Assembly (NCBI RefSeq): GCF_014204975.1
Contig: NZ_JACHMM010000001.1
Span: 5,580,037 to 5,644,036, forward strand
DNA from: Jiangella mangrovi
GTDB lineage: Bacteria > Actinomycetota > Actinomycetes > Jiangellales > Jiangellaceae
Length of the DNA stretch: 64,000 nt
Direction of reading: 5' to 3'
Shown: positions 1-64,000 of the stretch, piece by piece
Numbering within the stretch: position 1 is the first letter of the stretch
How the letters are laid out: the number at the start of each line of letters is the position of its first letter
The notes under the pieces: generated by a model
What the model was told of the DNA's origin: nothing
What the model saw: the letters and a program-made list of their open reading frames with translations, nothing else
The model's database searches: none
Position numbers and translations under genes: made by a program

Positions 1-110
1 GGCGTCGGGCTCGGTTCGTCGCCGGGGTCGTCGCCACCACCGTCGCACCCGGCCGCCGTCGCCGCCAACAGGATCGCGGCCAGGACCGCCGTCACTCGCA
101 CAGGACGCAC
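1..110 (-). CDS. Lipoprotein, N-terminal part (cut by window edge)
   Basis: Reading the minus strand from a GTG at 110 gives a typical bacterial lipoprotein leader: a short basic start (MRPVRVTAV), a hydrophobic stretch of about 13 residues, and a lipobox ending TAAGC with the lipidated cysteine at about residue 22. An acidic, glycine- and proline-rich linker (DGGGDDPGDEPSPTP) follows and runs off the left edge. GTG codons at 101 and 95 are alternative starts and would keep the leader. The gene is divergent from glgB, with 63 bases between the starts. The mature part lies outside the window, so function cannot be assigned. Confidence 0.75.
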   Translation of the reverse strand, partial: MRPVRVTAVLAAILLAATAAGCDGGGDDPGDEPSPT

Positions 111-173
111 GAGACCCAACCGTACCCGTGCGACCGCACCGAGCCGGGCAGCGCGGCCCGATAGGCTCGACGG

Positions 174-2042
174 ATGATCGACGCGCAGCGACTCCTGGGT
201 GAGGTCGACCTCCACCTCATCGGCGAGGGCCGGCACGAGCGGCTCTGGGAGGTGCTGGGGGCGCGGGTCACGACCATCGACGACGTCGAGGGCACCGCGT
301 TCACCGTCTGGGCGCCCAACGCCCGGCTGGTGCAGGTGGCGGGCGAGTTCAACGGCTGGGACGGCGGCCGGCACGCCATGACGCCGGTGGGAGGCGGCGT
401 GTGGGGGCTGTTCGTCCCGGGCATCGGCGACGGCGCGCTGTACAAGTACAAGGTCCACGGCGCCGACGGCCACTGGCGCGACAAGGCCGACCCCATGGCG
501 CTGCGCACCGAGGTCCCGCCCGCCCAGGCGTCCATCGTCCACCGCTCGGGCTACGAGTGGAACGACGAGGTCTGGCTGGCACAACGTCCCAGCTCGGCGC
601 ACGCGCACCCGATGTCGGTGTACGAGGTGCACCTGGGGTCGTGGCGGCGCGGACGGTCCTACCGCGAGCTCGCCGCCGAGCTGGCCGCGTACGTCACCGA
701 GCTGGGCTTCACGCACGTCGAGCTGCTCCCCGTCGCCGAGCACCCGTTCGGCGGGTCGTGGGGCTACCAGGTGACGTCCTACTACGCGCCGACGTCGCGG
801 TTCGGCCACCCCGACGACTTCAAGTACCTGGTCGACACCTTGCACCAGGCCGGCATCGGCGTGCTGCTCGACTGGGTGCCGGCGCACTTTCCGCGCGACG
901 ACTGGGCACTGGCCCGCTTCGACGGCACGCCGCTCTACGAGCACGCCGACCCGCGCCGCGGCGAGCACCCCGACTGGGGCACCTACGTCTTCGACTACGG
1001 CCGGCCCGAGGTGCGCAACTTCCTGGTGGCCAACGCGCTGTACTGGCTGACGGAGTACCACATCGACGGTCTGCGGGTCGACGCCGTCGCCTCCCTGCTC
1101 TACCTCGACTACTCGCGGCCCGAGGGCGCCTGGCTGCCCAACTCGCACGGCGGCCGCGAGAACCTCGACGCCATCGCGTTCCTGCAGGAGACCAACGCGA
1201 CGGCGTACCGCTCGGTGCCGGGCATCGTCACCGTCGCCGAAGAGTCCACCGCCTGGCCGGGCGTCACCCGTCCCACCCACCTCGGCGGCCTCGGGTTCGG
1301 GCTGAAGTGGAACATGGGCTGGATGCACGACTCGCTGGCCTACCTGTCGCGCGACCCGATTCACCGCCAGTACCACCACCATCAGATGACGTTCTCGATG
1401 ATGTACGCGTTCAGCGAGAACTTCATCCTCCCCCTCTCCCACGACGAGGTCGTGCACGGCAAGGGGTCGCTGCTCGGCAAGATGCCCGGCGACCGCTGGC
1501 AGCAACTGGCCACCCTGCGCGCGTTCTACGCCTTCATGTGGGCGCACCCGGGCAAGCAGCTGCTCTTCATGGGCTGCGAGTTCGGCCAGGAGTCCGAGTG
1601 GGCCGAGTCGCACGAGATCGAGTGGTGGCTGCTCGACCGACCGGCGCACGCGGGCCTGCAACGGCTGGTCACCGACTTGAACGGTATGTACCGGGTCGCG
1701 CCGGAGCTCTGGGCACTCGACAACGACCCGGCCGGCTTCGAGTGGATCGACGCCAACGACGCCCCCGGCAACGTGTTCTCGTTCCTGCGCCACGGCCCCG
1801 ACGGCGAGCTGCTGGTCTGCGTGGCGAACTTCTCGGCGCTGCCGCACGAGGGCTACCGGGTCGGACTGCCGCACGCCGGCCCGTGGCAGGAGGTCCTGAA
1901 CACCGACGCGGAGCTGTACGGGGGTTCCGGGGTCGGCAACCTCGGCGAGGTCACCGCCGTCGAGCAGCCCTGGCACGGCCGGCCCGCGTCGGCCGAGCTG
2001 CGGGTCCCGCCGCTCGGCACCCTCTGGCTCCGCCCCGCCTGA
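174..2042 (+). CDS. glgB: 1,4-alpha-glucan branching enzyme GlgB
   Basis: Family GH13 enzyme that cuts an alpha-1,4-glucan chain and re-attaches it through an alpha-1,6 bond in glycogen synthesis; cytoplasmic. It has 622 residues. A CBM48-type beta-sandwich (about 37-125, with [20 protein letters not shown]) precedes the catalytic barrel. The barrel holds the nucleophile in [15 protein letters not shown] (D303), the acid/base Glu in [10 protein letters not shown] (E356) and the stabilising Asp in [12 protein letters not shown] (D424). Full-length branching enzymes are often 700 residues or more; this one lacks the extra N-terminal N1 module, a known natural variation. The ATG start has only a weak AGG upstream. 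It stands alone here, without the usual glgE/treS neighbours, although those could lie left of the window. Confidence 0.95.
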
Positions 2043-2065
2043 CCCCGCACTCCCCGCCGTCGGCA

Positions 2066-2107
2066 GAGGGCGCCGTCACCCCCGGGGAATGGGGTGACGG
2101 CGCCCTC
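2066..2107. terminator. Bidirectional hairpin terminator between convergent genes
   Basis: A perfect 17-base stem (2066-2082 with 2091-2107, core GGGCGCCGTCACCCC) and an 8-base loop lie between the convergent ends of glgB and the S8 protease. No U-tract is present, as is common for actinobacterial hairpins. It can serve both genes. Confidence 0.8.
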
Positions 2108-2124
2108 GTCCTACGCCGCCGGGG

Positions 2125-4878
2125 TCAGCCCCGGTCGACGGTGATGACCGGCGTGTCCCAGGTCTCGACGTGGGCCGGGTTCGACGGGTCGCCGAGCGGC
2201 TTGGTCGCCGTCAGCCGCAGCACGTAGCGGCCGTCGGGCACCTCGACCCGCCGGTCGCTGCCGGTGCCGCGCGGCCGGGTGCCGTCCCAGGTGTAGGCGT
2301 TGAACGCGGTCGCCGCGCCGCTGCGCCCGACGTAGTCCTCGGAGAGGACGGTGTTCAGCCGGCCACCCGCGTACGGGCGCCCCGCCGTGCCGTCGGCCTT
2401 GGCGTGGAAGAGCTGCAGCGACACGTTCTGCGCGGCGTGCTCGAGGTGCGCCAGGACGACCGGGTAGTCGCCCTCGGTCATGGTGAACGTCGCGCCGTCG
2501 GGCAGCAGCGCGAACTGGCCGCCCATGGTGCAGTTGACGCCAACGTAGCGCTGGCAGGCCGTGACGTCGCCGAGCGCGGGCAGCCCGGCTCCGGCGTCGG
2601 TGAGAATCGGCAGCTGCTGGTAGTCGCCGGTGAACCCGGCGAACGGCACCCGCAGCGGCTGACCGTCGGCCGGGGTCAGGACGACCCAGCCGCCGTACTG
2701 GCCCAGCACGGGCTCGGCCGGCGCGGTCACCGTCACGTCCACCGTCGCGGACGAACCGGCCGGCACCGTCACCGACGGCGCCGAGAACGCCACCGTGGCG
2801 CCGCCCTCGAAGAACGACGGGTTGTTCGGCGCACCCGCGGTGGTGATGCCGTCGGCGTGCGACAGCTCGTACGTGACCGCGGTGTCGCCGTCGTTCGTCA
2901 GGGTCAGCGTCCGAACAGCGGCGCCCGCCTCGCTCTCGCCGAGCGACAGCTTGCCCGGCGCCACGGCGACGGGCGACAGGATCGCGTCGTCGATGTCGAG
3001 CATGCCCGCACCCTGCCGGTGCGCCGGCTCGAGGTACCCGGCGTCGGGGACCAGCGACCAGTCGGCCGGGTCGGCGCTGTTCTGCAGCACGTCGCGGACC
3101 TGCGCCGGCGTCAAGCCCGGGTGCGCCTGCAGCAGCAGGGCGACCGCGCCGGCCACGTGCGGCGACGCCATGGAGGTGCCGGAGATGACGGCGTACCCGT
3201 CGCCCTCGAGCGGGTAGGTCGAGCGGATCAGCCCGCCCGGCGCGCCCAGGTCCGGCTTCAGCGACAGGTCCGACGCCATGCCGTAGGAGCTGAACGACGA
3301 GATCAGCCCGGCGGTCGTGTTCTCGATGGTGGTCGTCTCGTCGGTCCAGGTCAGCACCGCGTCGCCGGCGGCGATGCGGCCGTCCAGCTCGATGCCGTCG
3401 TCCTGGGACAGCGCGACGACGGGGACGGTGATCGGCGGGTCGGCCGGCGACGGCGGGGCCACCGTCGGCGAGAGCGCACCGGGCACGTTGTTGTAGAGGA
3501 TGACGGCGGCGGCCCCGGCCTCCTGGGCGTTGCGCGCCTTCTCGTAGAACGGGCAGGTGCCGCGCTCGACCAGCGCGACGGTGCCGCTGAGGTCCGGCAG
3601 GGCGCCGGTGGCCGTGCAGGCGTCCGCGGTCGAGTCCGGGGTGCCGGTGCGCGACAGCGGAAGGCTCCCCTCCGTCGGCGCCGACGGCGACCCGGTCGCC
3701 TCGGCGTAGCCGAACTCGCGGCCGTCGGGGGTGACGGTGAACATCCGCGCGTCGTACTCGGTGTTGTCGAACGACGCGACGCCGATGACCTTCTCGCCGA
3801 CACCGGGGGCGCCCGCGGACCAGGTGCCGGCCGCGCCGTTGTTGCCGATGGAGGCGACGACGACCACGCCCTCGTCGACGAGCGCGTCGCTCGCCGTCGC
3901 CGTCGGGTACTCCGGCCAGGTGACGAACCCGGCGCCGAGGCTCATGTTCACGACGTCCATGTCGTCGGCGTGCGCCCGCTCGAGCGCGGCGAGGATGATG
4001 TCCGACGTCGTCGAGCCGCCGCAGCCGAACACGCGGTAGGCGCCGAACTCGACGTCCGGGGCCACGCCGAGCACGCCGCCGGCCGCGCTGTCGCCGCTCG
4101 CACCGACGATCCCGGCGACGTGACTGCCGTGTCCATTGCAGTCGTCCGGGTTGTCGTCGGGGCTGGCGACCGGCTGATAGGCGGCCGAGGTGTCGTCGGC
4201 GTTGTAGTCGTCGCCGACGAAGTCGTAGCCGGCCACGACGCGGCCGGTCGGGAACGCCGTCCCGCCGGGCGTACCGCCACCGCCGAGGTCCGGGTGGTCG
4301 ATGTCGATGCCGGTGTCGATGACGGCGACCCGGAGGCCGTCGCCGGTGAAGCCGAGCTCGCTCTGCGCGACGTCGGCGCCGGTCATGCCCAGCGCGGAGT
4401 CCATGGCGGGCTCCGTCGCGGCGGGGTCGGGCGCGTCGACGGTGACGACGGGGTACACCGCGGCGACCTCGGCGGAGCCGGCCAGCCGGCTGATGTCGGT
4501 CTCGGACGCCGACACCGACAGGCCGTTCCACAGCCGGTCGTAGGTGTAGCGAACGTCCACGTCAGCGCCCATGGCGTCGGCCTGCGCGAGGAACCGGTCC
4601 TGCTGCCGCTCGGCCGCCGCACGGCTGCCGCCGTCGGCCACGGGCTTCGCGGTCAGCTCGACGAACCAGGCGCCGGTGGGCTCGTGGATCAGCTCGTCGG
4701 TGGGCTCGGGCAGGCCGGCCAGCTCCGAGAGGGAGCCCAGGTAGCCGTCGTCGCCGGCACCGGTCGCGGGCGCGGCGGAGCCGGCGGCCACGGTTCCGAG
4801 CGTCCCCGTGGCCAGTGCCAATGCGGCAGCGGCCGCGGTAGCGGCCCGCCTCCCCGGCGCTCTCGATGGTCGTGTCAT
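2125..4878 (-). CDS. Secreted subtilisin-like serine protease (S8, PA-domain type)
   Basis: Exported protease of the Vpr/lactocepin-like S8 group, 917 residues from the ATG at 4878. That start is chosen because GAGGAG lies 5 bases upstream; an in-frame TTG at 4911 has no such site. Order: Sec signal peptide (about 1-40, alanine-rich), I9-like propeptide (about 60-155), catalytic domain with Asp in VAVIDTGIDIDHPDL (D188), His in NGHGSHVAGI (H250) and Ser in SGTSMASPHVAG (S569). A protease-associated insert (about 380-480, GTCPFYEKARNAQEAGAAA) sits between His and Ser. A C-terminal beta-sandwich extension follows. All three catalytic residues are intact. It is divergent from a secreted carboxypeptidase, so the pair may act together in extracellular protein breakdown. 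Confidence 0.93.
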   Translation of the reverse strand: MTRPSRAPGRRAATAAAAALALATGTLGTVAAGSAAPATGAGDDGYLGSLSELAGLPEPTDELIHEPTGAWFVELTAKPVADGGSRAAAERQQDRFLAQADAMGADVDVRYTYDRLWNGLSVSASETDISRLAGSAEVAAVYPVVTVDAPDPAATEPAMDSALGMTGADVAQSELGFTGDGLRVAVIDTGIDIDHPDLGGGGTPGGTAFPTGRVVAGYDFVGDDYNADDTSAAYQPVASPDDNPDDCNGHGSHVAGIVGASGDSAAGGVLGVAPDVEFGAYRVFGCGGSTTSDIILAALERAHADDMDVVNMSLGAGFVTWPEYPTATASDALVDEGVVVVASIGNNGAAGTWSAGAPGVGEKVIGVASFDNTEYDARMFTVTPDGREFGYAEATGSPSAPTEGSLPLSRTGTPDSTADACTATGALPDLSGTVALVERGTCPFYEKARNAQEAGAAAVILYNNVPGALSPTVAPPSPADPPITVPVVALSQDDGIELDGRIAAGDAVLTWTDETTTIENTTAGLISSFSSYGMASDLSLKPDLGAPGGLIRSTYPLEGDGYAVISGTSMASPHVAGAVALLLQAHPGLTPAQVRDVLQNSADPADWSLVPDAGYLEPAHRQGAGMLDIDDAILSPVAVAPGKLSLGESEAGAAVRTLTLTNDGDTAVTYELSHADGITTAGAPNNPSFFEGGATVAFSAPSVTVPAGSSATVDVTVTAPAEPVLGQYGGWVVLTPADGQPLRVPFAGFTGDYQQLPILTDAGAGLPALGDVTACQRYVGVNCTMGGQFALLPDGATFTMTEGDYPVVLAHLEHAAQNVSLQLFHAKADGTAGRPYAGGRLNTVLSEDYVGRSGAATAFNAYTWDGTRPRGTGSDRRVEVPDGRYVLRLTATKPLGDPSNPAHVETWDTPVITVDRG

Positions 4879-5140
4879 CGGCGCTCCTCGTTCAGTCGTA
4901 CGGCATGACAAGGCCCCGCCGGTCGGACGGGGTTGCCCCGTAACCTATGTGCGTTTTCGCCTCGATTGGAAGGCTTGACGGGAAGTCGGCCCGTCTTGTC
5001 ACCCTGAATCAGGAGAAATCAACCGGGGCGTCCGGCCCATACCGGACGGATCTTGCTCGCCGCAACCTCTTGTCACCGCGCGGCCGAGGCGACAGGATGA
5101 CCAGCACCTCCGCCCGCCCACGTCTTCCAGGGGCCGCCTC
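4879..5140. promoter_or_regulatory. Shared upstream region of two divergent protease genes
   Basis: This 262-base region separates the S8 protease (minus) and the M14 carboxypeptidase (plus) and must hold both promoters. A TTGACG hexamer occurs at 4975-4980 on the plus strand, but no convincing -10 element follows at normal spacing. I see no clear operator palindrome and no small gene. Confidence 0.4.
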
Positions 5141-7672
5141 ATGTGGACTCGCACGCTGCCCGCAGCCGGCCTCGCCGGGCTGCTCACGCTGTCCGTCGCG
5201 CTCTCCGCGCCGGCCGCTCCCGAGGACACGCTCGCGCCGCCGACGACGGTGCGCGAGCCCGAGGACCGCTCGGCGCCGTCGTCCATCACGCCGTCGGTCG
5301 ACCTGCCCTCGCTCGGCGCCGCACTGCGCTCGCCGTCCTCCGTCGCGGCGACGGCGGACCTGCCCGGCAAGCCACGCAACGACGTCATCGTCGACGTGCC
5401 GGTGAACCCGAACGACGCCTCGATCCCGATGAACCTCGTGCCGTACCACGAGTTCGCGCCGAGGCTGCGCGCGCTGCAGGAGAGCGACCGGGTCAGCGTC
5501 GAGATCATCGGCCAGTCCGCGGGCGGGCGCGACCTGCACCTCGTCGTCGTCACGTCGCCCATGACCGACGCGGACTGGACGGAGTGGCAGCGGCTCTCGG
5601 ACCTGCGCACCGAGGACCCCGACGCCGCGATCGCCGCCATGCAGGCCGGCGAGTACGACGACTGGAAGTCGCCGCTGTTCGTCAACAACAACATCCACGG
5701 CAACGAGTGGGAGGGCACCGACGGCGCGCTGCAGGCGCTCGACCGGCTGGCGTTCTCCGACGACCCCGAGGTCGTGGAGCTGCTCGACCAGCACGTCATC
5801 GCCGTCGTCGTGTCGAACAACCCGGACGGCCGCATCGCCGGCGTCCGCCCCAACGGCAACGGGTTCGACATCAACCGCGACTACATCACCGCTTCGCAGC
5901 CGGAGTCGCGCGCCGTCCGCGCCCAGCTGATCCGCTACGAGCCGCTGACCATGCTCGACGAGCACGGCTACGTCAACCCGACGCTGATCGAGCCGACCAC
6001 CGGCCCGCACGGCGAGAACTACGAGTACGACCTCTACATCCGCCAGGCCATCCGCAACGCCCTGGCCATGGAGGAGGCCGTCCTGGCCCTCGGCGAGCCG
6101 GAGGTCACCGCGGCCGACATCCCGTGGCGGGACTACGACACGGGCTGGGACGACTGGCCGCCGATCTTCACGCCGATGTACGCGATGTACCACGGCGCCG
6201 TCGGGCACACCGTCGAGATCCCGCTGAACCCGCGGGGCGCCACCCTGACGCCGGAGCAGCGGCACGAGCGCACCCGCGTCAACACCGCCGTCGCCCGGGC
6301 CACCATCGAGGGGAACTTCGCCTGGGCGCACGAGAACCGGATGAGCCTGCTCGCCGACCAGCTGGAGATCTTCCGGCGCGGCGAGGCGGGCGAGTCGTCG
6401 CGGCCCATCGACGACGGACTCGCCCTGTCGCTCGCGCTCGGCGCGAACAAGGAGACGTTCCTGCAGGACTACCCGCGGGCCTACGTCATCCAGCCCGAGC
6501 GCCGCGGAGACGCGGCCGCCGCGCGACTGGCGCAGTTCCTCCTCGACAACGACGTCGAGGTGCACCAGGCGCGGCGGCCGTTCACCGCGGGCGGCACGGT
6601 CTACCCGGCCGGCTCGTACGTGGTCGACATGTTCCAGGCCAAGCGCGGCCTGGCCAACACGATCCTGGACGTCGGCCGCGACGTCACCACGAACTTCCCG
6701 ACCATGTACGACATCTCCGCGTGGAGCCAGGGCTCGCTCTGGGGCGCGACGACGGTGGTGGTGCCGGCGGGCGGCTCGCTCGAGACCCGCGCACTGTCGG
6801 AGATCGACGCGGTGGCGCCGACGGGGTACGTGGCGCCCGGGCGGCCCGCGCACTACGGGTTCAGCGCCGACACGCTGGCCGGCATCCAGGCGGTCAACGC
6901 GTTCGTCGACGCCGACGTGACGGTGCGGCGGACGACGGCCGGGCTGTTCACGGTGCCGGGGTCGGCGCGCACGCTGGTCGAGCAGGCGGCCGCCGTCTAC
7001 GGCATCGAGTTCTCGGCGCTGTCGGCCGGCGCGGTCCGCGGAGCCGTCCCCGTCGGCGTCGATCGGGTCGGGACGAGTGCCTCGGCCGACGAGCTGCACG
7101 CGCTGGCCCGCATGGGCTTCGCGACCACGAACGTGACCGCGGCCGGGTTCAACGGCGGCACCTACACGTTCGACGACTTCGACGCGCTCTACGTGTCCAC
7201 CACCGGGTTCAACCCGCTGCAGCTCGACGCCACCCGGCAGGCGGAGTTCACAGCCTGGCGAGCGGCCGGCGGGGCCATCGTCGGCCGCGGCGCCGGCGGC
7301 GTCACGTTCAACTCGCGGGCGGCACTGCTGCCGGTGTCGGCGGTCCCGGCGCGCAGCGACGCCAACGGCATCGTCGCCGTGGTCAACGACCCGGCCTCGC
7401 CCGTGACCAGTGACGCTTCGCCGTCGTCGTTCGTCAGCTCGCCGCGGCACTTCACCGACCTGGGCGCCGGGGTCCGGGTCGACCAGCGCCTCGGCGGCGA
7501 GGGCTTCGTCCTGGCCGGGCACTGGATCGGGTCGGAGGCCGCGGCCGGGCAGCCGGTCGTCGTCAGCGGCGTGGCCGGCGGCGCCGACGTCACGCTGTTC
7601 GCCACCGAGCCGCTGTACCGCTCGCATCCGGAAGGCCTGTTCCCGCAGGTCGCGAACGCCCTCTGGCAGTAG
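5141..7672 (+). CDS. Secreted zinc carboxypeptidase, M14 family
   Basis: Exported metallopeptidase of 843 residues. The ATG start gives a clean Sec signal peptide (MWTRTLPAAGLAGLLTLSVA, cleavage near APAAP). The M14 zinc site is complete: His and Glu in NNIHGNEWEG (H186, E189), the third ligand His in LDEHGYVN (H275), and the catalytic Glu in VGHTVEIPL (E359). Residues from about 420 onward form a long C-terminal region without an obvious active site, probably accessory beta-rich and glutamine-amidotransferase-like folds (for example GRGAGGVTFNSRAAL). The family removes C-terminal residues from peptides, or less often acts on peptidoglycan; substrate is not predictable here. The divergent S8 endoprotease next door suggests joint peptide degradation. 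The Shine-Dalgarno is weak (AGGGG). Confidence 0.92.
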   Translation: MWTRTLPAAGLAGLLTLSVALSAPAAPEDTLAPPTTVREPEDRSAPSSITPSVDLPSLGAALRSPSSVAATADLPGKPRNDVIVDVPVNPNDASIPMNLVPYHEFAPRLRALQESDRVSVEIIGQSAGGRDLHLVVVTSPMTDADWTEWQRLSDLRTEDPDAAIAAMQAGEYDDWKSPLFVNNNIHGNEWEGTDGALQALDRLAFSDDPEVVELLDQHVIAVVVSNNPDGRIAGVRPNGNGFDINRDYITASQPESRAVRAQLIRYEPLTMLDEHGYVNPTLIEPTTGPHGENYEYDLYIRQAIRNALAMEEAVLALGEPEVTAADIPWRDYDTGWDDWPPIFTPMYAMYHGAVGHTVEIPLNPRGATLTPEQRHERTRVNTAVARATIEGNFAWAHENRMSLLADQLEIFRRGEAGESSRPIDDGLALSLALGANKETFLQDYPRAYVIQPERRGDAAAARLAQFLLDNDVEVHQARRPFTAGGTVYPAGSYVVDMFQAKRGLANTILDVGRDVTTNFPTMYDISAWSQGSLWGATTVVVPAGGSLETRALSEIDAVAPTGYVAPGRPAHYGFSADTLAGIQAVNAFVDADVTVRRTTAGLFTVPGSARTLVEQAAAVYGIEFSALSAGAVRGAVPVGVDRVGTSASADELHALARMGFATTNVTAAGFNGGTYTFDDFDALYVSTTGFNPLQLDATRQAEFTAWRAAGGAIVGRGAGGVTFNSRAALLPVSAVPARSDANGIVAVVNDPASPVTSDASPSSFVSSPRHFTDLGAGVRVDQRLGGEGFVLAGHWIGSEAAAGQPVVVSGVAGGADVTLFATEPLYRSHPEGLFPQVANALWQ

Positions 7673-7687
7673 CGACCTGGTCCGTGC

Positions 7688-7724
7688 GGGGAGTCGTCAC
7701 TCGCTGCGGAGGTGACGACTCCCC
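7688..7724. terminator. Hairpin terminator downstream of the M14 carboxypeptidase
   Basis: A perfect 13-base stem (GGGGAGTCGTCAC at 7688-7700 with its complement at 7712-7724) and an 11-base loop are followed by GTTTCTCT on the plus strand. It lies between convergent genes. This is close to a classical intrinsic terminator. Confidence 0.85.
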
Positions 7725-7735
7725 GTTTCTCTGCG

Positions 7736-8503
7736 TCAGGCGAGCCCGGTGACGACGGTGGCGTCCCACTCGTCGTCGTGGGTGGTACTTGCGGTGAGCC
7801 CGGCCTGCTCGACGGCGTCGGCGGCGGCCGTGGCCTGGGCGGCGCTCAGCTCCAGGAGGAGGACGCCGCCGTCGTCGCGCAGCCAGTGCGGGGCGCCGGC
7901 GGCGATGCGGCGGACGAGGTCGAGCCCGTCGCCGCCGCCGTCGAGGGCGATGCGCGGCTCGTGGTCGCGGGCCTCGGGCGGCATGAACGCGATGGCCGCC
8001 GTCGGCACGTAGGGCGGGCTGGCCAGCAGGACATCGACGGTGCCCGCGAGGTCCGGCGGCAGCGCGTCGAACAGGTCGCCCTGGTGGACGTGGCCGGCCG
8101 GTCCGATGTTGCGGCGCGCGCACGCGACGGTGGCAGGGTCGAGGTCGGCGGCGTGCAGCTCGACGCCGTCGAGACCGCGGGTGGCGGCGAGCCCGAGCGC
8201 CCCCGTCCCGCAACACAGATCGACGAGCACCGAACCTCGGCGCACGTGCTGCCGGGCCGTGGTGACGAGGAGCTCGCTGCGGTGCCGCGGCACGAACACG
8301 CCCGGGTCGACCTCGACGCGCAAGCCGGCGAACTCGGCCCATCCGAGGACGTGCTCGAGCGGCTCGCCGGCGACCCGGCGCTCGACCATGCGCTCCACCT
8401 CGGCCGGCGTCGACGCGGTCTCGCGGATCAGCCGGGCCTCGTCCTCGGCGAACACGCACCCCGCCGCCCGCAACCGCGCGACGACCCCGTCGTCCACCAC
8501 CAC
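7736..8503 (-). CDS. PrmC-related N5-glutamine-type methyltransferase, unknown substrate
   Basis: SAM-dependent class I methyltransferase of 255 residues, resembling HemK/PrmC, which methylates the GGQ glutamine of release factors. Visible motifs are the PrmC-like FVPRHRSE (70-77), the SAM-binding loop VDLCCGTGALG (94-104) and the substrate motif at 162-165. The last reads SPPY rather than the canonical NPPY, so the Asn that normally hydrogen-bonds the target amide is replaced by Ser. This resembles an actinobacterial PrmC-like group annotated with unknown substrate, distinct from the true PrmC usually found near prfA. The GTG start at 8503 follows AGGGTGG; adjacent in-frame GTGs are alternatives. 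It faces the glycosidase/lyase operon end across a palindromic repeat. Confidence 0.82.
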   Translation of the reverse strand: MVVDDGVVARLRAAGCVFAEDEARLIRETASTPAEVERMVERRVAGEPLEHVLGWAEFAGLRVEVDPGVFVPRHRSELLVTTARQHVRRGSVLVDLCCGTGALGLAATRGLDGVELHAADLDPATVACARRNIGPAGHVHQGDLFDALPPDLAGTVDVLLASPPYVPTAAIAFMPPEARDHEPRIALDGGGDGLDLVRRIAAGAPHWLRDDGGVLLLELSAAQATAAADAVEQAGLTASTTHDDEWDATVVTGLA

Positions 8504-8523
8504 ACCGCCACCCTACCCACCGA

Positions 8524-8596
8524 GTTGATCTTGGAGCTGTTCGGCCATCCATCGGACATTCCGGACCGGAATTGCCGAAGAACTCCAAGATCAACT
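8524..8596. repeat. Palindromic repeat, TTGATCTTGGAG family
   Basis: Inverted arms 8524-8545 and 8575-8596 match in 20 of 22 positions, with outer bases GTTGATCTTGGAG, and a 29-base loop. The right arm overlaps the last codons of the CitE-like gene. It can fold at the 3' end of the long minus-strand operon and may end its transcription. Related palindromes occur at 17117-17175 and 51452-51506. Confidence 0.8.
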
Positions 8597-9469
8597 TCGG
8601 GTCGGGGTGGGAGCGGTCGGGGTGGGAGCGGCGACGGGGGTGGTGCGGGCAGCCAGCTCCAGGACGCGGCGGGCCTGCTCGACCATGGCGACGTCGACGA
8701 AGCGGCCGCCGGGGAGGACGGCGGTGCCGGAGCCGGCCGCCGTCGCCGCGTCCATGGCCTCGACGACCTCGGTGGCGGCGGCGATCTCGGCCGCCGAAGG
8801 ACGGAAGGCGGCCTCGATGACGGGGAGCTGCCGGGGGTGGATCGCGGCCCGCCCGACGAAGCCCAGCCCGCGGCCGCGCACGCACGAGGCGGCCAGCCCG
8901 GCACCGTCGGCGAGGTCGGTCCAGACCGCCATGGCCGGCGCGGGCAGACCGGCGGCCCGGGCGGCGACCACGAGCCGCTGCCGGCACCAGTCGAGCCCCT
9001 CGGAGACGCCCGGACCGGACAGTCCCAGGTCGGATGCGAGGTCGGCCTCACCCAGCCCGATCGACGCCACCCCCGGGGCCGACGCGATCGCGTACGCCGC
9101 CTCGACGCCGGCCGCGGTCTCGAGCAGCACGTGCACCGGCCGGTCCCCCGCGACCGACCGCACCGACGCCACGTCGTCCGGCGACGACACCTTCGGCACC
9201 CGCACCGACACCGACGGCGGCAGCCCGGCGAGGAGCTCCAGGTCGGCAACGCCCCACGGCGTCGACGGCGCGTTGACGCGCACCTGCACGTCACGACCGT
9301 CCACACCAGCGAGCACCGGCTCGACCGCCGACCGCGCGGTGTCCTTCGCCGACGGCGCCACCGCGTCCTCGAGGTCCAGGATCACGACGTCGGCGGACGA
9401 CGCCAGCGCCTTGACGGCACGGTCGGGGCGATCGGCGGGCACGTACAGGAGCGTCAGGACGAGGCTCAT
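8591..9469 (-). CDS. CitE-like CoA ester lyase (HpcH/HpaI aldolase family)
   Basis: Cytoplasmic TIM-barrel lyase of 292 residues, related to CitE, malyl-CoA and citramalyl-CoA lyases, which cleave beta-hydroxyacyl-CoA esters with Mg2+. It shows the N-terminal YVPADRP segment, DVVILDLEDAV (about 27-37), an RVNAP strand, and the metal-binding Glu and Asp in VLLETAAGV and IGLGEADLASDLG. Start ATG 9469 overlaps the stop of the upstream CaiB gene (ATGA), so the two are translationally coupled. It is the last gene of the operon that begins with lacI. With a CoA-transferase directly before it, the simplest reading is activation of an organic acid to its CoA ester followed by retro-Claisen cleavage. 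The substrate is unknown. The C-terminus is a low-complexity Pro/Thr tail (APTPTAPTPTRS). Confidence 0.88.
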   Translation of the reverse strand: MSLVLTLLYVPADRPDRAVKALASSADVVILDLEDAVAPSAKDTARSAVEPVLAGVDGRDVQVRVNAPSTPWGVADLELLAGLPPSVSVRVPKVSSPDDVASVRSVAGDRPVHVLLETAAGVEAAYAIASAPGVASIGLGEADLASDLGLSGPGVSEGLDWCRQRLVVAARAAGLPAPAMAVWTDLADGAGLAASCVRGRGLGFVGRAAIHPRQLPVIEAAFRPSAAEIAAATEVVEAMDAATAAGSGTAVLPGGRFVDVAMVEQARRVLELAARTTPVAAPTPTAPTPTRS

Positions 9470-10653
9470 ACGACTCCCTCGGAGCGGAGCGAGGCGATTT
9501 CATCCAATGAATAACCGAGTTCACTCAGTAAATCAGATGTGTCGGCGCCGTGCGCACGCCCGGTCCACCGCACGGACCCCGGCGTCTCGGACAGCCGGAA
9601 CAGCACGTTCTGCATCGCGACCTCACCGAAGTCCGGATCATCGACGCGCACCACCGTCCCCAACGCGTCCAGCTGCGGGTCGGTGACGATGTCCGCCGCA
9701 TCGTAGATCGGGGCGACCGCCGCCTCCACCCGCTCGAACTCCGCGACCACCTCGTCACGAGAACGCACCGACACCCACGCCGCCACCGCCGCGTCCAGCT
9801 CCTCGACGTGCTCGGCGCGACCGGACCCCGTCGCGAACCAGGGCTCGTCGATGACGTCGGGCCGCCCGACCAGGCGCATGACCCGCTCGGCGATGCTCTG
9901 CGAGCTGGTCGACACCGCGACCCACTGGCCGTCGGCGCACCGGTAGGTGTTGCGCGGCGCGTTGTTGGCCGACCGGTTGCCGGTGCGCGGCTGGACGGTG
10001 CCGAGCTGGTCCCAGCGGGTGATCTGCGGCCCGAGCACCGACAGCATCGGCTCGAGGATCGCGAGGTCGACCACCTGCCCCCGCCCGCTCGCCGCCCGCG
10101 CGTGCAGCGCGGACGTCACGGCGAAGGCCGTCGCCAGCGCCGTGATGCCGTCGGCCAGCCCGAACGGCGGCAGCGTCGGCGGGCCGTCGGGCTCACCGGT
10201 CATGGCGGCGAACCCGCTCATCGCCTCGGCCAGCGTGCCGAACCCGGGCCGCCGCCGGTAGGGCCCGACCTGCCCGAACCCGGTCACGCGGGCCAGCACC
10301 AGCCCCGGATTCCCTGCCGACAAGTCGGAGTACCCCAGGTTCCACCGCTCCAGCGTGTCCGGCCGGAAGTTCTCGATGACGACGTCGGACTCGCGCGCCA
10401 GCCGCCGGAACACCTCCTGCCCGCGCTCGTGCGAGAGATCCAGCGTCATCGTCCGCTTGTTCCTGCCGAGCGTCTTCCACCACAGGTTCTGCCCGTCCTT
10501 CGCCGGCCCGTGGCCCCGCGACGGGTCCGGCCGGCGCGGGTGCTCGACCTTGACGACGTCGGCGCCCATGTCGCCGAGGTGCATGGCCGCGAGCGGCCCG
10601 GCGAACAGCGTCGCGGCGTCGACGACCCGCAGCCCTGCCAGCGGCCCCGTCAC
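9466..10653 (-). CDS. CaiB/BaiF family (class III) CoA-transferase
   Basis: Family III CoA-transferase of 395 residues, moving CoA between carboxylic acids through enzyme-bound anhydrides. Recognisable parts are the start GPLAGLRVVDAATLFAGP, the GADVVKVEHPRRPDPSRG loop, the KRTMTLDLSHERG strand, and RESDVVIENFRPDTLERW. The residue aligning with the nucleophilic Asp of formyl-CoA transferase appears to be Glu (DLAILEPML); other family members show this too, and the alignment is from memory. The start is a GTG at 10653 that overlaps the stop of the glycosidase/SUMF1 gene (GTGA); a longer reading frame upstream is only the antiparallel continuation inside that gene. It is coupled to the CitE-like lyase at its other end. 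Confidence 0.88.
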   Translation of the reverse strand: MTGPLAGLRVVDAATLFAGPLAAMHLGDMGADVVKVEHPRRPDPSRGHGPAKDGQNLWWKTLGRNKRTMTLDLSHERGQEVFRRLARESDVVIENFRPDTLERWNLGYSDLSAGNPGLVLARVTGFGQVGPYRRRPGFGTLAEAMSGFAAMTGEPDGPPTLPPFGLADGITALATAFAVTSALHARAASGRGQVVDLAILEPMLSVLGPQITRWDQLGTVQPRTGNRSANNAPRNTYRCADGQWVAVSTSSQSIAERVMRLVGRPDVIDEPWFATGSGRAEHVEELDAAVAAWVSVRSRDEVVAEFERVEAAVAPIYDAADIVTDPQLDALGTVVRVDDPDFGEVAMQNVLFRLSETPGSVRWTGRAHGADTSDLLSELGYSLDEIASLRSEGVV

Positions 10654-12572
10654 GACAACCCCACCGCGCAGCGGAAGCCGACCGACGGCGACCGGTCCAG
10701 CCCCGCGCCCATCAGCAGGTACTTGGCCGAGAACGACGGCGCCCGCTCGCCGCCGTCGAAGTACCAGTCCAACCCCGTCGGCACGAAGGCCGACCCGCCC
10801 TTGAGGATCAGGAACCGGGTGCGGCCGTCGGTGTGCTCGCTCTCGGTGAGGTTCCAGACGGCGGGCGCGCCGCGCGAGAGCAGCCCCGCCTCCCCCGCCA
10901 CCTGCCACTCGTCCTCGGTCGGCAGCCGCAGCCCGGCCCACGCGGCGTACGCGCGGGCGTCGGCGAGGTCGACATGGGTGACGGGGTCGGACCCGCGCCG
11001 CTCGGCCCAGTGCGCCAGGAACCGCTCGGCCCGCACGGGCCGGTAGCCGGTCGCGGACAGGAACGCGGCGAACTCGTCGTTCGTGACCTCGGTCCGGCCG
11101 ACGGCGAACGGCGCCAGCTCCGCCCGTCGGTGCGCCGTGCCGGCGGCGTGCAGTCGCGGCGGCAGCGGCTTCCACTCGTCGACGTACGGAGCCTCGTCGT
11201 AGAGGCCGGTCTCGCGGATCCGGTAGCGCACGACCAGGTCGTACCCGCCGCCGTCGACCCGCACCATTCCCGGCGGGACGGCGTCAGCTGCGGCCGCGGG
11301 GGCGGGGACACGCGTGGCCGGCCGCAGCGGAAACTCCCGGTCCTCGTCGACGACGGTGTCACCCGCGGCGACCGTCGCGGCCAGCACCGCCGCCACGCCG
11401 CCCGCGGGCAGCCGGCCGCCGATCACCGTCCGCCCGGCGTCGTCCTTGAACACGTCCAGTGCGACACCGGTCGTCAGCTCCGTGAACGCCATCCCGGGCG
11501 CGACCACGTCCGTCGTCAACCAGGGGCCGGACCACTCCTGGTCGCCGCGGTTCACGACGGTCCACAGTGCGACGCCGTCGTGCACCCAGCGAGACGCGTA
11601 CACGGGAGCGCCGTCGCCCGGGTGGTCGGCCAGCGGCGTCCAGTCCTCGCTCTGCAGCCAGGCGCGGTACTCGCGCTGCACCCGGCGCATCGAGCGCAGC
11701 AGCGACCGGTCGCGCGCGCTCCAGCCGACCCAGACGCCGAACACCGTCTCCCACACCAGCATCCCGGAGCCGTTCAGCCAGGCCGACTGCAGCTCCTCGA
11801 GGTGGCTGTGATGCCAGCGGCGGGTGTGGTGCAGCACGTGCCGCCGCTCGAACCAGGTGGCCCGCAGCACGCCCGGCACCGGCGAGTCGGCGAACCACTG
11901 CGCCCACGACATCGTGTGGTCGTGCACGCGGGCCAGCGGCAGCCGCGACTCGCCCTCCATGGCCAGGCCCGGCCGCAGCACGTCCAGCGCCGTCCGGATC
12001 GCCGTCGAGCCCTCCTTGGAGCTGTCGAGGAAGACGCCGTCGGCGCCCAGCCGCTCGACCAGCTCGACCACCGCCGCAGGTGAGGACTCCTCCCACGGGT
12101 AGTACGACACGAACACCCGCACGCCGGCGGCCTGGAACCGCGCGACGACATCCGGCAGCTCGGGCACGTCGAAGAAGGCGAACTGGTCCCGCTCGTCGAT
12201 GCCCTCGTTCGGGTAGGCGTGCCAGAGGACGACGCCGTCGAACCCGCCGAAGTCGCGCTCGGCCGCCGCGAGGTAGCCGTCGACGTCGAACCGGCCGGTC
12301 GCGTGGTCGTAGAGCAGCTCGTCCCAGAGCCAGGCCAGCGCGACGACGAACCCGTCGGTCCGCTCGACGCCGTAGCGCGCGCCGTCGTACCCGACCCGCT
12401 CCCGCGCCTCGGTCCGCCACCGCCGAAGCGCGGCCCGCCAGGCCGGCCAGTCGGCGGGGTCGTCGGGTGCGGCGAAGATCTTCGCCTCGTCCAGCACCGA
12501 CAGGTCGGCGGCCGGGTCCAGCGGCACCGCCGTCTCGCGGTCGATCGGTCGCGGCACGTACGGGTTCAGCAT
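10650..12572 (-). CDS. Glycosidase-like barrel fused to a SUMF1 (formylglycine-generating-type) domain
   Basis: A 640-residue two-part protein with no signal peptide. Residues about 1-400 look like a (beta/alpha)8 glycoside hydrolase: FDGVVLWHAYPNEG, VRVFVSYYPWEE, LGADGVFLDSS, LAMEGESRLP and a C-terminal beta-sandwich. Asp in FLDSS and Glu in MEGE are candidate catalytic residues. Residues about 450-640 form a SUMF1/EgtB-type C-lectin-like fold: MVRVDGGGYDL, VGRTEVTNDEFAAFLSATGY, LRLPTEDEWQVAGEAG, FLILKGGSAF and VGFRCAVG. True formylglycine enzymes use paired cysteines or copper; this domain has a single cysteine near its end, so sulfatase maturation is unlikely. The ATG shares one base with the kinase stop (TGATG) and GGAGGA lies upstream. 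The exact GH family is not recognised. Confidence 0.72.
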   Translation of the reverse strand: MLNPYVPRPIDRETAVPLDPAADLSVLDEAKIFAAPDDPADWPAWRAALRRWRTEARERVGYDGARYGVERTDGFVVALAWLWDELLYDHATGRFDVDGYLAAAERDFGGFDGVVLWHAYPNEGIDERDQFAFFDVPELPDVVARFQAAGVRVFVSYYPWEESSPAAVVELVERLGADGVFLDSSKEGSTAIRTALDVLRPGLAMEGESRLPLARVHDHTMSWAQWFADSPVPGVLRATWFERRHVLHHTRRWHHSHLEELQSAWLNGSGMLVWETVFGVWVGWSARDRSLLRSMRRVQREYRAWLQSEDWTPLADHPGDGAPVYASRWVHDGVALWTVVNRGDQEWSGPWLTTDVVAPGMAFTELTTGVALDVFKDDAGRTVIGGRLPAGGVAAVLAATVAAGDTVVDEDREFPLRPATRVPAPAAAADAVPPGMVRVDGGGYDLVVRYRIRETGLYDEAPYVDEWKPLPPRLHAAGTAHRRAELAPFAVGRTEVTNDEFAAFLSATGYRPVRAERFLAHWAERRGSDPVTHVDLADARAYAAWAGLRLPTEDEWQVAGEAGLLSRGAPAVWNLTESEHTDGRTRFLILKGGSAFVPTGLDWYFDGGERAPSFSAKYLLMGAGLDRSPSVGFRCAVGLS

Positions 12573-13459
12573 CAGTCCTCCGACAGGAACGCGTCGATCT
12601 CGGCCCGGCTCGGCATGGACGACGACGCGCCCGGCCGCTGCACGGACAGCGCGGCCGCCGCCGACGCCCGCCGCAGAGCCGCCGGCCACTCCAGGCCCGA
12701 CGCCAGGCCGGCGGCGAGGACCCCGGCGAACGTGTCGCCGGCCGCGGTGGTGTCGACGGCGGCGACGGCGAACGCCGCGACCTGCGTCGTCGACTCACCG
12801 GACACCCGCACGGCGCCGCGTGCCCCCAGCGTCACGACGACGTCGCCGCCGCGCGCGGCCAGCGAGCGCGCCGCCGTCACGGGGTCGCCGTCGCCCGTCA
12901 GCAGCGCCGCCTCGTGCTCGTTCGGCACCAGGACGTCGACCGCGGCCAGCAGCTCCTCCGGAAGGGGGACGGCGGGCGCCGGGGTCAGCACGACGCGTAC
13001 GCCGCGCTCGTGCGCGTAGCGCGCCGCCTCCGTCACCAGGGCCAGCGGCAGTTCCAGCTGCAGCAGCACCGCGTCCGCGGCGTCGATCACCGCCCGGTGC
13101 GCGTCTGTCAGCTCCGTCACGGTCCCGTTGGCGCCCGGCACGACGACGATCGAGTTGTCGCCGTCGCCGTCGACGGTGATGTGCGCGGTCCCCGTCGGCC
13201 GGTCGCTCACCACGAGGCCGGACACGTCGACGCCGTCGGCGGAGAGCAGGGCGGTGATGCGGAGGCCGAAGTCGTCGTCGCCCACGGCGCCGAGGAACGC
13301 GACGTCGGCGCCCGCCCGGGCCGCCGCCAGGGCCTGGTTCGCGCCCTTGCCGCCGGGCACGGTGTCGTACGTGCGGCCGGTGACGGTCTCGCCGCGACCG
13401 GGCGCGCGGTCGACGGTCACGACGAGGTCCATGTTCGCGCTGCCCAGGACCGCGATCAC
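12572..13459 (-). CDS. rbsK: Ribokinase-like sugar kinase (PfkB family)
   Basis: Cytoplasmic PfkB-family kinase of 295 residues, phosphorylating ribose or a related sugar or nucleoside with ATP. The first signature is at 36-50 (PGGKGANQALAAARA). The second is near 230-245 (DTTAAGDTFAGVLAAG) and contains the catalytic Asp and anion hole. The N-terminal GSANMDLVVTVDRAP is typical of RbsK. The GTG start overlaps the stop of the preceding ADP-ribosylglycohydrolase (GTGA), and its own stop overlaps the next start, so it lies in the middle of a coupled operon. With four glycohydrolases upstream, its substrate is plausibly the ribose-like sugar they release. Ribokinase proper and nucleoside or deoxyribose kinase cannot be separated by eye. 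Confidence 0.87.
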   Translation of the reverse strand: MIAVLGSANMDLVVTVDRAPGRGETVTGRTYDTVPGGKGANQALAAARAGADVAFLGAVGDDDFGLRITALLSADGVDVSGLVVSDRPTGTAHITVDGDGDNSIVVVPGANGTVTELTDAHRAVIDAADAVLLQLELPLALVTEAARYAHERGVRVVLTPAPAVPLPEELLAAVDVLVPNEHEAALLTGDGDPVTAARSLAARGGDVVVTLGARGAVRVSGESTTQVAAFAVAAVDTTAAGDTFAGVLAAGLASGLEWPAALRRASAAAALSVQRPGASSSMPSRAEIDAFLSED

Positions 13460-14796
13460 GACGCGCTCACCGCCACGGTCCGGCGGGCCAGCTCGTCGAA
13501 GCCGATGCCGTCGAACCCGGCCAGCGTCGTCGTGATCCGGTTGCGCAGCGGCGCGATCCAGCGCCGCGGCAGGGCGTCGGCGCCGGTCAGGGCACCGGCG
13601 ATCGAGCCGACGGTGGCGCCGTTGGAGTCGGTGTCCCAGCCGCCGCTGACGACGGCCGTGATGGAGCGTTCGTAGTCGCCGGCGCCGTGCACCAGCGCCG
13701 CCACCACGAGCGCGACGTTGTTGAGCACGTGCACCCAGTGCAGGTGCCCGTAGCGCGCCTCGATCGCGTCGACGACGGCCTCCCAGTCACCGTCGTGCTG
13801 AGCGGGAAGAGCGCGCGCGAACCGCACTGCCTCGGCGTAGCGCGACGACGGCGGCACGACCGACAGCCCTGCGTCCAGCACCTCGTCGACGGAGGTAGCG
13901 ACCAGCGACGACGCGCAGGCCGCGGCCACGAACAGCTCGCCGTACACGCCGTTGCGGGTGTGGCTGAGGACGGCGTCGCGCCAGGCGAGCTCGGCCGCGC
14001 CGGCGGGGTCGCCGGGCCGGGCCCAGCCGAACACGTCGCCGCGGATCTGCGCGCCGATCCAGTCGCGGAACGGGTTGCGCACCGTCGCCGTCGCCGGCGG
14101 CAGGTGGCCGAGCAGCAGGTTGCGGTAGGCGACCCGCTCGGCGGTGAACACCCGCCCGGCCGGCAGCGACGCCAGCCAGCTCTCCGCGACGTCTGCTGTG
14201 GTGAAGGCCGCGCCCCGGGTCTCCAGCAGCGCGAGGTTGAGCATCGGGAAGTTGAGGTCGTCGTCCTCGGGCATGCCGTCGATGTTCTCGGCCAGGCTGG
14301 TCAGCGCGCTACGCCGGTTCCACGGCCAGCGGGCGGCGACGTCGTCGGGCAGGCCCCGCGCCGTGAACCAGTCGGTCAGCGGCCAGCGGCCGGTCGCCTC
14401 GAGGATCTCGCGGATCCCCGCCCGCGACACCTTCTCGACCGGCTTGCCGAGCAGGCAGCCCGCGGCCCGGCCCAGCCAGGCGCCGTGAACGCGGTCGAAC
14501 TCCGCGGGGACCGACGGCTTCCCCGTCGTCCAGGCCGTTCGCAGCGAGGCGAGATCCGTCGGCTCAGACGCGTCGTACGGCGACGGCCGCGCGTCGACCT
14601 CGTCCAGCAGCTCCGCCGCCAGCGCCCGCAGTTCCTCCGTCGCCGGGACGTCCGACGCCCCCGTCCGCACCGGCGCGTCGTCGCCGCCGGCCGCGACCCA
14701 GCGCGAGCGCAGGTCGGCGACGTCGACGCCGTCCTCGACGGCCTGCGCGAACGCGTGCCCGACCAGGTCCTCCGGCTGCACCCAGGTCAGCCGCAT
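13456..14796 (-). CDS. ADP-ribosylglycohydrolase family protein (paralogue 1, with N-terminal extension)
   Basis: A 446-residue member of the ARH/DraG fold, which hydrolyses N- or O-glycosidic bonds of ribosyl groups at a two-Mg2+ site. The ARH domain begins near 105 (HGAWLGRAAGCLLGKPVEK). The first metal motif is altered (MPEDDDLNFPML in place of TDDT), while the second is good (GWDTDSNGATVGSIAGAL, near 395). About 100 extra residues precede the domain, without recognised motifs. The ATG shares one base with the stop of paralogue 2 (TGATG). The altered first motif resembles a subgroup of large bacterial ARH proteins rather than the classic DraG type. Cytoplasmic; probably acts on an imported glycoside rather than on ADP-ribosylated protein, given the transporter and kinase beside it (inference). 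Confidence 0.85.
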   Translation of the reverse strand: MRLTWVQPEDLVGHAFAQAVEDGVDVADLRSRWVAAGGDDAPVRTGASDVPATEELRALAAELLDEVDARPSPYDASEPTDLASLRTAWTTGKPSVPAEFDRVHGAWLGRAAGCLLGKPVEKVSRAGIREILEATGRWPLTDWFTARGLPDDVAARWPWNRRSALTSLAENIDGMPEDDDLNFPMLNLALLETRGAAFTTADVAESWLASLPAGRVFTAERVAYRNLLLGHLPPATATVRNPFRDWIGAQIRGDVFGWARPGDPAGAAELAWRDAVLSHTRNGVYGELFVAAACASSLVATSVDEVLDAGLSVVPPSSRYAEAVRFARALPAQHDGDWEAVVDAIEARYGHLHWVHVLNNVALVVAALVHGAGDYERSITAVVSGGWDTDSNGATVGSIAGALTGADALPRRWIAPLRNRITTTLAGFDGIGFDELARRTVAVSAS

Positions 14797-15941
14797 CAGG
14801 CCAGCCCGCCGAACGCGTGGTCGACGGCCTCGCGCCGGGCCGCGTCGGCCGCGCGCACCCGCGCCGTCACCGCGGCCAGCCGCTCCCCCGGACCGACGAG
14901 GTCGACCCGGCTGGCCGAAGCGACCGCCGTCACCAGCTCGGCGGGGACGGCGGCCGCGCCGCCGAGCGCGCCCGCGATCGCCCCGGCCATCGACGCGATC
15001 GAGTCGGAGTCGCGGCCGTAGTTGACGCCGCCGATGACGGCGTCGCGCCAGTCGCCGCGCGCGATCGCCAGCAGCCCCAGCGCGACCGGCAGCTCCTCGA
15101 TGGTGTGCACGCGGCTCGGCCGCCGGGCGCCCAGACCCTGGTCGCGGTAGTCCTCGCCGACGGTGTCGTACGGCGCGATCGCGGCCCGCAGCTTCCCGGA
15201 CTCGACCGCCTCGGTCCAGTGCCCGATGGAGGCCGCAGTGTCGAGCACGGCCTCGATGCCGACCCGCGTCCCGTCCTTCGCCAGCCGCACGGCCGCGGCC
15301 AGCACGTCGTCCACCGTCGCACCGGGCGCCGCCGCGGCGGCCACGCAGGCGGCCATGACACCGGCGGCCTCGCGGCCGTAGGACGCCTGGTGCGCCCCAG
15401 CGACGTCGACGGCCTCGGCGTACGCGGCGTCCGGGTCGGCGGCGTTGACGATGCCGACCGGCGCGATGTACATGGCGGCGCCGCAGTTCACCGCGTTGCC
15501 GACGCCGGCCTCACGCGGGTCGGCGTGCCCCCAGTGCAGCCGCAGGGCCATGAACTTCTCGGCCAGGAACACCCGCTGCAACGGCAGCGCCTCGGCCTCG
15601 AGCTCGGGGATCCAGACCTTGCGGCCGATCATCAGCGGGACCAGCCGCTCGGCGACGTCGTACGCCGTCAGGTGCGCCTCGGCCTGCTCGTACACGTCGA
15701 CGACGAGGTGCGTCATCAAGGTGTCGTCGGTGACGTGGCCGTCGCCCTTGTGGTACGGCGCGATGGGCCGCGCGGTGCGCCAGTCCTCGTGGTACGGCGG
15801 GACGATGCCCTCGACCCAGCCGCCCCAGCGGTCCCGGATCTGCCGCGGCGACCAGCCCTCCGTCGCACCACCGAGCGCGTCGCCGACGGCGGCTCCCGTC
15901 AGGCACCCGACCGCGGTATCGATGAGTGCGTCGCTACTCAA
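14796..15941 (-). CDS. ADP-ribosylglycohydrolase family protein (paralogue 2)
   Basis: An ARH-fold protein of 381 residues. Both metal motifs are present: GHVTDDTLMTHLV (near 70) and YGRDSDSIASMAGAIAG (near 315). The family start AVGCLTGAAVGDALGGATEG is at 8-27. The chosen start is a TTG at 15941 that overlaps the upstream stop (TTGA) and lies 6 bases after GGAAAGGAC; a longer frame to 16031 lies entirely inside the preceding gene. Large insertions relative to DraG (residues about 80-150) suggest a substrate pocket different from protein ADP-ribosyl hydrolases. It is coupled to paralogue 3 before it and paralogue 1 after it. Confidence 0.87.
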   Translation of the reverse strand: MSSDALIDTAVGCLTGAAVGDALGGATEGWSPRQIRDRWGGWVEGIVPPYHEDWRTARPIAPYHKGDGHVTDDTLMTHLVVDVYEQAEAHLTAYDVAERLVPLMIGRKVWIPELEAEALPLQRVFLAEKFMALRLHWGHADPREAGVGNAVNCGAAMYIAPVGIVNAADPDAAYAEAVDVAGAHQASYGREAAGVMAACVAAAAAPGATVDDVLAAAVRLAKDGTRVGIEAVLDTAASIGHWTEAVESGKLRAAIAPYDTVGEDYRDQGLGARRPSRVHTIEELPVALGLLAIARGDWRDAVIGGVNYGRDSDSIASMAGAIAGALGGAAAVPAELVTAVASASRVDLVGPGERLAAVTARVRAADAARREAVDHAFGGLA

Positions 15942-16984
15942 TGGATCGTCCTTTCCTTGATGGAGCCTGCCAGCTCGACCAGGTCGAGGCCGGCCAGATC
16001 GGGTGAGCAGCAGCCGGCGAGTCGCCGGCACCGCTCGACCCAGGTCGTGGGGAGCGCGCTCAGCCCGTGCACCGCTCCGGTCAGTGCGCCGGTCAGCGCG
16101 GGTGCGCTGTCGGCCAAGGTGGGCAGGCAGGCGGCCGCGGTGACGGCGGCGATCGGCCGCTCCCCGCCCCGCTCGGCGGCGTGCGCCAGCGCGACGGCGA
16201 CGGCGACCGTCTGGGCCGCGGCGACGCCGTAGCTGTAGACGTGGTCGACGATGTCGTCGAGGACGGCGACGGCGTCGGCCGCGGTCTCCGCCTCCAAGGT
16301 CAGTGCGAGTGCCCGCGACACCGTCGTCGCGAGTAGCCCGTCCGCCGGCACGTCGTCAGCAGCGGCCGCCGCCCAGGCGTCGGCGAGCGGCTCACCGCGG
16401 ACCAGTCGGGCGATCGTCCCGGCGACCGCCCGCGCGGCCGCGAGCCCGTCGCCGTCGTTCGTGACCTCGGCGTCCCAGCCGGCCGCTCGGGCCGCCTGGG
16501 CGGGGTCGGCCGCGACGAGGCCGATCGCGACCGCCCGGACCGCCGCGGCGTCGTCGAAGTGGTGCGGGTTGTCGTGCCCGGTGACCGGCGGCTCGACGTC
16601 GCGGCGCAGCGCGTCGGCCGCGGTGGCGACGCTGATGCGCCCGCGCGGCAGCGTCCCGTCCACGACGGCGGACCGCCACCAGGCGTGCACGCCGGTGCGG
16701 GTCAGCGGGCCGTCACCGTCGCCGAGCCGGCGCAGCGTCCAGGCCGCCCACTCGGCGTCGTCGCCGGGGCCCAGCCGCAGCGGCGCCGTCGGCTGGTTGA
16801 GCGCGAACGGCACCGGCAGCGTCGTCACCTGCTCGGTCTCGGCGAACGCGTCCAGCTCGCGGTACAGGCGGCGGGTCCACGGCGGCAGCAGCAGCGAGCG
16901 GTGCCGCGCCGCGGGCCAGCCCGCGGCGTCGCCGATGGCCAGCCCGAGCAGCGCTCCGGCGATGCGGTCGTTCCGGTCGCTCAC
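15938..16984 (-). CDS. ADP-ribosylglycohydrolase-like protein with degenerate metal site (paralogue 3)
   Basis: A 348-residue ARH-fold protein recognised from its start, RIAGALLGLAIGDAAGWP (7-24), and from its place among three better conserved paralogues. The first metal motif is reduced to LGPGDDAEWAAWTL. The C-terminal segment that should read like GRDADT is LADSAPALTGALTGAVHG, with the second Asp pair lost. An internal TNDGDGLAAARAVAGTIARL (near 180) resembles a displaced ARH helix. It may bind rather than cleave a glycoside, or use a different site. Start: GTG 16984, with GGAAGG upstream. A 244-base gap containing a palindrome separates it from paralogue 4, the only large gap in the operon. 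Confidence 0.75.
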   Translation of the reverse strand: MSDRNDRIAGALLGLAIGDAAGWPAARHRSLLLPPWTRRLYRELDAFAETEQVTTLPVPFALNQPTAPLRLGPGDDAEWAAWTLRRLGDGDGPLTRTGVHAWWRSAVVDGTLPRGRISVATAADALRRDVEPPVTGHDNPHHFDDAAAVRAVAIGLVAADPAQAARAAGWDAEVTNDGDGLAAARAVAGTIARLVRGEPLADAWAAAAADDVPADGLLATTVSRALALTLEAETAADAVAVLDDIVDHVYSYGVAAAQTVAVAVALAHAAERGGERPIAAVTAAACLPTLADSAPALTGALTGAVHGLSALPTTWVERCRRLAGCCSPDLAGLDLVELAGSIKERTIH

Positions 16985-17116
16985 GAGCCCGCCTTCCGCC
17001 GGACTACCGCGGCTTCCGTTCCGAGCCGCACCGCCGCGCGGGCCCGGCCCGCCTTTCCGGCGCTGTCGGTGCCCACCCCGAGTCGCGGCGCCACCACGAC
17101 GACGACCGCTCCCATA

Positions 17117-17175
17117 TTGATCATGGAGAAAGTCGGCCCCCGATCGCGGTTCGACCCGACCTTCTCCATGATCAA
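17117..17175. repeat. Palindromic repeat, TTGATCATGGAGAA family, inside the operon
   Basis: Arms 17117-17136 (TTGATCATGGAGAAAGTCGG) and 17156-17175 pair in 19 of 20 positions around a 19-base loop. It lies in the 244-base gap 16985-17228, which otherwise holds no gene I can see. In RNA it would be a strong hairpin between the transport and glycohydrolase half and the catabolic half of the operon, so it could reduce read-through or protect the upstream message. Confidence 0.85.
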
Positions 17176-17228
17176 CTCGGTGCCGGTGCCGCGGCGGCGG
17201 GCAGCTCCCGGCCAGTCCTGCCGTTCCC

Positions 17229-18185
17229 TCATGACACGTCCTCCAGGTGGTCGGCCAGCCGGTCGGCGAGGTCGAGCGGGCGCAGCCCGGCCACCACCTC
17301 GCCCAGGCAGCGGCCGGTCACCGGCCCGATCTGCGACCGCCACTCCGCCGGCACCGCGTCCAGGCCGCCGTAAGCCCCCGCCAGCGCGCCGGCAATGGCC
17401 GCCGTCGTGTCGGCGTCGCGGCCCATGGAAACTGCGCCCGTCACCGCGGCGGCAAACCCACCGGACGCGGCCAGGAAAGCGCCGAACGCCAGCGCCACCG
17501 CCTCGGGCGCGAGATCCGTCCACGGATACGACCGGACCACGACGGCGTCGAGCAGCGCGGGCACGTCCCCGGCATGATCCATCCCCGCACGCAGCGACCG
17601 CGCCGTCCACGAGTCCTCGGGGACGGCGTCCAGCGCGGCCGCCGCCACCTCGCCCGCCGACGCGGGACCGGTCATCGCGACGGCGACAGCCGCAGCCACC
17701 GCGACCCCGGCGTACACACCCTCGCCGGAGTGGCTGACGGCGCCGTCGACGGCGGCCAGTCGACCGGCCAGCGCCGGGTCGCCGGCCGCGTACACCCCGT
17801 GCACCGCGGACCGCATGGCCAGGCCGTCGCTCCACGAGTGCAGGTGCCGGCCGCTGGCCGGTGGCCGCAGCCCCGCCCGCAGGTTCTCGATGGTGCCCAG
17901 CTCGCTGAACCCCGCGCCAGGGAACCCGCCGTCACGGCCGGCCAGGTGCGTGACCCACGCGTCGGCGACGTCCTCGCTGGTCAGCGCGGCCCCGTGCTCG
18001 AGCAGCAGCAGCGCGCTGAACGCCGCGTACTCGGTGTCGTCCGTACCCGACGGCCGGTCGGTGAGGAACCCCGTCACCGGGCCCCACCGTGCGTGGATCT
18101 CCTCGGCCGTCAGGTTCTCCGCGGGGGCGCCCATGGCGTCGCCGATGGCGAGCCCGACCAGGCACCCCCTCGCGCGGTCCCTCAT
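17229..18185 (-). CDS. ADP-ribosylglycohydrolase family protein (paralogue 4, canonical)
   Basis: The most typical ARH of the four, with 318 residues, close to the length of DraG and bacterial ARH enzymes. Both metal motifs are complete: GTDDTEYAAFSALLL (near 47-62) and GRDADTTAAIAGALAGAYGG (near 252-271). Its start, RARGCLVGLAIGDAMGAP, is the classic family opening. The ATG shares one base with the stop of the binding-protein gene (TGATG), which ties it to the ABC importer. The expected reaction is hydrolysis of an N- or O-glycosidic bond to a ribosyl moiety. The real substrate is probably a small imported molecule (inference from context). Confidence 0.92.
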   Translation of the reverse strand: MRDRARGCLVGLAIGDAMGAPAENLTAEEIHARWGPVTGFLTDRPSGTDDTEYAAFSALLLLEHGAALTSEDVADAWVTHLAGRDGGFPGAGFSELGTIENLRAGLRPPASGRHLHSWSDGLAMRSAVHGVYAAGDPALAGRLAAVDGAVSHSGEGVYAGVAVAAAVAVAMTGPASAGEVAAAALDAVPEDSWTARSLRAGMDHAGDVPALLDAVVVRSYPWTDLAPEAVALAFGAFLAASGGFAAAVTGAVSMGRDADTTAAIAGALAGAYGGLDAVPAEWRSQIGPVTGRCLGEVVAGLRPLDLADRLADHLEDVS

Positions 18186-19489
18186 CAGCGCTGGTAGCGC
18201 TCGAGGACCGCGTTGCCCTCGTCGACCAGCTTGGCGCCGAGGTCCTCCAGCGAGATCTGGTCACTGAAGTACTCCTGGAACGCCGGGTTGGCGATCCGCG
18301 ACTTCCATTCCTCGAACCCCTTGACCTGCTGGAACGGCGCCATCTCCAGGTTCTCGGCGGTCGCGGTCGCCACGTCCCAGCCGGTGGCGGGGTCGTTGAG
18401 CTCCGGGCTCTGGGCGGCCTCCTGGCTGGTCGGCAGCAGCCAGTCGCCGGCGGCGAGCTGGACCTGGTTCTCGGCGTTGAGGAAGTACTCGATGAACTGC
18501 ACGGCCTCCTCCGGGTGCTCGGTCTCGGCCGAGACGGAGAGGGTCTGGCTGACGGCGCCCTGCGCGCTGCTCTCGCCCTCGAGCGCCGGCAGCGTCACCC
18601 AGTCGAACCCGTCGGGCGCCTGCTCGATGATCTGCTGCCGCAGCCAGATCGCGCCGGGCAGCATCGCGTACTGGCCGGCGAAGAAGCCGGGCAGCGCGTC
18701 GGCCGACGACATGCCGATGCCGTCGGGCGAGGCGGAGTTGTCGGTGTAGAGCATCTCGTGGATGCGCCGCGGCACCTCCTGGTCGGCCTCGTCGAAGACC
18801 GCCTGCACCTCGCCGGTCAGGTCGGTGAAGTAGTCGCCGCCGAAGTTGCGGGCCAGGTTGAGGATGCGGTTGGCCGGCGCGTTCAGCGGGACGACGGCGC
18901 CGAACTGGCCGTCCGTGGTGAGCTGCGCGGAGACGTCGGCGAACTCGTCCCAGGTCCACGGGTCGTCGACGGTCGGCAGCGTGACGCCGGCCGCCTCGAG
19001 CAGCTTGCGGTTGGCGAACACGACCTGCGACTCCTGCAGGAACGGGACACCGTAGACCGCCTCGTCGAACGTCGCGGTGTCCCAGGCGCCCGCGCGGATG
19101 TCGTCGCGGATCTCGTCGGACAGGTACTCCGCGAGGTCGAGGACGTTGCCGCGGTCGCCGAAGTCCTGGAGCACGGTGGACTCGTAGTGGAACACGTCCG
19201 GCGCGGTGCCGCCCTCGAACGACGTCATCAGCTGGTCGTGCACGTTGTTCCAGTCGCCCTGGATCAGCTCGACCTGGATGTCCGGGTTGGCCTCGTTCCA
19301 GGCCGCGACGATGGCCTCGTTGGCCTCGACGCTCGCGGTCTGCCAGGCCAGCGTCTGGAAGCTCAGCTCGACGGGCTCGCCGCCGCTGCCGCCGTCGTCG
19401 CCGGAGCCGGTCTCGTCGTCACCTCCGCCGCAGGCCGCGAGCACCAGGCCCGTGACGGCCGCGAGGGCGACGAATCGAATCGAACGCAT
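18185..19489 (-). CDS. Sugar ABC transporter substrate-binding lipoprotein (CUT1 type)
   Basis: Family 1 extracellular solute-binding protein of 434 residues. The lipobox VLAAC puts the lipidated cysteine at residue 20, followed by an acidic Gly-rich tether. Typical CUT1 features are IQVELIQGDWNNVHDQLMTSFEGG, APDVFHYES and YGVPFLQES. Anchored outside the membrane, it delivers its ligand to the two permeases encoded just upstream in the operon (19518-21313). No ATPase gene is nearby, as is common for CUT1 systems that share MsiK. The ligand may be an oligosaccharide or a ribosyl glycoside given the following glycohydrolases; sequence alone does not decide. Confidence 0.92.
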   Translation of the reverse strand: MRSIRFVALAAVTGLVLAACGGGDDETGSGDDGGSGGEPVELSFQTLAWQTASVEANEAIVAAWNEANPDIQVELIQGDWNNVHDQLMTSFEGGTAPDVFHYESTVLQDFGDRGNVLDLAEYLSDEIRDDIRAGAWDTATFDEAVYGVPFLQESQVVFANRKLLEAAGVTLPTVDDPWTWDEFADVSAQLTTDGQFGAVVPLNAPANRILNLARNFGGDYFTDLTGEVQAVFDEADQEVPRRIHEMLYTDNSASPDGIGMSSADALPGFFAGQYAMLPGAIWLRQQIIEQAPDGFDWVTLPALEGESSAQGAVSQTLSVSAETEHPEEAVQFIEYFLNAENQVQLAAGDWLLPTSQEAAQSPELNDPATGWDVATATAENLEMAPFQQVKGFEEWKSRIANPAFQEYFSDQISLEDLGAKLVDEGNAVLERYQR

Positions 19490-19517
19490 GGGGTGTCCTC
19501 CTCTTCGAGGTCCTGGG

Positions 19518-20354
19518 TCAGGACTTGACGGCTCCGCCGAGCAGCCCGCCGGTGAGCCGGCGCTGCATGAAGGCGAAGAAGATCAGGCTGGGAATGGTGG
19601 CGACGAGCGACGCCGCCGCCAGCGGGCCGAGCCGGGCCACGCCCTCGGCGCCGATGAACTTCACCAGCGTCAGCGAGAGCGTCTGCAGCTCGGGGTCGCG
19701 GATCAGCACGAGTGCGAACAGGAACTCGTTCCAGGCCGAGACGAAGGCGAAGAGCCCGGCCGCGACGACGCCGGGCGCCAGCAGCGGCGCGATGACGCTC
19801 GCCAGCGTGCGCACCTTCGACGCGCCGTCCATGGACGCGGCCTCTTCGAGCTCGATCGGGATCGTCTCGACGTAGCTGCGCAGCATCCAGAGCGCGAACG
19901 GCATGCTCCAGACGACGTAGACGGCGATCAGCCCGATGTAGGTGTCGTACAGGCCGAGGTCGCGCAGCAGCAGGAACAGCGGGATGATCACCAGGATGAA
20001 CGGGAAGATCTGGCTGAGCAGCACCCACACCAGCGTCATCCGGCTCAGCACCGACCGGTAGCGCGCCATGACGTAGGCGGCCGGGATCGACAGCACCACC
20101 GTCACCAGGCACGACACCCCGGCGACCAGCAGGGTGTTGAGGATCGACCGGACGATCGGCTGCTCGTCGAACGCGGCCCGGAAGTTGTCGAACGTGATGT
20201 TATTCGGGATCCAGGTCGGCTCGATCAGCGCGATCTCCTGCGGCGTCTTCAGCGCCGTCGAGATCAGCCAGAACAGCGGGAACGCCAGGAAGACCAGGTA
20301 GCCGGCCAGGGCGAGGTACTTCAGCGTCGTCGCGACGGGCGTCGAGCGGTTCAT
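19518..20354 (-). CDS. Sugar ABC transporter permease, MalG type
   Basis: Inner-membrane permease of 278 residues with about six membrane segments (first YLALAGYLVFLAFPLFWLI). The EAA loop that contacts the ATPase is ELEEAASMDGASKVRTLASV. The chosen start is ATG 20354, overlapping the stop of the MalF-type permease (ATGA). It ends 28 bases before the binding-protein gene. It works with the upstream permease and the binding protein as a CUT1 importer. Confidence 0.93.
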   Translation of the reverse strand: MNRSTPVATTLKYLALAGYLVFLAFPLFWLISTALKTPQEIALIEPTWIPNNITFDNFRAAFDEQPIVRSILNTLLVAGVSCLVTVVLSIPAAYVMARYRSVLSRMTLVWVLLSQIFPFILVIIPLFLLLRDLGLYDTYIGLIAVYVVWSMPFALWMLRSYVETIPIELEEAASMDGASKVRTLASVIAPLLAPGVVAAGLFAFVSAWNEFLFALVLIRDPELQTLSLTLVKFIGAEGVARLGPLAAASLVATIPSLIFFAFMQRRLTGGLLGGAVKS

Positions 20355-21313
20355 CGGGCGTTCGCCTCCCTGACCCGCTGGCGCAGATAGAAGACGACGA
20401 ACACCGCGATCACCACGACCATCGCGTTGCCCAGCGCCGCCGCATAGCCGTAGTTGCCGTAGCGGAACGCCTCCTCGTAGGCGAACAGCAGCGGCAGCCG
20501 CGTCTCGCCGCCCGGCCCGCCCTGGGTCAGGACGTAGACCAGGCTGAAGGAGTTGAAGTTCCAGATGAAGTCGAGCGTCGTCATCGCGACGACGACGGGC
20601 TTGATGGCCGGCCAGGTGACGTTGCGGAAGCGCTGCCAGACGCTCGCGCCGTCCATGGCCGCGGCCTCGTGCAGCTCCTTCGGCACGCTCTGCAGTCCGG
20701 CCAGCAGCACCACCGTCGTCTGCGGCATGCCGGCCCAGACGCCGACCAGGATGACCGCCGGCAGCGCCAGCGAGAACGACGACAGCCAGTCGACGTTCTC
20801 GTCGATGATGCGCAGGTCCAGAAGGACGTCGTTGAGGATGCCGGCGTTCGGGTGGTAGACCAGCCGCCACATGATGCCGATGACCACGGGCGGCATCGCC
20901 CACGGCACCAGCGCCAGCGTGCGGGCCAGCCAGCGCAGCCGCAGCTTCTGGTTGAGCAGCAGCGCGAGCCCGAGGCTGGCGAAGAACTGCAGGATCGTCA
21001 CCGCGAAGGCCCAGATGAGCCCGATGCGGAAGGACTCCCAGAAGTAGGAGTCGTCGAGCAGGTTCCGGTAGTTCTCCAGGCCGGTGAAGCTGGTCTGCGC
21101 GTTCGCGCCGGCCTGGGCGTCGGTGAAGCCGAGGTAGATGCCGCGCAGCAGCGGGTAGACGCTGAAGACGACGACCGGGATCAGCGCCGGGACGGCGAGG
21201 ATCAGGCCGTCGCGGTCCAGGCCGAGGAAGCTCCGCCGGGTGTTCTTGGCGCGACGGGGCTGCGCTGCGGTGTCCGCGGGGTCGGGCCGCTGATCGGTGG
21301 CGGTGGCGCTCAT
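20351..21313 (-). CDS. Sugar ABC transporter permease, MalF type
   Basis: Inner-membrane permease of 320 residues. About 40 cytoplasmic residues precede the first membrane segment (GLILAVPALIPVVVFSVYPL). The EAA loop is ELHEAAAMDGASVWQRFRNV. The start at ATG 21313 overlaps the lacI stop (ATGA); a longer open frame upstream to 23050 lies inside lacI and is not coding. Partner of the MalG-type permease that follows. Confidence 0.93.
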   Translation of the reverse strand: MSATATDQRPDPADTAAQPRRAKNTRRSFLGLDRDGLILAVPALIPVVVFSVYPLLRGIYLGFTDAQAGANAQTSFTGLENYRNLLDDSYFWESFRIGLIWAFAVTILQFFASLGLALLLNQKLRLRWLARTLALVPWAMPPVVIGIMWRLVYHPNAGILNDVLLDLRIIDENVDWLSSFSLALPAVILVGVWAGMPQTTVVLLAGLQSVPKELHEAAAMDGASVWQRFRNVTWPAIKPVVVAMTTLDFIWNFNSFSLVYVLTQGGPGGETRLPLLFAYEEAFRYGNYGYAAALGNAMVVVIAVFVVFYLRQRVREANAR

Positions 21314-22314
21314 CGGCTGCTCTCCCGGACGGTCAGCGACGGCGGGACGGTGACCCGCTCCGGCGGCGCGTCGTCGCCGTCGAGCCGGCGCAGCAGCAGC
21401 TCGGCGGCGAGGCGGCCGCGGTCGGCCGAGCCGAGCGACACGCTGGACAGCGCCGGGAAGCTGGTGGCGGCGAGCGGGGTGTCGTCCATGCCGACCACGC
21501 GGACGTCGCCGGGGACGTCGCGGCCGAGCTCGCGCAGCGCGTGCAGGACGCCCATGGCGATGAGGTCGTTGGCGCCCAGCACGGCGTCGACGTCGGGGTG
21601 CTCGGTCAGCAGCTCGAGCGCCGTCCGGCGGCCGGCCTCGAACTGGAAGTCGGTGAACCGGACGAGCGCGTCGTCGCCGTGAAGGCCGGCCGCTTCCAGG
21701 CCCGCCCGGAAGCCGTCGTAGCGGGCCCGGCCGGGGACGGTGTCGAGCGGGCCGTCGATGAACGCGATGCGCCGGGCGCCGGCCTCGGCCAGGTGCTCGA
21801 CCGCCAGCCGCGCGCCGACCCGGGAGTCGGCCCGGACGTTGTCGACGGGGACGTCGTCGGGCAGCAGGCCGATGACGACGACGGGGACCGCGGCCCGCCG
21901 CAGCGCCTCGACGTGACGGTCGGTGACCCGCAGCGGGCAGAGGATGAGGCCGTCGACGTAGTTCTGGCTGAGGCTGGCCAGCACGCCCAGCTCGTCCTCG
22001 ACGTCGGCGCCGGTGGAGTGCAGCAGCAGCCGATAGCCCTCGTCGCGCAGCGTCGGCTGGATGCGGCGCACCATCTCGAGGTAGGCGGCGTTGCCGATGT
22101 CCTCCATGGCGAACGCGACCTGCCCGGTGTGCTGCGTCTTCAGCGACTGCGCGACGACGCTCGGCACGTAGCCGACCTGCTGCACAGCCGCGTTGACCCG
22201 GGCGAGCATGTCGGCGTTGGACGTGTTGCCGTTGAGGGCGCGCGACACTGAGGAGATCGAGACCCCGGCGACCCTGGCGACCTCGTGGATCGTCGGCCGG
22301 CGACGCTGCGTCAT
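21310..22314 (-). CDS. LacI-family transcriptional regulator
   Basis: A 334-residue repressor. The N-terminal helix-turn-helix is TIHEVARVAGVSISSVSRAL (8-27), with the hinge helix near 50-60 (PSVVAQSLKT). A periplasmic-binding-protein-like effector domain follows (QNYVDGLILCPL, AVLGANDLIAMGVLHAL). It is the first gene of the minus-strand operon, and its stop overlaps the first permease. Three GGAAACGTTTCC-like palindromes upstream, at 22344-22568, are typical LacI-family operators, so it probably represses its own operon and the divergent esterase until an imported sugar or its derivative binds. Confidence 0.93.
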   Translation of the reverse strand: MTQRRRPTIHEVARVAGVSISSVSRALNGNTSNADMLARVNAAVQQVGYVPSVVAQSLKTQHTGQVAFAMEDIGNAAYLEMVRRIQPTLRDEGYRLLLHSTGADVEDELGVLASLSQNYVDGLILCPLRVTDRHVEALRRAAVPVVVIGLLPDDVPVDNVRADSRVGARLAVEHLAEAGARRIAFIDGPLDTVPGRARYDGFRAGLEAAGLHGDDALVRFTDFQFEAGRRTALELLTEHPDVDAVLGANDLIAMGVLHALRELGRDVPGDVRVVGMDDTPLAATSFPALSSVSLGSADRGRLAAELLLRRLDGDDAPPERVTVPPSLTVRESSR

Positions 22315-22343
22315 CGTGTCGCACCTCCTTGGACGGCTGACCT

Positions 22344-22390
22344 GGAATCGTTTCCGACCTGTCCTGCGCGGCGAGGCGGGAAACGTTTCC
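22344..22390. promoter_or_regulatory. Two LacI-type operators upstream of lacI
   Basis: GGAATCGTTTCC (22344-22355) and the perfect palindrome GGAAACGTTTCC (22379-22390) are 35 bases apart centre to centre, on the lacI side of the intergenic region. They match the CG-centred LacI/CcpA-type operator pattern. A minus-strand TTGACG at 22434-22429 could be the -35 element, placing the second operator close to the transcription start (weak). Confidence 0.8.
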
Positions 22391-22556
22391 GGGATGTGTC
22401 AGCCATCGAACCGCGCCCGACGGGTTCGCGTCAAGTCGGCGTGACGAACCCGTGACCCGGCGCCGTCCGACCCGGGTCTTGACGGTTCGGTCACGGGCGT
22501 GCTGGAGTTGCGCCGACTTCCCTGTTCGACGACGGCGGCAGCATGCGGGCCGACTC

Positions 22557-22568
22557 GGAAACGTTTCC
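22557..22568. promoter_or_regulatory. LacI-type operator in front of the esterase gene
   Basis: A third, perfect GGAAACGTTTCC lies 39 bases upstream of the esterase ATG and 27 bases before its Shine-Dalgarno, the position expected for repression of the plus-strand gene. A TTGACG at 22479-22484 is a possible but unsupported -35 element. Confidence 0.78.
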
Positions 22569-22606
22569 ACCAACCCCATGACTCGCACGGCGCAAAGGAG
22601 CGACGC

Positions 22607-24721
22607 ATGTCGGCACGGACCCGGGCGACCGCGCTGGCGGCCGCATCGTTGCTGCTCGCGGCGGCACACGTCGCCATTTCCGACGAGCCCGCGGCGGATC
22701 GGTCTGCCACCGCCGCGGAACCCGCACGTGGCACCGTCGTCACCGGAACCGCCCCGGCCGGAGCCGCCGGCGCCCCCGTCGACTACGCCGCCTACCTGCC
22801 GGCCGGCTACGACGCGGGCGACGACGAGTACGCGACGCTCTACCTGCTGCACGGCCGCGGCGACACCATGGCCGCCTGGCAGCAGGTGAGCACGGACCTC
22901 GACGAGCTCATCGCCGACGGCGCCGTCCCGCCGCTCGTCGTGGTCATGCCGGACGCGCCGTGGAGCGAGCGCGGCAACTGGTACGTCGACTCCCGGCACA
23001 CCGGCGGGGCCGCCGTCGAGACCGCGCTGACGCAGGACCTCGTCGCGCACGTCGACGCCACCTACCGCACCGTCGACGACCGCGACGCGCGCGCCGTCGG
23101 CGGTTACTCGATGGGCGGCTACGGCGCACTGCGCTACGCGCTCGCCCGCCAGGACCTGTTCGCCGCCGGCCTGGTGCTGTCACCGGCGGTCTACGTGCCG
23201 CTGCCGCCGTCGGACTCGTCGGCGCGCGAGTTCGGCGCGTTCGGCGTCGGCGACGCGCTGTTCGACGATGCCGTCTACACGTCGCTCAACTATCCGGCGC
23301 TGCTGGCCGACGCCGACCCGGAACTGCCGACGCACCTGTTCGTGGCGGTCGGCGACGACGAGTGGGCGAACCCCGCCCCCGAGGACGCCCAGCACGACAT
23401 CGACTTCGAGTCGGCCCGGCTCTACAACGCCGCGCGGCGGGTCGACGGCGTCACGGCCGAGCTGCGGATCATGGACGGCGGGCACGACTGGGACGTCTGG
23501 CGCGCCGGCTTCCGCGAAGGGCTGGCCGACCTCGCCGGCCATCTGCGCACCTCCGACCCGCTGCCCCTGCCGGGATCGGTCGTGGGCACGGCCGCTGACG
23601 ATCGCGCCGGCGGCATCGCCGTCACCCCGGACGGGCAGACGGTCACCGCCGTCAACGAGGGCGCCGACGCGGTGCTCAGCTCTGACGGCGGGTGGACGCT
23701 GCGGCTCGCCACGCCGGCGGCCGACCGCGTCTACGGCGTCCACGCGGCGGCCGGCAGCGGCGTGCTCACCGCCGGGTACACCCGAGGTGACCTGGACGGA
23801 CGGCACCCGGACAACAGCCGCGACGACGCTTTCGCCGCCGAGGTCTCGGCCGCAGGCGCCGTCGAGTGGGTGACGCAGTTCGGCGACCCGGCAGCGGCCG
23901 ACCGCGCCTACGCGAGCGTCCCGGCGGCCGATGGCGGGCTCTACGTCGCCGGGTACACCAGCGGCAGCGTCGGCGGCACTGCGAACGCCGGCGACAAGGA
24001 CGCGCTGCTGGCCCGGTTCTCCGCCGACGGCGCGCTGCTGTGGACCCGGCAGCTCGGCGGCCCGGGCGAGGACAAGGCGCTCGCCGTCACCGTCGGCGCG
24101 GACCGGCGGGTGTACGTCGCCGGCGTGACCTCACAGGCCATGCCGGGCGCGACGGCGAACGGCGGCCTGGACGCGTGGGTGGCCCGGTTCTCGGCCGACG
24201 GGAAGCAGGACTGGCTGAGCCAGTTCGGCACCACGGAGTCCGACCAGTTCACCGCGCTGGCACCGCTGCCGACGCAGGGCGTGGTCGCCGTCGGGCACAC
24301 CGGCGGCCTGCTGGGCGCGGCGAGCGCGGGCGGCAACGACCAGCTGGCCGTCGCGGTGACGTCGTCGGGCCGGGCCCGCTGGATCACCCAGGACGGCACC
24401 GACGGCGACGACCGGGCCGCCGCCGTGCACGTCGACGCGGCCGGGGCGATCACCGTCGCCGGGCACACCGACGGCCGCGTGGGCGTGGCCGCCGGCGGCG
24501 TGGACGTCGTCGTGAGCACGCTCGGCAGCCGCGGCCAGGTGCGCACGCGCGCGCAGTACGGCACGCCGGAACGCGACGGCGCCGACGAGTGGGACGAGTC
24601 GAACCTCTACCTCGGCGGCGACGGCGGCAGCGGCCTGCTGGTCACGGGGCTGACCTTCGGCGGCGGCCGCGGGCTCGGCGACGTGTTCGCCGGCCCGCTC
24701 GAGCTGCCGCCGTCGTCCTAG
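22607..24721 (+). CDS. Secreted esterase fused to SBBP-like beta-propeller repeats
   Basis: Exported protein of 704 residues. The ATG at 22607 is preceded by AAAGGAG and gives a signal peptide (TRATALAAASLLLAAAHVA). Residues about 45-315 form an esterase D/feruloyl-esterase-like alpha/beta hydrolase: nucleophile Ser168 in GGYSMGGYGALRYA, His293 in DGGHDWDVW, and TLYLLHGRGDTMAAWQQV near the oxyanion loop. Residues about 330-700 hold several roughly 50-residue repeats of the pattern YVAGYTSGSVGG...DALLARFSADGALLWTRQLG, as in beta-propeller SBBP repeats. These may bind carbohydrate or the cell surface. It is divergent from lacI and carries its own operator, so it likely releases ester groups from the substrate that the importer takes up. 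Confidence 0.85.
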   Translation: MSARTRATALAAASLLLAAAHVAISDEPAADRSATAAEPARGTVVTGTAPAGAAGAPVDYAAYLPAGYDAGDDEYATLYLLHGRGDTMAAWQQVSTDLDELIADGAVPPLVVVMPDAPWSERGNWYVDSRHTGGAAVETALTQDLVAHVDATYRTVDDRDARAVGGYSMGGYGALRYALARQDLFAAGLVLSPAVYVPLPPSDSSAREFGAFGVGDALFDDAVYTSLNYPALLADADPELPTHLFVAVGDDEWANPAPEDAQHDIDFESARLYNAARRVDGVTAELRIMDGGHDWDVWRAGFREGLADLAGHLRTSDPLPLPGSVVGTAADDRAGGIAVTPDGQTVTAVNEGADAVLSSDGGWTLRLATPAADRVYGVHAAAGSGVLTAGYTRGDLDGRHPDNSRDDAFAAEVSAAGAVEWVTQFGDPAAADRAYASVPAADGGLYVAGYTSGSVGGTANAGDKDALLARFSADGALLWTRQLGGPGEDKALAVTVGADRRVYVAGVTSQAMPGATANGGLDAWVARFSADGKQDWLSQFGTTESDQFTALAPLPTQGVVAVGHTGGLLGAASAGGNDQLAVAVTSSGRARWITQDGTDGDDRAAAVHVDAAGAITVAGHTDGRVGVAAGGVDVVVSTLGSRGQVRTRAQYGTPERDGADEWDESNLYLGGDGGSGLLVTGLTFGGGRGLGDVFAGPLELPPSS

Positions 24722-24728
24722 CGTCGGC

Positions 24729-25661
24729 TCAGAACAGCGCGCTGGCGAGCGCCGACCGCGCCTTCACGACCCGCGGGTCGGTGCCGCCGACGATGTCGAA
24801 CAGCTCGACCACGCGCGCCCGCAGCCGCTCGCGGTCGTCGCCGAAGACGCGCCGGATGGTGCCGATGAGCCGGTCGAACGCCTGGTCGACCCGGCCCGAC
24901 ACCACCTCGATGTCGGCCGCCAGCAGCTGCGCGTCGACGTCGGCGGGGTCGGCGTCGGCGGCCGCGATGGCGGCACCGGCGTCGGCGCCCGCAGTGCGGC
25001 GCAGCAGCTCGACCTGGGCCAGCCCGGCCTTCGCCTCGGCGTCGGCCGGCGACTCGGCGAGCACCGTCCGGTAGGCCTCGGCCGCCTTGTCGAAGTCGCC
25101 GGCGTTGATGGCGTCATAGGCGGCCTCGAACCGCGGGTCGATGGGCTCGTCCTCGACCTCGCCGTCGGCCTCCACCTCGCCGCCCGCCCCCGGGACGGGG
25201 TCGGCCCGGCCGGCGACGCCGTTGGCGACCGCCATCTGCAGCAGCTGCTCGATGACCTGCTGCGCCTGCGCCTCGGGAATGGCACCCTGGAACAGCGGCA
25301 CCAGCTGCCCGCGCAGCACCGCGACGACCGTCGGGATGCTCTGCACCTGCGCGGCCTGCGCGATGGCCTGGTTGGCGTCGACGTCGATCTTCGCGAGCAG
25401 GAACCGGCCCTCGTACTGGGCGGCCAGGCGCTCGAGAATGGGCGACAGTGTCTTGCAGGGTTCACACCACGTGGCCCAGAAGTCGATGACCACGGGCACC
25501 GACATGGACCGGGTGAGCACCTCGGACTGGAACGTCTCCTCGGTGACGTCGATGACGAAGCCACCGCCTGCGGAACCCGGCGCGGACCGCTGCGGCTGGG
25601 CGCCCCCGTTCAGGGCGGACAGGTCGACGGCGCCGGGGCGGCTGAAACTCTGCGAGCTCAT
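24729..25661 (-). CDS. Thioredoxin/TPR co-chaperone-like protein (CnoX/YbbN type)
   Basis: Cytoplasmic protein of 310 residues. A thioredoxin fold (about 35-145) carries the redox motif WCEPC (65-69) and the cis-proline in SIPTVVAV. The C-terminal half (about 170-305) is a tetratricopeptide-type helical array (YDAINAGDFDKAAEAYRTVL, SPADAEAKAGLAQVELL). This arrangement is that of CnoX/YbbN, which holds unfolding proteins and passes them to chaperones. E. coli CnoX lacks the CxxC pair, while this one retains it and so may also reduce disulfides. The gene ends 7 bases from the convergent esterase and starts 47 bases after a tiny membrane-protein gene on the same strand. Confidence 0.9.
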   Translation of the reverse strand: MSSQSFSRPGAVDLSALNGGAQPQRSAPGSAGGGFVIDVTEETFQSEVLTRSMSVPVVIDFWATWCEPCKTLSPILERLAAQYEGRFLLAKIDVDANQAIAQAAQVQSIPTVVAVLRGQLVPLFQGAIPEAQAQQVIEQLLQMAVANGVAGRADPVPGAGGEVEADGEVEDEPIDPRFEAAYDAINAGDFDKAAEAYRTVLAESPADAEAKAGLAQVELLRRTAGADAGAAIAAADADPADVDAQLLAADIEVVSGRVDQAFDRLIGTIRRVFGDDRERLRARVVELFDIVGGTDPRVVKARSALASALF

Positions 25662-25707
25662 GGCCCTATCCTCCCCCGATCATGCGCGCCGCTGCCACAC
25701 GGGTCGC

Positions 25708-25887
25708 TCAGTCCCAGTACGCACTGTTCCAATGCCGCGCGTCGACGGCGTGCGCTCGGGCCGGTTGGACCGATGATGCGGCTGTTGCCGGGTGGGCGGG
25801 ATCGTCGCGGCGGGCCCGCCGTCGTAACAGGAACCCGTGCGCGAGCAGGACGGCGATCATGGCCGCGAGCAGCATCGGAACGAGCAT
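25708..25887 (-). CDS. Small single-span membrane protein, 59 residues
   Basis: A short gene starting at ATG 25887, with a strong GGGGAGG 5 bases upstream. The product begins with a membrane segment (MLVPMLLAAMIAVLLAHGF), continues with a basic stop-transfer (LLRRRARRDD), and ends in a polar cytoplasmic tail finishing HWNSAYWD. No family is recognised. The good ribosome site, plausible topology and co-orientation with the thioredoxin/TPR gene 46 bases downstream support a real gene. Upstream, the frame stays open to 26139, but that part reads as non-coding. Conservation of the SAYWD ending in relatives would be the test. Confidence 0.6.
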   Translation of the reverse strand: MLVPMLLAAMIAVLLAHGFLLRRRARRDDPAHPATAASSVQPARAHAVDARHWNSAYWD

Positions 25888-26188
25888 CCGGCCTCCCCGG
25901 ACGGCGGAGCGCTGGTGCCCGCATGGTGACAGATCGGTGGCGGGCAGTCCAGCGGTGCCCGCGGTTCCGCCCGGGTCCGAGATGATCACGTTCACCACCC
26001 AAACCCCTGCCACACCAGGCCTGCAGACCTCGTGATGCTCGGGTGATCCTGGTGGGCGGCCCGGGAAACGCCCGGAAATCCCACATCGCGGACTACCGCC
26101 GGGCCAGGGCCCGACTTCACTACGCAGAGCCGACTTCACTAGGGTGTGTCTCCCATATCTGTGATGAGTCGCGCTGCATGATCGCAGT
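25888..26188. other. Gene-free stretch with repeats and IS left end
   Basis: This 301-base region holds no gene I can support. It contains one copy of the TGATCACGTTCACCAC repeat (25981-26030), a direct pair of CGACTTCACTA (26112-26122 and 26131-26141), and the left end of the IS element from about 26139. Confidence 0.6.
25981..26030 (+). repeat. TGATCACGTTCACCAC repeat, copy A
   Basis: Contains ATGATCACGTTCACCAC (25982-25998) and, 18 bases later, the AGGCCTGCAG core (26017-26026) that also forms the centre of the palindrome at 37671-37708. The middle is less conserved than in the two copies near 37.6 kb. Confidence 0.75.
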
Positions 26189-27136
26189 GTGAGTTCGTCT
26201 CGGTTTGAGTCGTTGACCGATGCTCAGTGGGAGCAGATCGAGCCGTTGCTGCCGTCGAACGCGGGGCGGCGGGGCCACCCGTTCTGGGATAACCGGCGGG
26301 TGGTGGAGGGGATCGTCTACCGGTACCGGACCGGGATCCCGTGGCGGGACCTGCCCCGAGAGCCATTCGGGCCGTGGAAGACGGTCTGGAAGCGGCACCG
26401 CCGATACGCCGAGGATGGGACCTGGGACAAGGTGCTGGCCGGGCTGCTTGCCCAGGCGGACGCCGCTGGTCAGATCGATTGGACGGTGTCGGTGGACGCC
26501 ACGATCAACCGTGCCCACCAGCACGCCACGAACACCACGCGCCCGGAGCGGGACACGGGGGGCGCGGGCGAATCACACGAGTCAGCCTGACGGGTTCGTT
26601 CCTAGCCCGATCGGCGGGGAACGTGAACCTGCAGGTCACGGTATCGGCAAGTCGCGTGGCGGACTGACCAGCAAGATCCACTTTGCGGTGGATGGACACG
26701 GCCGCCCGCTGGCCGCGGTCATCACCGGCGGGCAGCGCAACGATGGCGTGATGCTTACCGAGGTGCTGGCCGACATCCGCGTCCCTCGCCTGGGGCCGGG
26801 CCGGGCCCGCACCACCCCGGACGCGGTGATCGCCGACCGCGCCTACACCTCCGGCGTCAACCGCCAGATGCTCGCAGCCCGGCACATCAAGGCCGTGATC
26901 CCGCAGAAGAAGAACGAGATCGCCGCCCGCAAACGCAAGGGCTCGGCCGGCGGGCGACCTCCGGCCCTGGACGAGCAGACCTACAAGCAGCGCAACGTCG
27001 TCGAACGCTCCTTCGCTCTGATCAAGCAATGGCGAGGACTGGCCACCCGCTACGACAAGCTCGCGATCACCTACCGCGCCGCCGTCGTGCTGTCCGCCTG
27101 CATCACATGGGCGCGCATATAGGAGACACGCTCTAG
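26139..27136 (+). mobile_element. IS5-family insertion sequence (IS427-like group)
   Basis: An element of about 990 bases. The terminal inverted repeats 26139-26158 and 27117-27136 match in 17 of 20 positions, including GTGTCTCC. Both ends carry CTAG, which is probably or partly the target duplication, so the true ends may lie 1-4 bases inside the stated coordinates. It encodes one DDE transposase in two frames. Both ends and the catalytic residues look intact, so it may be active. It sits inside an older inverted-repeat element. Confidence 0.88.
26189..27122 (+). CDS. IS5-family DDE transposase, two overlapping frames
   Basis: Cuts and pastes the surrounding IS. The first frame (GTG 26189 to TGA 26590, 133 residues) has the N-terminal helical domain (LTDAQWEQIEPLLPSNAGRR, GIPWRDLPREPFGPWKTVWK) and the first catalytic Asp in VSVDATINRAH. 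The second frame carries the rest (GKSRGGLTSKIHFAVDGHGR, second Asp in VIADRAYTS, catalytic Glu in YKQRNVVERSFALIKQWRG) and ends at 27122. Joining them needs a +1 (or -2) shift in the overlap 26540-26590, where a run of six G (26557-26562) is the likely slip site. The fused product would be about 310 residues, normal for this group. Programmed frameshifting is well known in IS5 relatives; a decayed copy is the alternative. Confidence 0.88.
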
Positions 27137-27140
27137 CCAG

Positions 27141-27180
27141 AACCGTCTTCTGCGCCCCAGCCGGAGCTCAGAAGACGGTT
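27141..27180. terminator. Hairpin downstream of the acyl-CoA mutase gene
   Basis: Perfect 12-base stem AACCGTCTTCTG (27141-27152) with its complement at 27169-27180 and a 16-base loop. It could end transcription of the minus-strand mutase, whose stop is 145 bases away, although it is part of the inverted-repeat element and has no U-tract on the minus strand. The rest of 27123-27324 shows no gene. Confidence 0.5.
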
Positions 27181-27324
27181 TTCGGTAGTGAAGTCGGCCG
27201 GCGCTAGTGAAGACGACCAGCCGCAGCCAGCAACGAGCCACCCACCCGTCGCCAGACTCCCCCCGTCCCCCTGATAGCTGCCGGGTTCTTGGCCAGCAGG
27301 GGGACGGGGGGACCCAGCGCAACC

Positions 27325-29073
27325 TCAGAAGCGGGCGGGCTCGGAGTACACGCCCCACTCGGCCCGCAGGGCGTCGCAGATCTCGCCGAGCGTGGCCTCG
27401 GCGCGGACGGCGTCGAGCATGGACGGGACGAGGTTCTCCGACGTCCGCGCCACCGCGACCATCGCAGCCAGCGCGGAACGAACAGCCGCGTCGTCACGTG
27501 CGGCACGACGACGAGCCAGCACCGAGCGTTGCTCGTCCTCGACCTCGTGCGACACCCGGAGGATGTCGAGCTCGCCGGTGACGCTGCCGGTGTGGACGTT
27601 GACGCCGACGACGCGCTTGTCGCCCTTCTCGACCCGCTGCTGGTGCTGGAACGCCGATTCTGCGATCTCACCGGTGAACCAGCCGTTGTCGATGCCGTGC
27701 AGGATGCCGGCGGTCATCGGCCCGTAGGTCTGCTGCCAGCGCACGTCGTCGGCGCCCATGGAGCGGATGCGGGAGAAGATCTCCTCTGCCTCGGCCTCGA
27801 GCCGGTCGGTGAGCGCCTCGACGTACCAGGAGCCGCCGAGGGGGTCGGCGACGTTGGTGACGCCGGTCTCTTCCATGAGCACCTGCTGGGTGCGCAGCGC
27901 GATCTCGGCGGCGGACTCCGTCGGCAGCGCCAGGACCTCGTCCAAGGCGTTGGTGTGCAGCGAGTTCGTCCCGCCCAGCACGGCGGCGAGCGCCTCGACC
28001 GCCGTCCGGACCACGTTGTTGTAGGGCTGCTGGCCGGTGAGCGAGACGCCGGCGGTCTGGGTGTGGAACCGCAGCCACTGCGCCTTCTCGGTACGAGCCC
28101 CGTACACGTCGCGCATCCAGCGGGCCCAGATACGGCGCGCGGCGCGGAACTTGGCGATCTCTTCGAAGAAGTCGACATGGGCGTCGAAGAAGAACGAGAG
28201 CCCGGGCGCGAACACGTCGACATCCAACCCCCGCGACAGGCCGAGCTCGACGTAGCCGAACCCGTCGGCGAGCGTGAACGCGAGCTCCTGCGCCGCCGTC
28301 GAGCCGGCCTCGCGGATGTGGTAGCCCGACACCGACAGCGGCTTGTAGTCCGGCACCGACGACGCGCAGTACTCCATGACGTCGCCGATGAGGCGCAGGT
28401 GCGGCTCGGGCTCGAACAGCCACTCCTTCTGCGCGATGTACTCCTTGAAGATGTCGGTCTGCAGCGTCCCGTTGAGATCGCCGACGGCGACACCCTGCCG
28501 TTCCGCGGCGACGACGTACATGCAGAAGATCGGGACGGCCGGGCCGCTGATGGTCATGGACGTGGTGACGTCGCCGAGCGGGATGCCGTCGAACAGCACG
28601 TCCATGTCGGCCGCGGAGTCGATGGCGACGCCGCAGTGGCCCACCTCGCCGAGGCTGCGCGCGTCGTCGGAGTCGCGGCCCATGAGCGTCGGCATGTCGA
28701 ACGCCACCGACAGCCCGCCGCCGCCGGAGCGCAGGATCATCTGGTAGCGCTCGTTGGTCTGCTTCGCGTTGCCGAACCCGGCGAACTGGCGGATGGTCCA
28801 CGCCCGGCCGCGGTAGCCGGTGGAGTAGAGCCCGCGGGTGAACGGGTACTCGCCCGGCCAGCCGATGCGCTCGAACCTGGGGTCGTCGGCACCCTCGGGC
28901 GGCCCGTAGACGGGGTCGACCTCGGTGCCGGACAGCGTGGTGAAGTCGGCGTCGCGCACCTTGCCGGCGGCGACCGCGGCGTCGAGACGTTCCCGCCAGC
29001 GCCGGCGGCCGGCAGCAATTTCGTCAACCTCGGGCTTGCGCAATGCTCTGGCACGCATAGAACGGGCATCCAT
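27325..29073 (-). CDS. Acyl-CoA mutase catalytic (large) subunit, methylmalonyl-CoA mutase family
   Basis: A 582-residue adenosylcobalamin-dependent mutase barrel that rearranges a CoA-linked carbon skeleton. It shows WTIRQFAGFGNAKQTNERY (92-110), GLSVAFDMPTLMGRDSD, the His in SGYHIREAGS (H252), GTNSLHTNALDE and DPLGGSWYVEALTD. The C-terminal cobalamin-binding domain is absent, so a separate small subunit is needed, as for isobutyryl- and 2-hydroxyisobutyryl-CoA mutases; none is in the window. By my alignment, the methylmalonyl-specific Tyr is present (Y87), but the Arg that binds the free carboxylate is Gln (Q215), as in isobutyryl-type enzymes. The ATG at 29073 has GGAGA upstream. It is divergent from an Rrf2-type regulator. 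MeaB and an epimerase lie 4-7 kb away on the same strand. Confidence 0.85.
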   Translation of the reverse strand: MDARSMRARALRKPEVDEIAAGRRRWRERLDAAVAAGKVRDADFTTLSGTEVDPVYGPPEGADDPRFERIGWPGEYPFTRGLYSTGYRGRAWTIRQFAGFGNAKQTNERYQMILRSGGGGLSVAFDMPTLMGRDSDDARSLGEVGHCGVAIDSAADMDVLFDGIPLGDVTTSMTISGPAVPIFCMYVVAAERQGVAVGDLNGTLQTDIFKEYIAQKEWLFEPEPHLRLIGDVMEYCASSVPDYKPLSVSGYHIREAGSTAAQELAFTLADGFGYVELGLSRGLDVDVFAPGLSFFFDAHVDFFEEIAKFRAARRIWARWMRDVYGARTEKAQWLRFHTQTAGVSLTGQQPYNNVVRTAVEALAAVLGGTNSLHTNALDEVLALPTESAAEIALRTQQVLMEETGVTNVADPLGGSWYVEALTDRLEAEAEEIFSRIRSMGADDVRWQQTYGPMTAGILHGIDNGWFTGEIAESAFQHQQRVEKGDKRVVGVNVHTGSVTGELDILRVSHEVEDEQRSVLARRRAARDDAAVRSALAAMVAVARTSENLVPSMLDAVRAEATLGEICDALRAEWGVYSEPARF

Positions 29074-29088
29074 GATGGGGTCTCCATA

Positions 29089-29108
29089 TTAGTTGGACGT
29101 CCTATTAA
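29089..29108. promoter_or_regulatory. Candidate Rrf2 operator between mutase and regulator
   Basis: Imperfect 20-base palindrome TTAGTTGGACGTCCTATTAA centred on GGACGTCC, in the 60-base gap between the divergent starts. It is the only AT-rich dyad there and overlaps both likely promoters, so the Rrf2 protein could control itself and the mutase. Confidence 0.55.
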
Positions 29109-29133
29109 CTGGCTCCATCGTACTCGCAATGGG

Positions 29134-29601
29134 ATGATCGGGCTCGTGCACATCACAGCGCGCGCCGACTACGCCGTCCGGGCGGTGGTCCAGCTCGCCT
29201 CGCTGCAGCCGGCGTCGGCCACCCGGCAGCAGCTGGCCGACGCACAGGACATCCCCGGAAAGTTCCTCGAGACCATCCTCGGCGACCTCCGCCGCGCCGG
29301 CATCCTCGACGCCCAGCGCGGGGCCACCGGCGGCTATCGCCTCACCAAGCCCGCCAACGAGATCACCCTCGCCGACATCGTCCGCGCCACGGAAGGCCCG
29401 CTGGCCGCCGTGCGCGGCATGCCACCCGAGGACACCATCTACCCGGGGCCGGCGCAGCCGCTGACCCGGGTCTGGGTCGCGGTCCGGGCCAGCCTGCGCG
29501 AGGTTCTCGAGCACACGACGGTCGCCGACGTCATCGCCGACCACCTCCCCCAGCACGTCGACGAGCTGCAGAAACGCCCCGACTCCTGGGTCCGCCGCTA
29601 G
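29134..29601 (+). CDS. Rrf2-family transcriptional regulator without iron-sulfur cysteines
   Basis: A 155-residue winged-helix regulator. The family opening HITARADYAVRAVVQLASL is followed by ATRQQLADAQDIPGKFLETI (recognition helix region) and LRRAGILDAQRGATGGYRL (wing). The three cysteines that hold an Fe-S cluster in IscR and NsrR are missing; the protein has no cysteine at all. It therefore probably senses something other than iron-sulfur status, perhaps a metabolite of the divergent mutase pathway. Start uncertain: ATG 29134 has no clear ribosome site, and the GTG at 29146 would give the more usual family start. The leader is very short, so leaderless translation is possible. Confidence 0.85.
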   Translation: MIGLVHITARADYAVRAVVQLASLQPASATRQQLADAQDIPGKFLETILGDLRRAGILDAQRGATGGYRLTKPANEITLADIVRATEGPLAAVRGMPPEDTIYPGPAQPLTRVWVAVRASLREVLEHTTVADVIADHLPQHVDELQKRPDSWVRR

Positions 29602-29610
29602 GCCGAACCA

Positions 29611-30027
29611 GTTGATCATGTCCGCTCGCGGCGCCTCTATGCGGCATCGCTGCGCGAACGACGTGAGTCCGCTGTCGCCCCGGCAACAGCAACGCCACAT
29701 CGATCTCGCATCAACCTCACAACGTCAGCCGCGGCGACCCGACCGAGACTCCTCGAGCCAAGCCGACCTCGATGACGGGAACGTCCTCGCGGCGGTCGCT
29801 CGCAGGAATCGTGGCGGCATCGCTGCGCGAACGACGTGAGTCCGCTGTCGCCCCGGCAACAGCAACGCCACATCGACGGCGCGAGCCGTCCTCGATGGCG
29901 GAAACCGTGCTCCCCCCTCCGCGAGGACGACTTTCGTCATCGAGGACGATCGCGACCATGGGCGTGACGGAGCGAGGTTGATCATGTCCGCTCGCGGCGC
30001 GTCAGCGCCCGCGAGCGGACATGATCA
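29611..30027. repeat. TTGATCATGTCCGCTCGCGG repeats, two direct copies and one inverted
   Basis: Direct copies at 29611-29634 and 29977-30000 are identical over 24 bases (GTTGATCATGTCCGCTCGCG then GCGC). The inverted copy at 30005-30027 pairs with the second to make a hairpin at the 3' end of the minus-strand membrane-protein gene. The first copy is 10 bases after the Rrf2 stop. They may be terminators or bounds of a small mobile or duplicated unit. Confidence 0.75.
29641..29876 (+). repeat. 63-base perfect direct repeat
   Basis: 29641-29703 and 29814-29876 are identical, beginning GCGGCATCGCTGCGCGAACG and ending CACATCGA, with a 173-base period. The intervening sequences also share shorter similar pieces (CCTCGATG.CGG). 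No coding explanation is apparent. Confidence 0.8.
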
Positions 30028-30036
30028 TGGGGGTCG

Positions 30037-31032
30037 TCAGCGAGCAGGGGCCAGCGGTGCCGGCTCGACGGCGACGGCGTCACCTTCCGCGGGCTCGGGG
30101 GCCCCGCGCGACCCCAGGGCCGCCAGCAGCAGCCCCACCACGATCCACGCCCCCAGCACCAACAGCGGCTGCCCGGCGGCGGCGCCGTCGAAGTAGGAGG
30201 TCGACCGCAGCAGCGAGCCGCCCGCGCCCGGCGGCAGGTACTGGCCGAAGGCGCCCCAGCCCGACGGCAGCAGCTCCGGCGCCGAGGTGACCCCGGACAG
30301 CGGGTTGCCGACCAGCAGGAACAGCAACGCTCCCAGGCCGAGCCCGCGCTCGCCGAGCACCGCGTGCAGCCCCACGACCGTGACCGACACGGCGGCGATC
30401 GTCAGGGCGAAGGCGCCGGCGTTGGCGAGCCAGCTCCCGGCCAGCACCCCGAGCCAGGTCTGCACGACCAGCACGGCCACCGCCGCGCCACCCACGGCGG
30501 CCAGCCCGGCGCCCAGGACCCGGCGCCGCACCCCGGTCACCGTGAGCGCCATGGCGGCACCCACCGCCAGCCCGCCCATGACCATCGGCAGCGCGCCGGC
30601 GCTGAAGCCCGTCCCCCGCGGGTCGCCGGACGGCAGCGGCGCGACGTCCTCGACGACCGGGCCGGCGGCATCCCCCGAACCCGACGCCAGCTGTACCGCT
30701 ACACCGTCCAGCAACTGTGCCACCACGGGTCCCGCCGCCGACGCCGTCAGCACCTCCGGAGCACCCGACGGCGACAGCACGATCGCGCCGTAGACGTCGC
30801 GGTCGGCGATGGCCGAGCGCGCTTCGTCGGCCGAGGCCACGCCGGACACGGAGAAGCCGCCCGGCACGGCCTGGTCGAGCCGCTCCGACACCGCGGAGAC
30901 GGCCTCGGGCGGCCCCGCGACGGCGATCGGCACGTCGCGGGGCGCAATCTCGGAGCTCGGCCAGACGAACGCCGTGACCAGGACGCCGAGGACGACGGAC
31001 AGGCCCAGCGCGATGCCGATGACCCTGCGCAT
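30037..31032 (-). CDS. ABC-2/YhgE-like membrane protein
   Basis: Inner-membrane protein of 331 residues: an N-terminal membrane segment (IGIALGLSVVLGVLVTAFVW), an extracellular domain of about 110 residues (DVPIAVAGPPEAVSAVSERL), then about five or six further segments (from LPMVMGGLAVGAAMALTVTG onward). This topology resembles the permease part of ABC-2 exporters and YhgE/Pip proteins, often linked to drug or lipid export. No ATPase gene is adjacent. It is divergent from a TetR regulator, with two matching operators between them, so it is probably induced by a compound that TetR senses. The hairpin at 29979-30027 follows its stop. Confidence 0.75.
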   Translation of the reverse strand: MRRVIGIALGLSVVLGVLVTAFVWPSSEIAPRDVPIAVAGPPEAVSAVSERLDQAVPGGFSVSGVASADEARSAIADRDVYGAIVLSPSGAPEVLTASAAGPVVAQLLDGVAVQLASGSGDAAGPVVEDVAPLPSGDPRGTGFSAGALPMVMGGLAVGAAMALTVTGVRRRVLGAGLAAVGGAAVAVLVVQTWLGVLAGSWLANAGAFALTIAAVSVTVVGLHAVLGERGLGLGALLFLLVGNPLSGVTSAPELLPSGWGAFGQYLPPGAGGSLLRSTSYFDGAAAGQPLLVLGAWIVVGLLLAALGSRGAPEPAEGDAVAVEPAPLAPAR

Positions 31033-31049
31033 GGTTCCCTCCAGAAACT

Positions 31050-31068
31050 AAAACGGACGATCGTTCTT
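31050..31068. promoter_or_regulatory. TetR operator, copy 1
   Basis: AAAACGGACGATCGTTCTT matches the complement of copy 2 in 18 of 19 positions. The core ACGATCGT is palindromic. It lies 18 bases upstream of the membrane-protein start. Confidence 0.8.
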
Positions 31069-31105
31069 CAATACCGCCATGCTCCACCCGGCCCGCCGTC
31101 GTGTC

Positions 31106-31124
31106 AAGAACGATCGTTCGTTTT
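31106..31124. promoter_or_regulatory. TetR operator, copy 2
   Basis: AAGAACGATCGTTCGTTTT, with the palindromic core GAACGATCGTTC, lies 12 bases upstream of the TetR ATG. It is in inverted orientation to copy 1, consistent with control of both divergent genes. Confidence 0.82.
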
Positions 31125-31136
31125 ATGATGTGATCC

Positions 31137-31727
31137 ATGCCCCGTGTCTCCGAAGCACACCTCGCCGCCCGCCGGCAGCAGATCCTCGAGGCCGCCTGGC
31201 GCTGCTTCGCCCGGCAAGGCTTCCACGCCACGTCCATGCAGGACGTCTTCGCGGAGTCGGGGCTGTCGGCCGGGGCGGTCTACCGCTACTTCCCCAGCAA
31301 GGCCGATCTGGTCCGCACCACGGCCGAGGGCATCGCGGGCATCGCCGACGACGTGTTCCTCGAGATGCTCGCCACCGACCCCGTCCCGCCGCCGGCCGCG
31401 GCGCTGCGCCGCACGCTGGTCCACCTCACCGAGGTGACGTCGGGCGACGAGATCGACAGGACGAAGATCGCGCTGCACGTGTGGGCCGAGGCGGTCCGCG
31501 ACACCGAGATCCGCGGCATCGTCACGACCATCGCCGACCGCCTGGTCGGCCGCTGGCGCCAGCTCGCCGAACGCTGGCTCGAGGCCGGCCACCTCCCGCC
31601 TGGCGCCGACCCGGATCACGTCGCGCGCACGATGTACGGCGTCATGGTCGGCCTGGTGATACAACGGCACCTGTTCGGCGTCACCACCGACGACTACGTC
31701 GACGGGTTCACCGCGCTCAGTCGGTGA
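31137..31727 (+). CDS. TetR-family transcriptional regulator
   Basis: A 196-residue repressor. The N-terminal DNA-binding domain (about 10-56) contains RQQILEAAWRCFARQGFHAT and the helix-turn-helix MQDVFAESGLSAGAVYRYF. An all-helical ligand domain follows, without identifiable ligand. It is divergent from the ABC-2-like protein and flanked by two near-identical operators, so it is probably a local repressor of that gene and of itself. Its 3' end lies in a 16-base direct duplication (31717-31732 and 31734-31749) shared with the end of the convergent MarR gene. Confidence 0.92.
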   Translation: MPRVSEAHLAARRQQILEAAWRCFARQGFHATSMQDVFAESGLSAGAVYRYFPSKADLVRTTAEGIAGIADDVFLEMLATDPVPPPAAALRRTLVHLTEVTSGDEIDRTKIALHVWAEAVRDTEIRGIVTTIADRLVGRWRQLAERWLEAGHLPPGADPDHVARTMYGVMVGLVIQRHLFGVTTDDYVDGFTALSR

Positions 31728-31733
31728 AGTCGG

Positions 31734-32240
31734 TCAGTCGGTGAAGTCGCCGGCCGCTACCCGCAGCCCGCGCAGCAGGTCGAACACCTGCTTGCGGTCG
31801 TCGCCGCCGAGCGCGCGCAGCCCGAACTCCGCCTCCATGAGCTCGGTGGTGACGCGGCCGACGGCGTCGCGCCCGGACTGCGTGATGCGCGCGAGCGTGC
31901 CGCGGCCGTCGCGCGGGTTGGGCTCGCGGGTGACGAAGCCGGCGCCCTCGAGCCGCTGGATGGTGTTGGTGACGCTGGTGGGGTGCACCATGAGCCGCTC
32001 GCCGATCTTCGCCATGGGCAGCGCGCCGGTGCGGCTGAAGCTGAGCAGCACGAGCGCCTCGTAGCGGGCGAAGGTGAGGCCGTACGGGCGGCAGATGCGG
32101 TCGAACTCGCCGATGAGCAACTGCTGCACCCGCATGATCGACGTGGCCGCGGCCATGGCGTCGGACGGGCCGAACCGCTCCCGCCAGATCGACGCGGCGC
32201 GGTCGATCGGGTCGAAGTCCAGGTCCAGTGGCTCCGCCAT
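31734..32240 (-). CDS. MarR-family transcriptional regulator
   Basis: A 168-residue winged-helix regulator. Typical parts are FDRICRPYGLTFARYEALVL, KIGERLMVHPTSVTNTIQRL (recognition helix) and REPNPRDGRGTLARITQSG (wing with the RDGR pattern). The start is set at ATG 32240, after AGGG; the open frame further upstream runs through the PH-domain gene. It lies 11 bases after that gene on the same strand and may be co-transcribed with it. Target and ligand unknown. Confidence 0.88.
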   Translation of the reverse strand: MAEPLDLDFDPIDRAASIWRERFGPSDAMAAATSIMRVQQLLIGEFDRICRPYGLTFARYEALVLLSFSRTGALPMAKIGERLMVHPTSVTNTIQRLEGAGFVTREPNPRDGRGTLARITQSGRDAVGRVTTELMEAEFGLRALGGDDRKQVFDLLRGLRVAAGDFTD

Positions 32241-32251
32241 AAGGATGGACC

Positions 32252-32950
32252 CTAGTAGACGCCCTGCCGCCGCCTGGCGGAGACCGGTCCCGGGTTGCGC
32301 GGATGGTCGGGCCGCCGCGGGTTCTTCTTCTTGGGCTCCTCGGCCGCGGGGGCGGACGCGCCGGTCGCCTCGCGGCGCAGGGCGTGGATGACCCGGGCGA
32401 CGTCGTTGGGCCGCGGGATGAAGTGGATGTCGCGCACGCCCTGCTCCTGGGCGGCGTTCTCGAGGACGAGGTGGCCCGAGCGGAACGGCCGCAGCCACCA
32501 CGGCCGCACGACGGTGATGTCGAGCAGCCGGACGATCTCCATCTCGGCCTCGTTGAGGGAGAACAGCCCCCACACGCGGAACACCCGGGAGTCGGTGACG
32601 ACGAAGCGGTCGCGGGCCACGTACAGCGACTTGATCAGCGCCCAGCCCAGCAGGCCCGCGGCGGCGGCCAGCGGCAGCCACGCCGTCCGGGCCTCCATGA
32701 ACGGCGCGACGATGAGCAGCAGGATGCCGCCCAGCGCGGCCAGTGCGGGCAGCGCGTACAGGATGGCGCTGTGCTTGCACTCGGCGACGATCTCTTCACC
32801 GGCGACGAGCTTGCGCTTGACCAGCCGGTGCCCGAACCACGAGGTGAAGTTGCGCCAGAACAGCCGGAGCAGCCCGTCCTCGGCGACGCGGTCGAGCCAG
32901 CGGACGAACCCGTCGGTGAGCCCGTCGACCGTCCTCTTGGGCGTCCACAT
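32252..32950 (-). CDS. PH-domain (YdbS-like) membrane protein
   Basis: A 232-residue protein with two membrane segments (YALPALAALGGILLLIVAPF and WLPLAAAAGLLGWALIKSLY, about 66-115), followed by a bacterial PH domain (RDRFVVTDSRVFRVWGLFSL, TVVRPWWLRPFRSGHLVLEN, RDIHFIPRPNDVARVIHAL). The C-terminal tail is basic and proline-rich (EEPKKKNPRRPDHPRN). Function of this family is poorly known, probably membrane-associated binding. It is 7 bases downstream of a 50-residue membrane-protein gene and 11 bases upstream of MarR, all on the minus strand. Confidence 0.82.
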   Translation of the reverse strand: MWTPKRTVDGLTDGFVRWLDRVAEDGLLRLFWRNFTSWFGHRLVKRKLVAGEEIVAECKHSAILYALPALAALGGILLLIVAPFMEARTAWLPLAAAAGLLGWALIKSLYVARDRFVVTDSRVFRVWGLFSLNEAEMEIVRLLDITVVRPWWLRPFRSGHLVLENAAQEQGVRDIHFIPRPNDVARVIHALRREATGASAPAAEEPKKKNPRRPDHPRNPGPVSARRRQGVY

Positions 32951-32957
32951 GGCGGGA

Positions 32958-33110
32958 CTAGAACAACTCGGTGAAGAACGTCATGACGCCGTCGAAGAAG
33001 TCGGCGATGCCGCCGCCGAGCTCACTGAGCAGGTCGGCCAGGCCTTCGGGCTCCGTCAGGACGAAGTACACCAGAAAGGCGATTCCCAGGATGATGAGCG
33101 CTTTCCTCAC
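32958..33110 (-). CDS. Small membrane protein, 50 residues
   Basis: The GTG start at 33110 is preceded by AAAGGA at a normal distance. The product has one membrane segment at its N-terminus (RKALIILGIAFLVYFVL) and an acidic, amphipathic second half (GLADLLSELGGGIADFFDGV) ending FFTELF. A longer frame to 33209 adds residues that do not look coding. It sits directly upstream of the PH-domain gene on the same strand. No function known. Confidence 0.7.
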   Translation of the reverse strand: MRKALIILGIAFLVYFVLTEPEGLADLLSELGGGIADFFDGVMTFFTELF

Positions 33111-33215
33111 TGCATCATCCTTTCGCACCCGGGGCGCGCTGACGAGGTCCGCCACGCGCGCTGCTTCCTGACTTTGTACCTCACCCGCGCACCAGGACCC
33201 CAACGCCACGCCGGA

Positions 33216-34154
33216 TCATGACACGGCGGCGACGATCTTCTCCGCTGCGGCGTACGGATCGAGCTCGCCCGCGAGGACGCTCTGCGCGAGGTCGTCGAGC
33301 CGCTCGTCGCCGTGCAGGGCGGCGAACCGGCGGCGCAGGTCGGTGACGGCGATCGCCTCGATCTCGTCGCGGGCCCGGCGGGTCCGGCGGCGCAGCGCCT
33401 CGCCGCTCTCCTCGGCCCACGCGCGGTGGGCGGCGACGGCGTCGGCCAGCTCGCCGATGCCCTCGCCCCGCGACGCGACGGTGCTGACGATGGGCTGGCG
33501 CCAGTCGCCGGGCGCCCGCTCGGCCAGCCGGACGGTGCTGCGCAGGTCGCGGACCACCTGCTCGGCGCCGTCGCGGTCGGCCTTGTTGACGACGAAGACG
33601 TCGCCGACCTCGAGGATGCCCGCCTTCGCGGCCTGGACGCCGTCGCCCATGCCCGGCGCCAGCAGCACCAGGGTGGTGTCGGCGAGCGCGGCGACGTCGA
33701 CCTCGGACTGCCCGACGCCGACGGTCTCGACGAGGACGACGTCGCAGCCGGCGGCGTCGAGGACGCGGACCGCCTGCGGCGTGGCCCAGGCGAGCCCGCC
33801 GAGGTGCCCGCGGGTGGCCATGGACCGGATGAACACGCCGCGGTCGGTGGCGTGGTCCTGCATGCGCACGCGGTCGCCCAGCAGCGCGCCGCCGGTGAAC
33901 GGCGACGACGGGTCGACGGCCAGCACGCCGACCTTCAGGTCCTGCGCGCGGTAGGCGCCGACGAGCGCCGACGTGACGGTGGACTTGCCGACGCCGGGCG
34001 CGCCGGTGATGCCGACGACGGCCGCCGACCCGGCGTGCGTGACCAGCCGCGCCGTGATGTCGCGCAGCTCCGGCGAGCCGTTCTCGACCAGCGAGACCAG
34101 CCGGGCGACGGCACGCGGATCGCCGCCCACCGCCCGCTCGACGAGATCGGTCAC
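33216..34154 (-). CDS. meaB: Methylmalonyl-CoA mutase-associated GTPase MeaB
   Basis: A 312-residue G3E-type P-loop GTPase that protects and reloads adenosylcobalamin mutases. The Walker A loop GAPGVGKST is at 51-59. Other motifs are [20 protein letters not shown], the switch-region [14 protein letters not shown] and the guanine-specificity NKAD ([14 protein letters not shown]). Its start is a GTG overlapping the thiolase stop (GTGA), which couples the two genes. No mutase is adjacent; the nearest is the subunit at 27.3-29.1 kb, a possible client. With the epimerase and thiolase upstream, it belongs to propionyl/methylmalonyl-CoA metabolism. Confidence 0.93.
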
Positions 34155-35320
34155 GGCACTCGCAGGACCAGCGCGTCGCCCTGGCCGCCGCCCCCGCACA
34201 GCGCGGCCGCGCCGACCCCGCCGCCGCGGCGGCCGAGCTCGAGCGCCAGGTGCAGGACGAGCCGCGCGCCGGACATGCCGATGGGGTGGCCCAGGGCGAT
34301 GGCGCCGCCGTTGACGTTGACCTTCGCGGGGTCGAGGCCGAGCTCGCGCGTGCTGGCGATGCCGACGGCGGCGAACGCCTCGTTGATCTCGACGAGGTCG
34401 AGGTCGCCGGGGTCGATGCCCTCCTTGGCGCAGGCGGCCTGGATGGCGCGGGCCGGCTGGCTCTGCAGCGTGGAGTCGGGGCCGGCGACGACGCCGTGCG
34501 CACCGATCCGGGCGATGGGCGTGACGCCGAGCTCGGCCGCCTTCGCCTCGCTCATGACGACGACCGCGGCGGCGCCGTCGGACAGCTGCGACGCCGAGCC
34601 GGCGGTGATGGTGCCGTCGGGGCGGAAGCTCGGCTTCAGCCGGGCCAGCGACTCGGCGGTGGTGTCGGCGCGGATGCCCTCGTCGCGAGTCACGACGACC
34701 GCTTCTCCCTTGCGCTGCGGCACGGAGACGGGAACGACCTCGTCGGCGAACAGGCCGTTCTTCCAGGCGGCGGCCGCGCGCTGGTGCGAGGCGGCGGAGA
34801 ACTCGTCCTGCTCCTCGCGGGTCAGCTCGCGGTTGGCCGACTCCGTCAACGCCCCCATGGCCTGGTCGGTGAAGACGTCGTACAGGCCGTCGTAGGACAT
34901 GTGGTCGAGCATGGTGACGTCGCCGAACTTGAAGCCCTGCCGCGACTTGGGCAGCAGGTGCGGCGCGTTGGTCATGGACTCCATGCCGCCCGCGACGACG
35001 ATCTCGAACTCGCCCGCGCGGATGAGCTGGGCCGCGAGCGCGATGGCGTCGAGGCCGGACAGGCACACCTTGTTGATGGTGAGCGCGGGGACCGTCATGG
35101 GGATGCCGGCGTTGACGGCGGCCTGCCGCGCGGAGATCTGCCCGGCGCCGGCCTGCAGCACCTGGCCCATGATGACGTAGTCGACCTGGCCGGGCGCGAC
35201 GCCGGAGCGCTCGAGCGCGGCCTTGATGGCGAACCCGCCGAGGTCGGTGCCGGAGAAGCCGGCCAGCGAACCGAGCAGCTTCCCGATCGGGGTACGTGCC
35301 CCACCGGCGATGACGGCCAT
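34151..35320 (-). CDS. Acetyl-CoA C-acetyltransferase (thiolase)
   Basis: Biosynthetic-type thiolase of 389 residues, condensing or cleaving acyl-CoA units. The acyl-accepting Cys is in [12 protein letters not shown], the His in [16 protein letters not shown], and the second Cys in [13 protein letters not shown]. The start ATG 35320 is chosen because GAGAGGA lies upstream; an in-frame codon at 35353 has none. It is coupled to MeaB through GTGA and lies 49 bases after the methylmalonyl-CoA epimerase gene. The order epimerase-thiolase-MeaB is familiar in actinobacteria. Confidence 0.94.
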
Positions 35321-35369
35321 GTGCGTGCGTCCTCTCTGACGGTTCCAAGCCAACGGTAACGCCGTGCGG

Positions 35370-35807
35370 TCAATGGGCGGCGGCCTGATCGGCGGGCTGC
35401 ACCAGCTCGACCAGCACGCCGCCGGCGTCCTTGGGGTGGACGAAGTTCACCAGCGAGCCCGCGGTGCCGCGGCGGGCGGTGTCGTAGAGCACCCGCAGTC
35501 CCTGGGCGCGCAGCGTGGCGGCGGCCGCCTCGACGTCGTCGACGCGGTAGGCCAGCTGCTGGATGCCGGGCCCGCGGGAGTCGAGGAACGCCGCGATGGC
35601 GGAGTCCGGACGCAGCGGCGCGAGCAGCTGCAGGCGGGGGCCGTCGTCGCCGTCGGACACCCGGAGCATGGCCTCGCGGACGCCCTGCTCCTCGTTGGTC
35701 TCCTGGTGTTCCAGCTGCATGCCGAAGTGCTCGGCGTACCAGGCCACGGCGGTGTCGAGGTCGGCGACCGCCACCCCGACGTGGTCGATCGTGGTGAACA
35801 GACCCAT
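35370..35807 (-). CDS. mce: Methylmalonyl-CoA epimerase with one altered metal ligand
   Basis: Vicinal-oxygen-chelate protein of 145 residues that interconverts methylmalonyl-CoA epimers. Two betaalphabetabetabeta modules are visible ([19 protein letters not shown] and [19 protein letters not shown]), with the family segment [13 protein letters not shown] and the C-terminal [15 protein letters not shown]. Expected metal ligands are His9, Gln60 and Glu134; the usual second His (HHIA motif) is Gln84 here (IQQLA). The start ATG 35807 gives the standard family opening, but its ribosome site is poor; an ATG at 35834 is the alternative. It lies upstream of the thiolase and MeaB on the same strand. 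Confidence 0.87.
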
Positions 35808-36158
35808 GTCCGGAACATTACGTTGCGGAGGCATCGGGACGAGAATTCGGCGGATCTGTCCCAACCGGTGGTGAGTTCGCATTTGGACAACTAACGTGTG
35901 CACCTTGGAGGCCAGAGGTCGACCTCCGGAGGGATGCCGAAACCCGACTCGTCAGACCGAACCCCTTCGAGCCACAGCCCGCGGTGTGCGGACGTCCACC
36001 GCCATCGGCAACAGCGCAGTTTCGGAGTAATCTGCGTTGCTATTCGAGGGGCTCGGCGTCCGTGACGGGGAAGACCCGGGCAAGCACCTCGACGGATTTC
36101 GACTGACAAAGTGACGCGTGCCTGCCCCACCGGGGTGGCACCCCCGATGAGGGAGAAC
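35808..36158. other. Upstream region of the coiled-coil gene, no gene seen
   Basis: 351 bases between the epimerase (minus) and the coiled-coil gene (plus). It holds both promoters. A palindromic GAGGTCGACCTC occurs near 35917-35928. The AT-richer part near 36020-36045 (around GGAGTAATCTGCGTTGCTAT) is a likely promoter zone for the plus-strand gene, but I cannot fix the boxes. Confidence 0.4.
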
Positions 36159-37430
36159 ATGAGCGAGGTAAGGGAAGTAGCGGTCAGGGAGATGGGCGCG
36201 GACGGCCTGTCGATCTTCGACGGCTCGCCGACGGGCGGGTTCACCATCGCGATGCGTGGCTTCGACCGGATCCAGGTCGAGCAGCACGTACGGCAACTGG
36301 AGGCGACGCTCGCGCAGACGCGCGGCCGCGCCAACGAGCTCGACAAGCAGGTCGTCCGGCTCCGTCAGGAGCTGGCCGAGGCCAGCACCGAGCTCCGCGA
36401 GGTCGAACGACCGACCTACTCCGGGCTCGGTGCCCGGATCGAGCAGCTTCTCCGCCTCGCCGAAGAGCAGGCCAGCGAGCTCATCGCCCAGGCCGACGCC
36501 GAGGCCAGCGAGACGCGGGCCGAGGCGCAGGTCATGGCGACCGAGCTGCGCACGGCGGCGGAGAACGAGGTCAGTGAGCTCCAGGCCAACGCCAAGCGCG
36601 GCGCCGACGAGCTCATCGACGAGGCCCGCATCGAGGCCGAAGAGGTCCGCTCGGCCGCCAACCGCGAGGCGTCCAACCTCGTCGAGACCGCCAAGCGCGA
36701 GGCCGCCAAGGTCCGCTCGGCCATCGACCACGAGACCAGCGAGCGCCGGGCGCAGGCCGAGCGCGAGCTGAGCCGGCTCCGTGCCGTCGCCGAGCGCGAG
36801 GTCACCGAGATGCGCGCCACGGCGAAGCGCGAGGTCGACGACCAGCGCACCACCGCCAAGCGCGAGGCCGAGTCCATGCGCGCCAAGGCCCAGGCGATCC
36901 TCGACGAGGCGCAGCTGAAGGCCGAGAAGGAGAACACCGAGCACGAGCTGCTCCTCGTCTCCAAGCGCGAAGAGCTCGAGCGCGAGATCAACGAGCGCTA
37001 CGAGGCTTCGGTCGCCGAGACGCAGAAGCTGGTGCACGACGCCGAGAACCGCGCCGCCGACGCCGAGGCCCGTGCGGCCGCCGCGCACGAGCGCGCCGAG
37101 AAGGTCCGCCGCGAGGCCGACGAGCAGGCCAAGGCCCTGGTCGCCGGCGCCAAGCGCAACGCCGAGCAGCTCGTCGCCGAGGCCAAGGCGCACGCCGAGA
37201 ACACCGTCGGCGAGGCCAAGTCCGAGGCGACGTCCACGCTGACCGCCGCCAAGCGCGAGGTCGCCGAGCTCAACCGGCAGCGCGACAGCATCACCGCGCA
37301 CCTCAGCCAGCTGCGCAGCCTGCTGGGCGGCCTGGCCCCGGTCGACCCGACCCCCGCGGTCGGCGGCTCCAGCAAGTCCGACGACGTCGTCGACGCCGAA
37401 CTGGTCGACGACCCGACCTCGGACAAGTAA
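36159..37430 (+). CDS. Long coiled-coil DivIVA/Scy-like cytoskeletal protein
   Basis: A 423-residue protein that is almost wholly helical. A short N-terminal region carries a DivIVA-type segment (MRGFDRIQVEQHVRQLEATL), followed by about 350 residues of Ala/Glu/Arg/Lys-rich heptad and longer repeats (AKREAAKVRSAI, AKREVDDQRTTAKREAES, AKRNAEQLVAEAKAHAEN) and an acidic unstructured C-terminus. Such proteins (DivIVA relatives, Scy, FilP) organise polar growth and the cell envelope in actinobacteria; the exact counterpart is unclear. Start: ATG 36159 has GGGAG only 3 bases upstream; ATG 36147 and a GTG at 36111 are alternatives. A strong hairpin ends the gene. Confidence 0.85.
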   Translation: MSEVREVAVREMGADGLSIFDGSPTGGFTIAMRGFDRIQVEQHVRQLEATLAQTRGRANELDKQVVRLRQELAEASTELREVERPTYSGLGARIEQLLRLAEEQASELIAQADAEASETRAEAQVMATELRTAAENEVSELQANAKRGADELIDEARIEAEEVRSAANREASNLVETAKREAAKVRSAIDHETSERRAQAERELSRLRAVAEREVTEMRATAKREVDDQRTTAKREAESMRAKAQAILDEAQLKAEKENTEHELLLVSKREELEREINERYEASVAETQKLVHDAENRAADAEARAAAAHERAEKVRREADEQAKALVAGAKRNAEQLVAEAKAHAENTVGEAKSEATSTLTAAKREVAELNRQRDSITAHLSQLRSLLGGLAPVDPTPAVGGSSKSDDVVDAELVDDPTSDK

Positions 37431-37448
37431 GCAGCACGAAGCAACGAC

Positions 37449-37487
37449 GGCCGGTCACGCCCTCCTCGAGGCAGGGCGCGACCGGCC
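37449..37487. terminator. Hairpin terminator after the coiled-coil gene
   Basis: Stem GGCCGGTCACGCCCT (37449-37463) with 37473-37487, 14 of 15 pairs, and a 9-base loop, 18 bases after the stop. No U-tract, as usual here. Confidence 0.82.
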
Positions 37488-37541
37488 GTTGTGATCTGAG
37501 ACCCGCGTCGCGCGCCCGGCCGGCCGCCGCCGCCCCGCCCC

Positions 37542-37734
37542 GGAATGATCACGTTCACCACGAAATCCCGTGCCGTACTACGCCTGTAAGCGTGTTGGGG
37601 GGCGGGCAATCGTGGTGACGTGTGCGGCAAGCGCTTCCCGGGCTGACGGCTGAGCCACCACCAGGATTACCCGTGCTCCACTAGGCCTGCAGGCCTAGTG
37701 GAGCACGGGATTCCGTGGTGAACGTGATCATTCC
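37542..37734. repeat. TGATCACGTTCACCAC repeats, copies B and C in inverted pair
   Basis: Copy B (37542-37573) and copy C (37703-37734, opposite strand) match in 31 of 32 positions, starting GGAATGATCACGTTCACCAC and ending with the CCCGTGC element. They flank about 130 bases and could fold as one large stem or act as ends of a small mobile unit. The stretch 37431-37757 holds these repeats and the terminator but no gene. Confidence 0.85.
37671..37708. repeat. Perfect 38-base palindrome
   Basis: 37671-37689 (CCGTGCTCCACTAGGCCTG) is exactly complementary to 37690-37708, with no loop. It overlaps repeat copy C. The centre AGGCCTGCAG recurs in copy A at 26017-26026. Confidence 0.92.
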
Positions 37735-37757
37735 GAGGGCGGACGGGATGGTTGCTG

Positions 37758-40222
37758 CTAGAAATCCTGGCACTCGCCGCGCGTGGGGCCGCGGGTGTCG
37801 TTGCGGGCGCCGGTCACCGCGGGATCGTTGCCGGTGCAGGTGAGCGGCCCGGTGATGGTCGACGCGACCAGCCGGTTCGGGGCGCCGTTCGTGACGTTGC
37901 CGGTGAGCCGCACCGGGCCGGTGATCGTGGCGTGGTCGAGGTCGACCTCGCCCGTCGTGCCGCTGACGTCGACAGGCCCCGTGACTCGCGTGCCCATCAT
38001 CACCACCGACACCGCGCCGGACGAGCGGATCGGGCCGGTCACCGTCCCGCCGGACACGTACAGCGATCCGCCCGGCCGCACGTTCACCGGGCCGGTCACC
38101 ACCGCGTCGTCGAGGCAGGTGACGCCGTCGACGGTGACCGGGCCGGCCACGCTCCCCCGCAGCACCGTCGCGTCGGCGGCCTCGCACGGGCCGTGCACCG
38201 CGACCGCCGCCGTGATGGGCCCGGACGGCTCCACCGTCCAGCCGTAGTCGCTCTCGAAGCCGCCGTTGACCAGGTCGAGGCCGATGGTGCGGACGGCGTC
38301 GACGCCGTACTCGATGTCGAGCTCCGGGACGGCGTTCTTGGTGCAAAAACCGGAACTCCAGCTTCACCGAGTCCTTGCCCTGCACGAACTCCGTCGCGTT
38401 GATGGCGCCCTGGTGCTCCGAGCCCTGCATGTAGAACCAGGGCCACCAGTCGCCGGCGTCGCGGTCCCACAGCACGTCGCCGTCGATCAGGATCTGCTTG
38501 AAGTACTGGTCGTACTTCACCTGGTACGGGTCGGCGTGCCAGAAGTCGATCTCGTAGCGCGGCAGGCCGGGTTCGACGTCGACCTGCTGCCAGACCGACG
38601 CGCACGTCCCGGCCGGCACCGGGGTGTTCGCCGGCACCGTGAACTCCAGCCGGCCGTTGCCGTACATCGCGCGGTTCTCGGGCGACGTGCGCAGGCTCGG
38701 CCAGTCGCCGCCGCGGACCGGCGCGAACGGGAGGCCCTGGTAACGGGCGTAGCCGGCGGAGATCTCGTTGAAGACCCGTGTCGGGCGGTCCGGGTGGTAG
38801 ACGTCGATGTAGGGCTGCATGTTCGGCCCGCTCCGGTTCATCGTCCAGTCCGACGGAGTCTCGAACCCGCCGTTCACCACCGTCAGGCCGGAGCCGGTGA
38901 CGTCGTCGATGCGCAGGTCGTGCGGCCACCACCCGATGCCGGTCTGGTGGTAGAGCCGGAACGTGACGGTCGCCTCCGTCAGCCCGGCCAGCGCGTCGGT
39001 GAGGTCGACGGTGGCGTCGATCCAGGTGTCGCGGGCATCGCCGACGATGTCCTGGTTCCACACCACCTCGCCGTTCACCAGCACCTGCTTGAACTGGTAG
39101 CCGGTCAGCCCGCCCTCGTCGGGGTCGTGGTGGCGGAAGCTCAGCGTCTTGGTCCCGGCGGCGGGGTCGACGGCGACGACCTGCGACGCCGACGCGAAGG
39201 CGCCGTTGGCAGTGCTGACGAAGTTGCTGACGCTGAGACTCAGGCTGCCGTACCCGGTGTGGCCCCAGTGGTCCCAGCTCGGCGCATGCTTGTCCAGGTC
39301 GATCGGCCCGGCGTAGGCGATGACGCCGGTGATGCGGCCGTCGCGCACGTACGGCTCGGCGCGGTCGAGGACCTCCGCGGCGTAGCGCTCGTCGGGGTGG
39401 ATGATGCCGTCGAGGAACCGGCCGTTGTAGACCAGCAGCACGAGCTCCTGCCCGGCCGGCTGGGTCACCTCGAGCGCGGTGTCGAGCCGGTACTCCAGCT
39501 CCGTCGGGTCGATGGTGTTGGCGATGGAGTTGTACGGGTAGATGACGCCGTCGAGCGCGCCGTCGATGCGCTCCATGCTCTCGGGGTTGATCTCACCGTG
39601 GTACAGCGTGACGTACCACTTCAGGTCCGGGTTGACGGCGTCCTGCGCGGCCCGCACCTCGGCGAGGTACTCGGGGGTGAAGAGGGCCTGGTTCACCGGG
39701 CCGGACAGGAAGTCGTCGATGCCCCACGACTTCACGTTCGGGAACTCGACGGACAGCTCGGCGATGGCGCGCGCCCACGCCACGTAGTCCATGTCGAACG
39801 GACGGGAGCAGCGGCCGTCGAGGTGTGGCTCCGGGCGCAGGAAGCACTCCGACGGCGGGACGATGTAGACCATGATGTCGATGCCGGCGGCCTGGGCGGC
39901 CGGCATCGAACTCCTCGGTCAGGTCCTCCCAGTCGGTGGCCATGTCCCAGACGCCGTAGGTGTACATGGTGACGTTGAGCTGTTCCAGCCGCTGGATCAT
40001 CGCCGGGGTATCGACGTGGCGGTAGCCGTCGGTGCGCGGCTCCTCCTCGCAGATCAGCGACGCGACGGTGTTCCCGCCGGTCATCGCCGACAGGAAGGTG
40101 TCCGGTGGCAACGGCTCGGCGGCGGAGGGGACGGGGGCGGCTGCGGCTCCGCTCGCGGGCAGCAGGCCGAGCGCCAGCACGATGCTGGTGAGCAGGGCGG
40201 TCAGACAGGCCGATCGAGTCAT
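37758..40222 (-). pseudogene. Secreted glycosidase-like protein with carbohydrate-binding and bactofilin-like repeats, two frameshifts
   Basis: One protein read in three frames. Part 1 (ATG 40222 to about 39900) has a signal peptide (ACLTALLTSIVLALGLLPAS) and the start of a barrel (MYTYGVWDMATDWEDLTEEF). Part 2 (about 39906 to 38350) continues the barrel (AGIDIMVYIVPPSECFLRPE, KSWGIDDFLSGPVNQALFTP, YNGRFLDGIIHPDERYA) and two jelly-roll-like modules containing VVNGGFETPSDW. Part 3 (about 38345 to 37758) has another VNGGFE module and a beta-helix with repeated TGPV units. Shifts lie near 39896-39906 (one base) and in a run of five T on the minus strand near 38345-38349, where removing one T restores a smooth reading. 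Sequencing error or real decay are both possible. No GH family is recognised. It follows the FG-GAP gene by 42 bases. Confidence 0.75.
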
Positions 40223-40264
40223 GGGGGCTCCTCGGGTCGGTGGGTCGTCAGTGTTCGTCGGGGG

Positions 40265-42049
40265 TCAGAGCAGGAACGCCGAGGCGAAGGACCAGCCGGA
40301 GCCGGCCGGCTCGCGGGCGGTCCACGGGTCCGAGCCGTCCGACGAGCCGTCGTGCGGGTGCAGCCAGAGATCGCCGCCGGCGTCGCGGCTGACGAGGTCG
40401 GGCCGGCCGTCGCCGGTGACGTCGCCGGCGGCCAGCACGTCCGCGTCCGACCAGTCGCCGCCGACCTGCATCGGGGCCGCGCCGTCGGTCGGGTAGACCC
40501 AGAGCGTGCCGTCCTGCTCGTGGTCGACGAGGTCGGGGCGGCCGTCGCCGTCGACGTCGGCCAGCTTCAGCGTCACCGCCGTCGACCAGCCGCTGCCGGC
40601 CCAGCGCCGCCCCGCGGCCCACGGGTTCGAGCCGCCGCCGGTCGAGCCGTTGTGCGGGTAGATCCAGAGCTCGCCGCGGCGGTCGCGGGCCAGCAGATCC
40701 GGCTTGCCGTCGCCGGTGAGGTCGCCCAGCGCCAGCTCGGTGACGGTGTTCCAGCCGGTGCCGGCGAAGAACCGCGGCGCCGTCCACGGGTCCGACGCCG
40801 TCGCGCCGGTGTTCGGGTAGACCCAGAGCGTGCCGTTGGTCGCGGCTCGGTCGCGCGCCACCAGGTCCGGCCGGCCGTCGCCGGTGACGTCGCCGAGCAG
40901 GAGCGCGTTCTCGAACGCCCACCGCGACCCGGCCGCGAACCGCTCCGGCCAGGGGCCGTCGGCGCCGCCGCTCGCCGCCGTCGGGTACACCCACAGGTCG
41001 CCGGCGTGCGCGCGCCCCAGCAGGTCGGACCGTCCGTCGCCGGTGACGTCGGCGGCCAGCAGCGCGTCGGACGCATCCCAGCCGGTGCCGGCGGCGTACC
41101 GGGGGACGGTGTACGGGTTGGTCCCGCCGGGCGCGCCGCTGTGCGGGTACACCCAGAGCGCCCCGGACTCGTCGCGGATCACGACGTCGGGCCGCCCGTC
41201 GCCGGTCGCGTCGGCGGTGATGAGGATCGTCGCCAGGTTCCAGCCGGTGCCGGCGCCGTAGCGCGACGTGTACGGGTTGGCGGTGGTGGTCCCGTTGTGC
41301 GGGTAGATCCAGAGCGCGCCGGACCCGTCGCGCACGACGATGTCGCCGTTGCCGTCGCCGGTGACGTCGGCCGGGGTCATGACGGTGGCGAGGTTCCAGC
41401 CGGTGCCGGCCCAGTACCGCGGCCGGGTCCACGGGTTGCCCGAGGTCGCGCCGCTGTGCGGGTGGATCCAGAGCGTCCCGGCGGCCGCGCCGGGCTCGCG
41501 GGTCATCAGGTCCGGCCGGGCGTCGCCGGTGACGTCGGAGAGCAGGATCTGGTCGTAGGTGTTCCAGTTCGTCCCGGCGGACACCCGGGACGGCCACGGG
41601 TCGTCCTCGGACCCGGAGTTCGGGTAGATCCACAGCGTGCCGTTGCCGGCCTCGGGGTCGCGGGCGACGACGTCGGGCAGACCGTCGCCGGTGACGTCGG
41701 CGACCTGCAGCACGTCGGCGAAATCCCAGTCGCCGTCGGCCACGGTGAACGACGGCCAGGGGTTGGCGCCGGCGGGGCTGCCGTCGTGGGCGTAGACGCG
41801 CAGGGCGCCGGAGTCCGGGCCGGGATCGCGGACGACGGCGTCGGCCAGGCCGTCGCCGGTGACGTCGCCCGGCACCGGGACGGCGAGCGACCGGGCTCGC
41901 AACGACGACGGGGCGGGCGCCGACCAGGCGGCATCGAGGACGACGGTCCGGTGCGGCTTGGGACGGGGAGCGGCGGACGACGGCACGGCGGCGGCGCCGA
42001 CACCGGCGACCAGCACCGCGGCGAGCACGAGCGGAAGGGAGCGTCTCAT
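40265..42049 (-). CDS. Secreted FG-GAP/VCBS repeat protein
   Basis: Exported protein of 594 residues with a signal peptide (RRSLPLVLAAVLVAGVGAAA). The mature part is ten near-identical repeats of about 50 residues, each with a calcium-loop-like DVTGDGRPDLV and an aromatic segment such as GTLWVYPNSG. Such repeats build a seven-bladed propeller or tandem lectin-like fold and usually bind sugars or the cell surface; no catalytic domain is present. It lies 12 bases after the six-hairpin glycosidase gene and 42 bases before the frameshifted glycosidase, so all three form one secreted set, probably under the IclR-type site at 44591. Confidence 0.88.
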   Translation of the reverse strand: MRRSLPLVLAAVLVAGVGAAAVPSSAAPRPKPHRTVVLDAAWSAPAPSSLRARSLAVPVPGDVTGDGLADAVVRDPGPDSGALRVYAHDGSPAGANPWPSFTVADGDWDFADVLQVADVTGDGLPDVVARDPEAGNGTLWIYPNSGSEDDPWPSRVSAGTNWNTYDQILLSDVTGDARPDLMTREPGAAAGTLWIHPHSGATSGNPWTRPRYWAGTGWNLATVMTPADVTGDGNGDIVVRDGSGALWIYPHNGTTTANPYTSRYGAGTGWNLATILITADATGDGRPDVVIRDESGALWVYPHSGAPGGTNPYTVPRYAAGTGWDASDALLAADVTGDGRSDLLGRAHAGDLWVYPTAASGGADGPWPERFAAGSRWAFENALLLGDVTGDGRPDLVARDRAATNGTLWVYPNTGATASDPWTAPRFFAGTGWNTVTELALGDLTGDGKPDLLARDRRGELWIYPHNGSTGGGSNPWAAGRRWAGSGWSTAVTLKLADVDGDGRPDLVDHEQDGTLWVYPTDGAAPMQVGGDWSDADVLAAGDVTGDGRPDLVSRDAGGDLWLHPHDGSSDGSDPWTAREPAGSGWSFASAFLL

Positions 42050-42061
42050 GAGGCGATCTCC

Positions 42062-44563
42062 TTAGCGGCCGGGCTTGAGGACGATGACGTCATCGGCGGC
42101 GTAGCGCTGCCGGTTGACCAGGACCCACTTCAGGCCGGGGATGGCCGGCGGGTGCAGCAGGGTCCGGCGCGGCCCGTGGCCGTCGGCCCACGAGCCCTCA
42201 TAGGCGACGGTGAGCGACTGGCCGTCCTCGGACAGCCGGAACCGCAGCGACACCGGGCCGTGCAGCGTCGGCATCCGCTCGAACCGGGTCTCGTGGTCGT
42301 CGCGGATCCAGGCCAGCGGGCACAGCCGCAGCAGGTGGATCTCGTCGTCCACGAGGCTGTCGTCGATGACGGCGTGCCGTGCGGCCCAGGTGATGAGCGG
42401 CTGGACGAACAGCGTCCCGTACATCGCGTTGCGGTGCTCGCCGGAGATGAAGGTGTCCGGCGAGACGGCGCCGCTGATCAGGCCGTACATCCCCTCGAGG
42501 AAGCGGTCGCGGTCGCCGAGCTGCCAGGTGTGGAAGAGGTTCCAGCTGTAGCAGGGCTCGCCGCTGCTCTGCTCGTGGTCGAGGATGACGCGGTCGAGCG
42601 CGGTGTGGTGGTGCGGGTCGAAGACGCGGGTGTTCGGGCCGACGCGGAAGAAGTCGACGTACCCGCGCATCAGCGGGTCGTCGGCGGGGAGCAGGCCGGC
42701 CCAGACCGCCGTCAGCGCGCCGGTGTCGAACGCCTCGAGGAACGGCCACGGGCTGTCCGGCCCGATGAACTTGGTCGGCAGGACGGGGTGCTCGGTGCCG
42801 TCGGGGTGGGTCCAGGTCGGTGCGTCCTCGGCGGCGGCCCGCAGCGCGTCGGCGAACGCCGTGCGGAACCGGTCGGCGACGGCGGCGAACTCGTCCGCCC
42901 GCGGGTGCCCGAGCCGGCGCAGCAGCCGGACGGAGCTGGTCAGGCCCTTGTAGTTCCACACCTGGATCCAGATGGACTGCTGCTCGACGCCAGTGTCGTT
43001 GGACGCCGCCGCCGGCATCAGGCCGGGCACGCCGTCGTGCTCGGTGTAGTCGCAGGCACGCTTGATGAAGTCGCAGGCCGCGACGATCGGCTCCAGCCAG
43101 CGGTCCAGGAACGCCTCGTCGTGGCTGTACAGCGCGTGCCGGGCCGCGCCCTCGAGGATCGCCCCGTGGTCGCCGAGCCAGTCGAACGACTGCAGCGACA
43201 GCGGCGTCGCGAAGAACCCGGCGTTGCTGAAGTTCCGGTACGCCGCGCCCGGTGGCTGCCGCACGCCCTGCACGGCGCGGAACAGGTCGGTGTGCCGGTC
43301 GACCACCTCGTGCCGTCCGAGCAGGTCGAGGAACATGTGGCTGATCATCGACGTGGGTGTGCTCCACAGCAGGTCGTAGCCGAACGACCCGGTGAGGAAC
43401 GTGAACTGCCCGGTGTCGGGGCTCTTCTCGGCGATGATCTCGGCCAGCTGGACGCTGCGGCGGAAGAACTGGTCGACCTGCCGCTCCCCCGTCGAGATCG
43501 CCGACGCCGACGACGGCTGCGGCGACCAGAACGCCTCGCACTCGGCCAGCGCGCCGTCCCAGCCGAGCGCCCACGCGGCGTCGGCGTCGGCCCGCGGCTG
43601 CACCAGCATGGGCAGCATCACGTCGACGTGCGTGCCCTCCGTGGCCGGCACGGACAGCCGCAGGTCGTAGACGCCGGGGTGGCCCTCGGCCTCGACCAGC
43701 GCGATGGTCGCGCCGGCCGGGGTGCCGACGATCATCCGGACGGCGCCGGCCTCGTCGAACACGCGGACGGTGAGCGGCCGGCCGTCGGGGTTCCAGATGC
43801 GATCCGTGCGCAGCGACCCGGCGAGCGGCGCGGCCGACGGCGTCACCTGCATGGTGAGGAACGCCTCCTGCTGCTCCGGCGGGCCGACGAAGTGCTGCAG
43901 GTACACGCGGCTGAGGCGCAGCGCGAAGGTGAAGGTGTCGGGACGGTCGTGCTCGTCGACCCACTCGACGGCGTAGCGCTGCCAGGCATGGATCGGACCG
44001 CCGGGCTCGTCGACCGGCTGCCCGCCGGGCACGTGCGCGAACGAGTACTGCCGCAGCACCAGGCCCTCCTGGCGGCGCCACTCGGTCCACAGCACGGGCG
44101 TCTCGGTGTCCTCGCGCCAGCCCTGGATGCCGACGCCGTAGTCGCCCTTGTACTGGTAGTACGGCTCGTCGGCCAGCGGCGGGATGCCACCGCCCTGCGG
44201 CATCACCGGCGTCAGCTGGAAGTCCTTGCCGCGGTACTGCGCGAGGTAAGGCTTCAGCGTCGGCGCGCTGCTCGGCGGCAGCGCGACGGCCGGCTGGCAC
44301 ACCGTCGTCCCGTTGTAGAACACGTCGAACCGGAACAGGTGTCCCTTCCACCCGACCGGGGTCCAGACCTGGCGCTGCGGCGTCCACCAGGTCTTCGCCT
44401 GCTCAGCGGTCGGCTCGCCGGAGCCGTGCGGCCCCACGCCGGCGGCGGCGGTGCGTAGGGCGGGTCCGGGGGCGGCCGCGGCCACCCCCGGATTCGCGAT
44501 CAGCCCACCGGCGAGCGCGCCGCCGAGGGTCAGAGCCGTTCTTCGGGTCACGTGTGGCGCCAC
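42062..44563 (-). CDS. Tat-exported six-hairpin glycosidase-like protein
   Basis: An 833-residue protein. The N-terminus has a twin-arginine signal (TRRTALTLGGALAGGLIANP). Residues about 50-340 are beta-rich (FRFDVFYNGTTVCQPAVALP). Residues about 350-720 have the helical pattern of (alpha/alpha)6-barrel glycosidases: FTFLTGSFGYDLLWSTPTSM, WLGDHGAILEGAARHALYSH, DGVPGLMPAAASNDTGVEQQ and FDTGALTAVWAGLLPADDPL. A small beta domain ends the protein. Acidic residues in these motifs are candidate catalysts; the exact family is not recognised. The GTG start at 44563 follows GAGGAG at good spacing. It is the first gene of the secreted operon, with a candidate IclR operator 28 bases upstream. Confidence 0.82.
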   Translation of the reverse strand: MAPHVTRRTALTLGGALAGGLIANPGVAAAAPGPALRTAAAGVGPHGSGEPTAEQAKTWWTPQRQVWTPVGWKGHLFRFDVFYNGTTVCQPAVALPPSSAPTLKPYLAQYRGKDFQLTPVMPQGGGIPPLADEPYYQYKGDYGVGIQGWREDTETPVLWTEWRRQEGLVLRQYSFAHVPGGQPVDEPGGPIHAWQRYAVEWVDEHDRPDTFTFALRLSRVYLQHFVGPPEQQEAFLTMQVTPSAAPLAGSLRTDRIWNPDGRPLTVRVFDEAGAVRMIVGTPAGATIALVEAEGHPGVYDLRLSVPATEGTHVDVMLPMLVQPRADADAAWALGWDGALAECEAFWSPQPSSASAISTGERQVDQFFRRSVQLAEIIAEKSPDTGQFTFLTGSFGYDLLWSTPTSMISHMFLDLLGRHEVVDRHTDLFRAVQGVRQPPGAAYRNFSNAGFFATPLSLQSFDWLGDHGAILEGAARHALYSHDEAFLDRWLEPIVAACDFIKRACDYTEHDGVPGLMPAAASNDTGVEQQSIWIQVWNYKGLTSSVRLLRRLGHPRADEFAAVADRFRTAFADALRAAAEDAPTWTHPDGTEHPVLPTKFIGPDSPWPFLEAFDTGALTAVWAGLLPADDPLMRGYVDFFRVGPNTRVFDPHHHTALDRVILDHEQSSGEPCYSWNLFHTWQLGDRDRFLEGMYGLISGAVSPDTFISGEHRNAMYGTLFVQPLITWAARHAVIDDSLVDDEIHLLRLCPLAWIRDDHETRFERMPTLHGPVSLRFRLSEDGQSLTVAYEGSWADGHGPRRTLLHPPAIPGLKWVLVNRQRYAADDVIVLKPGR

Positions 44564-44590
44564 GGTGTCTCCTCAGAAGTCGAATCGATC

Positions 44591-44616
44591 TTTCGGAATA
44601 TCGAAGTTATCTTCTG
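44591..44616. promoter_or_regulatory. Candidate IclR operator, site 1
   Basis: TTTCGGAATATCGAAGTTA (44591-44609) overlaps TATCTTCTG (44608-44616). It lies upstream of the glycosidase operon. The same two elements recur at four other places in this locus. Confidence 0.7.
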
Positions 44617-44697
44617 AATAACCGAGACAATAGCGGCGAAGCGAACGGCAGGGCAAGACCCCGGCGGACGGCGCAGCGGCCGCCCGCCGGGTGCGGA

Positions 44698-45162
44698 TCA
44701 ACGGACTCGGACGAGCGCCTCCACCTCGACCGGGCTGCCGGTGGGCAGTTCGGCGACGCCGATGGCCGACCGCGCGTGCAGACCGACCTCGGAGCCGAGG
44801 ACGTGCTGGACGTAGGCCGTCGCGGCGTCGGCGACCAGGTGCTGCTCGATGAAGCCGGGCGCGCTGGCGACGAAGACGGTGAGCTTGACGACCTCCGCCA
44901 CCTGCTCCAAGCTGCCGAGTTCGGTGCGCAGCGTCTCGAGCACGTTGGCCGCGCACTGCCAGGCGCACTGCCGGCCGGTCTCGAGGTCGACCTGGTCGCC
45001 GACGCGCCCGGACGCGATCAGTGCACCGTCGGGCCCGTTGGCGGTCTTGCCGGACGTGGCGACCAGGTCGCCGTACCGGCGGATGGCCGCGATGGACGGG
45101 CGCTGCGGCCCGGCCGGTGGCGGAGTGGCGGGCGCGGACGCGTGGCGGTCGTCGCTGGTCAC
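44698..45162 (-). CDS. RidA/YjgF-family protein
   Basis: A 154-residue protein of the RidA superfamily, which hydrolyses reactive enamine/imine intermediates or acts in related deamination steps. Recognisable parts are IRRYGDLVATSGKTANGPDG, QCAANVLETLRTELGSLEQV, VVKLTVFVASAPGF and SAIGVAELPTGSPVEVEALV. The RidA-type Arg (HARSAIGVAELP) is present. The GTG start at 45162 has AAGGAG upstream; a longer frame lacks one. The N-terminal 25 residues are low-complexity Ala/Pro. It is divergent from the IclR regulator, and its promoter contains site 2, so it probably belongs to the same regulon. Imine intermediates from the DapA-type enzyme are a possible reason. Confidence 0.87.
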   Translation of the reverse strand: MTSDDRHASAPATPPPAGPQRPSIAAIRRYGDLVATSGKTANGPDGALIASGRVGDQVDLETGRQCAWQCAANVLETLRTELGSLEQVAEVVKLTVFVASAPGFIEQHLVADAATAYVQHVLGSEVGLHARSAIGVAELPTGSPVEVEALVRVR

Positions 45163-45173
45163 GTGGACGTCTC

Positions 45174-45212
45174 CTTCAGACTGTCGAACTTGCCTACGGC
45201 AAACAGAAGATA
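45174..45212. promoter_or_regulatory. Candidate IclR operator, site 2
   Basis: CTTCAGACTGTCGAACTTG (45174-45192), then the dyad TTGCCTACGGCAA (45190-45202) and CAGAAGATA (45204-45212), in the 104-base gap between RidA and iclR. It is the least similar of the five 19-base sites (12 of 19 to site 4), but has the shared CAGAAGATA exactly. Confidence 0.6.
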
Positions 45213-45266
45213 GAGTGACACAGGGCAGATCCCGTAGGCTCGGGGCCTCGGACGCAGGGAGCACGT

Positions 45267-46079
45267 ATGCCGGGCAATGACGTCAACGAGGGCGGCGCGA
45301 GTCAGGACCGCGCGCCGTCGCCGGCGGTCGCACGGGCGCTGACGGTGCTCGAGACGCTGGTCGACTCCGACGAGGGCATGACCCTCACCGCACTGGCCAA
45401 GCGCACCAACATCCCGCTCGCCACGTGCGCCTCCATCGTCTACACGCTCGAGCAGCGCGGCTACGCCCAGCGCCGCGTGGTGGGCCGCAGCCACTTCTGG
45501 CGGCCCACGCTGCGACTCTACGGCCTGGCCACGCAACTGGTCCGCAAGGTCGACCTGTCGTCGGTGGCCCAGCGCGAGCTGCGCGAGCTGGCCGACCTCG
45601 TCGGCATGCCGGTGCACATCGGCGTGCTGACGGGCGACTCCGTCGTCTACGTCGCCAAGGCCGCCACGCCCGGGTTCATCCAGTTCGACACCTACCCCGG
45701 CAAGGTCGCGCCGTTCAACCTCACTGCGCTGGGCAAGGCCATCTCCGCGCACCTCCCCGAGCGCGAGCTCGAGCCGCTGCTCGGCCACCTGACGCCGGGC
45801 CGCGGCCCGCGCGCCGCCGAACCGACCCGCGAGGCGTTCCTGGCCGAGCTCGCCGACGTCCGCAAGCGCGGCTACGCCCTCGAGGACGAGGAGGAGCAGG
45901 CCGAGATCGCCTGCGTCGCCGCACCGTTCTTCGACGCCGACGGCCGGGTGGCCGGCGCGGTCGGCGTCACCGGGTTCTCCCGCGACCTCACCGGCCAGCG
46001 CCGCAAGGAGGCCCTGGCCGGCGTCGTCGAGATCGGCAAGACGGTCTCGCGCAAGCTCGGCTTCGACGACCTGCGCTGA
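45267..46079 (+). CDS. IclR-family transcriptional regulator
   Basis: A 270-residue regulator. The N-terminal winged helix contains ALTVLETLVDSDEGMTLTAL and the recognition region AKRTNIPLATCASIVYTLEQ (about 44-63). The effector domain (about 90-265) shows VGMPVHIGVLTGDSVVYVAK, FNLTALGKAISAHLPERELE and VAGAVGVTGFSRDLTGQRR. IclR proteins bind short inverted repeats and respond to small acids. The five similar sites around it, at 44591, 45174, 46127, 51602 and 52652, make it the likely controller of the whole 37.7-55.9 kb system. Confidence 0.93.
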   Translation: MPGNDVNEGGASQDRAPSPAVARALTVLETLVDSDEGMTLTALAKRTNIPLATCASIVYTLEQRGYAQRRVVGRSHFWRPTLRLYGLATQLVRKVDLSSVAQRELRELADLVGMPVHIGVLTGDSVVYVAKAATPGFIQFDTYPGKVAPFNLTALGKAISAHLPERELEPLLGHLTPGRGPRAAEPTREAFLAELADVRKRGYALEDEEEQAEIACVAAPFFDADGRVAGAVGVTGFSRDLTGQRRKEALAGVVEIGKTVSRKLGFDDLR

Positions 46080-46126
46080 CGTCACGGGCCGCTCGCGACC
46101 TCTTGCGGGCCGCGACGCCGGTACTC

Positions 46127-46168
46127 TATCTTCGTATTCGCGTTTCTAATTTCGATATTGCGAAACTT
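46127..46168. promoter_or_regulatory. Candidate IclR operator, site 3
   Basis: TATCTTCG (46127-46134) and TTTCGATATTGCGAAACTT (46150-46168), just upstream of the dehydrogenase gene. The dyad TTTCG-N5-CGAAA is exact. Confidence 0.7.
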
Positions 46169-46182
46169 GTTCGGGAGGGTCG

Positions 46183-47178
46183 ATGGTCACGGTCGCGCTG
46201 GTCGGCCTGGGTGACATCGGCCTCGGTGCGCACCTGCCGGCGCTGCTGCGCTCCGCCGAGGTGCGGCTGGTCGCCGTCGCCGACCCGGTCGCCTCGCACC
46301 GCGATGCGGCGTCCGCGCTGGTGGACGGCGTTGTCGCCGTCGGCTCGAGCCTCGACGACGCCCTCGCCACCGGGCCCGACGGCGTCGTCCTCGCCACGCC
46401 GCCGTGGGCCACCCCTGAGCTCGCCATCGCCGCGCTGCGGGCCGGCAGGTTCGTGCTGGCCGAGAAGCCGGTCGCGACGTCGGTGGCGGCCGCGGCGGTC
46501 TACGACGCGCTGACCGCCGCCGAGCGGGCGCGGCTGCAGATCGGCCTCACCTACCGGCACGACCCCGCGATCCGTCGGCTCGAGAGCTGGATCGGCGACG
46601 GTGTCCTCGGCGGCCCGCTGCTGGTGCGGGCGCACATCTACGACGAGCGGCGCGACCCCGCCGACGGCGAGCACCTGGACCGCATCCGCGGCACGCTCGC
46701 GCACGGGATGCCGGTCGTGCACGAGGGTGCGCACGTCTTCGACTGGCTGGCGCACCTGCTCGGGCCGGGCGGGCTGAGCGTCGACGACGCCTGGGCGCTG
46801 CGCACCGACGCCGACCTCCCGGCGCCGAACCTCACCGGCGCTCGGCTGAGCCACCCCGCCGGGCACCGCGTGCTCGCCGAGTTCGGCTGGCTCACCGACG
46901 CGCTCCCCCGCTGCGAGCTGACGTTCCTCGGGCCGCGCGGGCTGGCGACGCTGGACGGCGCGACGTTCGACCTGCGGCTCGAGACGGCCGCCGGCGAGCA
47001 GACCGTCGTGTTCCCCGGCGAGCGCGGGCCACGCTGCTTCGACCTGCAGGTGGCCCGGTTCGCCGCGCTGGTCCGCGGCGACACCGTGGCCCCCGATCCC
47101 GACCTCGACGCCGGGCTGGCGGCGCTCGCCGTCGCCGAACGGGTCGCCACCCGTGCCATGGACGGAGTCACCGCATGA
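46183..47178 (+). CDS. Gfo/Idh/MocA-family oxidoreductase
   Basis: NAD(P)-dependent sugar dehydrogenase-like protein of 331 residues. The N-terminal Rossmann fold starts VTVALVGLGDIGLGAHLPAL (3-22). The family motif EKPVATS is at about 95-101, followed by a beta-sheet substrate domain with candidate catalytic His in MPVVHEGAHVFDWL. It probably oxidises a cyclic sugar to a lactone or keto-sugar in the cytoplasm. GGGAGGG precedes the ATG. The end overlaps the creatininase-type gene (ATGA), and site 3 lies upstream, so it begins the plus-strand catabolic operon. Confidence 0.9.
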   Translation: MVTVALVGLGDIGLGAHLPALLRSAEVRLVAVADPVASHRDAASALVDGVVAVGSSLDDALATGPDGVVLATPPWATPELAIAALRAGRFVLAEKPVATSVAAAAVYDALTAAERARLQIGLTYRHDPAIRRLESWIGDGVLGGPLLVRAHIYDERRDPADGEHLDRIRGTLAHGMPVVHEGAHVFDWLAHLLGPGGLSVDDAWALRTDADLPAPNLTGARLSHPAGHRVLAEFGWLTDALPRCELTFLGPRGLATLDGATFDLRLETAAGEQTVVFPGERGPRCFDLQVARFAALVRGDTVAPDPDLDAGLAALAVAERVATRAMDGVTA

Positions 47179-47915
47179 CGCTGCTGCGCTGGGCCGACGT
47201 GTCCCGCGAGACGCTGAACGAGGCGCTGCCGGAGGCGCTCGTGGTGCTGCCGGTCGGCGCCACCGAACAGCACGGCCGGCACCTGGCCACCGGCACCGAC
47301 GCGCTGCTGGCGGCGACGGCGGCCGAGCGCGCCGCCGCCGTCGCAGCCGAGCGGGCGGCCCGCTCGCTGGTCCTCGCCCCCACGCTCTGGTTCGGCGCGT
47401 CGGACCACCATCTGCCGTTCGGCGGCACGCTGTCGCTGACCCCCGAGACGCTGCTCGCGGTGCTGGTCGACCTGCTGCGCTCGGTCGCGGAGTCCGGCGG
47501 GCGCCGGGTCGTCCTGGTCAACGGGCACGGCGGCAACGTCGGCGTCTGCCACGCCGCCGCGGCCGCCGCCTCGACCCGGCACCGGCTCGCCGTCGCGCAC
47601 GTCGACTACTGGCGCTTCGCGGGCAACGGCGGCGCGGACGGCGTCAACGTCCCCGGGCACGCCGGCGAGTTCGAGACGTCGCTGGTCGCCGCCGTCCGCC
47701 CGGAGGCCGCGACCGGCCCGGCCGAGCCCCGGGAGACTCCGCCGCATGCCAAGGCCACCACCGGCGCCACCGTCCACGCCGCCGAGCTCTGGTCCGCCAT
47801 CGACGGCTACACCGACCACCCCGAGCGGGCGAGTGCCGAGCACGGCGGCGCCTGGCTCGACACCGTCGTCGCCGGCCTGGCCGACTGCCTCGCCGGCCTG
47901 ACCGAGACTCTGTGA
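47175..47915 (+). CDS. Creatininase-family amidohydrolase/lactonase-like protein
   Basis: A 246-residue metal-dependent hydrolase. Metal-binding residues are visible in GATEQHGRHLATGTDALLA (Glu, His, Asp), GASDHHLPFGG, LVNGHGGN and GHAGEFETS. The family opens cyclic amides such as creatinine or dehydrates formamides; some members sit in sugar pathways. Following a dehydrogenase, opening of a lactone or lactam-like ring is plausible (inference). It starts within the upstream stop (ATGA) and ends 7 bases before the first amidohydrolase. Confidence 0.85.
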   Translation: MTLLRWADVSRETLNEALPEALVVLPVGATEQHGRHLATGTDALLAATAAERAAAVAAERAARSLVLAPTLWFGASDHHLPFGGTLSLTPETLLAVLVDLLRSVAESGGRRVVLVNGHGGNVGVCHAAAAAASTRHRLAVAHVDYWRFAGNGGADGVNVPGHAGEFETSLVAAVRPEAATGPAEPRETPPHAKATTGATVHAAELWSAIDGYTDHPERASAEHGGAWLDTVVAGLADCLAGLTETL

Positions 47916-47922
47916 GGACCGC

Positions 47923-48681
47923 GTGATCGACTTCCACACCCACACGCCGGCCTGGAACACCATCAGCTGGCTCGGCGGCGCGACGTTCGGGGTCGACGAG
48001 TTCGTCGGCTTCATGGACGCCAGCGGCATCGACCGCGCGGTCGTGCTGAGCCACGACGGCCTGTTCAACCCGAAGCCGGAGGCCAACGACGAGCTGGCGG
48101 CGTTCGTCCGCGCCTACCCGGACCGGCTGGCCGGGTTCGGCACCGTCACGCCGCGCGACCCGGACGCCGTCGCCGAGACCGAGCGGATGGTCGGCGAGCT
48201 GGGCCTCAAGGGCATGAAGCTGCACCCGTGGCTGCAGGGCTTCAGCATGCACGAGCCGGCGCTGGACCCGATCTGCGAGGTCGTCACGGGCGCCGGCGGC
48301 ATCCTGCTCAGCCACGACGGCACCCCGCCGTACTCGACGCCGTCGCAGATCGCCGCGCTGGCCCGGCGGCACCCGCGGCTGCCCGTGGTGCTGGGCCACG
48401 GCGGGCTGCACGACCTGTGGCGCGAGGCGCTGGCGATGACCCAGGAGACCCCGAACCTCTACCTGTGCATCTGCGGCACGCCGCCCTACGCCGCCCGCAC
48501 GATCCTGGCCGAGGCCCCGCGCGAGAAGGTGCTCTTCGGCACCGACGCCGGGCTGTCGGACAAGGCCAGCCAGGACTACGCCGCCGCGCGGGTCCGCGAG
48601 ATCGACGGCTGGGGCATCACGGCGGAGCAGAGGCACGCGATGCTGGTCGAGAACCCGGCGCGACTGCTGGGGGCGGCATGA
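47923..48681 (+). CDS. Amidohydrolase (ACMSD/amidohydrolase-2 type), copy 1
   Basis: Cytoplasmic TIM-barrel metal hydrolase of 252 residues. All five expected metal ligands are seen: HxH in IDFHTHTP, His in LLSHDGTPPY, His in VLGHGGLHDLW and Asp in LFGTDAGLS. Related enzymes open sugar lactones or decarboxylate ACMS-like acids. The start is the GTG at 47923. Its stop overlaps the start of the enolase-type gene (ATGA). With the dehydrogenase and dehydratase around it, lactone hydrolysis is the best guess. Confidence 0.85.
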   Translation: MIDFHTHTPAWNTISWLGGATFGVDEFVGFMDASGIDRAVVLSHDGLFNPKPEANDELAAFVRAYPDRLAGFGTVTPRDPDAVAETERMVGELGLKGMKLHPWLQGFSMHEPALDPICEVVTGAGGILLSHDGTPPYSTPSQIAALARRHPRLPVVLGHGGLHDLWREALAMTQETPNLYLCICGTPPYAARTILAEAPREKVLFGTDAGLSDKASQDYAAARVREIDGWGITAEQRHAMLVENPARLLGAA

Positions 48682-49782
48682 CGGCGACGATCGCCGCCGT
48701 CCAGACGGCCGCCGTCAGCCTGGAGGCGCACCCGGACCTCGTGGTCCACGGCGCCCGCGGCGCGCACGACCGCTCCGACTTCCTGCTGGTCAAGGTCGTC
48801 ACCAGCGACGGCGTCGAGGGGTTCGGCGAGGTCAGCGCGACGCCGATCTGGAGCGGCGAGGACGGCGTCAGCGCACGCCACTTCGTCGAGACGATCCTCG
48901 CGCCGGCGCTGGTCGGCCGGCCGCTGGCCCCGGTCGGCGGGCTCGAGGACCTCATGGACACCGCGTTGGCGCGCAACCCGTTCACGAAGGCCGGCGTCCT
49001 CGATCGCACTGTGGGACGCGTGGGCGCGCACGCTCGGCGTCCCGCTGGCGGTCGCGCTGGGCGGGCCGTACCGCACCGAGATCCCGGTCAAGCTGTCGCT
49101 GTCCGGCGACGGCGAGAAGCTCGAGCGTGCGCACGCTGCCGCCGTCGCCGCCGGGTTCGGTGCGTTCAAGGTCAAGGTCGGGCTGGGCGTCGACGGCGAC
49201 GTCGAGCGGTTCGCGCACGCCCGGCAGCTGGTGGGCGAGAAGACGTTCCTCGGCATGGACGCCAACGGCGGCTGGTCGCGGTCCGAGGCGGCGCGGGCGA
49301 TCCGCGCGCTGACGCCGTACGGCCCGGCTTTCGCCGAGCAGCCGGTGCGCCCCGACGACCTGGCCGGGATGCGGTCGCTGCGCGACCTCGGGCTGCCGGT
49401 CGTCGCCGACGAGTCCGTGTTCGGCACCGACGACCTCGTCCGCGTGGTCGAGGCCGGCGCCGCCGACGTCGTCAGCCTCTACGTCGGCAAGAGCGGCGGG
49501 CCGGGCCGGGCGGTCGCGATGGCCGGCCTCGCGAGCGCCTTCGGGCTGGACGTGCTGATCGGGTCCAACGGCGAGCTGGGTCTCGGCGCGGCCGCCCAGC
49601 TGCACGTCGCCGCCGCGCTGCCGCGGCTGTCGGCCATTCCGTCGGACATCATCGGCGCGCACTACTACGCCGAGGACATCCTGGCCGAGCCGCTGGCCGG
49701 CGACGGCGCCGTCGTGCGGCTCGGGACGTCGCCCGGCCTCGGCGTCACCCTCCGAGACGACCTGCTGCGGGAGTTCCGATGA
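48678..49782 (+). pseudogene. Enolase-superfamily (mandelate racemase/muconate lactonizing) enzyme, one frameshift
   Basis: The N-terminal capping domain reads from ATG 48678 (ATIAAVQTAAVSLEAHPDLV, ARNPFTKAGV) to about 48998. The barrel continues in the next frame (ALWDAWARTLGVPLAVALGG) through FKVKVG, the metal ligands in LGMDANGGWS, FAEQPV and VADESVF, and YVGKSGG, to the stop at 49782. The span is 1105 bases, one more than a multiple of three; dropping one C at 48998-48999 gives a smooth 367-residue protein with a complete active site. The family dehydrates acid sugars or epimerises acids after proton abstraction next to a carboxylate. Either a sequencing error or a recent mutation. It lies between two amidohydrolases with ATGA overlaps at both ends. 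Confidence 0.82.
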
Positions 49783-50660
49783 TCGTCGACGTGCACGCGC
49801 ACACCCCCACGCACCGCGACGCCGTCCCCGACGACGAACGGCGGGTCTACACCGGCTGGCGCACCGACCGCGCGGTGACGACGACCAACTCGTGGGCCGA
49901 CTACGACGAGGCGATGGCCGACGCCGACGTCTCGATCGTCTTCAACATCGCCGTCGACGATCCCGAGGCCGCCACCGGGCTGCCGTACCGGCCCGAGGAC
50001 ACCAACACCTCGACGGCGGCGTTCGTCGCCGCCGACCCGGCCGGGCGCATCGGCTTCATGTCCGTCGACCCGACCCGCGCCGACGCCGTCGAGGAGGCCG
50101 AGCGCTGCCGCGAGCTGGGCCTCGTCGGCGTCAAGCTCGGCCCGAACTACCAGGACTTCGACCCGCTGTCGCCGCGGGCCACCGCGTTCTACGGCTACTG
50201 CGAGCGCGAGGGGCTGCCGATCCTGTTCCACCAGGGCGCCTCGCCCATCCGGCACGCGCCGCTGCGCTACACCTACCCACTGGTCACCGACGAGATCGCG
50301 CTCGCCTTCCCGGAGCTGCGCATCGTCATGGCGCACATGGGCCACCCGTGGGGCAAGGAGACGGTGGTGACCATCCGCAAGCACCCGCACGTGTACGCCG
50401 ACGTCTCGTCCATCTACCTGCGCCCGTGGGTCTGCTACGAGTCGCTGCTGGCCGCCGTCGAGTGGGGCGCGGCGCACAAGCTGCTGCTCGGCTCGGACTT
50501 CCCGATCGCCAACACCGGCGAGGCCATGGCCGGGCTGCGCCGGGTCAACGCGATCACCGAGGGCACCGCGCTGCCGCGGATCCCCGACGAGGTGGTCGAG
50601 CAGATCATCCACGCCGACGCGCTGGGCGCGCTGGGCCTGTCCGTGAAGGAGACCCCGTGA
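49779..50660 (+). CDS. Amidohydrolase (amidohydrolase-2 type), copy 2
   Basis: TIM-barrel metal hydrolase of 293 residues with intact ligands: HxH in IVDVHAHTPTH, His in LFHQGASP, His in VMAHMGHPWG and Asp in LLGSDFPIAN. Also typical is VGVKLGPNYQDFDP. It resembles members acting on lactones or aromatic acid derivatives; substrate unknown. It begins in the stop of the enolase-type gene (ATGA), and its own stop overlaps the next start (GTGA). Upstream extension of the open frame through the frameshifted gene is not coding for this protein. Confidence 0.86.
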   Translation: MIVDVHAHTPTHRDAVPDDERRVYTGWRTDRAVTTTNSWADYDEAMADADVSIVFNIAVDDPEAATGLPYRPEDTNTSTAAFVAADPAGRIGFMSVDPTRADAVEEAERCRELGLVGVKLGPNYQDFDPLSPRATAFYGYCEREGLPILFHQGASPIRHAPLRYTYPLVTDEIALAFPELRIVMAHMGHPWGKETVVTIRKHPHVYADVSSIYLRPWVCYESLLAAVEWGAAHKLLLGSDFPIANTGEAMAGLRRVNAITEGTALPRIPDEVVEQIIHADALGALGLSVKETP

Positions 50661-51388
50661 TCATCGACGCCCACGTGCGCCTCGGGCCCGGCCGGTCGGC
50701 CGAGCTCGCTGTGGCCGAACTGGCCGAGACCATGGACCGGCTCGGCATCGACCGGGCGATGATCGCGGCGGGCGAGTACGCGACGGCCTGGGACAACCGC
50801 GGCGGCAACGATGAGGTGACGGCGGCAGCTGCGGCCTCCGACGGCCGGCTGGTGGCCTACGCCGTCGCCAACCCGTGGGCCCGAGCGGACGCCGTCGCCG
50901 AGCTGGCGCGGGCCCGCGACCTCGGCGCCCGAGCTCTCGCCGTCGACCCCGCCCTGCAGGGCTTCGACCTGCTCGACGGGCTGGTCGATCCGCTGCTGGC
51001 GTTCGCGCAGGAGTCCGGCTGGCTGGTCTACGTGCGGACCGGGACGCCGCCGCACGCAGTCCCGCTGCCGCTGGCCTCACTGGCGAGGCGCTGGCCGGCG
51101 CTGACGTTCGTGATGGGCCGCAGCGGCGCGACCGACTTCTGGATCGACGCCGCGCCGGCGCTGCGGCACGCGCCGAACCTCTACGCCGACACCAGCTACG
51201 CGCCGTGGGACACCGTGCTCTCGGAGTTCGCCCGCGACCCCGAGATCGGTGCCGGCCGCTTGGTGTTCTCGACCGACGCGCCCTACACCGTGCCGTCGGC
51301 CGAGCTGGCCCGGATCACCGACTGGCCGATCCCCGACGGCGACCGCGCCGCCGTGCTCGGCGGCACCCTGGCCCGCCTCCTCGGCTGA
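50657..51388 (+). CDS. Amidohydrolase-like protein lacking most metal ligands, copy 3
   Basis: A 243-residue protein of the same fold as its two neighbours (IIDAHVRLGPG, LGARALAVDPALQGFDLLDG, PNLYADTSYAPWDT). The metal site is largely gone: the first motif is AHVR instead of HxH, the second position reads YVRTGTPP, the third VMGRSGATDFW, while the final Asp remains (FSTDAPY). It may be a non-catalytic partner, bind no metal, or use another mechanism. GTG start in the upstream stop (GTGA). It is the last gene before a hairpin. Confidence 0.75.
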   Translation: MIIDAHVRLGPGRSAELAVAELAETMDRLGIDRAMIAAGEYATAWDNRGGNDEVTAAAAASDGRLVAYAVANPWARADAVAELARARDLGARALAVDPALQGFDLLDGLVDPLLAFAQESGWLVYVRTGTPPHAVPLPLASLARRWPALTFVMGRSGATDFWIDAAPALRHAPNLYADTSYAPWDTVLSEFARDPEIGAGRLVFSTDAPYTVPSAELARITDWPIPDGDRAAVLGGTLARLLG

Positions 51389-51408
51389 GGTGCGGCACCA
51401 GGCCCGCG

Positions 51409-51454
51409 ATCATCAACCTTTTGCGTCGATATAGCGACCCAAAACGTTGATGAT
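51409..51454. terminator. Hairpin after the amidohydrolase genes
   Basis: ATCATCAACCTTTTG (51409-51423) pairs with CAAAACGTTGATGAT (51440-51454), 14 of 15, with a 16-base loop. It lies 21 bases after the stop and directly next to the palindrome at 51452-51506. Likely end or attenuation point of the first plus-strand transcript. Confidence 0.75.
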
Positions 51455-51506
51455 CATGGAGAAGGTCGGCTCCAAAGCGATCTGGAAGCCACTCTTCTCC
51501 ATGATC
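51452..51506. repeat. Palindromic repeat, GATCATGGAGAAG family
   Basis: 51452-51471, starting GATCATGGAGAAGGTCGGC after one leading base, pairs with 51487-51506 in about 17 of 20 positions. It shares TGATCATGGAGAAGGTCGG with the repeat at 17117-17175. No gene lies in 51389-51650 apart from this, the hairpin and operator site 4. Confidence 0.8.
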
Positions 51507-51601
51507 GACAGTGGGCGGCCGACGGAAGTGGACCACAGCGAGCCCGATCGGGTCGCCGCCGGCCTCGACAGCCGGACCGCACGTCCATTAGTCTCTATAT
51601 T

Positions 51602-51630
51602 CAGAAGATAATTTCGAAATGTCGAAGTTA
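51602..51630. promoter_or_regulatory. Candidate IclR operator, site 4
   Basis: CAGAAGATA (51602-51610) followed by TTTCGAAATGTCGAAGTTA (51612-51630), with exact half-sites TTCGA and TCGAA. Located 20 bases upstream of the DapA-type gene. Confidence 0.75.
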
Positions 51631-51650
51631 GAACAGATCCGGAGGGCGGC

Positions 51651-52622
51651 ATGGCAGCACTGGACACTCGGCCGACACCGGAGGGCGGCCCCGTGGCCGG
51701 CGACGCGGCGCAGTTGGTGCGTGGCGTCTCGCCGGTGCTCGAGGTGCCGTTCCACGCCGACGGCGCGGTCGACGTCGAGGGCTTCGGCCGGGTCGTCGAC
51801 TACGTGCTCGGCACCGGCGTCAGCAGCGTGATGTTCCCCGGGTTCGCCTCGGAGTACCACAAGCTCTCCGAGGCCGAGCGGGCCGAGTTGACCGAGGTCC
51901 TGCTGTCGCGCACCCGTGACCGCGCCGACGTCGCGGCCATCGTCGCCGTCCAGGACCACGCCACCCGGCTGGCGGCGCACCGGGCCCGGGCCGTCGTCGA
52001 CGCGGGCGCCGACCTCATCAACCTGCTGCCGCCGCACTACCTGTCGCCGTCGCGGCGGGCGATCCAGGAGCACGTCGGCGCCGTCCTGGCCGCCGTCGCC
52101 CCGACCGCGGTGGTGCTGCAGTACGCGCCGTCGGAGACCGGCACCAGCCTCGACGCGGCGACCCTGCGCGAGCTGGCCGCCGAGCACCCCAACCTGCGCC
52201 TGGTGAAGGCGGAGTCGAGCCCGCCCGGGCGGCTCATCGCCGAGCTGGCCTCCGGGCAGCCCGCGCTGCCGGCGGTCGAGGGCTACGCCGGCGTGCAGTT
52301 GCCCGACGCGATCCGCCGCGGCGCCGTCGGCACCCAGCCGGGCTGCTCGTTCACCGAGATCTACGTCGAGATTTGGCGCCGGTTCGCGTCCGGCGACCAC
52401 GCCGGCGGTGACGAGCTGCACCGCCGCCTGCTCCCCTACATCTCCTACTGGATGCTCGACACCGAGCTGATCATCGCGGCCGAGAAGCTGATCTCGGTGC
52501 GCCGCGGGTTGTTCGCCGACCCCTACTGCCGCGAGCCCGGCCACCGTCTCGACGCGGAGGAGATCCGCATGGTCGACCGGTTCCTCGCCGAGTTCGACGG
52601 CATGCTTCCCCACCTCGGCTGA
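51651..52622 (+). CDS. Dihydrodipicolinate synthase (DapA) family aldolase/dehydratase
   Basis: Class I aldolase-type TIM barrel of 323 residues. The Schiff-base Lys is K186 in LRLVKAESSP, and the catalytic Tyr is Y158 in LQYAPSE. The usual GTTGE loop is replaced by FPGFASEYH, so it is not a lysine-pathway enzyme. Relatives cleave or dehydrate 2-keto-3-deoxy sugar acids or N-acetylneuraminate. In this set, the likely substrate is the product of the enolase-type dehydratase, giving pyruvate and an aldehyde, or a keto acid semialdehyde. GGAGGG precedes the ATG; site 4 and the hairpins separate it from the previous genes. Confidence 0.88.
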   Translation: MAALDTRPTPEGGPVAGDAAQLVRGVSPVLEVPFHADGAVDVEGFGRVVDYVLGTGVSSVMFPGFASEYHKLSEAERAELTEVLLSRTRDRADVAAIVAVQDHATRLAAHRARAVVDAGADLINLLPPHYLSPSRRAIQEHVGAVLAAVAPTAVVLQYAPSETGTSLDAATLRELAAEHPNLRLVKAESSPPGRLIAELASGQPALPAVEGYAGVQLPDAIRRGAVGTQPGCSFTEIYVEIWRRFASGDHAGGDELHRRLLPYISYWMLDTELIIAAEKLISVRRGLFADPYCREPGHRLDAEEIRMVDRFLAEFDGMLPHLG

Positions 52623-52651
52623 CCGGAGTATATTCTCCGGATTGGCGTAAC

Positions 52652-52673
52652 TATCTTCGAAATATTGAAGTTA
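52652..52673. promoter_or_regulatory. Candidate IclR operator, site 5
   Basis: TATCTTCGA (52652-52660) overlaps CTTCGAAATATTGAAGTTA (52655-52673), 18 bases before the binding-protein ATG. Confidence 0.72.
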
Positions 52674-52691
52674 CCCACGGAAGGCAGGCAC

Positions 52692-54035
52692 ATGAAGACG
52701 ATGCGATTCGTCGTCCCGCTCGCCGCCGGGTGCCTCGCGCTCGCCGCGTGCAGCGGCGGCGACGACGGCGACACCACGGACGCCGGACCCGACGCGGCGA
52801 GCTGGCACGAACAGATCGAGGGTTCCCCGCTGGAGGTCGGCGTCCTGTCGGCCGAAGGCACGCCGGGCCTCGCGGTCCTGCAGGAACTGGCCGACGGCCT
52901 CGAGGCCGACTACGACGGCACCGACGTCACGCTGACGTTCGCCAACACCGACGCGCGTCCCGGCATCGAGCAGCGCTGGCGCTCCGGCGACCCGCTCGAC
53001 GTCGACTACGGCATGTTCGACGGCACCAACCCGGCGTTGACGGTGTGGGCCGACGACGGCGCCCTTCTCGACCTGCGGCCGTACCTCGAGGCGAACGACC
53101 CCGAGACCGGCACGCCGTGGCTGGACCGCTTCAGCCCGCAGGTCCTGGAGTTCATGGAGAACCCGTCCGACGGCGGCATCTACGGCGTGCCGTCCGAGCT
53201 CTCGCTGCACGTGCTGTTCTACAACGCCGGGCTCTTCACCGAGCTGGGCATCGAGCCGCCGCGTACCTGGGACGACCTGCTGGCCGCGAACACCGCGCTG
53301 AAGGCCGCCGGGGTCGACCCGATCGCCGTCACCGGCCTGTTCGAGCCGTACATGGGCATGTGGAGCGACCACCTGTGGCTGCGCACCGTCGGCTACGACG
53401 CCGCGCGGGCCGTGCTCACCGGCGGCGAGGGCCACATCACCGACGACCCCGGCTTCCTCGAGGGTCTCGAGATGCTGCAGCAGCTGCGCGACGACGGCGC
53501 CTTCCTCACCGGCTTCGAGGGCACCGACTTCACCGCAGCCCAGGCCCAGTTCTTCCAGGGCGACGCCGGCATGATCCTCATGGGCAGCTGGCTGGTCAGC
53601 GAGATGTCCGACGTCATCCCCGCGGACTTCCAGCTCGGCGTCGTCCCGTTCCCGACGGTCGAGGGCGGCGCCGGCGACCAGGGCGCGGTCATGGCGGCGC
53701 TGCAGGAGATCTCCGTCGCCGCCGAGAGCGAGAACATCCCGCTGGCGCTCGAGTGGGCCCGCCGGCTCACCAGCGTCGAGACGCAGACGCAGCGCGCCGA
53801 GGAGATCGGTGAGGTGTCCGCCGTCGTCGACGTGCCCAGCCCGCCCGGCATCCCCGGCATCGACCAGGTCGTCGCCGACGCCGAGTCGCTGGAGCCGCGC
53901 GACTACGGCATCGTCCAGAGCCCGGCCAACGAGGTGATCTACCCCGAGATCGCGCGGCTGCTCTTCGGCGAGCAGGATGCCCAGCAGACGCTCGAGCGCC
54001 TCGACGAGGGGCTGCGCCGGGTTCACGGCAACTAG
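52692..54035 (+). CDS. Sugar ABC transporter substrate-binding lipoprotein
   Basis: CUT1-type solute-binding protein of 447 residues with lipobox LALAAC (Cys20) and an acidic linker. Family features: DVTLTFANTDARPGIEQRWR, YGVPSELSLHVLFYNAGLF and GDAGMILMGSWLVSEM. The start ATG 52692 has GGAAGG upstream. It is followed closely by two permeases and preceded by site 5. It probably captures the oligosaccharide released by the secreted enzymes at 37.8-44.6 kb. No ATPase gene is present, so a shared one is expected. Confidence 0.92.
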   Translation: MKTMRFVVPLAAGCLALAACSGGDDGDTTDAGPDAASWHEQIEGSPLEVGVLSAEGTPGLAVLQELADGLEADYDGTDVTLTFANTDARPGIEQRWRSGDPLDVDYGMFDGTNPALTVWADDGALLDLRPYLEANDPETGTPWLDRFSPQVLEFMENPSDGGIYGVPSELSLHVLFYNAGLFTELGIEPPRTWDDLLAANTALKAAGVDPIAVTGLFEPYMGMWSDHLWLRTVGYDAARAVLTGGEGHITDDPGFLEGLEMLQQLRDDGAFLTGFEGTDFTAAQAQFFQGDAGMILMGSWLVSEMSDVIPADFQLGVVPFPTVEGGAGDQGAVMAALQEISVAAESENIPLALEWARRLTSVETQTQRAEEIGEVSAVVDVPSPPGIPGIDQVVADAESLEPRDYGIVQSPANEVIYPEIARLLFGEQDAQQTLERLDEGLRRVHGN

Positions 54036-54070
54036 GGTCACGCGGGCAGCAGGAATCGAGAGGAGTCACG

Positions 54071-54949
54071 ATGCACCGAGCCGCGCAACGCCGCATCATC
54101 ATCCCGTTCCTGCTGCCCGCGCTCCTGCTGCTGGGGGTGTTCTTCCTCTATCCCCTGGTGCGCACGGTCGACATCTCGTTCACCGAGTGGACCCGCACCG
54201 GCAGCTACCACTACGTCGGCGTCGAGAACTACACCAGGGTCGTCGACGACCCCGGCTACCTCAACGCCCTCAAGAACGCGTTCCTGTTCACTCTGGTCGG
54301 TGGCTGCATGCTGTTCCCGGTGGCCATCGCGATCGCGTGGGCGCTGAACCAGCGCATCCACGGCGAGCGGTTCTTCCGGTTCGTGGTGTTCGCGCCGGTG
54401 GTGCTGAGCGCCGCCGTCGTCGCACTGATGTGGAAGTTCGTCTACCACCCGACGCTCGGGCTGATCAATCCCGCGCTGGAGGGACTCGGGCTCGGGGCGC
54501 TGGCCCGCACCTGGCTCGGCGACGCGGCCACAGCGCTGCCGGCGGTCGCGTTCGTCACCGTCTGGCACGGCATCGGCATCTGGGTGGTGCTGCTGTCGGC
54601 CGGGTTCGAGCGGCTGCCACCGGACGTGCTGGAGGCCGGGCGCATCGACGGCGCCGGCGAGTGGCGGCTGTTCCGCAGCGTCATGCTGCCGATGCTGCGC
54701 GACCTGTTCCGGATCCTGGTGGTGCTCTGGATCGTGCAGAGCATGCAGGCGTTCGCGTTCGTGTTCATCATGACCGGCGGCGGGCCGTTCGGGTCGACCG
54801 ACATCGTCGGGACCCTCATGTACCGGGTGGCGTTCGAGCGCTCGGAGTTCGGCTACGCCGCGGCCATGGGCGTCGTCCTCGTCGTGATCATGCTGATCGT
54901 GGCGCAGCTGGTCAACAAGGTGATGAAGCGCGATGAGCTCCAGTACTGA
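54071..54949 (+). CDS. Sugar ABC transporter permease, MalF type
   Basis: Inner-membrane permease of 292 residues with about six segments (first IIIPFLLPALLLLGVFFLYP). The ATPase-contact loop is VLEAGRIDGAGEWRLFRSVM. GAGAGGAG precedes the ATG. Its 3' end overlaps the next permease by 17 bases. Works with the binding protein upstream. Confidence 0.92.
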   Translation: MHRAAQRRIIIPFLLPALLLLGVFFLYPLVRTVDISFTEWTRTGSYHYVGVENYTRVVDDPGYLNALKNAFLFTLVGGCMLFPVAIAIAWALNQRIHGERFFRFVVFAPVVLSAAVVALMWKFVYHPTLGLINPALEGLGLGALARTWLGDAATALPAVAFVTVWHGIGIWVVLLSAGFERLPPDVLEAGRIDGAGEWRLFRSVMLPMLRDLFRILVVLWIVQSMQAFAFVFIMTGGGPFGSTDIVGTLMYRVAFERSEFGYAAAMGVVLVVIMLIVAQLVNKVMKRDELQY

Positions 54950-55874
54950 CGTCCGCCCGGTGCCGGCCGCGGGCCGGCCCACCCCGCCTCCGTCGCGTCG
55001 CCGTCGTGGCCGGGGCGGCCGCCGTCAGGGCAGCGACCGGGCGCCGTTCCGCCGCTTCCACCTGATCATCTACCTGCTGCTCGGCGCCGTCGCGTTCTCG
55101 ACGGCGGGCGCGTTCGCCTGGGTCTTCAACGTGTCGATGAAGACCAACACCGAGTTCATCGGGACCCGCCCGTGGACCGTCGCCGAGGGCTGGCGCTGGG
55201 AGAACTACACCGACGCGTGGTCCGCGGCCAACGTCGGCTCGTTCTTCGGCAACAGCGTCATCGTGAGCATCTCGGCGACGGCGCTCGGCGTGGTGCTCGC
55301 GGCGTTCGCCGCGTACCCGCTGGCGCGCATCCCGTTCCGCGGCAGCGGCCTGGTGCTCAGCGTGTTCCTGCTCGGCCTCATGGTGCCGTGGATGGTCACG
55401 TTCATCCCGCTGTACGTCACCATGCAGGACCTCGGGCTGCTCGACAGCCGGCTCGGGCTGGCGCTGGTGTACGCGACGTACAACCTGCCGTTCAACGTGT
55501 TCGTGCTGGTCGGCTTCATGCGCACGCTGCCTGGCGAGCTCGAGGAGGCCGCGGCCGTCGACGGCGCCGGGCCGGTGCGGACGTTCCTGCGGATCATCCT
55601 GCCGCTCATGGGACCGGGGCTGGCGTCGGTGTCGATCATCAGCTTCCTGCAGAATTGGAACGAGTTCTTCTATGCGCTGGTGCTCATCCACTCGCCGGAG
55701 CGGATGACGCTGCCGCTGGGGCTGTTCCAGCTTGGCCAGGCCGCCGACTACGGCACCAACTGGGTCACACTGTTCGCAGGCATGATGATCACCGTCGTGC
55801 CGGTGCTGCTGGTGTTCGCGCTGCTGCAGAACCAGGTGACGAAGGGCCTGACGGCGGGCGCGCTCAAGGGCTGA
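54933..55874 (+). CDS. Sugar ABC transporter permease, MalG type
   Basis: Inner-membrane permease of 313 residues. An unusually long, very basic cytoplasmic N-terminus (about 45 residues, with RRRRGRGGRRQG) precedes the first segment (LIIYLLLGAVAFSTAGAFAW). The EAA loop is ELEEAAAVDGAGPVRTFLRI. It overlaps the previous permease by 17 bases, and its 3' end overlaps the convergent hydrolase gene by 11 bases, so there is no room for a separate terminator. Confidence 0.92.
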   Translation: MSSSTDVRPVPAAGRPTPPPSRRRRGRGGRRQGSDRAPFRRFHLIIYLLLGAVAFSTAGAFAWVFNVSMKTNTEFIGTRPWTVAEGWRWENYTDAWSAANVGSFFGNSVIVSISATALGVVLAAFAAYPLARIPFRGSGLVLSVFLLGLMVPWMVTFIPLYVTMQDLGLLDSRLGLALVYATYNLPFNVFVLVGFMRTLPGELEEAAAVDGAGPVRTFLRIILPLMGPGLASVSIISFLQNWNEFFYALVLIHSPERMTLPLGLFQLGQAADYGTNWVTLFAGMMITVVPVLLVFALLQNQVTKGLTAGALKG

Positions 55875-56607
55875 GCGTCGTCTCCCGCAGGATCGCGGCG
55901 ACGACGTCGGGCCGCTCCAGCGGCGACAGGTGCCCGGCCTCGTCGACGACGTGCACCGTCACCCCGCCGAGAGCCGAGGCCATGGCGGCGGCCTCGTCCG
56001 GGCCGGTCATGGTGTCCTCGGCGCCGACGACGACGGTGGCAGCTTCGAGTCCACGCGCCGCGGCGTCGTGCAGGGTGTCGAACGACGGCGGCCGCGCGGC
56101 CATGGCGCGCTGCGCCCAGGCGACGCCGTCGGGCCGGGCGGCGTCCAGCCAGGCCGTCACCTGTGTGACGAGGCCGGGCCGGTCCCGGTGCGTCGTCGCA
56201 CCGAGCAGGGTGTCGAGCATGGGCCGCAGCGCCCGGGTGCCGTGCTTCTCGACCGCGTCGGCCATGCGCAGCCGGTTGGCCCGCGCCTCGTCGGTGTCCT
56301 CGCTCGCCTTGGTGTCCATGAGGATCACCCCGGCGACGCGGTCCGGGTGCCGACGGAGCATGGCCATGGTGACGTAGCCGCCCAGCGACAGCCCGCCGAC
56401 GACCGCCCGCTCGACGCCGCGCCGGTCCAGCTCCGCCGCGACGTCGTCGGCATAGGTGTCGAGCGACGGCTCGCCGGCCGCGTCCGGCCCGCCGAACCCG
56501 CGCAGGGCCGGCGCGATGACCGTCGTGCCCGGCAGCCGTTCCGTGACGCCGTCGAACACCGCCGGCGTCAGCGGGAACGCATGGATCAGCACCACCGGCA
56601 GGCTCAT
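55864..56607 (-). CDS. Alpha/beta hydrolase
   Basis: A 247-residue alpha/beta-fold hydrolase. Ser nucleophile in VVGGLSLGGYVTMAM, likely Asp in VVVGAEDTMTGPDE, and His in VVDEAGHLSPLERP. The oxyanion segment is VVLIHAFPLTPAVF. No signal peptide. Resembles esterase or haloperoxidase-like cytoplasmic hydrolases; substrate unknown. It converges on the MalG-type permease with an 11-base overlap and lies 9 bases from the histidine kinase gene, on the same strand. Confidence 0.88.
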   Translation of the reverse strand: MSLPVVLIHAFPLTPAVFDGVTERLPGTTVIAPALRGFGGPDAAGEPSLDTYADDVAAELDRRGVERAVVGGLSLGGYVTMAMLRRHPDRVAGVILMDTKASEDTDEARANRLRMADAVEKHGTRALRPMLDTLLGATTHRDRPGLVTQVTAWLDAARPDGVAWAQRAMAARPPSFDTLHDAAARGLEAATVVVGAEDTMTGPDEAAAMASALGGVTVHVVDEAGHLSPLERPDVVAAILRETTLSP

Positions 56608-56616
56608 GCAGCGACC

Positions 56617-57777
56617 CTAGCCCCCGGCGGGGAGAGCGACGCGGACGAGGAGACCGCCGTCGTCGCGGGCGTGCGCGGTGGCGGTGCCGCCGTGGGCGTG
56701 GGCGACGGAGCGGACGATCGACAGGCCGAGCCCGACGCCGTCGCCACCGGCGGTGCGGCCGTTGCCCCGGCGGAACGGCTCGAACAGGCCGCCGACCTCG
56801 TACGGGGCGAGGACCGGGCCGGTGTTCTCGACCTGCAGTGCGACGCCGCCGCCGGCCGGGTCCGGGCCGGTCCAGACCCGGACCTCCGCGCCGTCGCCGC
56901 CGTGCACGACGGCGTTGCGGACCAGGTTGGCGACCAGCCGCTCCAGCAGGACGGCGTTCCCCGTCGTCGCCGCGGGCTCGAGCGCCGACGTCACCGTCAC
57001 CGACCGCGCCGAGGCCTCGCGGCGCTCCTGCTGCAGCACGTACGCGGCGATCTCGCGCAGGTCGACGGGCTCCGGGGCCGTGACCGCCTGCTCGGACCGG
57101 GCCAGCGTGAGCAGCCCCTCGACCAGCCGCTCGCTGCGCTCGTTGGTGGCGAGGATGGTCGGGGCCAGCCGCTTGAGGTCGTCGGAGACGGACGGGTCGC
57201 CCAGCGCCACCTCGAGCAGCGTCCGGTTGACGGCGAGCGGCGTGCGCAGCTCGTGCGACGCGTTGGCGACGAAGCGGCGCTGGGCGTCGAACGAGTGGTC
57301 CAGCCGTTCCAGCATGGCGTCGAAGGTGTCGGCGAGCTCCTTCAGCTCGTCGTCCGGGCCCTGCAGGTCGATGCGCTCGTGCAGGTTGCGGTCGGCGACC
57401 CGGCGCGCGGTCTCGGTGACCCGCTGCAGCGGCCGCAGCGCCCGGCCGGCCAGCAGCCAGCCCAGGCAGACCGCCAGTACCAGCCCCGCGGCCAGCGCGA
57501 TCAGCGACCACAGCAGCAGCCGGTCCAGGACGTCGTTGCGGTAGGCGTCGACGGCGGCGCGGATCGCGTCGATGTCCAGCGGCTGGTCCAGCCGGTCCGT
57601 CTCGCGGGTGCTGCCGCCGGGCGCGTTCGGGCGCACCAGCGACTCCGACACCAGCAGGTACGTCACGGTCACCAGGACGGCGCCGGCCAGCGCGAACGCC
57701 CCGGAGTAGAGCGCGGTGAGCCGCACCCGGACCGGCCAGCGCGCCGGGTTCAGCCCGGCGCCCCGCAGGCCGCTCAT
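56617..57777 (-). CDS. Sensor histidine kinase
   Basis: A 386-residue membrane kinase. Two membrane segments (about 20-44 and 86-110) flank a short extracellular loop of about 40 residues. HAMP follows (about 109-161), then the phosphoacceptor His175 in VANASHELRTPL. The ATPase domain has NLVRNAVVHG (N box) and GGDGVGLGLSIVRSVA (G box). The ATG overlaps the response-regulator stop (ATGA). The small sensor loop suggests sensing at the membrane, for example of envelope stress or a peptide. Partner of the regulator at 57774-58439. Confidence 0.93.
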   Translation of the reverse strand: MSGLRGAGLNPARWPVRVRLTALYSGAFALAGAVLVTVTYLLVSESLVRPNAPGGSTRETDRLDQPLDIDAIRAAVDAYRNDVLDRLLLWSLIALAAGLVLAVCLGWLLAGRALRPLQRVTETARRVADRNLHERIDLQGPDDELKELADTFDAMLERLDHSFDAQRRFVANASHELRTPLAVNRTLLEVALGDPSVSDDLKRLAPTILATNERSERLVEGLLTLARSEQAVTAPEPVDLREIAAYVLQQERREASARSVTVTSALEPAATTGNAVLLERLVANLVRNAVVHGGDGAEVRVWTGPDPAGGGVALQVENTGPVLAPYEVGGLFEPFRRGNGRTAGGDGVGLGLSIVRSVAHAHGGTATAHARDDGGLLVRVALPAGG

Positions 57778-58439
57778 GCCGCGCCGCCGAGCCGGTAGCC
57801 CGCCGACACGACGGTGTGGACGACAGGCGGGTCGCCGAGCTTGCGCCGCAGCGTCATCACCGTCACCCGCACCACGTTGGTGAACGGGTCGGTGTGCTCG
57901 TCCCACACCTTCTCGAGCAGCCGCTCGGAGCTGACGACGGCGCCGTCGGCCCGCAGCAGCTCCTCGAGCACGCCGAACTCCTTGCGGCCGAGGCGGATCG
58001 GGCGGCCGTCGCGGCTGACCTCGAGCCGGGCCGGGTCGAGCACCAGCCCGTCGCGGGCCAGCACCGGCGGCGCGGCCTCGCGGCTGCGCCGGCCCAGCGC
58101 CCGGACCCGGGCCACCAGCTCGGCGAAGGCGAACGGCTTGCCGAGATAGTCGTCGGCGCCCAGGCCGAGCCCGTCGACCCGGTCGGTGACGTCCGCCGCC
58201 GCCGTCAGCATGAGCACCCGCGTCGCCGGCCGGGCCGCGACCACCGAGCGGCATACGTCGTCGCCGTGGGTGCCGGGCAGGTCGCGATCGAGCACGACGA
58301 CGTCGTAGTCGTTCACGCCGAGGCGGTCCAGCGCGGCGTCGCCGTCGTACGCGACGTCGACGGCGATCGCCTCGCGCCGCAGCCCGGTGGCGACGGCGTC
58401 GGCCAGCAGCGTCTCGTCCTCGACCACCAGCACGCGCAC
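57774..58439 (-). CDS. OmpR-family response regulator
   Basis: A 221-residue two-domain regulator. The receiver has the acidic pair in VLVVEDETLL, the phosphorylated Asp51 in VVVLDRDLPG and Lys101 in YLGKPF. The C-terminal winged helix shows RLGRKEFGVLEELLRADGAV and NVVRVTVMTLRRKLG. The GTG start at 58439 has GGGGAGGG 7 bases upstream. It is coupled to the kinase and divergent from the exporter operon; the paired sites at 58485-58529 are its probable binding place. Confidence 0.94.
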   Translation of the reverse strand: MRVLVVEDETLLADAVATGLRREAIAVDVAYDGDAALDRLGVNDYDVVVLDRDLPGTHGDDVCRSVVAARPATRVLMLTAAADVTDRVDGLGLGADDYLGKPFAFAELVARVRALGRRSREAAPPVLARDGLVLDPARLEVSRDGRPIRLGRKEFGVLEELLRADGAVVSSERLLEKVWDEHTDPFTNVVRVTVMTLRRKLGDPPVVHTVVSAGYRLGGAA

Positions 58440-58484
58440 GTCGCGGCCCTCCCCTCGTTGTCGTCCCAGCCTGGTGGCGACGAC

Positions 58485-58529
58485 ATAAGGCCAGCGTAAG
58501 AGCGCGCCGTCGGCTCACGCCGGTCTTAT
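58485..58529. promoter_or_regulatory. Paired response-regulator sites between divergent operons
   Basis: ATAAGGCCAGCGTAAG (58485-58500) and, on the opposite strand, ATAAGACCGGCGTGAG (58529-58514) agree in 13 of 16 positions. They lie centrally between the regulator and the lipoprotein gene, as expected for autoregulation plus control of the exporter. Confidence 0.7.
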
Positions 58530-58553
58530 GCGCGGGCGCGTACTCCTGGGGCC

Positions 58554-59126
58554 ATGACGATTTCGCGTACCACCGCCCTGCTGGGCGTGGCCGCCGTGCT
58601 GCTGCTGAGCGGCTGCGGCGACGACGACGGCGGGGCCGAGGTGGCCAGTGCCGGCGGGACGGCGGCCGCCGCCGACCCGACCGAGGAGAGCGAGCTCAGC
58701 CAGGACGAGCAGGCGCTGGCGTTCGCCGAGTGCCTGCGCGAGAACGGCCTCGACGTGCCGGACCCGGAGCCCGGGCAACGCGGCGGCTTCGGCGGCCTCG
58801 GGGCGCTCGGCGAGGACGTCGACGAAGAGACGTTCCAGGCCGCGATGGACGCCTGCCGCGACCTCGCGCCGACCTTCGACCGCGGCGAGGACCTCACCCC
58901 GGAGCAGCAGGAACAGCTGCTGGAGCTGACCGAGTGCCTGCGCGAGCAGGGCATCGACGTGCCCGACCCGGGGGCGGGCGGCTTCGGCGGAGGCGGCGGC
59001 GGAGGCGGCGGCGGGCTCGGCGACATCGACCGGGACGCGCTCGACGCCGCCCGCGAGGCCTGCCGGGACATCCTGGACCTGCAGCCGCCGAGCGAGCGGT
59101 CCGGGCAGCCCGAGGCGGACACGTGA
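58554..59126 (+). CDS. Lipoprotein with paired ECLRE-type repeats
   Basis: A 190-residue lipoprotein (lipobox LLLSGC, Cys21). After an acidic linker there are two similar units, AECLRENGLDVPDPEPG and TECLREQGIDVPDPGAG, each followed by a helix with another cysteine (AAMDACRDL, AAREACRDIL), separated by Gly-rich linkers. The cysteines are probably paired. It is first in an operon with a MacA-like adaptor, ATPase and permease, so it may be an accessory or sensor of this exporter. Many actinobacterial MacAB-like operons have such a small lipoprotein; function unknown. Confidence 0.82.
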   Translation: MTISRTTALLGVAAVLLLSGCGDDDGGAEVASAGGTAAAADPTEESELSQDEQALAFAECLRENGLDVPDPEPGQRGGFGGLGALGEDVDEETFQAAMDACRDLAPTFDRGEDLTPEQQEQLLELTECLREQGIDVPDPGAGGFGGGGGGGGGGLGDIDRDALDAAREACRDILDLQPPSERSGQPEADT

Positions 59127-60202
59127 GCCGCCGGCCCGTATGGGCGTCGGTGGGCCTGGTCACGCTGGCCGCGGCCGGCGCTGGCGGCTGGCTGATCGGC
59201 CGCGACGACACCGGCCAGGCCGCCGCCTCCGAGAGCGCCGAGCCGGCCGCCACGGCCACCGTCGAGCTCGGCACCCTGACGGCGACGGAGACATGGAGCG
59301 CGACGCTCGGGCACGGGGAGCCGACGACGGTGTCCGCCGCGGCCGCCGGGGTGCTCACCCGGGTCGCCGACGCGGGCACCGACGTCACCCGGGGCAGCGT
59401 GCTGTTCCATGTCGACGAGCGGCCGGTCGTGCTGCTGCTCGGCGCGGTCCCGATGTACCGCGACCTCGACGTGGGGGCCGAGGGCGCCGACGTCGAACAA
59501 CTGGAGGCCAACCTGGCGGCGCTCGGCTACACCGGCTTCACCGCCGACGACGAGTACACGGCCAACACCGCCGAGGCCGTCGAGGACTGGCAGGACGACC
59601 TCGGCGTGGAGTCGCCAGACGGCGTGGTCGGGCGGTCGGACGTGGTGTTCCTGGCGGCGGGTGGGCGGGTGGACGCGCCGGCCGCGGTCGGCGCGACGTT
59701 GCAGCCCGGCACGGCGGTCGTGGAGCTGACGGGCACCGCGCAGGTCGTGGACCTCGAGCTGGACCCGGCCGACGCCGACCTCGTCGCCGCCGGGACCGCC
59801 GTCACCGTCGTACTGCCGGACGGGACGGAGCTGGCCGGGACGGTCGGCTCCACGGAACTGGCGGCGGCGGACAGCGCGGCGGACCCGGCCGCGTCGGGCG
59901 AAGCCGAGGACGTCACCGTCGCGGAGATCGCACTCACCGACCCCGACGGCCTGGCCGCCGCCGAGCCGGCCGGCACCACCGTCGACGTCGAGCTGGCGGT
60001 CGACTCGCGGGCCGATGTGCTGACGGTCCCGGTCAACGCGCTGCTGGCGCTCGCGGAGGGCGGCTACGGCCTGGAGGTCGTCGCCGACGACGGCACGACC
60101 TCCGTCGTCGCCGTCCAGACCGGGTTGTTCGCCGACGGCCGGGTCGAGGTCAGCGGCGACGGGATCGCCGACGGCGTCGTGGTCGGGACGGCGGGCCGAT
60201 GA
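59123..60202 (+). CDS. MacA/HlyD-like adaptor with peptidoglycan-binding domain
   Basis: A 359-residue membrane-anchored protein. One N-terminal segment (VWASVGLVTLAAAGAGGWLI), a lipoyl/barrel-type adaptor fold (AAAAGVLTRVADAGTDVTRG, ADVLTVPVNALLAL), and an inserted PG_binding_1-like domain (VEQLEANLAALGYTGFTADD, about 117-160). Such adaptors link a MacB-type transporter to the cell wall in Gram-positive bacteria. The GTG start overlaps the lipoprotein stop (GTGA), and its own stop overlaps the ATPase start (ATGA). Confidence 0.85.
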   Translation: MSRRPVWASVGLVTLAAAGAGGWLIGRDDTGQAAASESAEPAATATVELGTLTATETWSATLGHGEPTTVSAAAAGVLTRVADAGTDVTRGSVLFHVDERPVVLLLGAVPMYRDLDVGAEGADVEQLEANLAALGYTGFTADDEYTANTAEAVEDWQDDLGVESPDGVVGRSDVVFLAAGGRVDAPAAVGATLQPGTAVVELTGTAQVVDLELDPADADLVAAGTAVTVVLPDGTELAGTVGSTELAAADSAADPAASGEAEDVTVAEIALTDPDGLAAAEPAGTTVDVELAVDSRADVLTVPVNALLALAEGGYGLEVVADDGTTSVVAVQTGLFADGRVEVSGDGIADGVVVGTAGR

Positions 60203-60882
60203 GCGACGCCGTGGTGGAGTTGGCGGGCGTGGTGCGCGAGTACCCCGGGTCTCCCCCGGTGCGGGCGCTCGACGGGGTCGACCTGCGGATCCGGGCGGGT
60301 GAGCTGGTCGCGATCGTCGGGCCGTCGGGGTCGGGGAAGTCGACGCTGCTGCACGTGCTCGGGACGCTGGACCGGGCCGACGCCGGGACGGTGCGGATCG
60401 ACGGGCACGACGTCGGCGCGCTGTCCGACGCCCAGCTGTCCGCACTGCGGGCCTGGCGCATCGGCTTCGTGTTCCAGCAGTTCTTCCTGGCGCCGGGGGT
60501 GAGCGCGCTGGACAACGTCGCCGACGGGCTGCTCTACACCGGGCTGTCGCTGCGCGAGCGCCGGGACCGTGCGCACGACGGGCTGGCCGCCGTCGGGCTC
60601 ACGCAGCGCGAGTCGCACAAGCCGAACCAGCTGTCCGGCGGCGAGCGGCAGCGGGTCGCGGTGGCGCGGGCGCTGGCCGGGTCGCCGTCGCTGCTGCTGG
60701 CCGACGAGCCGACCGGCAACCTCGACACCGTCGCCGGGCGGGGCGTCGTCGAGCTGCTGCACGACCTGCACCGGGCCGGCACCACGGTCGTCGTCATCAC
60801 CCACGACCTCGACGTCGCCGGCAGCCTCCCCCGTCAGGTGCACCTGCGCGACGGCCGGATCGAACGGGACGGGGCCCAGTGA
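60199..60882 (+). CDS. MacB/LolD-type ABC transporter ATP-binding protein
   Basis: A 227-residue ATPase. Walker A GPSGSGKST (41-49), Q-loop FVFQQFFLAP, signature LSGGERQRVAVARAL, Walker B LLLADEPTGNLD and switch His in VVITHDLDV. It energises the permease that follows. The ATG overlaps the adaptor stop, and its own stop overlaps the permease start (GTGA). Confidence 0.95.
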   Translation: MSDAVVELAGVVREYPGSPPVRALDGVDLRIRAGELVAIVGPSGSGKSTLLHVLGTLDRADAGTVRIDGHDVGALSDAQLSALRAWRIGFVFQQFFLAPGVSALDNVADGLLYTGLSLRERRDRAHDGLAAVGLTQRESHKPNQLSGGERQRVAVARALAGSPSLLLADEPTGNLDTVAGRGVVELLHDLHRAGTTVVVITHDLDVAGSLPRQVHLRDGRIERDGAQ

Positions 60883-62222
60883 GGGCCATGCGGCACCGGC
60901 GGCGACGCGGGGCCGGAGGTCCCGCCGAGTCGTCGGTCGTGGCTGGTTCCGACGTGATGCGAGAGAGGCGGCGCCGCATGGGCCGACCGGCTGATGTGAT
61001 GAGCGGGCGACGAGGCGGGCCCGTCGTCGGCGTCGAGCCGTCGCGGCTGCGGCCTCGGGACGTGCTGCGGGTCGCCGGGTCCGGGCTGCGGGCGCGGCCG
61101 CTGCGGGCGGTGCTGTCGGCGCTGGGCATCGCGGTCGGGATCGCGGCGATGGTCGCCGTCGTCGGCATCTCCGCGTCCAGCCGCGAGCAGGTGAACCAGC
61201 AGCTCGACGCGTTGGGGACCAACCTGCTCACGGTGGCACCCGGAACGACGCTGCGCGGCGAAACCGCCACGCTGCCGCCGTCGAGCGTGGAGATGGTCGC
61301 CCGGATCGCCCCGGTGACCTCGGTGAGCGCGACCGGCGCGGTGCCGGACGCCGCGGTGTACCGCACGGACGCGATCGACCCCGCCCAGACGAACGGCCTG
61401 GCGGTCCTGGCGGCGCGGCCGGACCTGCTCGGGACCGTCGGCGGCACCGTCTCCGACGGGCGCTGGCTCGACGACGCCCTCGGCTCGTTCCCAGCCGTCG
61501 TGCTGGGGTCGACGGCGGCCGAGCGGCTCGGGGTGACCCGGACCGACGGCTCGGTGGCGGTGTGGCTGGGCGGCTCGTGGTTCACGGTCGTCGGCGTTCT
61601 CGACCCGGTGCCGCTGGCACCGGAGCTGGACTCGTCGGCGCTGGTCGGCTGGTCCGTCGCGGCGTCGCTGCTGGACTTCGACGGATCGCCGACGATGCTC
61701 TACGAGCGGTCCGAAGAGGCGCAGGTCGACGCCGTCCGGTCGGTGCTGCCGGCGACCGTCAACCCGGAGAACCCCGAGGAGGTCACGGTGAGCCGGCCGT
61801 CCGACGCCCTGGCCGCCCAGGCGGCGACCGACGAGACGCTGACGACGCTGCTGCTGGCGCTCGGCGGGGTGGCGCTGCTGGTCGGCGGGATCGGCGTGGC
61901 GAACACCATGGTCATCGCGGTGCTGGAACGGCGCTCGGAGATCGGGCTCCGGCGGGCGCTGGGGGCGACGCGGGCGCACGTGCGCCGGCAGTTCCTCGGC
62001 GAGTCGGTGCTGCTGGCGGCGCTGGGCGGGGTCGGCGGAGCCTTGCTGGGCGGGGCCGTGACGGCGGTGTTCGCGGCGTCGCGCGGCTGGCCGCCGGCGC
62101 TGCCGTCGTGGGTGCTGGTGGGCGCGGCCGGCGCGACGATCGTCGTCGGCGCCCTGGCCGGGGCGTACCCCGCCGCCCGTGCCGCCCGGATGTCCCCGAC
62201 CGCCGCGCTGACGACGGGCTGA
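60879..62222 (+). CDS. MacB-like ABC transporter permease
   Basis: A 447-residue permease with the MacB layout: one membrane segment (LRAVLSALGIAVGIAAMVAV), a large extracellular domain of about 230 residues (LGTNLLTVAPGTTLRGETAT), and three C-terminal segments with the FtsX fold (LLLALGGVALLVGGIGVANT, MVIAVLERRSEIGLRRALGA). The first about 65 residues are basic; the GTG at 60879 is chosen for its overlap with the ATPase stop, but later ATGs (60957, 61002) are possible. Probably exports an antibiotic, peptide or lipid under control of the divergent two-component system. Confidence 0.9.
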   Translation: MRAMRHRRRRGAGGPAESSVVAGSDVMRERRRRMGRPADVMSGRRGGPVVGVEPSRLRPRDVLRVAGSGLRARPLRAVLSALGIAVGIAAMVAVVGISASSREQVNQQLDALGTNLLTVAPGTTLRGETATLPPSSVEMVARIAPVTSVSATGAVPDAAVYRTDAIDPAQTNGLAVLAARPDLLGTVGGTVSDGRWLDDALGSFPAVVLGSTAAERLGVTRTDGSVAVWLGGSWFTVVGVLDPVPLAPELDSSALVGWSVAASLLDFDGSPTMLYERSEEAQVDAVRSVLPATVNPENPEEVTVSRPSDALAAQAATDETLTTLLLALGGVALLVGGIGVANTMVIAVLERRSEIGLRRALGATRAHVRRQFLGESVLLAALGGVGGALLGGAVTAVFAASRGWPPALPSWVLVGAAGATIVVGALAGAYPAARAARMSPTAALTTG

Positions 62223-62238
62223 GCGCTGCCCGCCTCGA

Positions 62239-62490
62239 TCAGCGACGACGGCGGCCGCGGGCCCGCCAGCAGCCGGTGTGCCAGTGCCGGCGCTCGTCGA
62301 TGCCCTCGCCGGTGAACGAGCGGCTGACGGTCGGCCACGCGACGATGTGCGGCGTGGCCGGCCGGATCAGCTGGTCACAGCCCGGGCACCGGTACGGCTT
62401 GGTCGACGCGCTGCCGGTGATGCGGCGGACGACCCACTCGCCGTCGGGGCCGGACTCGATGCTCTCGTGCACGCCTCCATGGTCGCCCAC
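62239..62490 (-). CDS. Small zinc-ribbon-like actinobacterial protein
   Basis: An 83-residue protein with a likely metal site: CPGC in KPYRCPGCDQLI, a His in TPHIVAWP, and HWHTGC near the end. It resembles small conserved actinobacterial proteins with the pattern RCPGCDQ...PHVVAWP...RRHWH..CW that have no known function. The GTG start follows GAGGGGGG. It is convergent with the MacB-like permease (16-base gap) and 7 bases after the sortase gene, on the same strand. Confidence 0.8.
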   Translation of the reverse strand: MGDHGGVHESIESGPDGEWVVRRITGSASTKPYRCPGCDQLIRPATPHIVAWPTVSRSFTGEGIDERRHWHTGCWRARGRRRR

Positions 62491-62497
62491 GCCCCCC

Positions 62498-63289
62498 TCA
62501 GGTCGGCACGGCGGTGACCACCACGTTGGCGCGGAACCCCGTCCCGTTCCAGTCGGCGCAGGTCACGAGCACGAGCCGGCCCGGTCCGTCCTGAGCGAAC
62601 ATCTCGTCGGCGCGGGCGGCGAGGTCGGCCGGGGTCATCGTCTCGACCGTGTCCACGCGGTACCACTGCTCGACGTCGGGCCCGCTGATCAGGACGTTGT
62701 CGCCCCGGTTCAGCCGCGCGACGTCGTTGAAGGCCGCCTCACCACCCTCGACCGCGTGGCCGACGACGACCGCCGACCCGGTCTCGGCGCCGGGCGCGGC
62801 ACCGTCGCGCCACCAGCCGCCGAGCAGCGGGTCCTTCGGCGGCAGCAGGACGCGCTCGGCGTCGCTGGCGATCTCGATGACCGGCGCCTGCGTTCCCAGC
62901 AGTGGCAGCAGCAGCGTGTAGAGGCCCTCGGCCGTCCCGACCGGAGCACCGGGGACCGCGGACTGCTCCGTCGGGTCATAGGGTCCCGACGGCGTCGGCG
63001 TCGGCTCCGCCTCGGGCCGGGCCGCCGGGCCCTCGAACTGGCTCATCCCCCACCATGCGGCCAGCGCCAGCAGCAGCGGCGCAATCAGCCACGGCAGCGC
63101 CCGCGGCCGGGTCCGGCGGTGCCGGGGATCCGGGCGCGGCGGCGCGACCCGCACTTCCCGCACCGGGCCCCGCCGCGGCGACAGCGGCTCGTGTGGCTCC
63201 GGTGGCTCTGGTGGCCCCGGCGGCCCCGGCGGCGGAGGAGGAGGCGGGGGCGGCGGGGGCGGCGGTGGAGGCGGCGGGTCAGCCGGCAC
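62498..63289 (-). CDS. Class F-like sortase with N-terminal polyproline run
   Basis: A 263-residue membrane-anchored transpeptidase-type protein. The catalytic His is in VVVGHAVEGG, the Cys in LVLVTCADWNG and the Arg in GTGFRANVVV. One membrane segment (LPWLIAPLLLALAAWWGMSQ, about 65-84) leaves about 60 cytoplasmic residues, which begin with about 17 consecutive prolines followed by a Pro/Glu-rich stretch. The GTG start at 63289 overlaps the end of the preceding gene by 11 bases. The sortase probably attaches or processes the neighbouring surface protein, but that protein has no obvious LPxTG motif. Confidence 0.85.
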   Translation of the reverse strand: MPADPPPPPPPPPPPPPPPPPGPPGPPEPPEPHEPLSPRRGPVREVRVAPPRPDPRHRRTRPRALPWLIAPLLLALAAWWGMSQFEGPAARPEAEPTPTPSGPYDPTEQSAVPGAPVGTAEGLYTLLLPLLGTQAPVIEIASDAERVLLPPKDPLLGGWWRDGAAPGAETGSAVVVGHAVEGGEAAFNDVARLNRGDNVLISGPDVEQWYRVDTVETMTPADLAARADEMFAQDGPGRLVLVTCADWNGTGFRANVVVTAVPT

Positions 63290-64000
63290 GCCGGCTCCTC
63301 ACGACGGCGGCCGCCCAGCCGGTCGCGCCGACCAGGCCGCCCGCGAGGAGCATGCCCGCGAGCGACGGCGCACCGTCGCCGCCGTCGCCGGCCGGACCGC
63401 CCGGCCCGGCTGGACCGCTCGGGCCGCCGCTGCCGCCGTCGCCCCCGCCCGCGGGGATCGCCGTCGGCACCGGGACGCGCGGCTCCGGTGTCGGGGTCTC
63501 GGTCGGGGTGGGCGTCGGCGTCGGAGTGGGGGTCGGCGACGGCGTGCGCGTGGGTGTCGGTGTCGGAGTCGAGGTGGGCTCGTCGGCCGGCGTCTCGGCG
63601 GGCGGATCGGGCGGCCGGTGCGACGGCGTCGGCCGCGGGATCGGGGTGACGACCGGCGGCCCGGCGGCGTCGTCACGCAGGCCGCAGGCGAACCACTCGT
63701 CGATGTCGCGCGGCCGGCCGTTGGGCCGCTCGGGCGCGCGCAGGCCGAAGTAGGGCCCGTCGGTGTAGACGAGGTACCGATCGCCGCCGCGCACGCCGAC
63801 GGCGGTGAGCCGGTAGTCGTCGTCGCGCACCCAGACGCTGAGCCGTGTGCCGTGGTCCGAGACGTCCCAGCCGATCGCGTCGCTGCCGCGCAGGTCGCTG
63901 CCGCCGTAGCGACCGCACCCCGCCTCATCGGCGTCGATGAGCTCGGCGCGGCCGCCGGCACGGTCGTCGGCTCGGTCGCCGGCCGCGGCGGGCGCAGCGG
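63279..64000 (-). CDS. Surface protein with Pro/Thr-rich stalk, N-terminus beyond the window
   Basis: The frame is open from the right edge to the stop at 63279 (about 240 residues visible). The extracellular part (GGRAELIDADEAGCGRYGGS to about FACGLRDDAAGP) has two cysteines, probably paired. A long Pro/Thr repeat stalk and a Gly-rich linker follow. The end has a membrane segment (LAGMLLAGGLVGATGWAAAV) and the basic tail VRSRRAG, like a cell-wall sorting tail but without LPxTG. An internal GTG at 63830 could be mistaken for the start, but coding character continues upstream. Its overlap with the sortase gene suggests sortase and partner. Confidence 0.78.
   Translation of the reverse strand, partial: AAPAAAGDRADDRAGGRAELIDADEAGCGRYGGSDLRGSDAIGWDVSDHGTRLSVWVRDDDYRLTAVGVRGGDRYLVYTDGPYFGLRAPERPNGRPRDIDEWFACGLRDDAAGPPVVTPIPRPTPSHRPPDPPAETPADEPTSTPTPTPTRTPSPTPTPTPTPTPTETPTPEPRVPVPTAIPAGGGDGGSGGPSGPAGPGGPAGDGGDGAPSLAGMLLAGGLVGATGWAAAVVRSRRAG

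Follow-up and report, generated by a model that had tools for sequence, protein, structure and literature searches.

The reverse-strand gene at 40222-37758 of the window (the whole 64,000-nucleotide stretch of Jiangella mangrovi DNA analyzed here) is one coding region interrupted by two one-base length changes, near 39906 and at 38345-38349. The evidence leans, though not heavily, toward a product that is an exported TIM-barrel protein, most likely acting on an extracellular polysaccharide or glycoside on behalf of the adjoining gene cluster, and toward very recent breaks. The barrel belongs to a rare family that none of the libraries we used could name; this is the sole novelty of the locus, whose genetics are otherwise ordinary. 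Among the papers listed by our literature search, none dealt with the barrel gene or its cluster.

The preliminary description, made from the letters of the window, had proposed that the gene was split by two frameshifts, and comparison with Jiangella anatolica GTF31 (G004, NZ_POTW01000097.1; loci L002 and L018) bore this out. The J. anatolica ortholog is a single uninterrupted 818-codon frame in the same syntenic place, about 92% identical, within surroundings that are collinear with the window for about 26 kb. When this frame was used as a tblastn query, the three window pieces were matched consecutively in three frames, with one residue left unmatched at the first join and an eight-residue overlap at the second. 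Identity to the ortholog was 87-90% for the N-terminal piece and 92-93% for the middle piece. The first break had been read as one changed base near 39900, but the DNA alignment showed a difference in length, with the window one base longer. The second had been read as an extra T in a five-T run near 38347, and there the description was right: the break falls within the run (AAAAA on the plus strand), where the window is again one base longer. Because the close J. anatolica ortholog encodes a single frame, we read the three pieces as one protein whose frame is broken in the window and intact in its relative, as in a pseudogene. The source genome is a single contig of 7,162,500 bases. The frames are long and open, as would be expected if the frameshifts were programmed or if the locus encoded two or three distinct functional proteins; this is nonetheless highly improbable, given that the sole close ortholog found is one frame rather than a set of separate proteins and that the middle piece starts inside the barrel, without its first strands. 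The pieces, the breaks, and the neighboring genes are listed in the table.

Features of the window around the barrel gene, with the basis for each assignment
Feature	Position	Strand	Basis or remark
Palindromic MITE-like repeat, ~205 bp, just past the barrel gene stop codon	37530..37746		Inverted arms of 88 nt
C-terminal piece: last part of the final sandwich, then the TGPV beta-helix module; stop codon at 37758	37758..38348	-	ORF, tblastn
Second frame break, in a five-base homopolymer	38345..38349	-	DNA and tblastn alignments
Middle piece: remaining TIM barrel and beta-sandwich modules	38350..39906	-	Ortholog identity and ortholog model
First frame break, with one extra base relative to J. anatolica	39900..39915	-	DNA and tblastn alignments
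N-terminal piece: signal-peptide-like start (by eye) and first barrel strands	39907..40222	-	ORF and translation
FG-GAP repeat protein, next gene upstream of the barrel gene	40265..42049	-	Pfam
833-codon protein, export-like start, weak oligosaccharide amylase match	42062..44563	-	NCBIfam E 0.004, far below cut-off
RidA-like (endoribonuclease L-PSP family) protein	44698..45264	-	Pfam
IclR-type regulator	45267..46079	+	Pfam
Gfo/Idh/MocA dehydrogenase	46183..47178	+	Pfam
Creatininase-family hydrolase	47175..47915	+	Pfam; NCBIfam below cut-offs
Amidohydrolase 2 family protein	47923..48681	+	Pfam
Enolase-superfamily (MR/MLE) gene, frame broken at 48998	48678..49782	+	Alignments; Pfam on the 3' part
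Two more amidohydrolase 2 family proteins	49779..51388	+	Pfam
DHDPS/aldolase-family protein	51651..52622	+	Pfam
Sugar ABC importer: binding protein and two permeases	52692..55874	+	Pfam (genes at 52692 and 54071); second permease from position

To describe the architecture of the uninterrupted protein, we used an AlphaFold2 model of the J. anatolica ortholog (seven-row alignment, mean pLDDT 71.7). The model predicted an eight-stranded TIM barrel with strands at 41-301 that alternate with helices, the layout of a (beta/alpha)8 barrel, followed by two beta-sandwiches (323-442 and 521-644) and a C-terminal beta-helix (683-794). The barrel modeled alone gave a pLDDT of 78.9 and a pTM of 0.84. The barrel and beta-helix that had been read from the letters were thus recovered in the ortholog model, but the jelly-roll modules, described as several, came to two predicted sandwiches.

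The beta-helix of TGPV repeats had also been called an unrecognized architecture, which did not hold up: of 148 class genomes, 27 contain homologs of the tail, and many of these homologs are parts of frames that are much longer. Six tail carriers were scanned; in one, the open frame also encodes a GH53 galactanase domain, and the other five gave only weak propeller-type matches. The tail matched bactofilin PF04519 weakly (E 6e-4, residues 667-749; 20.4 bits, with a second score of 20.0, against a cut-off of 27.9) and so fell short of membership in that family. The repetitive beta-helix is common to the bactofilin fold and the window tail; however, bactofilin is a cytoskeletal protein, whereas the TGPV tail is a C-terminal module of larger proteins. 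The sandwich module also occurs in a heparinase II/III-like protein; this sharing, and that of the tail with the GH53 protein, speaks for modules of carbohydrate use.

By sequence, the barrel had no above-cut-off match in Pfam or NCBIfam and no PDB sequence match, and one distant homolog of it matched GH42 at an E of 0.08, below the cut-off. Four fold searches, for each of which the best 50 matches were listed, returned mostly glycoside hydrolases of many families and a few unrelated proteins. With the whole model, the best Z among these listed matches was 17.5, and with the barrel it was 15.2; dozens of other rows lay within 1 of these values, and with Z values so tied, no single family stood out among them. 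By predicted fold, the barrel resembles glycoside hydrolases in general. It has in common with the TIM-barrel glycoside hydrolases among the fold matches (structures of GH5, GH113, GH164, GH1, GH39, and GH191) a predicted eight-stranded barrel and a presumed extracellular carbohydrate setting, but it differs from them in showing neither detectable sequence kinship nor a conserved Glu pair at strands 4 and 7. When strands from the predicted model were placed on a ten-row alignment, Asp167-Asp168, directly after strand 4, were invariant in 10 of 10 rows and strand 7 carried a near-invariant Tyr263; Glu276, 13 residues past strand 7, was invariant in seven of the rows but not across all ten. With an Asp-Asp at strand 4 and no invariant Glu at strand 7, the alignment does not show the clan-A catalytic pair of Glu at the ends of these two strands. 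GH84/GH20/GH18-type enzymes have an acidic pair after strand 4, which the adjacent Asp residues at the end of strand 4 of the barrel may resemble. Structures of human O-GlcNAcase, GH20, and GH18 are among the many tied Foldseek matches, but the barrel does not match any such Pfam family.

Some of these results would also suit a barrel protein that is not a glycosidase, which might be exported to bind carbohydrate or to serve a structural role, or might be a TIM-barrel enzyme with a different chemistry: there is no sequence family match, the clan-A Glu pair is not conserved, and barrels other than glycosidases, among them a sugar epimerase and pyruvate kinase, appear in the fold matches. Set against this are the two adjacent Asp residues in every row of the ten-row alignment, the predominance of glycoside hydrolases among the listed fold matches, and the accompanying modules and neighboring genes of carbohydrate use, and we regard a non-glycosidase as unlikely.

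The barrel gene forms the end of a sugar-import/oxidation cluster. Oxidative (non-phosphorylating) sugar clusters combine a dehydrogenase, a lactonase-type amidohydrolase, an enolase-superfamily enzyme, a DHDPS-type aldolase, and a sugar ABC importer, and the same families stand side by side in the window, so that we presume the two to be alike in pathway. The creatininase-family gene and the three amidohydrolases are not known to belong to those oxidative sugar pathways. The 833-codon protein between the FG-GAP and RidA-like genes gave no PDB sequence match at E 0.01. From the modules, the signal-peptide-like start, and the neighborhood, we infer the following course of events. The product of the barrel gene, at present or until very recently, would be a single protein of about 820 residues that is exported and consists of a putative TIM-barrel catalytic domain, two carbohydrate-binding-type beta-sandwiches, and a C-terminal beta-helix module. 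Outside the cell, this protein would cut a polysaccharide or glycoside while the sandwiches hold the substrate. The ABC importer would take up the product sugars, which the dehydrogenase, hydrolases, enolase-superfamily enzyme, and aldolase of the cluster may then oxidize and cleave.

Of the 12 Jiangella genomes examined, 7 have the cluster next to a DivIVA-like gene (36111-37430) and 5 do not; in one of these 5 (G001), the site lies at a contig end, and absence there means that no close relative of the binding protein was found. Only two of the seven cluster-bearing genomes, J. mangrovi and J. anatolica, have the barrel gene at the cluster site, and it is absent from the site in the other five. 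The gene is therefore accessory within Jiangella. A tree built from 11.8 kb of cluster genes split into two groups: J. mangrovi and G011 on one side, and on the other G008 together with J. anatolica and its neighbors in the tree, G009, G010, and G003. In a smaller tree, drawn from two flanking genes, several inner nodes were poorly supported, and we relied on the cluster tree and on the split common to both. Together, the tree and the presence pattern imply that the barrel gene was lost at least three times or was transferred between lineages. In G008, an insertion sequence occupies the place of the gene, and beside it is a possible 21-bp remnant of the gene's last 21 bases; 1 of 5000 shuffles reached its score, a count that flatters the match since the test was aimed at a resemblance already seen by eye. 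A search for remnants of the whole gene in the five cluster-bearing genomes without it gave nothing clearly above shuffles. By eye, a short inverted repeat, different from the palindromic repeat of the window, was seen at the place of the missing gene in G011 (L068 4248-4398) and G009 (L070 3034-3186).

A paralog of the barrel, 468-469 residues long, 40-42% identical, and without an evident signal peptide, was found in J. mangrovi, J. muralis, J. rhizosphaerae, J. endophytica, and Micromonospora yasonensis. Its neighbors include importer genes and, variably, an aldose epimerase and enzyme families of the window cluster. At one locus (L023, the only one assigned by Pfam), the importer, aldose epimerase, and enolase-superfamily genes adjoin; by likeness of translations, IclR, Gfo/Idh, creatininase, and amidohydrolase genes lie near the paralog in two other Jiangella, and several of them do so in Micromonospora. 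The linkage of a paralog to an aldose epimerase points to a further role for this barrel in the cytosol, on sugars that have been taken up. The J. mangrovi paralog locus (L017, G000:C1:4400000-4416000), where a second importer accompanies the paralog and the aldose epimerase, stops after the aldose epimerase, as does that of J. muralis (L020), and both are without the enolase-superfamily, IclR, and Gfo/Idh genes that come after the aldose epimerase in L022 and L023.

The barrel family is rare. In a phylum-wide sample, it was present in 1 of 396 genomes, J. mangrovi itself, and in a class-wide sample, where at most two candidates were scored per genome, in 9 of 393, three of which matched in the sandwich region only. 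A scan of one genome per species gave 7 loci. A homolog in Fodinicola feengrottensis (L024 8158-9696) is also spread over several frames; few genes are callable in that record, which is perhaps a poor assembly. We tentatively propose, as a possibility that falls short of an even chance, that the barrel represents a glycoside hydrolase family not yet classified, whose active site is an Asp-Asp. Such a family would comprise exported multi-module forms and 468-469-residue forms lacking a signal peptide, would go together with a conserved uptake-and-oxidation cluster in a few actinomycetes, and would have been lost repeatedly in Jiangella. If it is a true enzyme family, an unassigned activity would be added to polysaccharide breakdown by soil actinomycetes, and the family would have exported and probably cytosolic members whose gene neighbors help to guess the substrate.

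The barrel gene is not the only broken gene of the cluster: a third one-base insertion, at 48998, breaks the enolase-superfamily gene. This gene is intact in all six other cluster-bearing genomes (367-368 residues in G011, G008, G009, G003, and G010, and open in J. anatolica), and the J. mangrovi genome contains no second close copy of it (one match at E 1e-60 or better). To obtain a background rate, we took the genes called in the complete Jiangella genome G008 and matched them, at 60% identity or more, to 850 kb of J. mangrovi sequence; the barrel gene, for which G008 has no counterpart, falls outside this count. Among 315 genes (329 kb), the insertion at 48998 was the sole frameshift, and the reverse comparison showed none among 317 genes. 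A smaller first set gave the same picture, with one frameshift, again in the enolase-superfamily gene, among 214 genes (232 kb) and none among 213 in reverse; on this smaller set, 54 of 80 simulated insertions were recovered. We rejected a generally poor assembly, since the only frameshift in the 315 genes belongs to the same cluster as the barrel gene. At the background rate, the chance expectation of two breaks in one 2.5-kb gene is, by arithmetic, about 0.01. Two breaks in one gene are therefore unexpected and point to a local cause, either disuse of the cluster or a weak patch of assembly.

Selection was estimated between J. mangrovi and J. anatolica. The dN/dS was 0.21 for both the middle piece (518 codons) and the tail piece (194 codons), within the range of about 0.09 to 0.52 for neighboring genes, and was higher, at 0.47, for the first piece (102 codons); rows for the flanks and the second permease that had cut-off or wrong matches in some genomes were left out. 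At columns where homologs decide the direction of change, the window carries 3 derived changes and J. anatolica 4. R56C, in the first piece, is unique to the window, in a column that is invariant in all seven other homologs with a letter there. By these comparisons, the pieces show purifying selection, and neither dN/dS, lineage counts, nor family-invariant columns revealed relaxed selection after inactivation. A long decay is unsupported, given the dN/dS of 0.21 in two pieces and the 3 versus 4 changes at conserved sites. With the selection signal intact, the insertions are either very recent or not real.

The decision between recent loss and local assembly error is near even. Recent loss is favored by the concentration of the breaks in one pathway and by the absence of the barrel gene from related genomes, and we give recent mutational loss an even chance of accounting for the breaks. 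Assembly error is favored by the intact selection signal and by the kind of change seen: each of the three length changes is an insertion, and two fall outside homopolymers, a pattern that may fit some kinds of sequencing error as well as it does mutation. If the three insertions are errors in a locally weak stretch of the assembly, the barrel and enolase-superfamily genes would be intact in the organism, an explanation that we place just under even chance. It would agree with the purifying selection on the barrel pieces, with the absence of excess change at conserved columns, and with the state of the enolase-superfamily gene, which is intact in the six other cluster-bearing genomes, has no second close copy in J. 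mangrovi, and carries 4 nonsynonymous and 16 synonymous changes on the J. mangrovi branch versus 19 and 24 on the G011 branch. However, the genes between the breaks are intact, which would require the error to be local, and the comparison with the one complete relative found no frameshift outside the cluster; a uniformly poor assembly would not be expected to put three breaks into one cluster when the background is close to zero. Should the breaks be real, the window shows a catabolic cluster that is just beginning to be lost; should they not be, the genome needs local correction before the metabolism of the strain is modeled.

The palindromic repeat just past the barrel gene stop codon also occurs elsewhere. 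It gave 70 matches in the J. mangrovi genome, a count made over both strands, so that the number of copies is lower. Four other genomes (G001, G011, G005, and G006) had 57-89 matches, and three (G003, G009, and G010) had none. At two loci, L136 (G001:C386:3400-5100) and L137 (G006:C93:3700-5165), palindrome arms in opposite orientation lie about 1.2 kb apart and flank a similar gene, which in L136 has a Pfam match to the antitoxin-like AbiEi_4.
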